Shown piece after piece: positions 1 to 64,000 of a stretch of 64,000 bases of DNA (position 1 is its first letter; every line of letters starts with the position of its first letter). The notes below the pieces were generated by a model. It ran no database searches, was not told where the DNA came from, and saw only the letters and a program-made list of their open reading frames with translations. Source of the stretch: Owenia fusiformis (taxonomy: Eukaryota; Annelida; Polychaeta; Sabellida; Oweniidae); contig CAIIXF020000011.1 in the NCBI GenBank assembly GCA_903813345.2, positions 26,342,166 to 26,406,165 on the forward strand, read 5' to 3'. Both the position numbers and the translations under genes were made by a program.

Positions 1-10
1 TAATAAAAAA

Positions 11-3000
11 AATACTTCCCAGGACACGATATATTATTTCCCAGATTGAAACTACACTCTGCTAGACTACGTTCATCTCCAGTACAGTTGACATCACTCA
101 TTATTATCGTATCGCCCCCGTAACATTGGAGAAATGGAAAGTTGTCCACCGTCGCATCGACTGGGTCGTATCCTGTAATCATTCATAATATGGTATGCAA
201 TATGCATACATCATATCGATTGGCAAATACATGTACAGGGATCTGCAGAAGCAATGACACAACTCCAAATTATATTTTCATCTGTTATGCAGCTAGTTTA
301 GATACTGCAATATGATTGGTTCTAATAATATTATATTAATCTCTATATAATAGAGTATATTATGCTGATAATATTTTTTTCCTCCACAATATACAGGGTG
401 GGCCAAAAAAACACACCCCTAGCCGATATTCCTGATAAATATTCATTTTTTAACATGTACACCAACAATGATATATCATTTTAAAGACAATTTGCAACAA
501 AATGATATATAATAGAACCATTTTCAACAACCCAACATAGAAATATAATCAATTATGTGACATGGGGGTCAAAAAACACCTTTTCAATTTTCATCGATTT
601 CGCGAACAATCGCCTATTTCTACCAAATTTTACCGTTCAATCAAAAATTGCAACATTGTCATGAGTCTTTCATAATTGGATATTATATATTGTTTTCATT
701 CAGTTTTTGAACCATGCATGCTCAATAAACATGTGTATGCTTATAAAACAAATTCATTTCTTCTTCAGTCTGTCCAAATATGACTCAATAGACCCACCCC
801 TGGACTCACCTTTTGATCGGATTATTCGCTAAATACGCGAAAGAAATTGGTATAATTGATGGATCTCTGCGAAAGTACCACCAAACTCCTAATTATTTAT
901 TCTTTCAGTTTGTCTACATCCCTGATAGGCTAGTGATCTTCATAGACCAACTGTTCTAAATGCCTCAAGTACTATACATATAATCAACAGGATAGACTCT
1001 ATATATCAGTAAGCAAGAATAGGGACATTTGCGATAAAAGACTACTCAAATCGATTTTCTGAAAGGATAGTGGTGTCCACTCGGTGTTTCCCAAAAAGGA
1101 AAGACCGTACAGGCCCTGTTTTTGTTGAACCAGGAGCAAAAATATACTCTGAATGTTAATGACATGAGGTGTTAAAAAGGACTCCTCAAAAAACAGGTAA
1201 AAGAAATTTCATTTTCTGATAGGAAAGTGCTTCATCACACAGGTCCAATGCTACCCTGGAGTTTTTGGAGATTCGAAATGACACCATCTCGATCTAGCCC
1301 GGACAAATGGCTTACTGGCAGTCCAGATGCCAATAATGTTGATAACCATACCTGGGGGCATCGAGAACAGTTGGTATTTAAAGATACCCAACCTATCAGG
1401 GATGTGAAGGAACTAAAAGAAAGAATAACTAGCAGTTGAATGGTACTTCCACACACATCCATCAATTATGCCATCAACCAATGGCTTACGCGTCTTAAGC
1501 GAATAATCCGATCAGAGGATGGGTCTGGGGGGTTGGTCTATTGAGCCATATTTGAACAGACTGGAGAAGAAATTAATTTGTTTTATAAGCATACACATGT
1601 TTATTGAGCATGCATGGTTCAAAAACTGAATGAAAACAATATATTATATCCAATTATGAAAGACTCATGACAATGTCGCAATTTGTAACTGGTAAAATTT
1701 GGTAGAAATAGGCTATTGTTCGCAAAATCGATGAAAATTGAAAAGGTGTTTTTTGACCCCCATGTCACATAATTGGTTATATTTCTATATGGGGTTGTTG
1801 AAAATGGTGCTATTATATATCATTTTGTTGCAAATTAAATTGTCTTTAAAATGATATATCATTGTTGGTGTACATGTTAAAAAATAAATATTTATCAGGA
1901 ATAATGGCTAGGGGGGTGTTTTTTTACCACCTCGCCCAATATATTTTTTCTCGAATAGGTATTCTGCCATATCCAGCTCCTGATCATCCAGTATTTGTTT
2001 AAGGTGACATTAAAGTCAATCAAAAGTACCAACAATGGGAGCCATATTTGATAAAGTCACACGATTTATATATGTTTTCCTTATACAGGGTGTTCCAAAA
2101 GTAACAGGACTGGTGCTGGCATTTTGTCAATTCATTTTTTCTGAAATTTTACAATTTTAGTTGCAATACTTCAAGGTAAAATTTGTGAAAATTTGAAGAC
2201 AATCGGTGCAGAATTGACAAAATGCCAGCACCAGTCCTGTTACTTTTGGAACACCCTATTTTATCACTCATCATATGAGTACTCATTTAGTACTAAAACA
2301 TGCAATAAATTAGTACCTATAACATTAGTGCTCATTTAGTACTAATACTTACTGAAATGAGTACACAATAGACCAATTAAGTAAATCATGCCACATATTG
2401 GTTATGATGTCATTCTTACAATTTCAATGCAGAAATAGGATTAAAATATTGCTAATTTTCAAAAACAATTTTGTTCGCAAACATTACTGCCTGTGAAGTA
2501 TGACATCATAAATCTAGCCAATATAGCCTAGTGTCCTTGGTTCACAAAAATAGGTCAGGATTTATTGGAAAGGTCTAATATCGCTAAAATGCCATGAGTA
2601 CTATTTAAGTACTCGGCATCTCCCTGTGTTGTATTGCCAAAATATAATTTGTCACTCTTACATCGTATATTAATATATCAATTATTAACGAAATCATCCT
2701 ATTTCTTTTTGAGTTCCCGTGCTTCCAAGTTCCTGCTTGTTGGTACTTACCCATCTGTCTGCATACAACTTGAGCTTCATTTCTGGTCCAAGTATCCCCG
2801 CCACATATCGTGTGCTCTTTTCTGCCATGCTTGTATTCTCTATTCACTACAACAATGCCATCTTTTCTCCCATTGATGTCGCCCAAATCATAGCCAAGTG
2901 TCCAAGGCTGCAGATATTCGTGCAATCCTGAAAATAGGTTAAAGGTGGTAAGTTACTTTTAATAATGTGAATGAAACAATTTTGCAATTGGGATAAATAA

Positions 3001-6000
3001 ATCGATAGGGGATTCTGAATAAGAATGGTAAAAGATAATAAGGGTATATATAGTATATACCTGGATTGTGATCAAAGCAAGCAACAGCGAAATCATAATA
3101 ATCATAATTGTATTCATCAGTGCAGTTGGTCTCATAAATTCCACAAACGTCTAACTTTTCACCACTATAACAGTTAATCTGCACTGCTGAAGCGGACGTG
3201 GCCTTTCCGAAATAGTTCGACTTGTAATATCTTGCATATTGTCTTGGGCGTCCAATGTCGTCACAAATCGCTTGAGCCTTAGTCTCATAATACCCAGCAT
3301 CAACAAAACGTCCACATACTTTTTTCCATGCATTTTTATGCCATATTTCTACACGCCCTGAATATTTGTCAGAGCCTCCTACCAAGCGTGCCTTTATTGA
3401 TTTATCCGTACATCCTATATTCACACCGTCCTGTACCGATCTGCATGCATTTTCAAAACTTCCAATCGTTACAATTTTCCATTTGGTAAAAGTACATTCA
3501 TTTAGGTTTGTCTCTTGTCCCGTACAATTCATGTCTGTAACTATGACTCTTTCATGCCGATGATTTAAAGATGTTCCAAAATTTTGCCCATTTGCTGGAT
3601 TAAATCCAAGTTGTCTGCATGCCACCATTGCACCACCTTCATTCCAGTTACTATTACACATAGGTAGCCATTTCTCTCCAACCTGTACGGTCATTTCACC
3701 ATGATCTGTTAGTAGCAGCCGTACGTTCAATTTACCTAGCACTATAATGACAAAGTAATTTACAATATAAAATATTGTTCATTCCAAACGAAAAAAATAT
3801 AACCAACAAATCACAAGCAATCACTTAGTGAAAAATGCTGCTATTCTGACAAATTCATGTTTCGTATTCGTATACCCTCCAATCGGAGAGACCTAAATAG
3901 ATACTGTTAACACGATCATCAGAACTAAATTGTCTCAAAATCCCGAAATTGTATGAATTGTTTACCTATTTTTGGTGTATATTGTCCATTTGAAAATTGT
4001 ATTTACTGTTTACCTGTTTTTGGCGTATCTGGGCAGGTCAATAACCTTAATTTTTCCGTACTTAAAGCACAATGGCCCCCGGGTGCACACTTGGATAATG
4101 TTTCCTCGTGACCCTGACATCGAGTTCCATCTTCATACCATTCATCATAACCTTCAACAGTTGAATCTGTCAATATCACATCTGCATAACGCCATTCCAA
4201 GCCAAGATATCTACAAGCCAACATCAATGTGGGTGTGGTCCAGCCTTTAAGACACACCCGCCTCCAACCATCAAGAAAGATATAAAGTTCCCCGGTGTAA
4301 GAATTAGTCTTTTGTTTCAGTTTCAGTGGGGTCATACATGTTACATAGACAGGGTATGGATCCACTCCACTATGAAGGGGTTCTCCCCATTTCTTGTGAT
4401 CACACGCCAAAATATTGTTTTCATTACCAGAGCATAATACATGGAGAAGCCAAATCAAAGTGGTATGTCTTTTTCTATCATGATTAGTTTTGAATGCATA
4501 TTCTTTTGCTTCAAATCCCAACTGTCGACAAGCAACTTTAGCAGCTCTGTTTATTTCCGGCCGAATATCGAATTTACCCCTGACAGATATACCGCCCCAT
4601 ACACCAAATCTCTTCATCTCCAACGTGCCAGAATGATTTGTGCCCCCAGAAAGTCGCAGTTCTGGGACTGTATCTGAAATCAATAATCCAAAATACTGGT
4701 ACTCCACTCGATTACGCTGGTGACCGAAACGGATCATTTCGGTAAGAAAATGTTGGAACCTCGAATATCCGTATTTTACGCGATAGGCAGAATTGCCACG
4801 ACGTTTTATTACGAACGTTTGTCAGTAGCATATGTTTAAGAAAATGGACATGTTTGCGCAACAGTTATTCAGGAACTTTATCCACGTTGCTTATATTGTG
4901 TCGTTCACGCACATCTGTCATGGTGAACTGAGTTGATTTGTGTTTGTGCTTATCCTCAATTTTTCTGTTGTACGTCTGCGCAGTGATGATGCGCAGACGT
5001 TTCCAAGGGTATAGCAGTTGCAATCGTGACGTCAGCGGGCAATAGTTCAAATGTATATTCCCGCTTCTTTCATTTGAGGGAATATAACTTTTGAAGGGAA
5101 ATAGTAAATCTATTTCGGGACACGTGACTAGGTATTGACCAATCATGATTAGTGTTACACATTGGGTGTATAATATTTTCAATTATTATTTGCTGTGAAC
5201 ATTGTATTGAATAAATATTTTTGCTTCCTTGGAGAAACTAGTTATCCTAAAAAATCGCCCTATGCTTTCTTTCAAAAGGTTTATGTAGGGGAACCGGAGA
5301 GACCAAGGGAACAAAAATCATATCATACCGACTGATCAATACAAAAACTAGATTACTAATGACAAATGAAAAATTCAATATTACAATTAGATTAAATTCC
5401 CACATTTAAGTTTTGTTATGCAAATGAAAATATATTTAGAATAAAAGCGGGCGTACTGTTTTACTGTGAAACATTTTAGAAAACTAGATGTACAAGTATA
5501 TAGCAAAAACTATATTCCCGTCCGGGCACGTCCATGCAGTGAATGGGGATTAATTGATACATTTTGTGCATCGACCTGTCAGTTCAGTAGTCAGTATAAG
5601 CTTTTATCATGCCCTTGTCTAGATACTGAAATCTGATTGGTTCTAAGCTGCTGGTAATTTGGCCATATCTGGCGTTTTAAAAAACTGCCCAATATTTTTT
5701 TTTTAAACTGACCAATATTTTTTCAATGTTTTTGCATGCATTTGTTCAGGCACTCTACATGTACATGGGACTTCGACAGTTAAAGTGTTACGTTGATTAA
5801 TTTAAACTGGCTTACATTAACAAAGAGGCGCCAATATCAAAGAAGTACTTTCATGTATGGGGCACATAATAATATGCTGCTCTCTTATGGTATGAGTACC
5901 GTAATCCAACACGAAATTCGAAAATTCATAACAATACTTTGCACAAATGGCGTTCGTGACCAACTATAAAACGCTTACCCCCCATAGTGTTATATATCAA

Positions 6001-9000
6001 AATGTACCTGTTCATATAGGGATTCGATTGATCTACATCAAATTATAGGGAGTCAGGTTACTTTTTGAGATATCAGCGTCCATTTATTGTAACTCGAGTT
6101 TGCTACCACTTCCTCAATTCTGATACGACGGGCAAACGCGTAGTAAACATGCTCACGTCGGAACTATTTTTGACCTACATCGCTATTTTCGTAATTCAAA
6201 TGAAAGTTGAACTCCTCCTCTTTATTTTGATACCAAATAGTGGCATACTAGGTACCCTAGAAGCAAACTATGGTGTTATTTAGAACAATACCACGGGTTT
6301 TTAAATGGACTATATAGGGGTCATACCTTTTGGCGGATGGATATGGAACCTCATACCTTAACGTTTTATGACATCACACTAATTTTTGTCTCTGCAACTT
6401 TTTTTGGCAGAAAATATCATTTTTAGTTCAAAAATACATAAAAACGTCGGAACTGGCTGAATATGTGAACAATTTATCCATTTAGGCTAGAAAGGGTTAA
6501 TTTGCCCTACCCCAAATACGTCTAAATATGCTAGTCTAACTTTGCCACTGTGACGTCACAAATCTAACCTGACTATCTCTGAGTTTATTGAAGAAAATGA
6601 TACGTCTGACAAACAGCTTTCATTCCCTATATGGCACACCTTCTACTAAGAGTTGCATCATTGACTAAATCTAAGACAAAGGCCCTGTGTCCCGAAGATT
6701 TTGACTGAAATTTGGCCATTTTCGCCCAAATCTAACTAAATTGCAGTTTCCCTCACATCTGTATTTTGAAATAGATATTGCTACAATGTAGCAATTTAAA
6801 AATCACACATGCTTACTGTTTCTCTCGACCTGACACGTGTATCTAGTCTGTAAAAATGAAAAATCGCTACATTGTAGCAATTTCACTGAGATATGGGCCC
6901 TGAAAATCATGTAATTTTAGCAAAAAATGAAGAAATAACCTGCAATTTTGACGGAATTTCAGAGGGCTTTCTTTCATCCATGACCCTCCACGGGCCTCTT
7001 ATGACCATTCTTATACTCACAGAAGGGTTGAAAGTGATTTCAAATCATTGTTTGCCCTACGCAGAACGAAAAAAATCGATTCTGTTCTCAAATTCTGCAA
7101 GAATATTGGTCTCTGGCCAACTAGCAGACAATTTTAGGCCTCATATTAAGGTATGAGTACCGTAATCCAACACGAAATTCGAAAATTCATAACAATACTT
7201 TGCACAAATGGCGTTCGTGACCAACTATAAAACGCTTACCCCCCATAGTGTTATATATCAAAATGTACCTGTTCATATAGGGGTTCGATTGATCTACATC
7301 AAATTATAGGGAGTCAGGTTACTTTTTGAGATATCAGCGTCCATTTATTGTAACTCGAGTTTGCTACCACTTCCTCAATTCTGATACGACGGGCAAACGC
7401 GTAGTAAACATGCTCACGTCGGAACTATTTTTGACCTACATCGCTATTTTCGTAATTCAAATGAAAGTTGAACTCCTCCTCTTTATTTTGATACCAAATA
7501 GTGGCATACTAGGTACCCTAGAAGCCAACTATGGTGTTATTTAGAACAATACCACGGGTTTTTAAATGGACTATATAGGGGTCATACCTTTTGGCGGATG
7601 GATATGGAACCTCATACCTTAACGTTTTATGACATCACACTAATTTTTGTCTCAGCAACTTTTTTTGGCAGAAAATATCATTTTTAGTTCAAAAATACAT
7701 AAAAACGTCGGAACTGGCTGAATATGTGAACAATTTATCCATTTAGGCTAGAAAGGGTTAATTTGCCCTACCCCAAATACGTCTAAAAATGCTAGTCTAA
7801 CTTTGCCACTGTGACGTCACAAATCTAACCTGACTATCTCTGAGTTTATTGAAGAAAATGATACGTCTGACAAACAGCTTTCATTCCCTATATGGCACAC
7901 CTTCTACTAAGAGTTGCATCATTGACTAAATCTAAGACAAAGGCCCTGTGTCCCGAAGATTTTGACTGAAATTTGGCCATTTTCGCCCAAATCTAACTAA
8001 ATTGCAGTTTCCCTCACATCTGTATTTTGAAATAGATATTGCTACAATGTAGCAATTTAAAAATCACACATGCTTACTGTTTCTCTCGACCTGACACGTG
8101 TATCTAGTCTGTAAAAATGAAAAATCGCTACATTGTAGCAATTTCACTGAGATATGGGCCCTGAAAATCATGTAATTTTAGCAAAAAATGAAGAAATAAC
8201 CTGCAATTTTGACGGAATTTCAGAGGGCTTTCTTTCATCCATGACCCTCCATCGGCCTCTTATGACCATTCTTATACTCACAGAAGGGTTGAAAGTGATT
8301 TCAAATCATTGTTTGCCCTACGCAGAACGAAAAAATCGATTCTGTTCTCAAATTCTGCAAGAATATTGGTCTCTGGCCAACTAGCAGACAATTTTAGGCC
8401 TCATATTAAGGTATGAGTACCGTAATCCAACACGAAATTCGAAAATTCATAACAATACTTTGCACAAATGGCGTTCGTGACCAACTATAAAACGCTTACC
8501 CCCCATAGTGTTATATATCAAAATGTACCTGTTTATATAGGGGTTCGATTGATCTACATCAAATTATAGGGAGTCAGGTTACTTTTTGAGATATCAGCGT
8601 CCATCTATTGTAACTCGAGTTTGCTACCACTTCCTCAATTCTGATACGACGGGCAAACGCGTAGTAAACATGCTCACGTCGGAACTATTTTTGACCTACA
8701 TCGCGATTTTCGTAATTCAAATGAAAGTTGAACTCCTCCTCTTTATTTTGATACCAAATAGTGGCATACTAGGTACCCTAGAAGCCAACTATGGTGTTAT
8801 TTAGAACAATACCACGGGTTTTTAAATGGACTATATAGGGGTCATACCTTTTGGCGGATGGATATGGAACCTCATACCTTATATTCTTAACATATTTGAG
8901 CCTCTCAAAAGAAATCATGCTTATGGTCTAAGAAATCAACTGAGCTACACAATTCCAAAAATAACTTAAAACGGAAATCTCATCGACAAAGTTTTTAAAG

Positions 9001-12000
9001 CAAAAGTGAATTTTGCGAGACAAAAATGGCGGTCATTTTGAAAACAGGCAAGCTTTTGAACCAGGAGTCATAGGAGGGTTTTTCTCTATTCATGCGGAAC
9101 GAAAATAGCTTAAAATGGGAATCCTATTGACAGAGGTCTTAAAACTTGCCAATTGTTGACAGACGGACAGACAGACAGACGGACATACAGACAGACGGAC
9201 AAGTGAGTGATTGCAATAGCTCTCCATGTGAGCTAACAACCCAATGAGGTCTGTATTAATGATTGACTTTCCTGTTATCTCAAAATCTGCTTGGGATACT
9301 GAATACCACTTGATTACTATGGGAAATTCCGAAAATTCTAAGGAATTAGTATCATTTATACAATATGAGAAATTATTGGCATACATGAAACCTAGCATTT
9401 ACATTATTCAAAAGCATTGGTAATCAATGATTCCCAGCCCTCTGAAGTTTGAAAAATAAATATACCTGGGAAGTAATCCATAAATAATCCTTGAAAATTA
9501 GAAATATTTTTCGGGATTATATGGTGCAATCTTAAGTCAATAAGTATTGATGTTTTTTTAGATGAAAAACACAAGCGAGATGCATGAAGAAAAACAGGTT
9601 ATGTAAATAAAAATTCAAATATAAAGAGGCTTTAACACGTAGATAAATGAGGGAGCTAAGGTTGCCAAACTTTTGGAGGGGAGCGTATAGTTGCATCTTA
9701 CCTTTGGGTTCTTTGTTATAGCACTTCAGGCTGGCATATTGGTTGATTGCGCAAGTTTCCCAAGTATTCTTGTTGTTATCAATGATACAATAGCCATCGG
9801 CACAAGACCAAGATACCCACCATGTTTTCATTTTCTTTTTCTTGGCTGGCCCAAAAAATTGATCACCGAATACAAACGGGTTTTCAGATTTGATACCCAA
9901 CAGATCACAGAAATATTTAGCAGCTCTCTGGTCTAACATGGTAGAATAACAAACAGATCTCCATTTGCCCTTTATCTTGATTTCCAACTTCCCCGACGAT
10001 TTAGTTTTTTTCCTCCCAAACGGCGGCTTTCCACTTTTTAGCCGGATGGTTGTCTTGCACGTGGCAATTGCATCTTTGTATTCCTGTTGGGTCATTTGAA
10101 AGAGTATTTCAGTAGTAAAGGGTGAGCCAAAAAGGTAATCTAGACAAATGTTAATAACTCAGTTGTCCACCATAGGCTTAGAAACAAATCTGGCACAATT
10201 GGACCTTGTTCAATATTCTTTCATTCTACCAGGTGGAGATGTACTTATTTAACACATTGTATTATCAACTGATTGACTGACAGACTGACTGACTGATTGA
10301 TTTATCCAGTAACATAATCAGGGTAAAATGGGTCAAAATAACTTGCCTAGCCGATTTAAAGTAGATCAGAAAATGCTAACCTCTTCTTTACAGCGATAGA
10401 TTTTACTCCCCCATGGTTCATGTTTGCAATGAGAGATGTGATCTTCTGTTCCGTTACAGTTCACCTCGCTTAATGTGAACTTGTTAGATCCTTTCCCATA
10501 TTGAACATAGTTCTCATACGGCAGTTTATGCCACCACCAACTAGGATCTAACCAACCTAAAATTTTAAGAATATTCTGCATTATGATTGAATCGAGCAAT
10601 TAAGACCAAACTCTACGAACAATGTCGAGCTTTTAAGTATCGACTTCATCGACTTGGAGCAAAATAGAGCCCCCAAGTGCGCTCCTCATAGTGATTTTTA
10701 AATTACCTCTTCTGCACTAAAGTTCCAATACACCGTTGGAAAGCCGAGAGTGTCAGCTTTAAGAATCCAACCTACATTTGAATTTTCGCTGAATGCAAAA
10801 TTAGATATTTACCCTTTCATCACCAAGGGGTAAACTTAAGAAATCAATCATGCTTTTTCAATCAAAATATATTTTGACAATCGGTTTCTATTGTCTCGAT
10901 CTAAATGTCCATAACAACAAATTTTGTGGTCTAGGCAACACAACAGTATATAATTATGATGTTTTCACTTTGTAGTTATAATAAAACTTCTTCTTTGAAA
11001 TTACCACCCAAATATCCATGAAAACAATGCCAAGTTTCTTTTTACATCATAATTTTCATATAAAACAAGAGAATGTACTTTGATTGCATAAAGGATATGT
11101 TTATGTCACTCTCCATGATCAATCGTGTGACTTTTGCTTCCCTACTTAGTTTATATGAGGGCAGGGGGGGGGGGGTGGTTGGTTGGAAAATTGTATGGTT
11201 TCAGAATAGATATGGACTGTTATGTCTAAGAAACTATTCATTGGAATCACTCCATATTAGACAGTATGCATGTTTGAGATGGAATGCTACATTAGAGTGA
11301 AATAAAAAGATGCTGTATGAATAAATATGTGTGACAAAAGAGGTCAAAGGTCAAGTATTTGGCTTGATGGATTCCACTTAACCTTGATATCTAGTGAATA
11401 CCCCATACCACTTGTTAAGTCTGTGTCTAGTGCTCCTTTGGAATTAATTATGATTGATAAGTTCACTTATAAGGGTATATTCAAAAATATAATATTAAGG
11501 TCAAAGGGATATGATGATACGCAATGTTATGTCAAGGGTGCATATTCTCATGTTAAGTCAATACACGCTTGCTGCAATCGTAATATTCACAGGAGAAAAT
11601 TAGCAATTTTTATTGTACATTCCTAAATACCCAAATTACACATTAAAGTCCATAATATTTTCAAATATCAAATCTCATTTCTACCGAAATCCAAATTTCT
11701 GACGCATTTTGTAGCATTATGTTGTTACTGCACTTAATGACCCCTACATCAGCCTATCTGGGTTCAAACTCTTAAATATTTTACAAAGTATAATTTGGCA
11801 TTGAATAAATAATTATTGTAAACCTAAGAATAATCCATTCTTGCCATAGGGGTACTTGTCATTTTGAAATAGATTTTCATAAAATTAATAAATGATCCCT
11901 TGGAGATGAAAGGGTTATTATCTAATTTTGTATTCACTCAAAATTCAAATGGTGGTCAGATTCTTAAAGCTTACCCTTTCAGCTTTTCAACTGTGTATTG

Positions 12001-13153
12001 GAACTACACACTCTTTTCAAATATCAAATCTCATTTTGGACGAAAACAAAATTTCTGAAGCAATTGTAGCAATGGGGCCACTGCACTTAATGACCCCTAT
12101 CTTGGTTCAAACTCTTAAGTGTTCTCCAAAGTATAATTTGACATTGAATTGGTTATTGTAAACCTAAAAATAATCCATTCTAGCCAAAGGGGTATTTGTC
12201 ATTTTGAAATTGATTTTCATAAAATTAATAAATGACCCCTTGGGGATGAAAGGGTTAATATCTTATTTTGCATTCACTAAAAATTCAAATGAAGGTCAGA
12301 TTCTCAAAGCTTACACTTGCAGCTTTCAAACGGTATATTGGAACCTTAGTTCAGAGGTGGTCATTTATATCACCCTAATTTGCTCTACTAAAATAAGTCA
12401 GAGTCATGGATGCACATTACATAATACTACACAAAATAACTTATTCTATTGAGGTCAACAGATATAAATCATATTACTCTAACCTGACATTTTTTGTATT
12501 ATAAATAATAACGCGAAAAATGTCACGTATTGGTTGGAGTTTAGGTTTAACCTGACGAAATAGGTCACAGCCTAGAAATATACAGCACATACTTGAGCAA
12601 GGATACAAAACAAATTCTTCTTATTGTAGCAAGTATGGTATAGACAATTAAGATACGAGAAATGTGAAATATGAACGTGATATGATAAATGGACGAATGT
12701 ATACATCTTTACCACTCAGTGCTGGTACTGTGGTTTCGGCGGGATCAAATCCTAATTGTTTACACACAACCCTTGCATCTGCAATGTCCCAATACCAATT
12801 ACAGACCCGACCCCACGATCCATTGTAGTACACCTCAACGCGACCATAATTTTTGTCACCTCCACGGAGCCTTACATCATAATCCTTAGGTTTTCCAACT
12901 AAAAAGACCACTTGTTTAGTAACCCATACTAAATTACAGAATTGGATTAATTATTTGCTATATGTTGGGATCATATGGCGATTTTATCAAACGGGTCAAA
13001 ACGATGATTTTCATATTGGTATTTTAAACAAGTTAATATTTGCACTTATTTATACATAGTAATAAATGGAAATGTACTACCTGTTGTGTCCGTTACTATG
13101 CAAAGTAACAATACGACATGTCTGATACATGCATGTAGTATTTGTTTGTCCAT
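11..13153 (-). CDS. Secreted multi-SRCR protein, copy A (3' end beyond left edge)
   Basis: Eight exons are visible, read right to left: 13081-13153, 12713-12898, 10381-10556, 9702-10083, 4014-4673, 3061-3741, 2751-2927 and about 11-172. Exon 1 starts MDKQILHA and gives a hydrophobic signal peptide ending ..CIVTDTT; splice phases are 1,1,0,1,1,1,1. SRCR domain 1 spans exons 2-3 and the start of exon 4. Domain 2 is in exon 4, domains 3-4 in exon 5, domains 5-6 in exon 6, and domain 7 starts in exon 7 and continues in exon 8. Hallmarks include WGRVC, VVCKQLG, VACRQLG, VVCRQMG and VNCTG. Most domains show the six-cysteine (group A-like) pattern. Each exon has a close partner in copy B (51571-62049). 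The final exon lies off the window. The exon 8 donor used in copy B reads TT here, so its 3' border is uncertain. SRCR proteins bind ligands outside cells; an immune recognition role is inferred. Confidence 0.88.
392..1930 (+). mobile_element. Decayed mariner/Tc1 element with about 435-bp inverted ends
   Basis: Inverted repeats at about 394-833 and 1495-1927 share long blocks, e.g. aaaatgatatatcattgttg and the cgaataatccgatc inner border. The left end reads TA-CAGGGTGGGCC, usual for this superfamily. The only coding trace is a short plus-strand frame at 1227-1439 with [13 protein letters not shown] followed by LKERI, like the end of a mariner D..D catalytic domain. The rest of the transposase is gone. 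It lies in the SRCR copy A intron between exons 8 and 7, and copy B lacks it. Confidence 0.75.
1930..2000 (+). repeat. Half copy of the 60.8-kb hairpin repeat
   Basis: cccaatat..ctcgaataggtattc..ccagctcctgatcatccag matches the right arm of the hairpin at 60786-60926. It abuts the decayed right end of the mariner. Confidence 0.7.
2086..2258. mobile_element. 173-bp MITE of Tc1/mariner type
   Basis: The ends are near-perfect inverted repeats of about 47 bp, beginning CAGGGTGTTCCAAAAGTAAC and ending GTTACTTTTGGAACACCCT. The element is preceded by TA. It has no coding capacity. Confidence 0.8.
2259..2600. other. Intron sequence with repeated GAGTACT/TTTAGTACT words
   Basis: This stretch of the SRCR A intron carries several copies of gagtact and tttagtact between 2270 and 2620. 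No gene is seen. Confidence 0.4.
4740..5888. other. Intron 4 of SRCR copy A, left part; fragment of a dispersed repeat
   Basis: No coding region is recognised. About 5605-5740 (ctgaaatctgattggttcta through tcaatgtttttgca) resembles 60300-60440 and part of 300-330, so it belongs to a dispersed repeat. Copy B lacks nearly all of this, its matching intron being only 56553-57218. Confidence 0.5.
5889..8878 (+). mobile_element. Composite repeat array E-S-E-S-E
   Basis: Three almost identical 469-bp modules E (5889-6357, 7150-7618, 8410-8878) alternate with two spacers S (6358-7149, 7619-8409). Periods are 1261 and 1260 bp. Each E begins GGTATGAGTACCGTAATCC and ends GGATATGGAACCTCATACC, an imperfect inverted terminal repeat of about 19 bp. 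Internal E/S borders read TTAA, while the outer flanks are both TTAT (5885-5888, 8879-8882), like a target duplication. Short frames inside are repeat translations, not genes. Very low divergence between units implies recent expansion. No transposase is present. Confidence 0.85.
8883..9596. other. Unassigned intron sequence with GACA/GACG microsatellite
   Basis: A short simple repeat (gacagacggacagacagac..) occupies about 9157-9205. The remainder shows no recognisable gene. Confidence 0.5.
9597..9690. mobile_element. Solo right end of the CACTCCCCTCC MITE family
   Basis: The sequence from gtaaataaaaattcaaat to ttttggaggggagcgta matches the right inverted repeat of the elements at 13372 and 19034. 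It abuts SRCR A exon 4 and is absent from the same place in copy B. Confidence 0.75.
10264..10305. repeat. GACT-type microsatellite
   Basis: gattgactgacagactgactgactgatt is expanded here. Copy B has only ggactgattgat at the matching site near 60944. Confidence 0.7.
10570..12407. mobile_element. About 1.8-kb insertion in SRCR A intron 2 with inverted ends and an internal duplication
   Basis: Copy B passes directly from its exon 3 acceptor region to gatgcacattacataat (61201-61230), whereas copy A has this extra DNA. Inverted similarity joins about 10665-10850 and 12230-12400 (e.g. ccaatacaccgttgg against aaacggtatattgg). Inside, about 11650-12005 is tandemly repeated at about 12010-12345. No intact gene is seen, so it looks like a non-autonomous DNA element. 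Confidence 0.6.
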
Positions 13154-13371
13154 TATCGTTGCAACGATTAATATTTGCTGTATTTTGTGATAAGCATTTT
13201 GATCTGGGCAAAATATATTAAAGTATATATTAACCGCAATGTTTGCGGACTTGTACAAGGTGAATAAACATAATACACCATATACATTTAATTTAATTAT
13301 CCTACAAATGCTTAATTTCATATAGTGGTCTATCCAGATAACTGCATTGGCTTTTATATAAATGAGATATA

Positions 13372-14094
13372 CACTCCCCTCCATGAACCCTAGCTCCCCC
13401 ATTGAACTACGTGTTAAGCCTCTTTACCTTTGGATTTTTATTTACTTAACTTGCAATGAAAATACTTATGCTATTGACAGTAACGTAATTTTACTTTATT
13501 TCCAATAACTCCAAATTTTTTCAATTTTTTCCTCAATTACAATAGGTCGAAATTTGATGATAAATTTAATGAATTCTTTGAAAATCGACATTCCGATGTT
13601 AACCAATGGGAAATGGTAGGTTTGCTGCAGGTCATATGACACAATATTCATCCGTCCGAGTCCTTGCAAAAATACAAATTAGGTGGGCAATTGAATTTGC
13701 TAACTTTATTTAATCGAAAGGTTTCTTCAGGTTCAACAAAGTTATAGGGCTTTAAAGTCAAAATTGTTTTTTAAAAAACTTCCATTGAAATAACACAGGA
13801 GGCGAAAAAAATGCGCTGTAACTTTAGTATTTATAAAATAAACTAAACAGTCACTTAGTGTACAAAAAAGTTAGATAATTCAATGTTTTAGATAAAAATA
13901 TTTTTGCTGAATCTTTTACTGAATATATATCCGGATTTCTGATTTGCCCCGAACCCACAATTTCCCATTGGTTTAGCTGGGAATGACGATTTTCAAAAAT
14001 TTATCAAAATTATCAATTTTCGACCTATTGTAATTCATGAAAAAACGTAGTTCAATGGGGAGCTACAAGGTTGCCAAACCTATGGAGGGGAGTG
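13372..14094. mobile_element. TA-targeting MITE (723 bp), copy 1
   Basis: Ends are CACTCCCCTCCAT.. and ..ATGGAGGGGAGTG with long subterminal inverted repeats (ttgaactacgtgtta, aatttttatttacttaac). TA flanks both sides. SRCR copy B shows the empty site upstream of its first exon (gagatatatgac near 62275). No transposase frame is seen. Confidence 0.85.
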
Positions 14095-15562
14095 TATGTA
14101 AACATTACATTATAAACGACATTTTTATGAATGTAGATATGAATGTAGAATGGAAAGATTCCATTCAAAAAATAATAAAACAATACAATGGATAACATAA
14201 TTTCAAACATTAATGATTACCCTAGCCTTGCCCAAGTCTGTATTTTTTATTTATCAAAACTTACCAAAATAAGCATCTCTAATCAGGTCATAGCAATTAT
14301 CATAAACTCATGCAGAACTTTTGTCACAAACTTTTATTTTCTAGCTCCATCAGATACCACCGCTAATCACTTTGATCCAGAACTTAGATTGACAAACTTT
14401 AATTTACTAAAATCATGGGCTCTACCACCAGTCCCTTGCTAAAATATAAAATGCTGTATGAGCTAAATTAACTGGGAATTCTTAGGTGTACCTGCACTTT
14501 AGATAACAACTAACGTTATAGCATAACGTGATAGCGAAGGAAGTGACATATTTTGTAACTTCAAATTGTAAATCTCATAATTCAAAACTTGTAAAAATTC
14601 CATGTCACACTACCCAAATAAACATGGTAATATATCTATCTGTATGTGTGTGTGACATAATATTGTGCTGCATGCCGAGGGAACAGGAAACGGGAAACAG
14701 GATATTCCCGAGGGGGAAATTTTTACAATATTTCCGGAAAATGTGGCAGTCACTGTTTGTTTTATTATACGAGTATACACTCCCCTCCATAAGTTTGGCA
14801 ACCTTAGCCCCCCCCATTGAACTACCTGTTGAAGCCTCTTTACGTTTGAATTTTTATTCACTTAACCTGCAATGAAATAACTTATAATATTGATTTAAAG
14901 GCATTTTAGCAGGTGATAAGTACTTTTCATCTTCCCTGTTAGCAGGGATTTAGGACTTTCCAGGAAACTAGTTCATCTATTTCATATCATGTGACCAAGC
15001 CAATGAGCATCTAGATAATGCTTAATAAAATACATTGAAGTTCAAAAGTAAGTCTTTGTTTTACCAAAGAATGCTTAGACGCCTCAAATAAAAATGTTAA
15101 TTCAATCATGCCAAAAATGTACAATAATCATCACTAAGTTGCTATAGTAACCATAATTTATATTTATTCGACCGTGTGATTTTCCAATTATACCGACTGG
15201 TGAACATTTCACATTTCGATAAGTTGACCTACATGCTTTCAGATTTTAACTTGAATTGAAATAAATAAATAAATATCAATATTTTAATCTAAAATGATAC
15301 AGGATGCATTATTAATACACTCTGGATTTACACAAGTGAATTAACTTTCATAATATGCATATTCAATTGTTTAGATCTATAGAGCTCTTTCAGCAAATAA
15401 AGGGACTGGCTGTGGTTGTGTATACGAGTACAATCGTATCACAAAACAAAAAATTAATTAAAACATGTTCATGACATTTATTATTTGTATAGATCAGATG
15501 TTTATTATTTTGCTTAATCATCACTTAGAATCACGCCATAAACATACGCTCTCCACACTTTA
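14095..15562. other. Unassigned stretch with a solo MITE end
   Basis: About 14774-14872 is a left end of the CACTCCCCTCC family. Elsewhere there are only short frames without recognisable domains. Confidence 0.5.
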
Positions 15563-16631
15563 TAGTAGCCGAGACAACACAAGTCCCAAGTCTGTATTTT
15601 TACTCTCATTTCTTCATTTTTAAGAGTTAAGTCACCACATTTTGCATGCATATTCCTTGCAGAAATCCTAACATAGAATTTTATTGGTTTTGATTATAAC
15701 TTATTTGTTGAAAATAGAGAAACATTTGATTCTGATTGGTCTATAATCAAAATTTGCCATTTTCAGCGACAAATGCATTATTTTAACTTTATATAAAAAA
15801 ATCACTACTTTTGGTGTAATAATTCCAAATTGACCACATGTTTCCTTTTTCAGCAGAAGTGTAACTATTTTGGGGTAATTGAGACATATCCGAGAAAAAT
15901 GGTATGCAGAAACATGATATTTGAAATAAAACGGGGCCAAAAAAGGACCCCTGAAGATGCCTGCATTATTTGAGATTTTTTGCACGTTTTAATTTCCTGA
16001 AAAATGGCTGGGGTAGGGGAGTGGCATACCCTTTGGGCTTATTCCAGTAACCATTTTAATCAAATGAATGATGACATATTTGGTATCATCTTAAAGCTTG
16101 TAATGTGTGCGTTAATTTGGTACCCGTATTATGACGTCAGATGCTATATTGTGACGTCACAGTAGTTACAAATAATCTTAAAGGGGAAATTAAGCACCAA
16201 AATGCGGCAAAATAATGGTGTGACTCCACCACTGTTTTGCCAATTCACTGCTTGCCACAATCAATGAATGCATTTCTCATTATTGTACTCTTCCAATGCA
16301 TGATCTGATGACTGGCAAAACATATCTAGGATGATAGTTATTGTCAATAAGATTAGAGACACCATATTGTATCTATCATTTATAACTTCAATTTTTATTA
16401 ATGACGTCAAAATGTTGCATTGGTTACACAAAATGGATAATTCTGATTATGGACCAATACAAATCAAATGTATCTGTATTTTTAACAAATAAATTATAAT
16501 CGAAAGCAATAAAATTCTATGTTAGGATTTCTTCAAGGAATATGCATGCAAAATATGATGACTTAACTCTTAAAAGTGAAGAAATGAGAGTAAAAATACA
16601 GACTTGGGACTTGTGTTGTCTCGGCTACTAT
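15563..16631. mobile_element. Non-autonomous DNA element with about 140-bp inverted ends
   Basis: TAGTAGCCGAGACAACACAA at the left end is matched by the inverted copy ending ..GTCTCGGCTACTA. The inner arms include tgcatgcatattccttg and its complement. About 0.8 kb without genes lies between the arms. Confidence 0.8.
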
Positions 16632-17473
16632 GTAAACCTGTTTCAGCCTGTTTATATTTTTATATATCATAACCTCAAACCTGCTCTGAAAAGAATCTTT
16701 ATCCTATTTCTCCAAAAGTTTTAATCATGAATTCACTGAGTCGAAATTGTTGGCAACGAAGATGAAATTGTGATTCTCATCTTATGGTGGATTTAAGCAA
16801 TTGATTCATCCTTCTTGCAATTAAATAATATGGTTACAGTATTTTCATTAAAAAACAATCGACTCGAAATGCCATGCTACATTAACATTAACTGTTTGAC
16901 TATACAAGTACTGTATAAGACTGTGAGACGAACAAAACATGTTTAATTTGAGGCACAGTTATACAGTTATGGTAAATTGCAAAATTTCAGATGAGAGATT
17001 TAGGGAGAGATTGTTAACCCCCCCACACACACTGAATAGGCAAAAAAAATTCTGCATCATTAATATTTTTATAATATGAATGATATCAGAGCTCGCTTCC
17101 TGAATTTTCCATCAATAAATATGAAAAGATCTTAGAATTATGACAAAATATCATCAAAATCCATGTTTCCAACAAGAATCACTTGACATTAAGTGATCAA
17201 AATATGGATTTTGCAAAGTAACAGACATTTTGAAAATACTGAAAACAAAGGAGGAGGGAAATTAGCGCAACAGATTTGGACAGTCATATTTTGGATTTTG
17301 GCCATTTTCTGAGGATTTAAACAATTGCATATGTTAGGCCAATGCATTAACTCCAGGAAAATCACTTCTAGAGATGATAAAATAATTTCGACTTTGAGAC
17401 AGGGTAGATGCAAACAACCCACCCACATGTTTTTTCTGAAATGTTTTCCTAATTTTCTACCCCTTCCACCCCT
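16632..17473. other. Diverged copy of the cupredoxin upstream region, then unassigned sequence
   Basis: About 16640-16900 aligns loosely with 19746-19990 and 35390-35600. About 17060-17170 recurs diverged at about 18020-18130 (gagctc..cttcctga..tccatcaataaat). No gene is seen. Confidence 0.55.
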
Positions 17474-17734
17474 GCTTTTTCAATTTTTCTTGCATCAATA
17501 TGTTGCATTTTGACACATAGTTAACCACTTTAAAGGAATAGGTGATTCCTTCAGGGGTTTTAAAGATACCCATTATGGGTGACCAAACTTAGCTGAAAGC
17601 AATGCTTTTTCCTATGGGAAAATAACATGGGAAATATTGTTTTCCACTTTATCTGAAAGGAATCATTTATTCCTTTTAAGGGATTATCTGTGTGTCAAAA
17701 TGCAACATATTGATGCAAGAAAAATTAAAAAAGC
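17474..17734. mobile_element. 261-bp fold-back MITE
   Basis: The left arm gcttttt..cttgcatcaatatgttgcattttgacaca is matched by an inverted right arm tgtgtcaaaatgcaaca.. ending aaaaaagc. Arms are about 55 bp or longer. Confidence 0.8.
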
Positions 17735-18649
17735 ATTCTAACTGAATGAACATATTTCATGGTGGTATCATGGAAAACTGTTCACAAAATATAGTTTTTG
17801 CTTTGCCCCCCCCCTGCTACCCCTTGGGGGTGGGGGTAAAACATAATTTTATGGCACAAAAAGTGACCCATGAATTTGTTTGGGCAGTTTTTTTTCATTT
17901 GAAACAACCAATTTATTCATAAAAATGCTTAGACTACTTGGTAGGGACAATATACTTAACGCCCCCCCCCTGCTCTTGCTTCTTAGCTTACCAGTTAAAT
18001 AATTTTTAGGACTTGTGGAGGCATACTAGAGCTCTCTTCCTGATTTTCTCCATCAATAAATATTGGAAAATCTTACAATTATGACAAATCATCTAAAATT
18101 CATGTTACCAATTAAATAATTAGTTATTGATTTTAAAAGTAATAAGAACAAAAAAACACCTAAAACTGCTTTCTAATATATTTACTTCTTGAATCAACTT
18201 ATTTTATGTTGTTATATGAAAAGCTATTCTTGAAATAATTTTTTTCGTTTTGACCCCCTGCTACCCCGTTGGGGTAGGGGCAAATCATAATTTTCAGGGA
18301 CAAAATGTGACCGACAAACTTGCTCGGGCGGATTTTTATTCCAAACAATCAATATATTCATGAAATCACATTTGGTTCTTCATCGTTTCGAACAACAAAA
18401 AAAACGAAGAGCCGAGGCTACTGTTCATATCTTTGATTATATACTATGCTCATTCCCTTCTTTAAAGCATCAAACAGATCGCGATTGTCTGCGTTTTTCT
18501 CCATTGTCGTTTACAGTATGCGAATGTTACAAAAAAGAACCAATACGGGGACAGCGATTATGACGTATCTACGCTCGGAGCGGGACGTAAAGCTATATCT
18601 GAAACGCCGATGAAAATATAAGTTTTTACAAACCGGCTTTATGTACCTG
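17735..18649. repeat. Diverged direct repeats around a C/G-rich tract
   Basis: The blocks at about 17800-17940 and 18230-18370 are alike (ccctgctacccc..ttggggt..cataatttt..). No gene is recognised. A 67-codon frame at 18360-18563 has no visible domain. Confidence 0.5.
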
Positions 18650-19033
18650 TAACATGTCCAAGTATGGGATAAATATGTATATTAAATTGCCGCTAATGTT
18701 GTAAAACCTTGGCAATTAGCTAATTGAAATCGATTGTAATTGATGTATATTAGAAATAAATTAGTAACATGAAAAACGAAACAAATTGAAGCGCATGCAT
18801 TTTATTTGATTTTCAACACACAGCGCTATAATCATAGAAACAGGATACACGTGGAGTTACATTTACAATATAAAATGTATTTATTTTCTAGATCATTACA
18901 GCGCTATTATCAAATAAAAACGTATATGTGTATCTAATTCTGACGCTTGACCATGAATAAAGAGTTAATGATGTTTATTGTTTAAATAGAACGGACATGA
19001 AGTTTTTACTTAATTTATCACTTTAATTTCATA

Positions 19034-19703
19034 CACTCCCCTCCATAAGTTTCGCAACCTTAGCTCCTCCATTGAACTACGTGTTAAAGCCTCTTCACTT
19101 TTGAATTTTTATTTACTTAACATGCGATGAAAATACGTATACTATTCATGGAAACGTAATTTGACTTTATTTCCAATACCTCCAACTTTTCTCATTTTTT
19201 CCTCAGTTACAATAACTCAAAAATTGATGATAAATTTGATGAATTTTTGAAAATCGACATTCCGATGTTAACCGATGGGAAATGGTAGGTTTGCCGCAAG
19301 TCATATGACAGAATATCCATCCATCCGAGTCCTTGCAAAAAATACGAGTTAGGCAGGCAATTGAATTTGCTAACTTTATTTAACAAAAAATTGATATGTT
19401 TCTTCAGGTTCAACAAAGTTATAAGGCTTTGAAGTCAAAATTATGGAGGTTTGGAGTCTCAAAAAGGGACAAAAGGCGGATTTGTTAGAAACTTAAAGGT
19501 AATATTACTATTTATATTATTTTTAGGAAAAAAGTGAGAACATTTGGAGGTATTGGAAATAAAGTCAAGTTACGTTTCCATCAATGTTATAAGTTAATTT
19601 ATCGCCGGTGAAGTAAATAAAAATTCAAACGTAAAGAGGCTTTAACACGTAGTTCAATGGGGGGGGGGGGGGGCTAACGTTGCCAAACTTATGGAGGGGA
19701 GTG
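19034..19703. mobile_element. TA-targeting MITE (670 bp), copy 2
   Basis: Same family and ends as the element at 13372. TA lies at 19032-19033 and 19704-19705. The duplicate at 35344 shows the intact target, so this copy landed after the segment was duplicated. Confidence 0.88.
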
Positions 19704-20343
19704 TAACTACCGTACTTACGCAATAAGTATACACTCTCGTTCAATATGGAAACCTGTTTCGGCCTTTTTATATTTGCATCATTTCCCCAAGACCTGCACT
19801 GAAAACAAATATTTTAAATCTTTATTAATTACTCTAAAGGTTTTAATAATGTATTCACAGAGTCGGTTTATGTTAGGTAGAAGGAATCATGATTCTCATT
19901 TAACAGACAAAAATAGGAATTGGTACATCATTGCAAATTGAATAATGATTTTGCTAGTGAAGTTTGACAAGTAAGCTTCAGTTAATCCTTTCAAAAACAA
20001 GAATAAAAACCACATTTCAAAATCATAGAAATGAACCGGTGTTAAGGGGTAGGAGGTCTGTATCAAATTATGGTCCTACTCTTCATTGATTTATATGGCG
20101 ACCCCTTTCCCTTATTATCTTATACACAATCAGGGCCAGAAAGGGCCGTTAAGAAAGGGGACCATAATCTCTGGGGAACAATAGTTCTTTCACACCAGCG
20201 TTAAACGTTCGAAACAGTGTCTCCAAAAGTATGATAGGTAGTGTGTATACTGTTGTGTTTTCATCAGTTAAGAATTCAAGAAAACATTCAGTCGCGGAGA
20301 GTTGAGCTTAGATAGACGACTTGTTCTGAATAGTCATTATAAG

Positions 20344-20443
20344 ATGAGAGTTCTCTATGTATATGTGACTTTGCTGCTTATATTCTGTGCTATTCATCTA
20401 ACTGAAGCGAATTCTCATTTTAGAAAGCACAATGAAACAAAAT
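20344..20443 (+). other. Orphan copy 1 of the cupredoxin signal-peptide exon
   Basis: A 100-bp open segment starts ATG and encodes MRVLYVYVTLLLIFC.. ending ..HNETK, followed by a consensus T|GTGAGT donor. Length, phase and sequence match exon 1 of the gene at 35968. About 700 bp of upstream sequence is shared too. I found no downstream cupredoxin exon before 38232, so it is either an alternative first exon with a very long intron or the remains of a duplicated gene. Confidence 0.8.
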
Positions 20444-20994
20444 GTGAGTAAAAACAGATCACCAGATTTATAAAACTGAAACAAGGTAAGTTAAAATTGG
20501 AAAATCCAAAAAGATGGAATAATGTCAATCAAAATCATTTTTAAATTCAATTCATCATGAATTTTATCCGATACAGAGATATAACAACGACACACTGAGA
20601 CATGTGTAAGTTCTACGTTATGCTTCATTTTATAATGTACCATATGTGTATTAAAGCAAGAATCAAAACCACATTTCAAAATCATAGAAATGAACCAGTG
20701 TTAAGGGGTAGGAGGTCTGTATCAAATTATGGTCCTACTCTTCATTGATTTATATGGTGACCCCCTTCCCTTATTATCTTATACACAATCAGGGCCAGAA
20801 AGGGCCATAAGAAAGGGGACTGTGGCTGGGAATCATAATTTCTTTCACACCGGCGTTAAACGTTCGAAACAGTGTCTCCAAAAGTATGATAGGTAGTGTA
20901 TACTGTTGTGTTTTTAACAGTTAAGAATACGAAAACATTCAGTCGCGGATAGCTGAGCTTAGATAGACGACTTGTTCAGAATAGTCATTATAAG

Positions 20995-21094
20995 ATGAGA
21001 GTTCTCTATGTATATGTGACTTTGCTGCTTATATCCTGTGCTTTTCATCTAACTGAAGCGAATTCTCATTTTAGAAAGCACAATGAAACCAAAT
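20995..21094 (+). other. Orphan copy 2 of the cupredoxin signal-peptide exon
   Basis: A second 100-bp copy, 651 bp after the first, encodes MRVLYVYVTLLLISC.. with the same length, phase and T|GTGAGT donor. It could join exon 2 at 38232 in frame. Frame and donor are intact, which argues against old decay. Confidence 0.8.
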
Positions 21095-21299
21095 GTGAGT
21101 AAAAACAGATCACCAGATTTATAAAACTGGAACAAGGTAAGTTAAAATTGGAAAATCCAAAAAGGTGGACTAATGTCAATCAAAATAATTTTTAACTTCA
21201 ATTTATCATGTATTTTATCCGATACAGAGATATGACAAGGACACACTGTGACATGTGTAGGTTCTACGTTTCATTTTATAATGTACCATATGTGTTTAA

Positions 21300-24122
21300 A
21301 AAGCTTAAACCTCTGTTTATGACAAAAGAACTCAACAATACATGTATTGGACATAATTATATTCTACATAAAAAACATACATAAAATGTTGAACAACTAC
21401 ATATATAAAATACCTAGAGCAAGATGGATTCATCCGGAATCAATCCGTCTTCCAACAAACGAATTCCCAATGCAGCCATCTTACACAACTTTAGCATGGG
21501 GAATACTCAACCAACCATGGTGTTCACTGTATGGATGTTTGTCTCAGTCTGCTGCACAACCCCAGAAAACGAGTCCTTGTATTTATTAAAATATGACTCG
21601 CACGATGATAGTTGGTACATGTATATTTTCGGTATATGCACAACAAGTATGAGTCAAACATGTAAATGATAATTTAAAATCTTTGGGGTAAATCCCAAAA
21701 GTAATGTGCAATGAATTGATATTTTGACATGAAATGGTACATGTATTCCCCAAAGATACATATGTAGTTATCAGGTTATATAGCATGGAGTGGAGAAAGT
21801 GAGATTAGGACGATCGGCCTTAAACATGAAACTAATCGACATGTTAGTGGTCACATTCGAGACGGTTTACTTGTCTGAGTTAAGAGATGTGGGAGACTGC
21901 TTTGCATGCAACGGCCACAATCTAATTCATAAATCATAAGTCATGCTACTTTGAAAATCCTTCTCATTGATTTCAATCCTAACAGAACAGCGCAGAAATG
22001 TCCACCAATCAATTTAAATAGCAGCTTTTATATACAGATAGGATAGGGATATGCCATTTGCTAACAATTTGGCAATTTGATACTTCAGTGACGTGTTGCA
22101 AAAAGCTCGCGCACGCATTGTTACACATTTTGTGGCGTAATCCAGAGGATCCTCGCTTTTAACATGATAGAATGTGACGTTTTTGAGAAAAATGTACACA
22201 AATGAAAATCCTTTCGTCCTCCACATTTACCTCTATATCTCAAAACATTTTAGACGAATAACTCTGATATCATATATATATTGTTAATGGGCTAGGAGCA
22301 TCATAAAACACGAATCAATTGATATTTTAGGTGAAATAAATATACGTGTTGCTGTGCTTGAAAATACGCGAATGGCGTAAATTAGCCCTATTTTAATTAA
22401 TTCTGAAAACCTTTCGTCCTCCACTTTTCCACATACAACAGAAAACACATACTTTTGTGAACAAAATCAACTATTTATTAATAAACTAGAGTTTAGGAGC
22501 AAAATAATCATGTATGATTTATTAAAAATTGATCTCGTATTTTTTGTTTAATGTACACCTGAAAAGTTGAAGGTACCAAAAAATGAGCAAAAAAGGTCGC
22601 TGTCAACAGATTCTATTTTTCAGACCCTATGACGTCACAATATGGAACGCTTACTAAAATTCATCCTTTGAAATAAAACTTCCATCTACCTTTATCAAGA
22701 CGAAAAATAAGTATAATAGTCATATATTGTTTGAGTTATTAGCGTTTAAAGACGAAAAATAATTCAAAATGTAAGGTGTCAACATGGGATATTTGCCAGA
22801 TGTTTTGGTAAAAAAATCTTTTTTAAAAACGAACGCGCAAAAAAATGTGAACGGAGTGTAGTTGATCTAAAATCTTCATCGAACCAGCTTTAAAATGATA
22901 TATAACTTTAATTAGAATATTATCTTATATTCCGGGGAATCAAAGTTACATTCACGCGATACCCTTAAAAAACAAATGCGCCACCTTTTTGCGACACGTC
23001 AGTATATTTGTTTGCAACGTAATATAATTAAAACAAACAGCAAACATTTTCCTTTAAATCATATATACTTAGTCAATTTTTTACTTCAAATCTTAACCAC
23101 CGAAAATGTATTTTGACAAGATTATACGTTCTACAAGCTTTACAAAACCTACACGATCCACAATCTGACACACTTTGATTATAGACTAAACCAACTGTTG
23201 CAGAGTTCGTTGTCACGCCTATCTCTGGGAATGGCCATTAACGTTCAGAACTGATATTTAAATTTCAGAATAGATCTCATAGTTGTGACACACTGATCTG
23301 GTAAGTGTATGATTGCAATGACACGAAAGTAAAGGTTCGAAGTTCCTTTATGGCATCTTCCAAAATTGAGAGTATCGTTTGAAACACACGATATCGTCGA
23401 AGCACAAATGTCTCCGTGGATCAAAATCATTATTAACCAATCGTAAATTCACCACATCTGAGAGAACAAACGCTAATGTATATGCGGCTTTCAACATAGA
23501 GTCTCAGTAAACCCATAAATCTCCTTTCGGCGGGGGGAGGGAGCTCGGCAAGTTGTAAATGTTCCTGAGAACGTCTATCGTAATTGGTAACAGAATATGT
23601 TTCTTTGACCATTGTTCTTGCGGATACCTCTTAGTATGAGGCCAAATTTATCATAAGCACAACCAGTGTATTGACATAACTGATCTGGAAGGTCTTTCTC
23701 ATTATAATAATGAAGAGTTAAAAGGTTAACCTCATTTTTCAAAACACCCTCCCCTATCCCCACCCTACAAGTACACCCCCTTAACTTGTTGTATACGGCC
23801 CACGATTAATGTGTTATCTGAACAATAACAGCTATTGATATTTCTGATATTATTGAAATCCGTTTGATATTTTCCAGAAAATCGTTTATCAAACTCATAT
23901 GCGTGTGATATCGTTTATCTCACGCATATCCGTGTGATATCACATTTGCATTTCGCGCCACAATATTGTTGGAAATTAGGTCAGATAATTTATTCTCTTT
24001 TGAGAAAATAGGTCCGTTAATTTATTCTCTTTAAGTTTCATTGGTGTATTGAATTACGATTGTGTATATAATTTGATTAGAAGGCTGCTAACTAACGATT
24101 AAAAATGGTATTTATGACGAAC
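21300..24122. other. No recognised feature
   Basis: Only short frames occur; those at 21347-21669 match nothing I recognise. The word cctttcgtcctccac occurs at about 22210 and 22412. No splice-linked coding pattern was found. Confidence 0.4.
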
Positions 24123-25194
24123 TACAGGGCGTTCATAAAGTTCTTGCAAAAGTAATCTTATTTCTTTGTTTCTCAATCAATCTGGCTGAAATTTTCACTG
24201 AGTATACCTACACTATTCATACATTTGATACTTGAATTATAATGAATAGGTTATTGAAGAAAAAAAGTAATGCTTGCTATAGTAACACGAGTCGGGGGTA
24301 GGCGGAGCAGCATTGGAAAAAAGAAAAATTGAGAAAAAAAATATGGGTTAGAGGTAACCTTAAAATACTTTAAAGTATCCTTGAAAATACAAAACAAGCT
24401 AATGTTGCCATGTCAACACTAGATGGTGTCACATGATGACAGCATAGTTGAAACTTCTTAGATTCATGACATCACTCATGGTATCATAGTGACCTGTATT
24501 GGTTGATGACATCAGACTTTGTGAAAGGCAGCATCAATTTGATTTTTGTGACAATGGCTGCAAAATCAGCAAAAGCTGATGATTTGCTATCACAAATATT
24601 CAGTTGCATCGTTATGTATGTTTACTGGGAAATACAAAGAAAACAAACACCTGAAGATATTCATAAGGTGTATGGGAAGGAGACTATGGTCAAAAGAACC
24701 ATTTATATTACAAAACGGACTAAGTCATTTACTGATGGTAGAGCAAATGGTAAGGACAATGCTAGATCAGGCCGTCCAAGAACGAAATCCAGTGGTGATC
24801 AGATGATGTTGATGAAAGCCATTCATACAAAGACCAATATCAAAATATTTTCCAAATGGGTTCCCCCACCAGAAATGGTAAGTAAGACAGCGGAGGTGTA
24901 TAGACCATGATGGGCACTATTTTGAATACCTATACTCTTCAGACACTGTCCTTAAAGTAAATAGGACAAGTTAAAAAACATTTTGAACATTCACATCAAA
25001 CAGATCCTTTATTGCTTGCCCCGCCTACCCCTGACTCGTGTAACTATAGCAACCATAACTTTTTTCCTCAAAGACCTATTATTTAGAACTTCGGATCTCA
25101 ATGTATGAATAGTGTAGGTATACTGAGTGAAAATTTCAGCAAGATTGATTGAGAAACAAAGAAATTAAGAGTACTTTTGCAAGAACGCCCTGTA
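24123..25194 (+). mobile_element. Internally deleted mariner element
   Basis: The ends are TA-CAGGGCGTTCATAAAGTTC and GAACGCCCTG-TA with inverted repeats of over 100 bp (cctacactattcatacatt and its complement). A plus-strand frame at 24503-24910 (135 aa) encodes a mariner-like N-terminal DNA-binding part (VYGKETM.., then the RSGRPRTK hallmark). The catalytic part is missing, so it could only move with help from a relative. Confidence 0.82.
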
Positions 25195-25399
25195 TATCAT
25201 GTTATTTACTTTTGATTGTTAAAATAAAGTGTTTCAAATATTCAATTGATATTCTAATTCCTTAAAATGCCTTCAGGCGATTAGAATTATGTATTTGCTT
25301 ATAAGTTTGAATAAATAAATTCTTGTATTTTTTCATAATACGATGTAAAAATAAATGTTGTTGATTTTACGCATCAAATCTAATAATTCAACTGTTAGT

Positions 25400-25652
25400 A
25401 CCCGTGGTATTGTTCTAAATACCACCATAGTTGGCTTCTAGGGTACCTAGTATGTCACTATTTGGTATCAAAATAAAGAGGAGGAGCTTAACTTTCATTT
25501 GAATTACGTAAATATCGATGTAGGTCAAAATAGTTCCGACGTTATCATGTTTACTACGCGTTTGCCCGTCATCTCAGAATTGAGGAAATGGAAGCAAACG
25601 CGAGTTACAATAAATGGACGCTGATATCTCAAAAAGTAACGTGACTCCCTAT
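25400..25652 (-). repeat. Partial E module, left of the LINE insertion
   Basis: Inverted relative to the 5.9-8.9 kb array, this segment matches E from its middle to ctccctat, where the LINE interrupts it. The module continues at 31079. Confidence 0.85.
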
Positions 25653-26483
25653 ATGTATGTATGTATATATTTATTGCCCTTTATATAAAGGAGATACATG
25701 TATACAATTTATGTTAAATTGAAAATAATCACTATTTACAAACAAACAATGTCGTTGCTTTTTAACTGGCGACGACGCCTAGCTACCGCGTAGACGCACG
25801 CCGCCGACCAAGATTGGCCTAGCACCTAATTGTAACGCAATTATAAAGTAACTATATTTTCAAACGCTCATTGCTTTGTTATTTGTTTTGGTTTTTTTTG
25901 AACCGACAACGACGCCTAGCTACCGCGTAGACGAACGCCGTAGGCCTAAATAAACCTGTACCTAACACTCTTGAGATTAATCAAAAAATGACATCATGGA
26001 GCTGCATTTTCTATAAAATTAAAGAGAAGACATAGCATATCATCGTACCTTCCCCAAGGTCGGTACTGTAGTACTGTATGAAAGTATGAGATCCTTTCAA
26101 TATGTTGTAGGCTAGTAAAATAAATATACAATTTATGTTAATCAAAGGTTGGTGGTGTTGCTATATGGTGCAATTCTAAATTAGTATGTATAGTAAATGT
26201 ACATAAATATAAATACAAATATGCGAGTAAAACCAAAAATGTACAGGCTGCTTAAGAGACACAATCGTTTGTTGCAAAAACGTCAGGCTGCCGCGTTGAC
26301 GTTGCAACTACCAATCAACAAAAAGAGCAAGAAAGCATTGCTTATTATTGTACCTTCCCCAAGCTTGGTACTGTTCATCCATAATAGTTAGATATTAATT
26401 ATATTTCAGAGAGAGAGGATAGTCCCCTAGTCGGCCCATGTACCTCCCTTGAGGGCCACCCTCCTCCACTGAATGAAGTTACA

Positions 26484-29400
26484 TTAAGTGTATACGTTTG
26501 TTAGATATCGCTGACGGCACGTATATTGTTGCATGACTATACATGCAATATCTTTTAGACACTCAAGTGTTTGTTCGTTTGTAAAATGCCATTCTTCCGT
26601 ACCAATGCCAAGGAGGTTTTTAACATTCATTTGGATATCCCATTCATAACAATGAGTATTAAGTTGTTCTCTGAATATGACATATTCATTTGAAGGGCAT
26701 TTAAGTAAAAAATGCTCCACATCTTCTTTTTCGTAGGTGTCACACAATAAACATGACAGTGATTTATTCTCGCTACCCCTATATTTGGAGTTAAGCGAAT
26801 GTTCATCCATAAGTAGTTTCACCATTATTTTGCACCCATTAAAAGCAACAGGAAAACGTCTTGCAACATTTCACCATATAACTGGCCTCAGTACCTCGAA
26901 ATTACCCATTCTAAAATAGCCTAGTCCATTGTACATGATCGATTTAAAGAATGTCGCTTGCATTTGAACCTTTGTTATTTGAGTGAACACAATGTTCTTC
27001 CACCTACTTTTGGGAATAATAGTGTTACAGTATAGCATATTTAAAATATGGTTATTCAAGTTGTATTTTCGTGATGTTTGTAGCATGCGCTCGATTGGCG
27101 AAAAAGTACAACTTCCCCTATTAATATGCAACATTTTTACAAATCTTGTGATGAACAGACATTTATATATGTTTGCGCTAGGGAGTTGCAATAAACTCCA
27201 AAGAAACATCATCCTTAGGAAGGCAATATAATATTCAACATCTATGAGGCCGATGGGTAAAGTCGAAACGGGGATACTAGCTGAGTGAGGTAGAGACTGG
27301 ATTCTACGCCCTATTTCTCTCTGTGTTTTCTCTAAAACATCTATGTCTTTCTGTTGGTAGTTAATAATTTGAGCACCGTATGTCATTGTAGGAATGGAGT
27401 ACGTTTTGTATATTTGACATGCGGATGTTGGGACTAGGCCTCCACAACCACTTCCAATACCGAGAAGCGCATTGTATTGTAATTTGCCCTTCTTGCATTT
27501 ATCTTGTACATAATCAGAGATATTGTTATTTGTTGAAATTGGAATTCCAACATGTTTTACATAGTCAGATTTTACGATTGATTTGCCTCCGATCTTAAGT
27601 TTCTGAGTGGCACCTAATTCAATTTTGCTATTAAAGACAAGAAATAAACATTTATCTGGATGGACTTCATATCGCCACTGATTACTGTGCGCATAGAGTT
27701 GATCTAGTAGTGATTGCATATTTTCGAAGGAGTTGGATAAGATGCACATATCATCAGCATATGCTGGACTTACACAGCTCAAGGAGCCTACATTGGCTCC
27801 CTTGTTACCTTTAATCATGGAATCGATTATATCAGCCATGTAGAGTTGGTAGAAGAGCATGGACAAGACACCGCCTTGATGTACACCTTGTAAAACTGGA
27901 AACAAGTCAGAACATTTCCCACCCACCAAAACTGAACAACAATAGCGTTTGTACAACATGTATAAAATTTTCCATATTATACCTTGAATTCCACAGTTAT
28001 AGAGTTTGACGAGAAGACCATCTATCCATACGGAATCAAAGGCTTTTCGGATATCTGTTACTGTTACCACAACCATTTTACCCTGTTCTACATTTTCAGA
28101 AATAGTTTCTTGTACAAGAAGTGATGTATGAATGGACGAGCATTTTTCGACTGCTGCCCCTTGTAATTTTGGAATAGCTTTTAGAACAGGTGCCTTTATT
28201 TGGACTAAAATAATATTGTCAAACAATTTCCGTAGCATTGTCATCAGCGTGATACCCCTAGAGTTGTCCTTAACGAGTGGATCTTTACCATTTTTTACGA
28301 GAGGAATCATTGTACCAATACAGAAGTTATTTGGAATATATGCTGACTGGAGTATTATATTGTAGATAATCGCAATTGTTTGGACCATGTCAACCCCTCC
28401 GAATTTCAAATGTTCCGCGCTGATTTGATCATAACCACATGCACGCTTAGAATTCAGAGCTTTTATTGCATTAAGGACCATATCAGTAGTGATTGTGAAA
28501 GCTGTACTGTCAACTGATATACTATTGAAAATCTTCTGAACTTTATTTTCAACTTCGACTTTAAAATCCTTATTAAACGTAGGTTTATCTAATGGGGTTG
28601 CAAGTTTTTCGAAATGATATTTCCACTGTTCTCTGATCTCATTTGCGTCAGTAATCAGATGACCATCATCAGCGAGTATTGGATTTACAGATTTCTTTGA
28701 TGATCTACGGTGTTTGTTAACCAGATACCAATAAAAACGTTGATCAGAATGTTCAGATTTATACAATTTTTCAAGTTCATCCTTTTCGTATTCTAATTGT
28801 GCAGCTTGATAAGCTTTAGAAAATATTTTCTTGGATTCTTTATATTCGATTCGCACCGGATCTGTAACATCGCGGGGTCTTCCCTGAGATACCCATGTGT
28901 GCCATTTTGTCTTTTTGTCTTTAGCCAAAGACGTTAACGTGGGGTTCCAGAAAGGCTTCACATATTTTAGGAATTTCTTCTTTGGTATATGATTGTTTGA
29001 CGACAACAATAAACTGTCAATTAGTTTATTAATAAAGAGGTCGATTTCTGCTTCATTTAAAGACCGATTAGAAAGAATAGCATTCAATTCAATTAAAATC
29101 TCATTACATTTTATTGAGACAGAGTTTGTGTAAGACTCATTGATTTCATCAATTGTAAGTTTATCCCATGAAAAACCTCTTGGAGCTTGAATATCAGGAC
29201 ATCGTTCGATCTGAGTATTTAAATTTAATGCTGTATGAATGGGAAGATGATCCGATGTGTTATCTGGTTCATCCTCAGAGATAGAACATGATACGACAGT
29301 GTTGCACAGAGAGTATGATATAATTACATGGTCAATATAACTAACATGGAGGACGTTGTTTCTAGCCATTTCAAAAGTGTGTTTTGGACCAGTTGTCAGG

Positions 29401-30128
29401 TCTGTCATGTCGACAGCGGTTAAGATATTTCTTTGCATAAACTCATATAACTTATATCCATTACTAGAGGGGGTGCCATGACCTCTGCACCCCGTAAGTT
29501 GACCTAGATTACTATTTACATCACCAAGAATAACCACACTACCATCCACTAAGGCTTCTTGGACAAAACGTTCTAGCAAGAAAAGAACATCGTCAAACAC
29601 ATCAATTTCACAATTTTGCTGAGGTAAGTAGACTGAAAATACATAAATGGGTGAGTTTACTACTACTGATATCTTTAAACAAACAATCCTGTCTGTTGTC
29701 ATCTTTTTAACAGGGATGACATAGTTACTTAACTCATTTCGCCAGAATATAGCAACACCACCGTTTCCCCAAACTTTACCACAGTTATAATCATTTAAGG
29801 AATCACTGCTAGTACTATAGCAACTAAAATCAGGATGGGCTGAATCGAGCTTAAACCTATTACAAGGATACAGCTTATGCTCTGAGAGAGCCAATATATC
29901 ACAATTTGACAGTAAATGTCTGATGTATATAGAAGATGCATTAAATCCTCTACAATTCCACTGTGTGAATCTTAAGTCGCTATTTAAATGCTGAGTTAAG
30001 GATGATTGAGCATTCATATTTGGTGGGACAAAATTGATATGGGCAAGAAAATTGCACAGCAGAAAACACAGATAAGTTGGTTTCATGAGATCCATTTTAA
30101 ACAGCAAAATGACGCTCATCATCGTCAA
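26484..30128 (-). pseudogene. LINE ORF2: APE endonuclease and reverse transcriptase, one in-frame stop
   Basis: The frame has 1215 codons with one TGA at 26871-26873 before the last 128 codons. The N-terminal endonuclease shows QWNCRG, SEHKL, GDVNSN and SDHLPI, so its catalytic residues look intact. The reverse transcriptase shows VTDIRKAFDSVW, GVHQGGVLS and AYADDM. The tail contains C..C..H..C (LLCDTYEKEDVEHFLLKCP), a zinc-binding-like motif common at LINE ORF2 ends. It performs target-primed reverse transcription of the element. Confidence 0.88.
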
Positions 30129-31029
30129 TAGTTTCGCCCCAGTTACTACGATTATAGTAGTCTACATAACGGCGGCCTGATTCGTATTTATCATAAGAAC
30201 GCCCGTGTTTGTAATCAATTATGGGTCTCTCTTTGAAAGGATTATCCCGCTGGCTGTTGAAATTGGAGCGTTGATTCGATCGACGCTGCCATAATCGGCA
30301 CCCGATTTCAGAGTCCGGCCAAAAATTGGTTGAAAGAATGGCCTCTGTTTGACATTCAGGGATATTTAGTTTGCACCCGACTTTATCGTCGCAAACACGA
30401 TTGTGTACGATTTCAGCTTTCATTATTCGTATTCCCTTATCCTCGGCATGACTAACAATCGCAGAACGGATTTCATCGTCTGTAACGTCTGGGTCTTTGC
30501 GGATATTACTTACATATACAAGTTTAAAATTCACTTCTTTGACACCCGTCAATTTAATGCGTTAATTCAATTCGTTGACCCTTTGGCTTAGACAGACGAT
30601 TCTTGTATCGATCTCTATTGCTCGAGTCGTTTCAGACTGATCGGTACCCAATGGTCTATCAGATGATATTTCTGGGAGAAAACTTGTCGTAGAGATTGTC
30701 TGTCTCGGAAAAGTGTCCGAAATGTTAGATCCGTACATAAATAGATCGCAAATATCGTTTAATGAAGAAACATCTTTATTCGCACCCTTCCGTACTTTCA
30801 GTGTAAGGATTGGGATCTCGCCTTGCTTGCGTCCAGCAATGGGGCCGAATTTGTCCAAGTAAATGTTGAAAAGTCTCTCTTTCGCATTTCCAAAGTATAA
30901 TACTCGCAGTGGTTCATAATCCTCGGGGGTCGTTACTTCCATAAATTCATTGATAATGGTATCCCTGTCCTCCTCTGATAATCTGGACAGAATTCGCTCG
31001 ATTAGATCCGTGTCAGGCGGAGCTGCCAT
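30097..31029 (-). pseudogene. LINE ORF1 with one in-frame stop
   Basis: A single 311-codon frame is interrupted by one TAA at 30562-30564. The N-terminal 155 residues start MAAPPDTDLIERIL. The second half (VNFKLVYVSNI.. to ..NFWPDSEIGCRLW) resembles the RRM-like ORF1 proteins of animal LINEs that bind the element RNA. A charged Arg/Tyr-rich tail follows. Confidence 0.7.
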
Positions 31030-31078
31030 ATTTCACGTCTGCTCGGCTCAAACACAATGCTAAATATATCTTGATGTA

Positions 31079-31845
31079 TAACTTGATGTGGATCAATCGA
31101 ACCCCTATATGAACAGATACATTTTGAAATATAACACTATGGAGGGTAAGCGTTTTATAGTTGATCACGAACACCATATGTGCAAAGTATTGTTATGATT
31201 TTTCGAATTTGGTGTTGGATAACGGTACTCATACCTTAATATGAGGCCTAAAATTGTCTGCTAGTTGGCCAGAGACCAATATTCTAGCAGAATTTGAGAA
31301 CAGAATCGATTTTTTCGTTCTCTGAAGGGCAAACAATGATTTAAAATCACTTTCAACCCTTCTGTGAGTATAAGAATGGTCATAAGAGGCCCGTGGAGGG
31401 CCATTAATAAAAGAAAGGCCTCTGAAATTCCGTCAAAATTGCAGATTATTTCTTCATTTTTTGCTAAAATTACATGATTTTGAGGGCCCGTATCTCACTG
31501 AAATTGCTGATTTTTTATTTTTACAGGCTAGACACACGTGTCGGGTCAACAGAAACAGTAAGCATGTGTGATTTTTAAATTGCTACATTGTAGCAATATT
31601 TATTTAAATACAGCTGTGGGGAAACTGCTATTTACTTAGATTTAGGCGAAAATGGCCAAATTTCAGTCAAAATCCTCGGGACATATGGCCCTTGTCGTAG
31701 ATTTAGTCAATGATGCAACTCTTAGGAGAAGGTGTGCCATATAGGGAATGAAAGCTGTTTGTCAGACCTGTGGTATTGTTCTAAATACCACCATAGTTGG
31801 CTTCTAGGGTACTTAGTATGCCACTATTTGGTATCTCTCCCTTTT
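31079..31845 (-). repeat. E module remainder, spacer S and partial second E
   Basis: taacttgatgtggatc continues the E module broken at 25652. E ends at about 31237 (..tactcatacc). S follows to about 31767, then a truncated E runs to actatttggtatc. This is a second, inverted copy of the E-S-E arrangement. Confidence 0.82.
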
Positions 31846-31849
31846 CAGA

Positions 31850-32235
31850 AATGAACGAAAGGCACGAACGAATTAAAAGTATTTACGAACAAAAAACGAA
31901 CAAACCCTCGCACGGACGCACGCACGAACGAACGCATGCACGAATAAATGCACGAACGAATGAACTGTCGGACGAACGTGCCACGCACACTAGAACGGTC
32001 GGACAGACCCACGAATGAACGGTCGGACGGACGCTGCCACGAACGGACGGTTTGATGATCGCACGAACGGACGATTTGACCGTCGCACGGATGGAAGATC
32101 TGACGAATGCACGCATGAACGAACAAACGGTCAGACGAAGGCACGCATGAGCGAACGAATTTTGAACAAACGCTCCCACGAACAAAAGGAAGGTCGGACG
32201 AACGCACGCACGAACGTACGGTCGGAAGAACAAGC
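31850..32235. repeat. Degenerate ACGA/ACGG tetranucleotide array
   Basis: About 390 bp of gcacgaacgaacg-type words with scattered substitutions. Long frames on both strands here (R/T/N-rich or S/V/R-rich) are artefacts of the repeat. Confidence 0.85.
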
Positions 32236-33224
32236 AAGCCAATTGAATATATATGACCTCAGAAATATATTCCTTGGAACATATAATTATGTAGAATTTA
32301 CATTTAACTGTACACATGTAAATGTACAAAGTCTATTTAGTTAACTCGTGAGTATGGACGGTAAATCGCGATTTTTCTCAGAAATTTTCAGGATCACGAT
32401 TTTCAAATTTTCAATCGATTGATCATTTTTCTAGGCTCATTCAAAGTTCAAAACTTTGATTGACTGTACAATAATATTGTATTTCAGATACATTGTCTTT
32501 GAAATTGATGTACATTAGAATTTTATATCATTTTGGCAAATTCTGTCCATGCCCTTGTTCAATTGTCCACTTTCTGTCCATAGACAAGAATTTGCATTTT
32601 CGGGAGTGTAAAATTGGTTGTTTTGAATGGCGCCCCTTGTTTTTTCATCTGCCCCTTGTGCAGAAAGTTACTGAAACCACTGGGTAGGGTACCCGGAGCA
32701 AGTGACATTTACCTGCTGGTTGTCATTATATTTTATTTTTACGTTGTTTATTTTCTTTCTTGGCGCAGCTGTTAATTGATTGAATTATTCTGGGTCGCTA
32801 GCTTACCTCCTTCGTTTGTCCATATTTTCAACATTATCTTTATTTTCTTGATAGGTCTTACATGACAACAGCTTTACGTTATAAGATTGTGTCATCTTTG
32901 AACTCTGGGATTATTTTAATCAACTTCCTATAGCATTACTCTTTGTTGATTTTCTGGTCAACTTGTACAACATTAACTAGCAGAATTTCGGAAATGTTCA
33001 TGAAAACAACGAAGATCAATTTCCCCCCAAAACATTTGTAATTTAAATAAGAACAAATAAAAAATATTGTCGGAACTCTCGCCGATCTAGAAACTACTAC
33101 TTTACTCTTGTGGGCCCAGACCTGGTTTGGTGGTCTGGAGGTACAGTCGATAAGAAACACACAAGAATGGATTAACGTTTATCACATATATTAACAACAA
33201 ATATTACAGTAAAATAACAAAATG
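32236..33224. other. No recognised feature
   Basis: AT-rich sequence with short frames only and no domain, repeat arm or splice-linked exon that I can support. Confidence 0.4.
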
Positions 33225-33795
33225 TCTCTTTTAGCTCCAATTATCTCCAAAATCACTCCAAATCACAAATGTCTCTGATTATCTCTGATTGTCTCTAATT
33301 ATGGTAGTGTAACTCTCTCTCTCTCTCCTCTGATCTCCACTTGCGGTAGCGTGACTCTATCTCTCTCTCAATCTTCTCCTCTTCTCCAGCTCTCAAAGCT
33401 CTGGCTAACTTCTACTCCACTTCTCTAGGAGGGATTCTCCAACTCCGGGATACTTCACTTCTCCAGGAGGAATTTTCCAACTCCGGGATACTTCACTTCT
33501 CCAACTCCGGGAGGACTTCTGCTCTGTTTCTCTGGACTCTCACTCCGGCTTCTGGACTCTCACTCCAGGTACTTCTACTCTTCTTCTCCAAGTAACTCTT
33601 CCACTTCTCCGGACTCTCACTCCGGCTTCTGGACTCTCACTCCAGGTAACGTCTTCTCTTCACTGCTACTCCTCTTCTCCAGGAGGACTGTCTCCTCGTC
33701 TACTGCTCCGGACTCTCACTCCGCTCCGGGTATTTCTTCTCTTCACGGCTACTCTCAAGAACTCTACTTCACAAGATCTCCTCTACTCTGGGCTC
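33225..33795. repeat. C/T-rich minisatellite
   Basis: The plus strand is strongly pyrimidine-rich, with imperfect repeats of ggactctcactccggcttct and ttctccaggagga. No gene is seen. Confidence 0.75.
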
Positions 33796-34984
33796 TCACA
33801 GCTCCTCTCCTGAGTGTCTTCTGAGGGTTTGATCAAGATCGCTTGATACCCGGGAGGCTTCCTTGGGTTATGAATAATTCTTAACCCAGGATTGCTCCTT
33901 TGACCACAACGACCTATCACTGGCTGACGTAACAACTGGGACCCAATCACGTGACTGATCACGTGACCACGGCACAATGCAACAGCTTACAAGTGGGGGG
34001 GGGGTTAATCTCGCTTCTGAATCACTCAGCAACATAAGCACACGCCAGAAAGAACGAAACAATGTTCTACTTTTCCCAAATAATCGTCACTATATATCTC
34101 AACTGCCTGGAATGTATCTAACGGATGATTCTACAAATGTAGGTCAACACTTACATCAAAGTTGTCACGAACTTTTCATCAGCAAATTCCTGCCTTTAAC
34201 CTCCAATAGGTCTCGCAAGACTTCTTCTAGTATTGCTCAACAACATAACACATCTGCTTGAACACTTTAATTGACTTAACTCAGTCTCTAGATGCCACAA
34301 TATCCACTTTTCCAGGAGCGATTACATCTTCTGCATGCCGTCAGCCATCTTGAACGCATGTACCAATTCACCGAGAGGGGTCTATCAATTGCTCAATACA
34401 TCAATACATCGCGTGACGTCATTTCTATGGACTCTCCATGGCTATCCCATTACAACTTCCGGTACACTAATCAATTAGCGAACGTCAGTGGCACCAAATG
34501 TTCGCACTTTTACTCCATAATTACATCAATTCAACAAGTCCAAATCATCATAAAAATCTCACAAATAAACGCCAATAATGCTAATAAAACACAGTGGGAG
34601 TTTCCTAAAAATTCCCACAATATGTATCCTCCATTTTCACATATTGATAGATTTCTTTAAATATAAATTGTGTGACGTAAAAAGTGCCCCGCCTACAAAA
34701 AAGTCAAGTTACCACAGTAACCCTTATATTTGGCAAATCAAATAAGAGATCCTGATATTGAAGGATTCAATCGGGAAGTATTTTTTATAAATTGTGTGAA
34801 AATTTCATGAGAGAATATCAAAAATCTTTGAAAGGAGAGCATTTTCCATGAACTTGTTCAACGACCTGGTATATAAATACTAATTTATTATTATTAATTA
34901 GTTACCTGAAGAATAAAAGTGAAACCGATAGTGACTGAATTAATTCTTCTGTTATTTTCTGTTTTATGATAATTTTATATAAAA
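33796..34984. other. No supported gene
   Basis: Several short plus-strand frames (33977-34261, 34292-34660) match no family I know. Composition is unlike the flanks. Confidence 0.4.
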
Positions 34985-36110
34985 TATATATGTATATTAA
35001 ATTGCAGCTAATTATGCAAAACCTCGGCAATTAGCTAATTCAAATCGATTGTAATTGTGTATATTAGAAATAAATTGATAACATGAAAAAAAAAAATTGA
35101 AGTGCATGCATTTTATTTGATTTTCAACACAAAACGCTATAATCATAAAAACAGGATACATGTGGAGTTACATTCACAATATAAAATTTATTTCTTTTTC
35201 ATCTTTACAGCGCTATTATCAAATAAAAACGCTATCTGTGTATACAAATCTGACGCTAAACTATGAATAAAGAGTTAAAGATGTTCAATATTTGAATAGA
35301 ACAGACAATGTTGTTTTTACTTAAAAATTTATCACTTTAATTTCATAACTACTTACACAATAAGCATACACTCTCGTTCAATATGGAAACCTGTTTCGGC
35401 CTTTTTATATTTGCATCATTTCCCCAAGACCTGCACTGAAAACAAATATTTTAAATCTTTATTAATTACTCTAAAGGTTTTAATAATGTATTCACAGAGT
35501 CGGTTTATGTTAGGTAGAAGGAATCATGATTCTAATTTAAACAGACAAAAATAGAAATTGGTGCATCATTGCAAATTGAATAATGATTTTGCTAGTGAAG
35601 TTTGACAAGTAAGCTTCAGTTAATCCTTCCAAAAACAAGAATCAAAACCACATTTCAAAATCATAGAAATGAACCGGTGTTAAGGGGTAGGAGGTCTGTA
35701 TCAAATTATGGTCCTACTCTTCATTGATTTATATGGTGACCCCTTTTCCTTATTATCTTAGACACAATTAGGGCCAGAAAGGGCCGTTAAGAAAGGGGAC
35801 CATAATCCCCGGGGAACCATAATTTCTTTCGAGCGTTAAACGTTCGAAACAGTGTCTCCAAAAGTATGATAGGTAGTGTTGTGTTTTCAACAGTTAAGAA
35901 TATAAAATCATTCAGTCGCGGAGAGCTGAGCTTAGATAGACGACTTGTTCTGAATAGTCATTATAAGATGAGAGTTCTCTATGTATATGTGACGTTGCAG
36001 CTTATATTCTGTGGTATTCATCTAACCGAAAGTCACCTACATTATAGAAAGCACAATGAAACCAACTGTGAGTAAAAACAGATTACCAGATTTAAAAAAC
36101 TGAAACAAGG
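34985..36110 (+). repeat. Duplicated 5' region of the cupredoxin gene (pairs with 18650-20450)
   Basis: This copy of the duplicated upstream sequence leads directly into the full 9-exon gene. It shows the uninterrupted target site (ttcataactac near 35344) of the MITE present in the other copy. Confidence 0.8.
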
Positions 36111-39100
36111 TAAGTTAAAATTGGAAAATCCAAAAAGATGGACTAACGTCAATCAAAATCATTTTTAAATTCAATTTATCATGTATTTTATCCGATACAG
36201 AGATATGACAAGGACATATTGTGACATGTGTAGGTTCTACGTTATGCTTCATCTCTTATAATGTACCATATGTGTAGCTTAAACCTCTGTCAAATGATTT
36301 GAAAAATATTGTAAATGTAGTTAAAGGTGCAACAATTAGGGTAGATGGTCCATTCAACGATCATGGACCAGTGTCAAAATATATCTAAGTTTGGATATGA
36401 AGACTAACATATATTTTTATTATCTCGAAAGAAACCCCTGAACATCATTCAGCTGAAACGTGGTGGAACTTAAAAAGCTATAAGTGGGACTTCCTTTATA
36501 GACGCTTTTTCTTAATGCTGAAATTGATACATGTAGTTTATTGTATTGTATTGTATTGTAAAATTTTATTAAAGTGTCATGGGTTATATAATAAATACAT
36601 GTATAAAATAATTACATCATATATAAAATATCACCAAAATATACAATTATACAATTAACCCCAGACCGATAACGGCCTATAGGACACTGGGGACATTACC
36701 TAAACAGGTGATGTTCCCTAATCTTCAGCATTTGGCCACAGGCTTTTGCCACATATATAAAAATCCTATCATCAGACATCAATGTATTGAATTTATCATT
36801 GAGTTTATCAATATATTTTAAGAAAATGGTTATGCCAAAGAAAATGTTAGCCACATGTTGCCCTGATAGCACAGAAGTATAAATTTTCGAATTTCTCTCT
36901 ACAGGCCTTGTTGCCCCTTTAATTCTATATTCGGGAAAATTAGCAGATGGCAGTCACAACAGTCTTGTTTGATATTGTCAGCATAGATGAAAAGACACAA
37001 AATCAACCTAAAGCAAACACGAATCAATGCTTCGGATTTTCTGAATTCTTGAAAAATCACACATCGTGAACAATCATGAACATTGCAAGATGCATACTTT
37101 TCTTTCTCTGGAATGTAATGTTTATCACTAAAATGGTTATGTCTGTGTCAAATATCTTTGGTTAAAATGAATAGTATGAAGTGAGAAAGTTGGCATGTCG
37201 TAAAAATGAAGGTCTGTCTTGCATGTGTCAGTGTTTTAATCTACCCAGCCCCCACCACCCCCCAAGGGATTAAAGGATTAAAAAATCAGAAAAATGTTTG
37301 AAAATTAATAATAATACATTTACACATTATATGTTTACACAGTTTGGTATTATGGAAAATATTACTTCCTGCGAAAGCTATTTGGATTTTGATATAATAG
37401 CTTTCCCACGGAGCATTTGGACAGCTGAAAGATTGTGACCTTTGAAATCGAATTAAGTCGATCCGCGGCTTACTTTTGGTCTCTAACTGTGTCTTACATC
37501 AGTATCATCAATCCGTGTAAGTATTAGAGCGCTGAAATACTTCTTTTTTTCGATCAATACTTGTAAATTGTTCATCGAGTGGATGTTTTTTAGACCTATT
37601 TCCAATATGGCGGTTTGCTAGGAGCGAGATACGCAACGAACGAAATGAATTTTGAGAATTAGTTAGGTTCGGACAACCTCCGGAGATTTACGAAAATGTC
37701 CGAGCAGACAACGCCATATTGGAATTTGGCAGTAAAAACATTAACTCGACTAACAATTACAAGTCTTAGCTTGATAGAAAAGGAAGTACTTCAGCGCTCC
37801 AATACTTACACGGATTGATGATACTAATGTAAGACACAGTTAGAGACCAAAAGTAAGCCGCGGATCGACTTAATTCGATTTCAAAGGTCACAATCTTTCA
37901 GCTGTCCAAATGCTCCGTTTGAGAGCCATAAGTTTCAAAATCTAACATGGCTCTCGAAGTGAGTAAGGAAAATACCATTTGGCAAAAATATAAACACTTA
38001 TTGTTTAAAATATTAAGCTTGTAGGAAAATACATTAATAAACTCAATCAATGTTGACAAACCGAATGATAATACCTTAGCATCGGTGCATAATAGCTAAA
38101 ACATTTTATTCTTCTGTACGTCCATAGGCAATATAATGAGTTGAAACATTAGCGGAAAGTAAGGGATCGATAGCAACGAAGAATATGCCTAAGGTTGCAG
38201 TCGCTAAATCGACATTGTATTTTTATTTCAGTGTGTTCGTCTGTAAGAGGTGATTCAACGGTGACTTGGAGCTACAGGAGTGATGGAAAGAAAGAATATG
38301 AGGCACTGTGTGTTAGTCAAGGTGATACAACCACCTATTCTATATCACCTAAATACCACTAACATTGAGATTGTGTTGTCATTAGTTTGTATTGTCAGTT
38401 TAATCGGAACGCTACATACGAATATGTTCGTGATGTTGCATATGAGCTTTCAATAAAATAAGTCTGCAATATATATTTTGCAAAACATATATCTTATTTA
38501 ATGTCGAATTGCTCTATCATTGAACATTGTGTTGAACAATGATGAACCGCAACTCAAATAGATACGAGTCATTTGTGTACATACACATTTATTAATTCAT
38601 CTGTTATTATTGATTTGTTTTATATTATTAAGGCTCAACGATTACATTCGAGTTTTCGTCTGGCCATAACGTTGACAAACTACCAGACGAGACTGCGTAT
38701 GATGGGTGTGATACGACAAATGGCAATTTCGAGGAAAGCCCCAAAGTGTATACAATGAGCAGCCTCAAGACATATTATTTTGCATGTGGCATTTACTCGC
38801 ATTGTGAAATAGGTGGTATGCGAATCAAGATACATGTTGTTCCAGGTATAATTCCCATTCTTAAAAACACCAAGCCCGCCATAGTAAGGCCTGTTTGCTT
38901 TTTCTGATCTTCTAATGCCTCAAATATAAAGTATTTTCATGACAAACGTTTGTCTAGCTATACGCCTCTGTGACCCTACCCCCTCTACTTGACTACACAC
39001 CTTATCACTTTTGTGGTAGGGGAGGGGGGGAGTCACAAGGGATTGAAGCTAGACTAGACCAAAGCACTCATCTTTTAATCTCTGAGTGAGCCAAGGTCCC

Positions 39101-42075
39101 TATAACTTGGACAGAACACTTGACTGATTAACATTATCGTAGAATATCTTAAGAATAATTTCACCGTTAAATAGTCAATGAGAAATGGGTTTTAATTAAT
39201 TTTCATACAATCAACCTTGGGCTGTAGAAGTTGTGACAACGGAGGAAACTATGACGGGTAAGTCCACACTTTTCTACACAACCTCGGGGAAAGCATAAGA
39301 ACAAATTCAAAGCGATGGAAATTGAAACCTAAATCTGAAAACTTTGGTAAATCTGATTCTGCCTTCAATCCCTACAGCACAAGCTTGTATCTATTGTTTT
39401 AGATCAAACAGATGTTATGACAACAACTCCTATCACAACACAGAAGCCCATGATGAAAAGTTAGTAGATTGATTCGACGATAGTTTGTTTATGCATCCAT
39501 GACGATACAGGTCTTATTCCCTAAACTAAATCTTACGGATGTATCGTCGTTTACTTCATTTAAATCAATTCCCATGGACACAGTTTCAATGAAATCGAAT
39601 GATCGTTGCTTAACACTCCAGTAATGAATTTCGATTGTAATTCTGTTTCTGAAATTTCAACTTGTTAGAGATATCATTTCAACGCATGTCGTTTGTTTGA
39701 GCTCAATATAATTAGTAATATTTTCAAATACGTACTAGGTTATCAACCACCCGAGAAATGCCCAGATGAGATTAGAACATGTGTGATTGATCCATGTGAC
39801 AAAAGGGTTCGGCCTGACTGCCCTGCTTGCCCCCGTGCTAAATGTGTGTAAGTCATCTATTCTCTTTGTAAACCTACAATCATTAGTAAACCTGATTCCT
39901 TATCGATTATATCGAACGATTTGATGCGATCCTTCATTACTATAAAATGGCATTTGTAAACCGCAGAAAAAAAGCTTCCTTTAAGACACGGTCCATGAGG
40001 TGTTTGTGTTGCTAATATTACTTGGTAATAAAAACTACAGTAAATAAAATGAAAATTAAGTTCCTTATATTTACTGCTTGGATCCACTATAAAAGTAGGA
40101 CCGATATTTGTGGATTTTCAGCTTTGGAAAATCTTGGAAAAAATATTAATATGTTTTAACATTTTTAACCGACTATTTAATTACTATATATTAATTATTC
40201 CCCAATCATTGCATTTTTGCTCTTTATCATGTAGCTCCGATTATTGTCCTAACTGCTGGGATCCGCTGTTCAAATTAGGGAAGAAGAGATATGTTGACTG
40301 TGGCAGAGTCGGTAAGTAACATACATTATCTAACAGATGATTGTTTTCTATGGATCGTTTAACTCCAGTCGATTCCTATTGTAGAAATGCAGCCAATAGC
40401 GTTCATGTGCAATGTAATGCAATGTTGCGTTCACAATAGCTAAATCGAGTAAATCTAAAATAGTAAATTGAGCTTACTTAATAGATTCCTTTAAACAAGA
40501 AAATAAAAACCTCTTCGTGAGGTTGACTGTCAAAAGTATTCTCCCCGATTGTACCCCGATCTGTGGTATAGCTTACATATACTCGTACATGCATACTGGT
40601 CAATAATGGTGAAAGATATCATATGGTATATTTGATGGCGCTTTGAAGCGGATTGCAAAGCGGCACCAAACAAAGCGTGACAAAGCTTGATTAAAGCGTC
40701 AGGGTCTTAATAGGTCGTTGAAAAGCTCGGAGTAAAGCGGGACATTCGGCAAGAGCGCCAAACAATTTTAAACTGTTTAAAAAAATTTGGGCGCTCTGTT
40801 ACGAATTGATTATCGCCGAGAGCGTATCAAAGCTTAACAAACAGTAAGAAAGCTCAGCAAAGCTTGACTCAAAGCGTAGGAAAGCTTATAACAGAGCTTG
40901 GTTCAAAGCGGGGACCCCAGTCTCTCACGGTCTGTTACCACTTGACACGCTTCGTTAAGATGTCTCAAAATTTGCTACGATCTGGCTTGAAGATCTGACA
41001 CGAGGTCAGACGCTTTCGTCAATATTTGACACTCTTTGTTACCCTTTTACGAAAGACTCTCAAGCTTTCCAACGAATTGATCAAAGATTGACACTCTTTG
41101 TTATGCTTTGTTACACTTGACAAGCTTCCTTTCGCTCTCCCACGCTCTTTCACGCAGGGCGACAAACATATCATGTCTTCTTCAGAGAGATCATGCTCTA
41201 TAGTCCATATGGATCTTCTGGATCTAAGCTTGTTGTTCTGCCATCGTGTTCTGGAGTCAAAGGTGTAGTGATTTTATGGATCTACTGCATCTTTATATAG
41301 TCATTCGATCAAAAGCGGCATGAAATCGGCGATCTCGACATTTTCCAATGCATAACAGAGCTAAACAGAGCGTAACAATGCACAACAGAGCTTAATAATC
41401 GTACCAGAGCCTGATTTAAAGCGTCATAATCGCATCGAAGCGTAATTCAATAAAGCTTATCAAAGCGTGATTTCAAGCGTAACAAAGCCTGATCAAAGGG
41501 GGATCAAAGCGCGAGGAACCGATACAAGTCGGGAAATCAGAGCGTAATATTACAATAGGTGATCGTGATATTTTTGGAAAAGTTCACAAAAATGACGGCT
41601 CTTGCTCGCCGATTTAAAGCGTGGCATTCGCCGTTAGTGTGAACTAGGTGTTAAAGACTTTATGTGAAAAACATTTTAAATAAAAAAACATCATTCTTAG
41701 CAGAATAAAACATTAAAGAAAATATTAGGATTGAACTTGCTTATGCTTTAAAATCTCATGTAGAGTGTGATGATCCTGAAGATTGCAAAGTGGACCCCTG
41801 TAGCATTGTAAAGAAGCCTAAGAAGGGCCAGTGCGTGTAAGTAATTCCAATTAACTCTTAAAATATGTTGCCTGTTAGAATCCCTTCATATTATTTAAAA
41901 TATCAATGTATTTTTGAAGAAAGTCCATCATAAATATATGCATAACTAATCTATTCGACATCATTTCAACAGATCTAACAACTGCGGTGGATGCAAGGCA
42001 GTGTGTTACAATAAGAAGTGTAGGAAGGTGAAATGCAAGAAACTTAAAATGAAGACCACACCAACGATGCCCTGA
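35968..42075 (+). CDS. Secreted phytocyanin-like cupredoxin with Cys-rich tail (9 exons, 283 aa)
   Basis: Exons: 35968-36067, 38232-38321, 38633-38845, 39228-39257, 39403-39459, 39739-39847, 40235-40311, 41764-41836 and 41973-42075. They total 852 nt in one open frame with good GT..AG borders (e.g. T|GTGAGT, G|GTAAGT). Residues 1-22 form a signal peptide (MRVLYVYVTLQLIF..). Residues 34-134 are a cupredoxin domain: the HNV motif, then YDGC, then YYFACG, SHC and GGM. This matches the phytocyanin order, with His, Cys, His and Met as type-1 copper ligands and the YDGC and SHC cysteines as the likely disulfide. A short Thr-rich linker (exons 4-5) follows. Two Cys-rich modules (exons 6-7 and 8-9) share C..DPC..C(V)S..C..C spacing and the same internal phase 2. 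There is no membrane anchor. Electron transfer or copper binding outside the cell is inferred. Ephrins are also cupredoxins but have no copper ligands. Confidence 0.85.
36538..37147 (-). mobile_element. Probable truncated retroposon 3' end
   Basis: A TATTG pentamer run at 36538-36565 reads as a CAATA-type tail on the minus strand. Upstream on that strand, an open stretch (36899-37147) encodes HYIPEKEKYASC..HDCSRC and then a Cys-rich hydrophobic part. I do not recognise the family. It lies in intron 1 of the cupredoxin gene. Confidence 0.4.
37380..37950. mobile_element. Fold-back element in cupredoxin intron 1
   Basis: The left arm (ggagcatttggacagctgaa.. to ..gcgctgaaatacttc, about 37410-37545) is matched inverted at about 37785-37917. 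Similarity continues weakly outward. The arms hold no coding sequence. Confidence 0.82.
40630..41640. repeat. Array of degenerate AAAGCGT/AAAGCTT words in intron 7
   Basis: Roughly thirty copies by eye of (c)aaagc(g/t)t(g/a)a lie between 40640 and 41630, often 10-20 bp apart. They are in plus orientation at 40640-40920, complement orientation at about 40950-41150, then plus again at 41350-41630. No gene is seen. The block might be the subterminal repeats of a DNA transposon or an independent word-array. Confidence 0.6.
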
Positions 42076-42114
42076 TTGACAAGCACCAATTCAACATTAT
42101 GATCACTTTAAGAA

Positions 42115-42120
42115 AATAAA
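42115..42120 (+). other. Polyadenylation signal of the cupredoxin gene
   Basis: AATAAA lies 40 bp after the TGA stop at 42073-42075, the expected place for the 3' end signal of this gene. Confidence 0.6.
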
Positions 42121-43225
42121 GAGATAATCACATGCAAAAGTCAATCTCCAATTCTGTTTAATCCATTTAAAATTAATTTAAACTCTTGTTTACGATTTAA
42201 AAACTTGGAAACCATATCACGTGTTGACAGCAGAAGATTTGTCCAGCTTAAGGGAGCATGCTTTATTTGCCCTTTTAGCAGAGTTTTTTCATTCTCATAT
42301 AAGTATAAATTCTTACAAGGATGATGCACGATAAAGCTAAATTTCATATTACAAAGTTATTTAATAAGACGGCTACAATTGAAAAGGACTTATGAATCTA
42401 TTGTGACCACACCTTATCTTGATCTTCTTATTAACATTGAACTACACAACATTTTATATTGTTAGTTATAACAATATAAAACTCAGCTTTGCTGAGAAAT
42501 ATGTTTTTACCACTGGGGATGCTAAATGATGTTGATACTGTTTAGAAATTGGATTTGAAATCACAATGTTTTTATTTTGCACCATTTAAGTCGGATCCCG
42601 GCTATGGCATTAGAAAAATAGGGATCGAATAGGGTAAAGAAATAAGGATCAAAACCAGCCATAGTTTACTTCTGATGACCATTGTGAATAACGCAGATGC
42701 GAGTAGGTAGTTACCAGATTCACCACCAGGTGGCTCGTTCGGGTCAGATAGCATGGCGGGTATAGTAGAAAGTTCCCTTTAACTTAAATTTCATCTATTT
42801 GCGTGGTTCAATTTTCATATAACCCGTATATGTATCTGATAGTTAAGCAAATTAAAATATGTCCAGTAAAGGAAAATGTTATCTGTCCAATACAAGAAAA
42901 GATAATTCACTTTTTGTGATTTTGTAACATGGGGTCTAGGAATCAACCCGAACAAGAAGTCACATTTTCAAAAATTAAAGTTGATAGACAATTTTAAAAA
43001 CCATATTTCTAGTTGTACTTTTACATAAAGATTTCAAATATGAGATCACTTTGACTGAATTTTGAATATTTAATGACGTAAATCAAGATTATTTTTTCTC
43101 GAATCTAGTCTATTATTGTGTTTATTGATAATGGCGATGTTGTCTCTTGATTGAAGGGGAAGCTAGGGGCTTTAGAAATTATTTATTTCCACGTCAGATC
43201 TAGATCATTGTTTTGGGATATATTT
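42121..43225. other. Intergenic, no recognised feature
   Basis: This follows the cupredoxin polyadenylation signal. Only short frames occur (42141-42347 minus), without domains. Confidence 0.4.
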
Positions 43226-43640
43226 ACAGGATGAGCCAAAAAACGTCTACATTTTTCATCTCGATATCTTGGCTGGATATTTCTCTATCTTCATAAATTG
43301 CATCTCATATTATTTAAGTGTTCTTCTCTGTCCGTGAGTTCTTCTTGCAACTAGATTGTGGATGATCTTCAACACTCTGCCTGAAGACACTGCCTTCCTC
43401 AAATTTACAATACTGCCTTTAGATGCTTGAAGCAGATATGGTATTTTGCCCATTAGTATTAAAGGAATTGTCAAAATTGTAATAACTTCCTCCAGTTGAA
43501 GCACCACTGTTTTAAACAGATCGTATTGGTGATATAATATCACTGAACATAGTATTGCTTGTTCAGCATCACACAACATTACCGTTCATTATTTATTTGG
43601 GAATGAATACACAATCGTCATTTTTCAAGAGTTTTTTGTA
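43226..43640. mobile_element. Possible mariner-type end and remnant
   Basis: tacaggatgagccaaaaaac resembles Tc1/mariner termini. A minus-strand frame at 43310-43579 (89 aa) follows but shows no firm motif. No partner end was found. Confidence 0.3.
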
Positions 43641-44074
43641 TGTTAACTCATAAACTCTTTGATAGCAAGCACATTTTATATGATTTCAACAGAAAAATAA
43701 TATCAAAATGGACTCCAGACTCACATTGGGTGGTATACCACATGAAACACTGTTCAATTTTTACAGTCTAACGATTTAAATTAGTTTATATTTGATATAA
43801 TATCATCATTGAGTGTTTTTATAAATATGAGATTTCAACAGGGGTCTAATTTACAAAATAATCAATTATAAAAAAGTATTTCAAAAATGTGAAAATATGA
43901 TAAATTATTTGGCTCTCGAAAGAAGGTGTAGATTTAAAGTTCAGACATTTTGTTTTTGGTGACATTGACCTAACATGGACATATCATCAAGTATAGATAG
44001 ATATATGACGATATTCATTTATAGATCACCAGTCATTAACGTCAAAAATATCAATATTTTATATTGACAAAATT

Positions 44075-44215
44075 CAAAACAGATTGGGCTTGATCCTCAT
44101 TTAGGAGGAGTTTACTGGATTTAAGTGCCTCAGTAACTGTTAAGGAACTAGCTACTGAGGCACTTAAATCCAGTAAACTCCTCCTTAATGAGGATCAAGC
44201 CCAATCTATTTTGAA
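44075..44215. repeat. Long hairpin upstream of the second LINE
   Basis: Arms of about 60 bp (ttgggcttgatcctcat.. and its complement) are separated by a 17-bp loop and differ at only a few positions. The right arm also reads as an open peptide ending SKLLLNEDQAQSILNG-stop. Confidence 0.85.
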
Positions 44216-45392
44216 TGGATGAACATTGACAGGTCCCCTATGAACTGTACTTGACCTGATTGTTGACCATTACATGTACCTAAGTACATGTACACTTTTC
44301 ACTTGCTTTTTGATTTACATTAGGTAACTTCACTTGATTCTATTGACAAAATTAAGTCTCACTCACACTGAGTTGGCTTTACATTACTAATTTTTGTCTA
44401 CTGCATAATAAAGTTACAGCTATAACTGTTACCTACTGTTGATTACTGAGTAAGTTAACTGTTAAATAACATTCATATTCATTTAAAGGTAAATCTACCC
44501 TTGACTCTTTACAGGAACTAAAGAGTGTTCTGTTTTGTTTATATTATGTTATTTTACCTCTCAGTACTGTAAGCATTAATGATTTGTGTTTACTGATGTA
44601 GAAAGTTGGACTTCCAGTATTGGGGGGGGGGCACAATGGCACAGACCTGTGAATGGTTATAATACTTTCGCCATGTTTTATGCTTTATCACCTTACATAA
44701 ATCTTAGCACAGATTTCTTTTTGTTACTATTCAACAAGAAACTGAAGTGATTCTTTTCCTTTTGATTGTCAGAATGCTTACTCTACTTATGAGATGGTAC
44801 ACATATTTTCACCACCTTGCTTATTATTCCCGCTTATATTATACATAATAAGCTTTGTTTTGTTCCTGATGCCTAAAGGAAATCAAGCCTTATCTAAGGA
44901 AACAGAAGTTTTTCTGCATTGAGTTATATTCAAACAGTTTTTAATCCAATATATGAATATAGACATGAAATACTGTGACTAATGTTAATAGAAAGCAAGA
45001 ATTATGGTGCTAAAAGGAAATTAGAAGAATAACGTACCTAATATACCTTTTCTAATACCCTGTCTTAGGTTCATTTAAATGCAACATTGTTTGGCTACTG
45101 CTACTGCCAGATATGAAGGTTTTAATCACAATCATAATACTTTTTATTGAGCATTAAACATTCTTATTTGTCAACATCTGTTATATTAGTGAAAGTGACA
45201 TTCTGCCTATGGTATACAATCCCATTTCACTGCACACTTAATTTTTGCTTTATGATCAAAGCAATGCAAGGAGCTCCATATTTGCTTATTGTGGCTTTAA
45301 TATGAACTTTCTCCCTATTTCTCCTACTTCAACTGGCTATATTGTAAGAATGTCCCATACCTTTATGTGTCAAGTTTTTGCTTCAGTGAGGG

Positions 45393-48300
45393 TTGGAATT
45401 GGGTAACGCAGGAATAACCTTACTACTATGGAGGGCTCGAATAGGGATGTTTTGCTGTGGAAACAGGGGCTCTACCTGCAAAAATGATATTTCAGCTCTA
45501 TCTTTACACACAATCGCTGATACATGTAGATCTATGATACATTCAAATTTTTCAATCATGTTCATGTTTATAATTTGGCTTACCCTTTTGAAGCCTTACT
45601 TCAATAACTTATTCCTGATAGTATTGTTTATAAGCCATTTACCGTTTACCACCTGCCTTGTCCCAGGTGCCGTGCTTATCTTTCTGTATGGCAATACAAA
45701 AAGACTCAATATATATGCATTACTGCAATCTCTCATATGCATATCATCGGTTTTCCTTGTTCCAGGGTCAGGAACATATGCATTTAACCCAACATTATCC
45801 AAACTGTTGTTAATGCTAGCAGGTGACGTTCACCCTAATCCAGGGCAACTACACAATAACGAAATTAATGACTTAAGCTTTATGTTCTCAAATATCAACA
45901 GTATTTTTGCAGATTCTGGTGCACGCTTTGAAGACTTAAAACAACGAGCCTTTGACCTAAAACCTGGGGTAATAGCTTTATGTGAAGCTGGAAATTTTAT
46001 TAATAAACCAACAGATTTTGACCTTCGTCTGGGTAACTTTAAACATCCAGTCTTCTCTAATCTTGGTCGAGGACTTGCAATCTATGTTCATGATGACGTT
46101 CCATCCAAGCCTCTTAGTCCAGACCTGTACATAAAAGATCTTGATATTCTTTTCACAGAATTAACATGTGATCATAAAAGTATTTTATTTGGGGTCTGCT
46201 ACAGATCCCCCAGTCAGAATGCAGAGGAAACTCGTGCATACTTTAATAGGCTTAACCGTCAGCTTGACATAATTCAAAATAACACAAAAAAGTTTGACCA
46301 CATTTTGCTCATGGGAGACTTAAATGCAAAACATCCCAACTGGTATAAAAATGACAAGAACTTAGCAGGAGAATTATTCCTGGAAACTCTAAATACCAAT
46401 TGTTTTGACCAAATTGTTGACCAACCAACAAGAATAACAAGTACTTCTAGCACATGCATAGATCATATTTTTACAAATTCTTGTGAACAAGTCAAATCCT
46501 GGTCAGTTATTGATCCAATTGGTAGATCTGATCATGGAACACTTCTTGCTTCTTTAAATCTCTCTAAACCTAGGCATCCTCCTATTAGGCGTATAGTCTG
46601 GCAATATGACCGTGCAAACCCTGAAGATCTTAACAATGTTATTAGAAATACCGACTGGCAATCTATTTTGAACTCACAAGATATTGATACATTAACATCT
46701 ACCTTTACGGAAACATTATGGTCAGTTTATAAAGACCAAATTCCAAATAACTTTAAGATTACAAAATCAAATGATCAACCATGGTTCAATGAGAAATTAA
46801 GAGTCGAGTCTATCAAAAAACGATCACTTTATAAACGCTATCAAAAGAACTCAAATCCAATTAATGACCAACTTTACAAAACCCAAGCAGAATTGGTGAC
46901 AGATCTTATTAAGGAAGCAAAACTGCGGCATGAAAATAAAATTTTTGAATCTGTTGAAAAACTCAATAAAAATGACAAAAACTTTTGGAAACTAATTACC
47001 TGTCTAATTGGAAAAGGCAAAGCACATTCAAACATACCAGCACTATTTAATAGCAATGGTGATCCAATGACATCAAATTTTGACAAGGCCACATCATTTT
47101 TAAACTTTTTTGTTGAGAAATATAAAAATGACACTCCACTTAATTACGAACCAATTTTCCCCATGAGAACAAATTCATTCTTGATTTCAATACAAACTAA
47201 TTTTGAAGAGGTCATGAAAATAATTCTAAAACTTGACAGCTCCAAAGCCTGTGGCCCGGATAAAATAACTAATAAAATGCTCTTAATGACTGCACATACA
47301 ATATCTCATCCTTTAGCTGACCTTTTTAACAAGTTACTCAAAAATTGCACTTTCCCGAACTCCTGGAAAATTGGAAATATTTGCCCCATTCACAAAAAAA
47401 ATAATAAATCAGAAATATCGAAATATCGACCCAAATATTACACTTTTGAGCTGTCTGTCAAAAATTTTTGAAACTATTGTCGCTGACAGAATTAAAAACC
47501 ACTTGATTTCAAATGACCTTTTGTTTAAATTTCAATCGGGGTTTCTGCCAGGGCACAGTACTCAGGCGCAGCTAGTCGCCATTGAACATCTTATACAAAC
47601 TAATTTGGATAAAGGAAAGGGAATAAAAGCCCTATTTTTAGACATCGCGTCAGCCTTTGACTGTGTGCCACATAGACTTTTACTCTTAAAAACAAAATCA
47701 TATGGTATAGGTGGCCAAGTTCTCAAAATGTTGAAGTCATATCTAAATGATCGCAGAGTTAGGGTCACAATAGCAGGCACTTCCTCACATTTATCTGAAC
47801 CAAATGCTATAAAAAGCGGTGTCCCACAGGGGTCAATATTAGGCCCCTTGCTTTTCATTTTATTTATTAATGATCTACCGGATGACCTTGACACAGACTG
47901 TTTCATCTATGCTGATGATACCTCAGTATATTTTCCATTTAGTACTCAAAATCCAAAAGAAATTGACGATAAAGTAAATGAATCTATAAGAAAAATTATA
48001 CTTTGGTCTGAAAAATGGAAACTTAGTTTTAAACCCGAGAAAACGAAAGAAATAATATTCCATAAGTCAAAAATTCAATTAACACAGGTAAGTGAAACAG
48101 TCATGAACAATATACCCATTGATCGTGTGAATTCACAGAAACACTTAGGATTTATATTTGACGAGCACTTGACAAATGAAGCACACATCTTGTCAATTCG
48201 AGATAAAGTAAATAAAATGATCAATCCGCTTAAGTCTCTACAACGAAATCTTACATCTAAATCTTTGGAAACTATTTTTGTATCATTCATAAGACCACAT

Positions 48301-48969
48301 TTTGAATATGGTGCCATTATTTTTAACTCTTCGAATAAATACCTTCTCAATATTTTGAACCAATGCTTTTACCAAGCAGCACTTATCTGTAGCGGCTGTA
48401 TTCATGGAAGCAGCACAGAAAAAGTCATTGATACACTTGCATGGACACCTCTTGAGACCAGAAGGGATATGCACATTTTGAGATTTATGTATCGTGTAAA
48501 TCACAATTTATGTCCAAAATACATTACCGATATTTTTGAGCCTTTAAAAATTCAAAATGCAAGAACATTAAGACATAAGATAGACTATAGATTGCCCGCA
48601 AAATGCTCAGATAAACTGAAAAAGTCGCCAGCTTTTAATGCTGCCTCACTGTGGAACAGAGCTCCACAATATCTAAAAGAAAGTCTAAGTCTTCCTATCT
48701 TTAAAAGTCGCCAAAAAAAACTTATCCAAGAATCAAAACCTAAATTTGACCCTACAACCAAACTAAAGCTTACCAGGAACTTAGAAATCGTACTAAACAG
48801 ATTCAGAGTAGATCTGATTTTTAAAGCCCAACTATATGCACACAACTTTACCACTTTAAACACTCCCAACTGTGCATGTGGATTACCTGAAACCCCAAAA
48901 CATGTCTTTTTTAGATGCCCTCAAAATCTTGCAAGCAGAACAATGTTTTTTAATAAAATCTCAATATAG
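45393..48969 (+). pseudogene. LINE ORF2: leader with 2A-like motif, endonuclease, reverse transcriptase; one frameshift
   Basis: The first frame (45393-47471) has a long hydrophobic leader, then LLLMLAGDVHPNPGQ at about residues 137-151, then an APE endonuclease (MGDLNAKHPNW, GRSDHGTL). The reverse transcriptase starts as SSKACGPDKITNKML and continues in the frame 47371-48969 with GFLPGHSTQAQL, LDIASAFDCVPH, SGVPQGSILGPLL and IYADDTSVYF. The frames meet near 47428-47435, where one extra base in an A run after ..KYRP accounts for the shift. The C-terminus CACGLPETPKHVFFRCPQ is zinc-knuckle-like. The true start codon is uncertain. Confidence 0.87.
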
Positions 48970-49215
48970 TTTTTCTGTATCATCCTCATCTCCCTTTTTG
49001 CCCTCATGGAACCAAGAACTTGACACCTAACTCTCATTCTTAGCCAGACACCCCCAGTTCTTCTATGCCACAATGGACAAAATGCTGTTCCTAATTGTAT
49101 AATATATAAATTATGTATTTAAGCTTGGCCTATAATGCCACTAGGCGATTGGCAAGCAATTCGATGTAAATTTGAATATCATGAAATAAATAGTTTATCA
49201 TATAAAAAAAAATAA
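45393..49215 (+). mobile_element. APE-type LINE (CR1/Jockey-like) with 2A-like leader
   Basis: The coding region at 45393-48969 is followed by a short 3' UTR and an A-rich tail near 49205. The 5' end and any ORF1 are unresolved: 44220-45392 shows no ORF1-like protein. It lies between the cupredoxin gene and SRCR copy B. Confidence 0.85.
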
Positions 49216-49344
49216 ATAAATTTATATTTCAAGATTTTTATACACCCCTGTTAGACCCTTTCCTTAACAAGTAAACGGTTATTGGGAATATGTGTCTTAA
49301 CATTTAAACGTATCAAAAAGGATGGTGAATCAACCGGAGGAAAC

Positions 49345-49775
49345 AACTGAAGGTCAGGCTGCATGTTCGGAACTTTGCTGCAACCCTCAAGAGGGTCACA
49401 TGTTATTTTTCAAATTTGAATCACTCCTTCCCCGCAATGTCTACATCTCTCACTTTTGCACAATGAGTGCAATAATATACTTAGAAAAAATGTAGAGAAG
49501 AATGTTTTGATAAAATGTATAAAAAACAAGAAAATTCAATGAAAAAAATCAGAAAATTTTCAAAAAGTTTTTTCACCGAATATTCTCGTTTTTATACATT
49601 TTACAAAACAAATCTTCTCACCAGTCTTTTCTAGGCACATAAGTGTACTCTTTGTGCAAAATTGGAAGATGTAGACAATGTTGGGAAGGAGTGATTCCTC
49701 TTTGAAAAATAAAATGTGACTTAATTGAGGAATGCAGCTCAATTTCGAACATGCACCCTGGCTTAACTAAGGCTT
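49345..49775. mobile_element. Fold-back MITE with about 190-bp arms
   Basis: aggctgcatgttcggaac..caatgtctacatct.. is matched inverted by agatgtagacaatgttggga..gaacatgcaccctgg. No coding sequence. Confidence 0.82.
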
Positions 49776-49854
49776 ATCTGAAAATTTCCTTGAGGTTCTG
49801 TAATGCATTGCTATTGTGAGCTGTTATGATGTTTAGTGTGTACAAATAAACAGT

Positions 49855-51127
49855 TGTATAGCAACAAACAACAAGCAACAATACCAAACTTTCTTTAAAA
49901 ATGTCGGATTTCCGCATGCTTTAAAATAATTAAAATGACAAATTATTATGATATTTTATAGTTTATAATTTAGCTTACCTGCCTACCCGTAATAAAAGTT
50001 TTATGGCAACCTTATCTCTGAACTAATTTTACCTATAGCTATGATATTAAACATTGTATGTGTAATTACATAATCTATATTTTCTGGAAAAATGAGAAGG
50101 ATAGTTGAAAAATCACGAAATGAGAGCATCTTTATCAGAATATATTGATTCACAAATTTTCTAATAGTTCTGATGCAGGATCTGATACGGGATTTTGGCT
50201 GATACGGGATATTTGAATATCAGTTTTATTTATAACGATGTCTTGCTATTTTACTGTTTTGTTCGTACTTCAAACGAGATGACCTACTGTTTTGTACATA
50301 GTGCATCCGGGTATTTGGCAGTCCAAGTTATATGGAGCCTGAAGATGTTGTTATCTTCAAACTAGTGGATATTCGTTAACATGCATGAAAAACTGGGAAA
50401 GTATGTTTTCGAATTCCAAATAAAAACACTTCGTTAGAATATTAGTTATAATACGAATAAATTTTCGATTAGGTGTGTGGTTAGCGAGCACGAATCTCGT
50501 GCGCGAGTGGAGAAATATTTTCCCGGGGATTGAGGTCGGTTAACCGCATACTGCTTTGAATGCGAGTAAATGCTCAATTCTGTACCGAACCGGTATTACC
50601 GGAATAACCGCCAGCCTCTAGAAATCTCTGACGAAAAAATCTGTTGAGCATGTTGTGGCATCACGGCTTTTAATACTAACAATGGACTTGGGGGCCTTGC
50701 TGTCATGTTGAAATGAGGTTTGACGATTTGAAGAGTCTTGTCATCAACGGATTCATAAAGCACCTAAATTTTTATAAAGGGAAAAGTATAAAGAAACAAA
50801 CGTTGATCAATATCGATGATGTTATCCATGATACTGCTGATTTGCAAAATCTCTCTTTTGTTATTTTTCTCGTATCCCTCCATTTTTTCAGAACATATAG
50901 ATTACGTAATTGCACATACATACAATGCTAAACTATTATACCTATATCTAATATTTATTTAGAAATAAGGTTGCCATGGTAACCTGTATTAAGGGTAGGC
51001 AAGTCAATTAAATTACAACCTATAAAATTTTATAATTTAACTTTTAATTTTATCATTTTATAGTATGCAGAAATCATACATTTTTTCTAAAAAAATTTGG
51101 TATTGTTGCTTATTGTTTGTTGCTAAA
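49855..51127. mobile_element. Non-autonomous DNA element with about 165-bp inverted ends
   Basis: The left arm (tagcaacaaacaacaagcaa.. to ..ggcaacctta) is matched inverted from aaggttgcc at about 50960 to gttgctaaaac at 51127. The 950-bp core has only short frames (50713-50931). Confidence 0.82.
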
Positions 51128-51570
51128 ACGAAAAGTGACTGCCTAATTTTAGCAATAGTGTAAATAATTTATCCTTGGGGATATAATCTAGAATGTACCA
51201 TACCCTCAGCATGCAACTTCAAGAAAAGTACATTTTAGAGGATATTCCCTCGGGGAAATAGATTACACTACTGTCCTCGATGGTAATCACTATTTGTATA
51301 ATGCTCGTCATTCTTAAAATGTTAAGGGTGTTTTATTAGTACAGAGTATGATCAACAATCCAATGTTGCTCCATCAAGGCTTCTTCAAATACTTGTGTGA
51401 ACTGCCCTCTTTAAGTATAAATTTTTCATCGAAGCACATAGAAGAATATTGGATTTTTCATTCGATGATATTTATGAGATGCTGGACTATTTTTTCGTGG
51501 TAATTTTTTATTCCTTCGTGTTGAATTCAGTCAAAATAATGCCATTTCATTATGGCATCAACGTTTGCAA
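51128..51570. other. 3' flank of SRCR copy B
   Basis: Follows the stop of copy B on the minus strand and probably includes its 3' UTR. No clear polyadenylation signal was chosen. Confidence 0.4.
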
Positions 51571-54500
51571 CTATTTGCAAATGACACCAGCAATACTACC
51601 GTTGTTACATAAATTGAAATCCATGTCAAAATCAATATAGTCAACGAGAAGCTCATATTTAGTACAATAGGAATAACCATCATACTGGCCCTGGGCGGCT
51701 ACGAGAGAAAAGTCCAGATCGAAATCACATTTTCCAAGATGCGTTTCATCACCTTTACAATTTACATTGGTTATTAATGGACCGTCTCTGTCAGGATCGT
51801 ACTCGTTGGGAGTGTACTCCATAAAATAAACGGATGCATTCTCATACGGATATCCTAATTGACGACACACCACTTTTGCATCTTTCTCATCCCAACCGGA
51901 TCCACAGACAGGATGCAATGGCCATCCATTTCTCAAATCACGAACCATAACTTCACCCTTAAACTTGGATTCCCTTCCATTTTCTTCTAGTACAATCGGT
52001 AGTTTTCCACAAAAAACACTGGCTCTTAAACCATCTATAACAAATAGTTGTAAATATAAATAAACAAATTTTCTGGAAATTCAAATAAATTATCTTGTTG
52101 TAATATGAAAATAATTTTTTGATATAAAAACAATACTTCCCAGGACACGATATATTATTTCCTTGATTGAAACTACACTCTGCTAGACTACGTTCATCTC
52201 CAGTACAGTTGACATCACTCATTATTATCGTATCACCCCCGAAACATTGAAGAAATGGGAATTCATCAACCGTTGCATCGACTGGGTCGTATCCTGTAAT
52301 TATTCAAAATACAGTATGCAATATTCATGAATCCAAACGATTGGAAAATGAACAACAGAGATTTGCAGAAACATTGACCCCTTTTTAACTCACATTTCCA
52401 TATATCACAGACATTCAGAAACCTCTGCCTCTCTATCGTTCAAAAAATTTACCCAACGTATCGGTCTTTTATTTACAGAGCAATACAGAGAAACCAATGA
52501 GAGTTTGCAAGGGCATCTGGCAGAAAATTGAACCTCAAAGTGTTACCATTCAAAAAGGTATGGATGCCATTAATTAACAGAGATCGATACGTTGGGTACA
52601 GGACGATTCTCGGTTTGGAGAACGAAGTTCATCAATCTAAATGAGCATTATCCCTGCTTCGGACAAATTTGATTTTTTTTACATAATATAGATTTGAATG
52701 TCTTCTTTTGAATAGTTTAAATACTTTAATTTGGGTAATATATCTAGATTTTTCGCAAAAAAATATTAGCGCAGTACACTGATGAACTTCTTTCCCCAAA
52801 TCGAGACTTGTATTTAATTATCGGTCAAATTGAGCATTATCCCTGCTTCAGACCAATTTGTTATTTTTACATCTTGTGGATTTAAATGTCCTCTTTTGAA
52901 TATTCATAGTTTAATTTGGGTAATATTTCTATATTTTCCATGAAAAAAATATTAGCCCAGGAGACTGTTCTCCAAACCGAGAATCGTCCTTTTTTGAAAC
53001 GATAGAGAGGTATGGGTTTCTGACTATAAGAGATATGGATCATTGGTATAAGTTTACAAAGTGAAAAATATCGCAAAAATATAGGTAACATTTTCCCGGA
53101 ATTTCGGATGACTTTGTCAATGTGGAAATTCACAAACCACCGAACACTTTCTCCTGCACTGTAACCTACACATCGATGAAAGACTAACTCTACTTGCAAA
53201 ACTTTCAGAGTTGAATGCAATTGCTTTTTTTCTTGACTCAAATATTCGAGACAAAATTAATTTTATCCTTTAGTTAATGGAATGATAAATTGGAGATTGA
53301 AGAAAATCAAGCTGTGTTGCAGACTACTGCCAACTATGTACAGGGTGACCCAAAAACAGAACCCTCCAAAAATGAAATAATTTCTTTAATACATATGTAA
53401 TCAGCTTCATTTTTCATGTCGAAACTACAATCTATGGATACCAATGTGAGACCAAATTTGTTGCATAGCATTCAATATTTTTCTTGTTATGTCTCTATTG
53501 TAACATCCCTCCCAAGGAGAGCTGGTCGTTTTTTCTCATCGCATATGTAAAATGTTTTTTTTGTGGATGGGGTATCTCACCACATGCTAATTGAATCTCG
53601 TTCAATGTTTCGTGGCTGACAGTGATCGTTTAAGGTATGAGGTTCCATATCCATCCGCCAAAAGGTATGACCCCTATATAGTCCATTTAAAAACTTGTGG
53701 CTTTGTTCTAAATAACACCATAGTTGGCTTCTAGGGTACCTAGTATGCCACTATTTGGTATCAAAATAAAGAAGAGTAGTTCAACTTTCATTAGAATTAC
53801 GAAAATAGCGATGTAGGTCAAAATAATTCCGACGTTATCATGTTTACTACGCGTTTGCCCGTCATCTCAGAATTGAGGAAATGGTAGCAAACGTGAGTTA
53901 CAATACATGGACGCTGATATCTCAAAAAGTAACCTGACTCCCTATAATTTGATGTAGATCAATTGAACCCCTATATGAACAGGTACATTTTGATATATAA
54001 CACTATGGGGGGTAAGCGTTTTATAGTTGATCACGAACGCCGCAAAAGTATAGTTCTGAATTTTCGAATTTGGTGTTGGATTACTGTACTCATACCATAA
54101 TCAAGGAAGTGGTACAGCATGTTTTGTGACCTTATATTATTTTATTATGACATCACAGTTGCCAATTATAGCATGCATGACATCACATCACAAATATGGC
54201 ATTGGTCTAATTGAAAAATACTTGATTAACAGGCATGACTGACAACTTTTAAATCAGTTTGATACCCTGTAATGCTCTTTAAATGTCAACTTTTTCCAGC
54301 TCTACAATGTGTCGTACTCTTGCTCCATTTTCCCTGTTGTCATGTTGCTATGGTAACCAGATACATATCTTGCTGGTAAAATTTATTGCTTATTTTTGCA
54401 TAAATGAAACTACTATATATGAGGTGGTTGTAGCCAAATATGAATAAAGTATTAAGATTTTTAGTGCAAACGGTTCGAAACTTTTGGATCAACCCTAGAA

Positions 54501-57500
54501 TAGTGTTTTTTCAGTGTACACCATAAACTACACAATATGTCCCCAGTTATATGCTCAACATGTCTAAATGATCTTTTAATGTCCACGATTCAGCTTAGCT
54601 GCGACACTATGTAATACATTGGTTGAAGTTGATGTTTTATGTACATAAAATACTGCTTGTTAATTAATACTAATTACCCAACTGTCTGCATACAACTTGA
54701 GCTTCACTTCTGGTCCAAGTATCTCCGCCACATATAGTGTGCTCTTTTTTGTCATGATTGTATTCGCTATTCACTACAACGATGCCATCGTTTCTCCTAC
54801 TGATGTCATCCAAATCATATCCAAGTGCCCCAGGCTGCAGATATTCGTGTAATCCTGAATATATGTTAAAGCTTGAAAAGTACTTTTGATAAACGTGTGT
54901 GAAACACTTCTGAAATTGAGATAAAAAATCTATAGGGGAATCTGAATAAGAATGATAAAAAGATAATAAGGGTAAATACCTGGATTGTGATCAAAGCAAG
55001 TGACACCCAAATCATAGTTATATTTATCAGTGCAGTTGGTCTCATAAATTCTACAAACGTCTAACTTTTCACCACGATTACAGCTAATCCGCACTGCTGT
55101 AGCACGCGTGGCCATTCCAAAATAATTCGACTTGTAATGTCTTGCATATTGTCCCGGGCGTTCGATATCGTCACAAATCGCTTGAGCCTCCATCGTATAA
55201 AACCCAACACCAATAAAACGCCCACATACTTTTTTCCATTCATTTTTATGCCATATTTCTACACGCCCTGAATAATTGTCAGGGCCTCCTACCAAGCGTG
55301 CCTTTGTTGATTTATCCGTACATCCTATATTCACACCGTCTTGTACCGATCTGCATGTATTTTCAACACTTCCAATAGATACAATTTTCCACTCCATAAA
55401 AGTACATTCATTTAGGTTTGTCTCTTGCCCTGTACAATTCATGTCTGTGACTATGACTCTGTCAGGCCGATGGTTTAGAGTTTTTCCAAAGTTTTGCCCA
55501 TTTTCTGGATTAAATCCGAGTTGTCTGCATGCCACCATTGCACCACCATCATTCCAGTTACTGTTACACATAGGTAGCCATTTATCTTCAACCTGTACGG
55601 CCATTTCCCCATGATCTGTTCGGTACAGCCGTACGCTCAATTTACTTAGCACTACAATAACAAAAATTAAAAGATATAAACAGGATCCATTCTTTGCGAA
55701 ATTAAAATACCACAGACCACTCAGAAGCAATCACTAGGTGACAAATTCTGTCGTTCTGACAAATTCATGCCTCAATTCATATACCTTCTCCATGGTGAAA
55801 CCTATAGATACTGTTGACAACATCGTCAGATCTATGTTGTCTATTTTAAAATTGTATTAACTGTTTACCTGTTTTTTGCGTATCTGGGCAGGTCAGCAAC
55901 CTTAACGTTCCCGTTCTTGAACGGCATATTGTGAGAAATGGGTGGTGCATGGTGCTGGCTGGTGCACACTGGGATAATGTTTCTTCGTGACCCTGACATA
56001 GAGTTCCATCTTTATACCATTCATCATGACCGTCAACAGTTGAATATGTCAATATCACATCTGCATAACGCCATTCCAAGCCAAGATATCTACAAGCCAC
56101 CATCAATGTGGGTGTGGTCCAGCCTTCCAGACACACCCGCCTCCAACCATCAAGAAAGATATAAAGTTCCCCGGTGTAAGAATTAGTCTTATGTTTCAGT
56201 TTCAGTGGAGTCATACATGTGACATAGACAGGATATGTGCCCACTCCACGATGGAGGGTTTCTCCCCATTTCTTGTGATCACAAGCCAACATATTGTTTT
56301 CATTACCAGAGCAAAATACGTCGAGAAACCAAATCAAAGTGGTATGCCTTTTTCTATCACGATTAATTTCGAATGCATATTCTTTTGCTTCAAATCCCAA
56401 TTGTTGACAAGCGACTTTAGCAACTCTGTTTATTTCTGGCCGACTGTCGTATTTACTTCGGACTGACACACCACCCCATACACCAAACCTCTTCATCTCC
56501 AACGTGCCAGAATAATTTGTGCCTCCAGAAAGTCGCAGTTCTGGGACAGCATCTGAAATCAAATGGTCCAGATTACTCGATTATATAGCAAATGATACGA
56601 GTAAATATGCCATACTGACCTGCGGTATATGGTATTTATCGTATGATCTGTAAAATGAAGCCTTCTGATTGGTCAGTTCTTGTGCTGTACCAATCTGTAT
56701 TGCTACTGAGATTGTCCCCGTTGATCATCTCCGTCGTAATACAGAAAATATTGGTACGGAAGGGACAATCTCAGTAGCAATACAGAGGATCACACGATAA
56801 AAACGTTATTGAATGATTTGAAGTGCAATACAGGATATATTCTGTCTCGATATTCTGTATTGGCACTCGACTTCGTCTCGTTATCCATAGTCGTGTTCTT
56901 GTAGGTTTTTATCTGTGCCGACTGTCGATTTGGTCAAAAAGTCACTCATTAGCTTAACGAACTAAGCTCGTTATTTAATGCGTATAATGTTTTCCTCATA
57001 GTGTGCATTTGAGTGTAACACATAGTTCATAAAGCAACATTAAACAAGGCAGGTACCGCTGGTGTATGTTACCCCCTATCACACCAAACTAGTTCTCTCA
57101 CCGTTCTTTCCAGTCTTGCAAAAACTCGTAAAACGGGGTAAATCCGGCTGTGATTGGAAAATGTCTAAAGTAATTAGTTACTTCGTTACTTCGATAACCA
57201 CATATATTTGCATCTTACCTTTGGGTTCTTTGTTATAGCACTTCAGGCTGGCATATTGGTTGATTGCGCAAGATTCATTAGTATTCTTGTTGTTATCAAT
57301 GATACAATAGCCATCGGCACAAGACCAAGATACCCACCATGTTTTATTTTTCTTGGCTGGCCCAAAATATTGATCACCAAATACAAACGGGTTTTCAGAT
57401 TTGATACCCAACAGATCACAGAAATATTTAGCAGCTCTCTGGTCTAGCATGGTAGAATAACAAACAGATCTCCATTTGTACTGTATCTTGATTTCCAACT

Positions 57501-60500
57501 TCCCCGACGATTTAGTTTTTTTCCTCCCAAACGGCGGCTTTCCACGTTTTAGCCGGATGGTTGTCTTGCACGTGGCAATCGCATCTTTGTATTCCTGTTG
57601 GGTCATTTGAAAGAGTATTTCAGTTGTAAAGGGTGAGTCAAAAAGGTAATCCACAAGTTTTAAAAATTGAGTTGGCCAGCATTGGTTTAAAGTCATTGAA
57701 CCTTGTTCAATATTCGTTCATTCTGCTTAGTCACCCTGGTATACCATGACGGTTACGCCACATGTGAAAAGGTTGGACTTCTGCGTTCACTGATTTATTC
57801 AATAAAATGGCAACGATGGATCAGAAAGTTTGTATTATTACCACCGTTAATGACCAGGACTGAAACAGCAAGAAAATATTACGCATGAACGATATGGATA
57901 TCTAATTTCCCGAAGAAAATTACCGGTCGTTAAATGCATTCTCTACCGGTCGTTAATGCATTCTTGACCACCACTATGACGTCACATATTGCTCAGGTCT
58001 ATATAGTAAAATGAATGCCTTCTAAACTAGCACTAAACCCCTAGAACTGGCCCAGCAAGGTGGTAATAATAAATAATAACTAAAGATCTAAGAAATGAGG
58101 ATAGTTGTGTGATATATCATTGGAATCTTGAGCTCATGAGCATTTTTATGATAGTATAATATAATTTATTTATAAGTTTATTTGCCGTCTTTTCTTCCCT
58201 GGATTCAGTCTACTAAAACTCAAGGGGAAAAAGTCGAGATGGGACAATTTGATGTCACGCACGTTCAAAGGAAAATATCATACTCAGCTTAATCGAAAGA
58301 TGTACATGCAACGCAGTTGAATGCAGGCTAAACAAAACAAACCATTATGGTCATGAATTACCCCATTTTGTTATGCCATAGTTGATTTTGAATATTTTGT
58401 CATCACTATGTGGTATTTATGCCACATTCATTCTACATGGCCCTCTACATAGGTTCCATCAAGTACTACATGTACACAATTCCTCATCCTCTGAACTCAA
58501 GATTGTGAGACAAGGTTGAATCCATTCTCTGACATGGTAGCAAGATGCACTGCATGCAAGATGCAGTTGCACGGGTTGTTTTATTTCATCAATGTCAATA
58601 AACCTGCGTCCTTTCTCTATAGAAATAAGTAGTATAGAAATAAATAAGTCACATGTGGGTAGATCTGGACAATATGGTGCATTGACCAAGGGCTCAATTT
58701 AGAGGTCCAGGGATATTGTTTTCTGAACATTTTGAGATCTGTGGGTAGGTGCATTGTCCATATGGAGTAGGGTGTTCCCTTCTCTCACCAACCCCTTCTT
58801 CCACAATGCTTTCTCAAATTGACCTGCAAACCCCTTACATACAACACTCTGACACCAGAATACTTTCTGTGCATTGTCCATATGGAGTTGGGTGTTCCTT
58901 TCTCTCACCATCCCCTTCTTCCACAATGCTTTCTCAAATTGACCTGCAAACCCCTTCCATACAACACTCTGACATCAGAACCCTTTCTGTTAATGTGTTT
59001 CCAGTCAGCAAAAATTCCAAACAACACAACACTTGTTGCATATAAAAAAAAGTTCAAATCTAACTGAAACTTGCCAAACTGGCTAAACACTGAATATGTG
59101 ACGTAAATGTCGGTCCCGGGGTACCTGAACCTCCTTCACGGAAATAAGGATATATCAACATGTATTACATAATTTGTCTTCAAATCTTCAGAATTGATAG
59201 ATAATTGAATGATGTATTACTGGTAGAAAAATCAAAGGGATTGGTGCATAAAAAGTATATATCGTGTAAAAAGCGTCCATTACTTATTGATCATCCCTCG
59301 TACATGCATAACAATGCAATTGGACTTAAAATAATGATATATGTAGTACGTTTTTCACGACATTATGAAAGAATTAGTAGAATCTCACTAGAAAAGCAAT
59401 ATTTGGTATATTAAAATGAAGGGAGGCTTTGTAACCCGCCATATTTCTATCATTTTTTTTCAAAAACACACAAGTCGTAAAATGTTTGCTATGTAAATAA
59501 CATAAAATTTTAATTTTAACGTAAAATTGCAGTTGAATATAGATAAAATAAGTCTAAATGACTTTTGTGATCATAGGTTTGATGTTCAAAAAGATAATAA
59601 GGGCCTAAGGTACTGTTGTTGTTTGTCTTTTTGAGTTTTACACATTTTTACTATTTCTCCGGCATCCAAGATGGCGGATGTGCGTTGGTGACGTAACAAT
59701 AGTTTATTACGTCATCAAAAAACTTCGGCAAATGGTGCCCCATACCAAATTTGAGATTAATTGGTTGAGGAATAAAAAAGTTATAACCAAATTACCATAT
59801 TTTAGAATCACTAAATGCAACGTTTTACATGGTAAAAATGAGCACTTTAAAACTCGGTGGAATTGTTTAAGCGTCCCTTACATAAAAAGGAAAAATAAAA
59901 TCTGAATATTATTGTAACATATATTTTCATATCAATTACCAGTGTGTTTTGATATATAACATGATATGTATCATGTTAAAAGCATTGTTTAAGAGTCTCC
60001 CGAAAAATATATGTACTATTTCTAACTGGTATTTCTGTAAATGTACATGAGATCACACGGCAGATTTAACCCCGTCTTTATAACCACATCCATATATACT
60101 TTACCGAATGGAACTAGTTTAAAAGGTAATCTTACCTGTGAACATTGCCTACAGGCGAGAAAGAGGACATGCTGTCTTTCCTGTCCCCTTTTTTTGTTAT
60201 CGTAACCTCAAAATGACGTAACAGTCATGGTATACTAGGGCGTAACTGTGGTTGGAGATGTATTTATCTAATATATTGTATTATTATGCACCTCATTAAA
60301 ATACTCAAATCTGATTGGTTCTTAGTTGCTTGTAATTTGGCAATACTCTGCTCTTTTCTGAAAACTGCCGGATATTTTTTTAATATCTGACCCTTTCGAG
60401 AAAAAGGGTCGGATATTTTTTTCAATGTTTTTGCAACATTCCCACTTCAGAGTTTTATTTCTTAATAACTGGAGTACTACTTAAAGCTTACATCTGAAAC

Positions 60501-62049
60501 TGACGGAAAATAGAAGAAAAAAATGTACTTAATCAATCACAATTACCCTTATCATTCAAAAGTTACATATAATTCTGCAAGAACGTCTCGAATAAATAAA
60601 AATTAAATTCCCGGGGCAAATATTTTCGTCAAGTGTAGCGAATAAACTGGCCGGAAGTCGTCTGAGTTTTGAAAGAAAAAATAAATAAATGTCAAAATAA
60701 TGTCAACTAAACAACAGTTTAAGCCTGTAAATGAGGTAAGTAAGTAAGTACTCCACTTAACTTTGATTGGGAGGTGCATAATAAAACAAATACTGGATGA
60801 TCAGGAGCTGGATATGGCCAGACTACCTATCCTCGAAAAAATATTGGGCTCGGCTGCCGCCTCACCCAATATTGTTTCTCGAATAGGTATTCTGCCATAT
60901 CCAGCTCCTGATCATCCAGTATTTGTTTAATATCTACCCATGGACTGATTGATTTATGCAGTAACATAATCTAGGTAGAAAAAGTCAAAATAACTCGTTG
61001 CCTAGCCATTTTAAGTAGATAAGAAAATGTTAACCTGTCTTTTACAGTGATAGATTTTCCACCTCCTTGGGTAATGTTTGCAATGAGAGATGTGATCTTC
61101 TGTACCGTTACAGTTCACCTTGCTTAATGTGAACTTGTTAGATCCTTTCCCATATTGAACGTAGTTCTCCTTCGGCAGCCACCAATTAGAATCTAACGGA
61201 CCTAAAAATTTAGATGCACATTACATAATACGATACAACAAACTTATCATCTGACTAATCTAATCTGACACTTTTTGTATTATAAATAATAATGCGAAAA
61301 ATGTCATGTATTGAGTGGATTTTAGAAATATACATCACATACTTGAGCTGGGATACAAAACAAATTTTTATTATTGTAGAAAGTATGGTATAAACCATTA
61401 GATACTATAGACTACTACTCTAGTGGGGATGTGACAGTGATATGATGAATGGACAATTGTAAACCTTTATTCCCCACTGCTGGCACTGTGGTTTCGGCGG
61501 GATCAAATCCTAATTGTTTACACACAACCCTTGCATCTGCAATATCCCAATACCAGTTACAGACCCGATCCCACGATCCATTGTAGTAGACCTGAACACG
61601 CCCATAATTTTTGTCACCTCCACGGAGCCTTACATCATAATCGATGGGTTTTCCCTCTAAAGTGAACACTTGTAGAGTAACCCATACTAAATTATATGTT
61701 GACCTGATATGGCGATATATATATAATAGGATTTTATTAGTACTGATGCCCTTTTAGGGCCAAACGTACATCCGATATACAAGTTTCAATAACAGTAAAT
61801 ATAGCAATAAAGTAAAGAAAATAGGATTACATTCTTCAAATATTTGTATGCACATCTGATACAATATATCAAATGTGTATCGTTTGGTACATTCCAAAAG
61901 TGCAAATAAGAATATTGCGGTTTGCGCTAATTTATCGATTCATCAGTTAGCATAGTAATAAATGGAAATGTTCTACCTGTAGCATCCGTTACTATACAAA
62001 GTAACAATAGGATATGTCTGATATATGCATGTAGTATATGTTCATCCAT
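51571..62049 (-). CDS. Secreted multi-SRCR protein, copy B (complete, 9 exons, 988 aa)
   Basis: Exons, right to left: 61977-62049, 61465-61656, 61035-61201, 57219-57594, 55869-56552, 54980-55651, 54678-54854, 52132-52293 and 51571-52034. They sum to 2967 nt, an open frame of 988 residues plus stop, with phases 1,1,0,1,1,1,1,1. Exon 1 encodes [11 protein letters not shown] then a Leu-rich core ending ..CIVTDAT, a signal peptide. Eight SRCR domains follow: domain 1 in exons 2-4, domain 2 in exon 4, 3-4 in exon 5, 5-6 in exon 6, 7 in exons 7-9, and 8 in exon 9. The protein ends ..AGVICK right after the last SRCR cysteine. There is no transmembrane segment, so it is predicted to be secreted. Domain 3 lacks the WGxVC cysteine and its partner. 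The exon 8 donor (T|GTTTTT) is weak but keeps frame and completes domain 7. Exon 6 probably uses the acceptor ttgtag|TGCTAAG. Soluble pattern recognition is the likely role, by family. Confidence 0.9.
52425..53012. repeat. Nested inverted repeat with internal duplication in SRCR B intron 7
   Basis: cctctctatcgttcaaaaaa (about 52430) is matched inverted near 53010. ggacgattctcggtttggag (52601) is matched inverted at about 52970-52990. Inside, about 52645-52790 and 52830-52970 are direct repeats (gagcattatccctgcttc..). Confidence 0.72.
53339..53633 (+). mobile_element. Single end of a Tc1/mariner-type element
   Basis: tacagggtgacccaaaaaca is a typical terminus. The other end is missing and the sequence is cut by the E module at 53634. 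Confidence 0.45.
53634..54096 (-). mobile_element. Solo E module (463 bp)
   Basis: A complete inverted copy of the 469-bp module: GGTATGAGGTTCC.. at the left and ..TACTCATACC at the right, flanked by TTAA and ATAA. It shows that E moves without spacer S. Confidence 0.85.
54097..54677. other. SRCR B intron 7, right part
   Basis: No gene or clear repeat recognised. Confidence 0.4.
56553..57218. other. SRCR B intron 4 with short inverted repeat
   Basis: ctgtattgctactgagattg (about 56694) is matched inverted by caatctcagtagcaatacag (about 56767). This is the compact counterpart of the 5-kb intron in copy A. Confidence 0.6.
57595..58450. other. SRCR B intron 3, right flank
   Basis: The first part matches the short copy A intron at 10084-10150. 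The remainder is extra DNA with no recognised feature. Confidence 0.45.
58459..59090 (-). pseudogene. Decayed mariner transposase with internal duplication
   Basis: Minus-strand pieces show [11 protein letters not shown] and, further on, [13 protein letters not shown] then [13 protein letters not shown]: the second and third catalytic Asp regions of mariner transposases, about 34 residues apart. A segment of about 114 bp is tandemly repeated (58752-58866 and 58866-58980), so LHMDNA appears twice. Frames are broken and no inverted ends were found. Copy A lacks it. Confidence 0.75.
59091..60280. other. Unassigned part of SRCR B intron 3
   Basis: Short frames only (59205-59414, 59678-59905) and no motif recognised. 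Confidence 0.4.
60286..60785. repeat. Dispersed repeat fragment
   Basis: aaatctgattggttctta..gtaatttggc and tcaatgtttttgca resemble 5605-5740. The same type of sequence occurs near 300. Confidence 0.55.
60786..60926. mobile_element. Hairpin MITE, about 141 bp
   Basis: caaatactggatgatcagga..ctatcctcgaaaaaatattggg is matched inverted by cccaatattgtttctcgaatagg..ccagtatttg. The loop is only about 15 bp. A half copy lies at 1930-2000. Confidence 0.85.
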
Positions 62050-62382
62050 TCTCGCTGTCAGGAATCACACATTTGCAAAAAAATCACACGTACATTTGCA
62101 GCATTTGTGATAAGTATTTCGATGTTGGCAAAATATTTAAGTATAATTTAACAATGTTTGCGGACTTGTACAAGGTGAATAAACACAATATACCATATAC
62201 ATTTCATTTAATTTTCCACAAATGCTCAATGCCATAAACAGTTCTAGATGGCTTCATCGCCCTTTATATAATTGAGATATATGACTGTTTACATGACATT
62301 ATAAACGACCCCGATTCGTGAATATAGAATTTTACATTTTAAGGATGCCCCTGAACTCAGAAGTACTCGAAGGCAAAAACTG

Positions 62383-62650
62383 CTTTTACAAACTGGCTTC
62401 TTACGTACTACAGAAGCCGGCTTCTGGAGTCACCAAGAAGCCGGCTTTTAAAAGCCGGCTTCTGAAGGACAACAGAAGCCGGCTTCTGGAGTCACCAAGA
62501 AGCCGGCTTTTACAAACTGGCTTCTTACGTACTACAGAAGCCGGCTTCTACAGTCAACAAAAAGCCGGCTTTTAAAAACCGGCTTCTGAAGGACAACAGA
62601 AGCCGGCTTCTGGAGTCACCAAGAAGCCGGCTTTTAAAACTGGCTTCTTA
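62383..62650. repeat. Palindromic AAGCCGGCTT minisatellite
   Basis: agaagccggcttct and aagaagccggctttt alternate with spacers ggagtcacc, gaaggacaac and tacgtactac. About eight copies of the self-complementary core occur in 270 bp, so the DNA can form serial hairpins. Confidence 0.88.
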
Positions 62651-62704
62651 CTTACTGACGTACTGCGGAAGGTGGCTTTTGAATATAGTTTATATTGTCA
62701 TATT

Positions 62705-64000
62705 TTTGCAAAACTATACGGGTAAATTGAATTCTAAGCATGGATATCGATGAATTTGATCACGTTCATCAATTCCAAAAATATTATGCATTGTACTTCT
62801 GTTTAATAAAAACGCACCGCTCATTTTTCAAATCAGCTCGCACCATTAAACACAAGCTATTAACGGACAACCTAGCCACTGGGAATCACGAGATACTGTC
62901 TCCCGATCATTTTGATGTGGATTATGCATCTTATTCTCGTATAATCTGCATGAAAATAAGGAAAAACTGAAAAATATGTAAAATTATAACATAATTCAAG
63001 ATTTTTTGCAAAAAGTCATTTCAAGTCAAAACTATAAGAGAAAATTGAAGTCTAAGTAAAAATATCGATGAATTAGATCATGTTCACTAAATCAGAACAG
63101 ATTATGCATTGCATTCCCGTTTAATAAAAACGCACCGCTCATTTTTCAAAACTGGCTCCAACTTGGAGCCAGTTTACAAATCAGCTCGCTACATCTTACA
63201 CAAGCTATGTAGGGACAATCTAGCAACTGTGAATCACGGGATACTGTCTCACGATCATTTCTATGTGCATTATGCATCTTATTCTCGTATAATTTGCATG
63301 AAAATGAGAAAAAACTGAAAAATACGTAAAATTGTAACTTATTTCAAGATTTTTTGCAAAAAGTCATTTCAAGCCAAAACTATGAGAGAAAATTTATTTC
63401 TAAGTAAAAATATCGATGAATTAGATCACGTTCACTAAATCAGAACAGATTATGCATTGCATTTCCGTTAAATAAAAACGCACCGCTCATTTTTCAAAAC
63501 TGGCTCCAACTTGGAGCCAGTTTAAAAATCAGCTCGCTCCATCTTACACAAGCTAGGTAGGGGCAATCTAGCAACTGGGAATCACGGGATACTGTCTAAC
63601 GATTATTTTTATGTGAATTATGCATCTTATTCTCGTATAATTGGCCTGAAAATGAGAAAAAACTGAAAAATACGTTAAATTGTAACTTATTTCAAGATTT
63701 TTGGCAAAAAGTCATTTCATACCAGAACTATGAGAGAAAATTCATTTCTAAGTAAAAATATCGATGAATTAGATCACGTTCACTAAATCAGAATAGATTA
63801 TGCATTGCATTTCCGTTTAATAAAAACGCACCGCTCATTTTTCAAAACTGGCTCCAACTTGGAGCCAGTTTACAAATCAGCTCGCTCCATCTTACACAAG
63901 CTATGTAGGGACAATCTAGCAACTGGGAATCACGGGATACTGTCTCACGATCATTTCTATGTGCATTATGCATCTTATTCTCGTATAATTTGCATGAAAA
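62705..64000 (+). repeat. Satellite of about 348-bp units, running off the right edge
   Basis: Units restart at tatcgatgaat near 62745, 63063, 63411 and 63759. The first unit is about 318 bp and the others about 348 bp. The difference is a 30-bp insert holding the palindrome aaactggctccaa-c-ttggagccagttt. Units 1 and 2 carry similar open frames (62740-62970, 63109-63318) with a shared end SYSRIICMK.RKN; the insert keeps frame. Confidence 0.85.

Follow-up and report, generated by a model that had tools for sequence, protein, structure and literature searches.

A phytocyanin-type cupredoxin family with a predicted blue copper site in the annelid Owenia fusiformis

Electron transport in plants and bacteria is the role for which single-domain blue copper proteins are best known. 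What is the significance of a polychaete gene whose product carries the residues of such a copper site in the order found in phytocyanins, proteins that the abstracts of PMC3184959 and PMC10048054 call plant-specific? The gene lies at positions 35968-42075, on the plus strand, of a 64,000-nucleotide stretch of the Owenia fusiformis genome (hereafter the window). Given that the host is a bilaterian animal, we call its product a phytocyanin-type protein and not a plant phytocyanin, and we consider it probable, on the evidence of its sequence, that this product is secreted and binds copper through a single type-1 (blue) copper domain.

The gene comprises nine exons encoding 283 residues, with AG before exons 2-9, GT after exons 1-8 and consistent entry phases (0,1,1,1,1,1,2,1,2); the spliced coding sequence of 852 bases is open for 283 codons and ends in TGA at 42075, and a polyadenylation-signal-like AATAAA hexamer follows at 42115-42120. 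The protein begins with a signal-peptide-like stretch (exon 1, 35968-36067, with the start codon), continues with one phytocyanin-type cupredoxin domain (N-terminal part in exon 2, 38232-38321; copper-ligand part in exon 3, 38633-38845) and a Thr-rich linker (exon 4, 39228-39257, and exon 5, 39403-39459, both from the spliced model), and ends with two Cys-rich repeats, the first divided between exons 6 (39739-39847) and 7 (40235-40311), the second between exons 8 (41764-41836) and 9 (41973-42075, including the stop codon). Exon 2 is placed in the domain by the spliced model, and its counterpart in a relative on contig C4 aligns to plantacyanin from plantacyanin residue 10 onwards. The signal peptide is a hydropathy call only (best 11-residue mean of 1.97, against 2.78 in a tandem copy whose exon 1 aligns). 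For the Cys-rich half, Pfam named no family and the PDB gave no match at E≤1, and NCBIfam returned no family for the spliced protein as a whole. The eight frames scanned among the window's 83 of at least 80 residues contained SRCR domains, LINE-type domains or nothing.

Could this be a pseudogene, an assembly artefact or contamination? The neighbourhood offers some grounds for asking: exon 1 is duplicated at 20344 and 20995, a further downstream copy was found with exons 4-9 only, and in the tandem copy (copy B), 43 kb downstream, the exon-5 donor is broken, reading TT instead of GT. However, copy B has nine exons, all in open frame like those of the window gene, and dN/dS between the two is low, at 0.030/0.154 over the cupredoxin exons and 0.021/0.140 over the Cys-rich exons. 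Because the tandem copy combines nine open exons with low dN/dS, the window gene is taken to be real, and it is a genuine, intron-bearing animal gene; relatives lie on five other contigs of this assembly, and the host genome has a Hox cluster of the bilaterian, spiralian type. A COX1 search of the assembly gave no match. Contamination and pseudogene status were rejected on the nine open exons, the low dN/dS and the spread of relatives across the assembly, leaving this whole group of explanations with a negligible probability. The original prediction had argued for an animal gene from its introns and signal peptide; the introns bear this out, together with the open exons, the tandem copy and the relatives on five contigs, and the signal peptide is a prediction from hydropathy.

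The identity of the domain was approached with profiles. As the original prediction had proposed, the translated exons were compared with cupredoxin families, and the spliced window protein exceeds the curated cut-off of PF02298 (25.3 versus 20.8 bits; E=1.5e-5). When all six frames of the 498-Mb genome were searched, exon 3 scored 27.9 bits against the same model, and four matches reached E≤0.001, all of them in this family, among the best seven candidates scored; all seven family members scanned match PF02298 at E≤1 (best 6.4e-10). A loose ligand pattern occurs once in the window and in none of 300 Markov-simulated windows, which, with the PF02298 score, led us to reject a chance match. The other cupredoxin models, PF13473 and PF00127, have no match anywhere in the genome. 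Aligned singly, the window protein matches stellacyanin, mavicyanin and umecyanin in the PDB, best of all cucumber stellacyanin; single-sequence searches also return unrelated or bacterial proteins with weak E-values (0.02 and above). A profile built from seven family members gave five PDB matches at E≤1, every one a plant phytocyanin: stellacyanin (6.1e-14), mavicyanin (4.6e-10), umecyanin (5.1e-9), plantacyanin (5e-4) and cucumber basic protein (8.4e-4). Plant matches throughout would suit a family acquired through transfer of a plant or algal gene, as opposed to descent from an ancestral animal cupredoxin; the PDB is not known to hold many other members of the PF02298 family. PHROGs returned nothing for the window domain and three families, one member each, for other members (best 0.011, a plastocyanin family). 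Judged by these matches, the domain is a real, divergent animal branch of the known phytocyanin-type family, for which homology predicts an eight-stranded Greek-key cupredoxin fold. AlphaFold2, run on exon 3 alone as a single sequence without relatives, gave a pLDDT of 37.

Is the copper site itself complete? The original prediction had listed HNV, YDGC, YYFACG, SHC and GGM, in that order, in the product of exons 2 and 3. All five are there, but all in exon 3, exon 2 supplying only the N-terminal part of the domain. Its further claim, that the four type-1 ligand residues and the flanking disulfide cysteines are present, is upheld by the PDB alignments and the family comparison: His75 (in HNV; 38665-38667), Cys115 (38785-38787), His120 and Cys121 (38800-38805), Met126 (38818-38820) and Cys89 (38707-38709) all line up with solved plant phytocyanins, the axial residue only across a one-residue gap. 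The His, Cys and His columns of the family profile are likewise aligned with those of the five solved proteins, in each of which the gap falls at the axial-ligand stretch. In all six family members with a full ligand set the axial residue stands six positions after the second His, compared with five in the solved plant proteins (a trait of those five structures, not a formal definition of the family), so that the loop C-x4-H-x5-M/Q is one residue longer. Owing to this longer loop, copper-site geometry cannot be assumed, and the extra residue between His120 and Met126 might keep the Met, or a Gln in its place, from reaching the metal. The family domains also share an additional N-terminal cysteine pair, in the window protein Cys35 (38234-38236) and Cys60 (38309-38311), both in exon 2, which probably form a second disulfide. 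Two other identities were tried and rejected: an ephrin, because PF00812 has no match at E≤1 in seven family members and the copper ligands are present, and a multicopper oxidase, because there is one cupredoxin stretch in 283 residues and Pfam gave no oxidase match at E≤1.

The window gene belongs to a family of at least ten domains. The ten distinct domains compared, on six contigs, are 18-97% identical and share, wherever junctions were read, a phase-1 intron that interrupts the domain at one common position. Three are of the Met type, three of the Gln type, and four have lost ligands, the relative on C4 being an example of the Gln type and one on C10 of the ligand-less kind; the disulfide cysteines persist in all ten. 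It is conceivable, though quite improbable, that the domain is folded as a cupredoxin but has ceased to use copper, acting as a binding or adhesion module comparable with ephrins or plant early-nodulin-like proteins, the ligands being remnants. Loss of at least one ligand in four of ten domains, set beside cysteines retained in every one, would agree with this, as would the longer loop, and the Cys-rich repeats could serve as extracellular interaction modules. What such a reading hardly explains is why all four ligands are kept in six domains, namely those of the window protein, the tandem copy and four others only 34-44% identical to the window domain; the low dN/dS also speaks against it. 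In plant phytocyanins the axial ligand is Met or Gln (PMC3184959), and the occurrence of the same two residues at the axial place of this family was counted in favour of a copper domain. The ligand-poor members nevertheless suggest that the cupredoxin fold is also used, or is decaying, without copper in this genome.

How might the proposed copper protein work? One copper ion would be held by His75, Cys115, His120 and Met126, and a Cys89-Cys121 disulfide would brace the site as in plant phytocyanins; the short Thr-rich linker, possibly O-glycosylated, would join the copper domain to the two Cys-rich repeats, which, at a guess, anchor the secreted protein in a matrix. The role we favour, again as a guess, is extracellular: one-electron redox chemistry in the mucus or in tube secretion. 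Alternatively, copper may be bound only for storage, buffering or delivery, a secreted phenol oxidase being one conceivable recipient, with no electron carried. This somewhat unlikely possibility shares copper binding with our preferred explanation and departs from it only over the function of the metal. The architecture would suit a secreted copper carrier, and in Streptomyces a cupredoxin-like protein is proposed to supply tyrosinase with copper (PMC9395347); against delivery, no partner enzyme was found among the eight window frames scanned, out of 83 of at least 80 residues. Sequence cannot separate electron transfer from storage or delivery.

Many of these features have counterparts in plant phytocyanins, including ligand residues in the same columns, a structural disulfide pair, and the coexistence of Met-type, Gln-type and ligand-lacking members. 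Many of the plant proteins also have a secretion signal at the N-terminus and, behind the domain, a region prone to glycosylation (PMC3184959, PMC10048054), to which the signal peptide predicted by hydropathy and the Thr-rich linker of the worm protein may correspond. The worm protein differs from them in its longer copper loop, in its extra N-terminal cysteine pair (only plantacyanin is comparable, and only at the second Cys, with Ser there), in the Cys-rich repeats after the domain, where inspection by eye showed no hydrophobic GPI-type tail, and in being encoded by an animal gene of nine exons. The original prediction named plants as the main source of phytocyanins and ephrins as the best-known animal relatives of the fold. 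Ephrins, whose extracellular receptor-binding domain (PF00812) belongs to the same superfamily according to PMC6485061, do lack copper ligands by that account, unlike the worm family, and a separate ephrin match lies on contig C6 near 19.6 Mb of this genome; yet the same source reports copper-site single-domain cupredoxins from sponges and ctenophores, and PMC6993872 a PF02298 protein from a choanoflagellate. These resemble the worm protein, as far as their descriptions go, in having a single copper-site domain recognized by Pfam models including PF02298. Molluscan haemocyanin and ascidian tuphoxin also contain a cupredoxin-like domain in a bilaterian protein, but as part of tyrosinase-type proteins, and in tuphoxin and Megathura haemocyanin the domain is described as devoid of copper-binding residues (PMC9395347), whereas the worm protein keeps its ligands and matched no enzyme domain. 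The unexpected point is thus the bilaterian host, since animal cupredoxins with a copper site are already known from sponges and ctenophores.

For bilaterians, the ephrin-origin scenario of PMC6485061 infers early loss of the copper-binding single-domain cupredoxin, an inference that would fit gene transfer into the worm lineage. Such transfer is nevertheless unlikely, considering the shared domain intron (compared within the worm family only), the divergence of ten domains over six contigs, a copper loop that exceeds those of the solved plant proteins in length, and the occurrence in choanoflagellates, sponges and ctenophores of cupredoxins that the same Pfam models detect (PMC6993872, PMC6485061). 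Nor did short-pattern scans, a weak negative, confirm any relative among the stretches fitting the pattern in viral contigs (20 and 28 with family alignments) or prokaryotic contigs (16 with the family alignment, 358 with a mavicyanin fragment). Finding a multi-gene, ligand-complete family of this kind in a spiralian speaks against early bilaterian loss and, on sequence grounds, suggests that blue copper proteins of the phytocyanin type were not lost from bilaterians; by title and opening of abstract, we found no such bilaterian protein described in the open-licence literature. We tentatively propose, at a little under even chances, that bilaterians, or at least this spiralian lineage, keep a diversified family of secreted, single-domain blue copper proteins whose site has a design of its own (C-x4-H-x5-M/Q and a second disulfide), in which Met-type, Gln-type and copper-free members evolved independently of plants, and which would serve extracellular redox chemistry in worm secretions. 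For ephrin evolution the family supplies a point of reference among bilaterians, and its Met, Gln and ligand-less forms of the same domain make up a natural series within a single genome.

The nine-exon animal gene that the original prediction placed at 35968-42075 (+ strand) is borne out by its structure, all eight introns being of the GT-AG type with agreeing phases and the 283 codons staying open to a stop at 42075, and by a tandem copy with low dN/dS relative to it (copy B, 43 kb downstream). As modelled and translated, exons 1 (35968-36067), 2 (38232-38321) and 3 (38633-38845) precede a Thr-rich linker encoded by exons 4 (39228-39257) and 5 (39403-39459); exons 6 (39739-39847) and 7 (40235-40311) encode a first Cys-rich repeat, exons 8 (41764-41836) and 9 (41973-42075, with the stop) a second, and a polyadenylation-like AATAAA follows at 42115 (+). 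The five predicted motifs, HNV, YDGC, YYFAC, SHC and GGM, are present in the expected order (residues 75, 86, 111, 119 and 124) and are all carried by exon 3. A loose ligand pattern matched once in the window and in none of 300 Markov-simulated windows. Intron 1 contains a foldback element (37397-37929; two arms of 152 bases that are 95% complementary and separated by 229 bases). Exon 1 occurs twice more, at about 85% identity and accompanied by upstream flank, at 20344-20441 and 20995-21092, these copies being either alternative first exons or partial duplicates; unlike exon 1, exons 2-9 have no second copy that could be found within the window.

SRCR-type exons flank the gene on both sides on the (-) strand (2608-4821, 9535-10158 and 12651-12950 to the left; 51574-57717 and 61418-61753 to the right), Pfam SRCR being matched in all four frames scanned (2942-3778, 4006-4821, 12651-12950 and 51574-52080). 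Segments of the left block reappear in the right one, ~50 kb away, at 79-91% identity. Each side also holds a LINE-type (non-LTR) retrotransposon-like element with endonuclease and reverse transcriptase matches, at 26874-30161 (-) and, in two overlapping frames, at 45390-48966 (+). A tandem repeat occupies 5885-8881 (unit ~1.26 kb, ~99% identity), and pieces related to its unit occur near 25.4, 31.1 (a longer piece) and 53.7 kb.

That the domain is phytocyanin-like was supported by a profile search of the spliced protein, in which PF02298 was the sole Pfam family at E<=1 (E 1.5e-5, with a score of 25.3 bits where the cut-off is 20.8). Among PDB sequences the protein matched cucumber stellacyanin (3.5e-6), mavicyanin (0.0015), umecyanin (0.0044) and plantacyanin (0.3), along with three unrelated chains at 0.02-0.86. 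A relative on contig C4, compared alone, matched mavicyanin (2e-9) and then other phytocyanins, with bacterial pseudoazurins and others from 0.09 upward, and a seven-member family profile gave five matches with E<=1, each of them to a plant phytocyanin (6.1e-14 for stellacyanin). Exon 2 is part of the domain as well, since the C4 relative aligns to plantacyanin from its residue 10 onward. Two extra cysteines (Cys35 and Cys60 in the window protein) are common to all seven domains whose N-terminal part was read, the invariance of Cys35 arising partly by construction, as the sequences were hand-cut at the first extra cysteine; plantacyanin, the only solved plant protein aligned far enough, has Ser in place of Cys60. 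We infer that the pair may form a second disulfide.

A PF02298 search of the host genome (498 Mb, 525 contigs; E<=0.001) gave at least four matches, a lower bound since only the best candidates were scored: the window exon, its counterpart on the same contig, 43 kb downstream, and a pair on C4. No match came from any of the 14 named control genomes. Copy B retains all nine exons, with the same phases and an open frame; of the 281 codons that the copies share, 27 carry silent differences and 28 change the amino acid. The low NG86 dN/dS (0.053/0.207 overall, 0.030/0.154 in the cupredoxin exons, 0.021/0.140 in the Cys-rich exons) indicates purifying selection. Two observations, however, tell against so simple a reading. 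Intron 8 is as similar between the copies as the exons are (96% of 128 aligned bases), implying that they duplicated recently, and the exon-5 donor of copy B is TT instead of GT, so that exon 5 may be skipped, in which case the frame would be kept. Exons 4-9 of a third copy were seen further downstream; a search of nearly 14 kb of the sequence preceding its exon 4 found no exons 1-3.

Protein searches located related exons on contigs C11, C10, C4, C2, C3 and C6 (12 places at E<=1; 10 and 16 places at E<=0.05 in two more runs). Ten distinct domain sequences were compared; set aside were gene fragments, several of them interrupted by stops, and a further C4 copy whose protein is identical. The disulfide cysteines are kept in all ten and the four ligands in six, with axial Met in three (two on C11, one on C4) and Gln in three (two on C4, one on C2). 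The remaining four have lost ligands: the second C2 member has Ala in place of His, C10 has Ser in place of Cys and Asp in place of His, C3 has Asp in place of Cys and Ile at the axial position, and in C6 every one of the four is replaced. They fall on three branches of a small FastTree tree (~70 sites), and such losses were therefore probably repeated, within the limits that short sequences set on the tree. Wherever junctions were read, the conserved Gly of exon 3 is preceded by an intron whose position and phase (1) do not vary; the C2 and Gln-type C4 members have one additional intron within the domain. In the C4 Met-type relative (997-1734 (-) of stretch L001, C4:16082758-16085946) the copper domain is followed in frame by a long acidic, Thr-rich repetitive tail, where the window gene has its linker and Cys-rich repeats.

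Within 0.5 Mb of contig C1, a homeodomain search found nine homeodomains of Hox type and two of posterior type (classes assigned by eye), with another posterior-type one at 56.85 Mb; one of them carries a KLTGP extension that we take to be the Lox5 mark of spiralians. The published genome of Owenia fusiformis (505.8 Mb in 12 chromosome-scale scaffolds) has 11 Hox genes on chromosome 1, in a cluster that excludes only Post1, placed further down the same chromosome (PMC9977687). The host is thus a spiralian, hence a bilaterian, and probably O. fusiformis. Cupredoxin domains are reported from multidomain bilaterian proteins, namely six-domain multicopper oxidases (PMC4890752) and haemocyanin and tuphoxin, the latter two described as having lost copper binding (PMC9395347), and a PF02298 protein is reported from the choanoflagellate Salpingoeca rosetta (PMC6993872). 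Among the papers listed by searches of open-licence literature, none described a bilaterian phytocyanin-type protein in its title or the start of its abstract; it is quite possible that public databases already contain such sequences, unremarked. Prokaryotic and viral contigs gave no confirmed relative, a weak negative. Rice phytocyanins are described as comprising Met, Gln and ligand-lacking classes (PMC3184959), and the worm family falls into the same three.

The main threat to a copper-binding reading is the lengthened loop: the window protein has C-x4-H-x5-M, whereas the five solved plant phytocyanins have C-x4-H-x4-M/Q, and in all five PDB alignments the worm profile has one unpaired residue in the stretch that links the second His to the axial Met or Gln. 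The longer loop is common to all six ligand-complete members, whether of Met or Gln type, and this favours a working variant over decay. A single fold-prediction job on exon 3, only part of the domain, gave an uninformative pLDDT of 37. Given the homology and the intact ligands, the domain probably binds copper.

The N-terminus of the window protein is hydrophobic and signal-peptide-like, as judged by hydropathy. The two Cys-rich repeats are weakly similar (31% over 51 residues, E 0.02), and this half of the protein has no match in Pfam or PDB. A relative of it lies at C7:26155075-26157363 (stretch L060 from 8076, into the start of L061), with no cupredoxin exon detected beside it in 15 kb; this suggests that the copper domain and the repeat pair are separable modules. 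Taken whole, the proposal of a predicted secreted copper-binding protein seems reasonably likely. A secreted blue copper domain joined to Cys-rich repeats would suit extracellular electron transfer or copper handling, perhaps, at a guess, in mucus or tube material.
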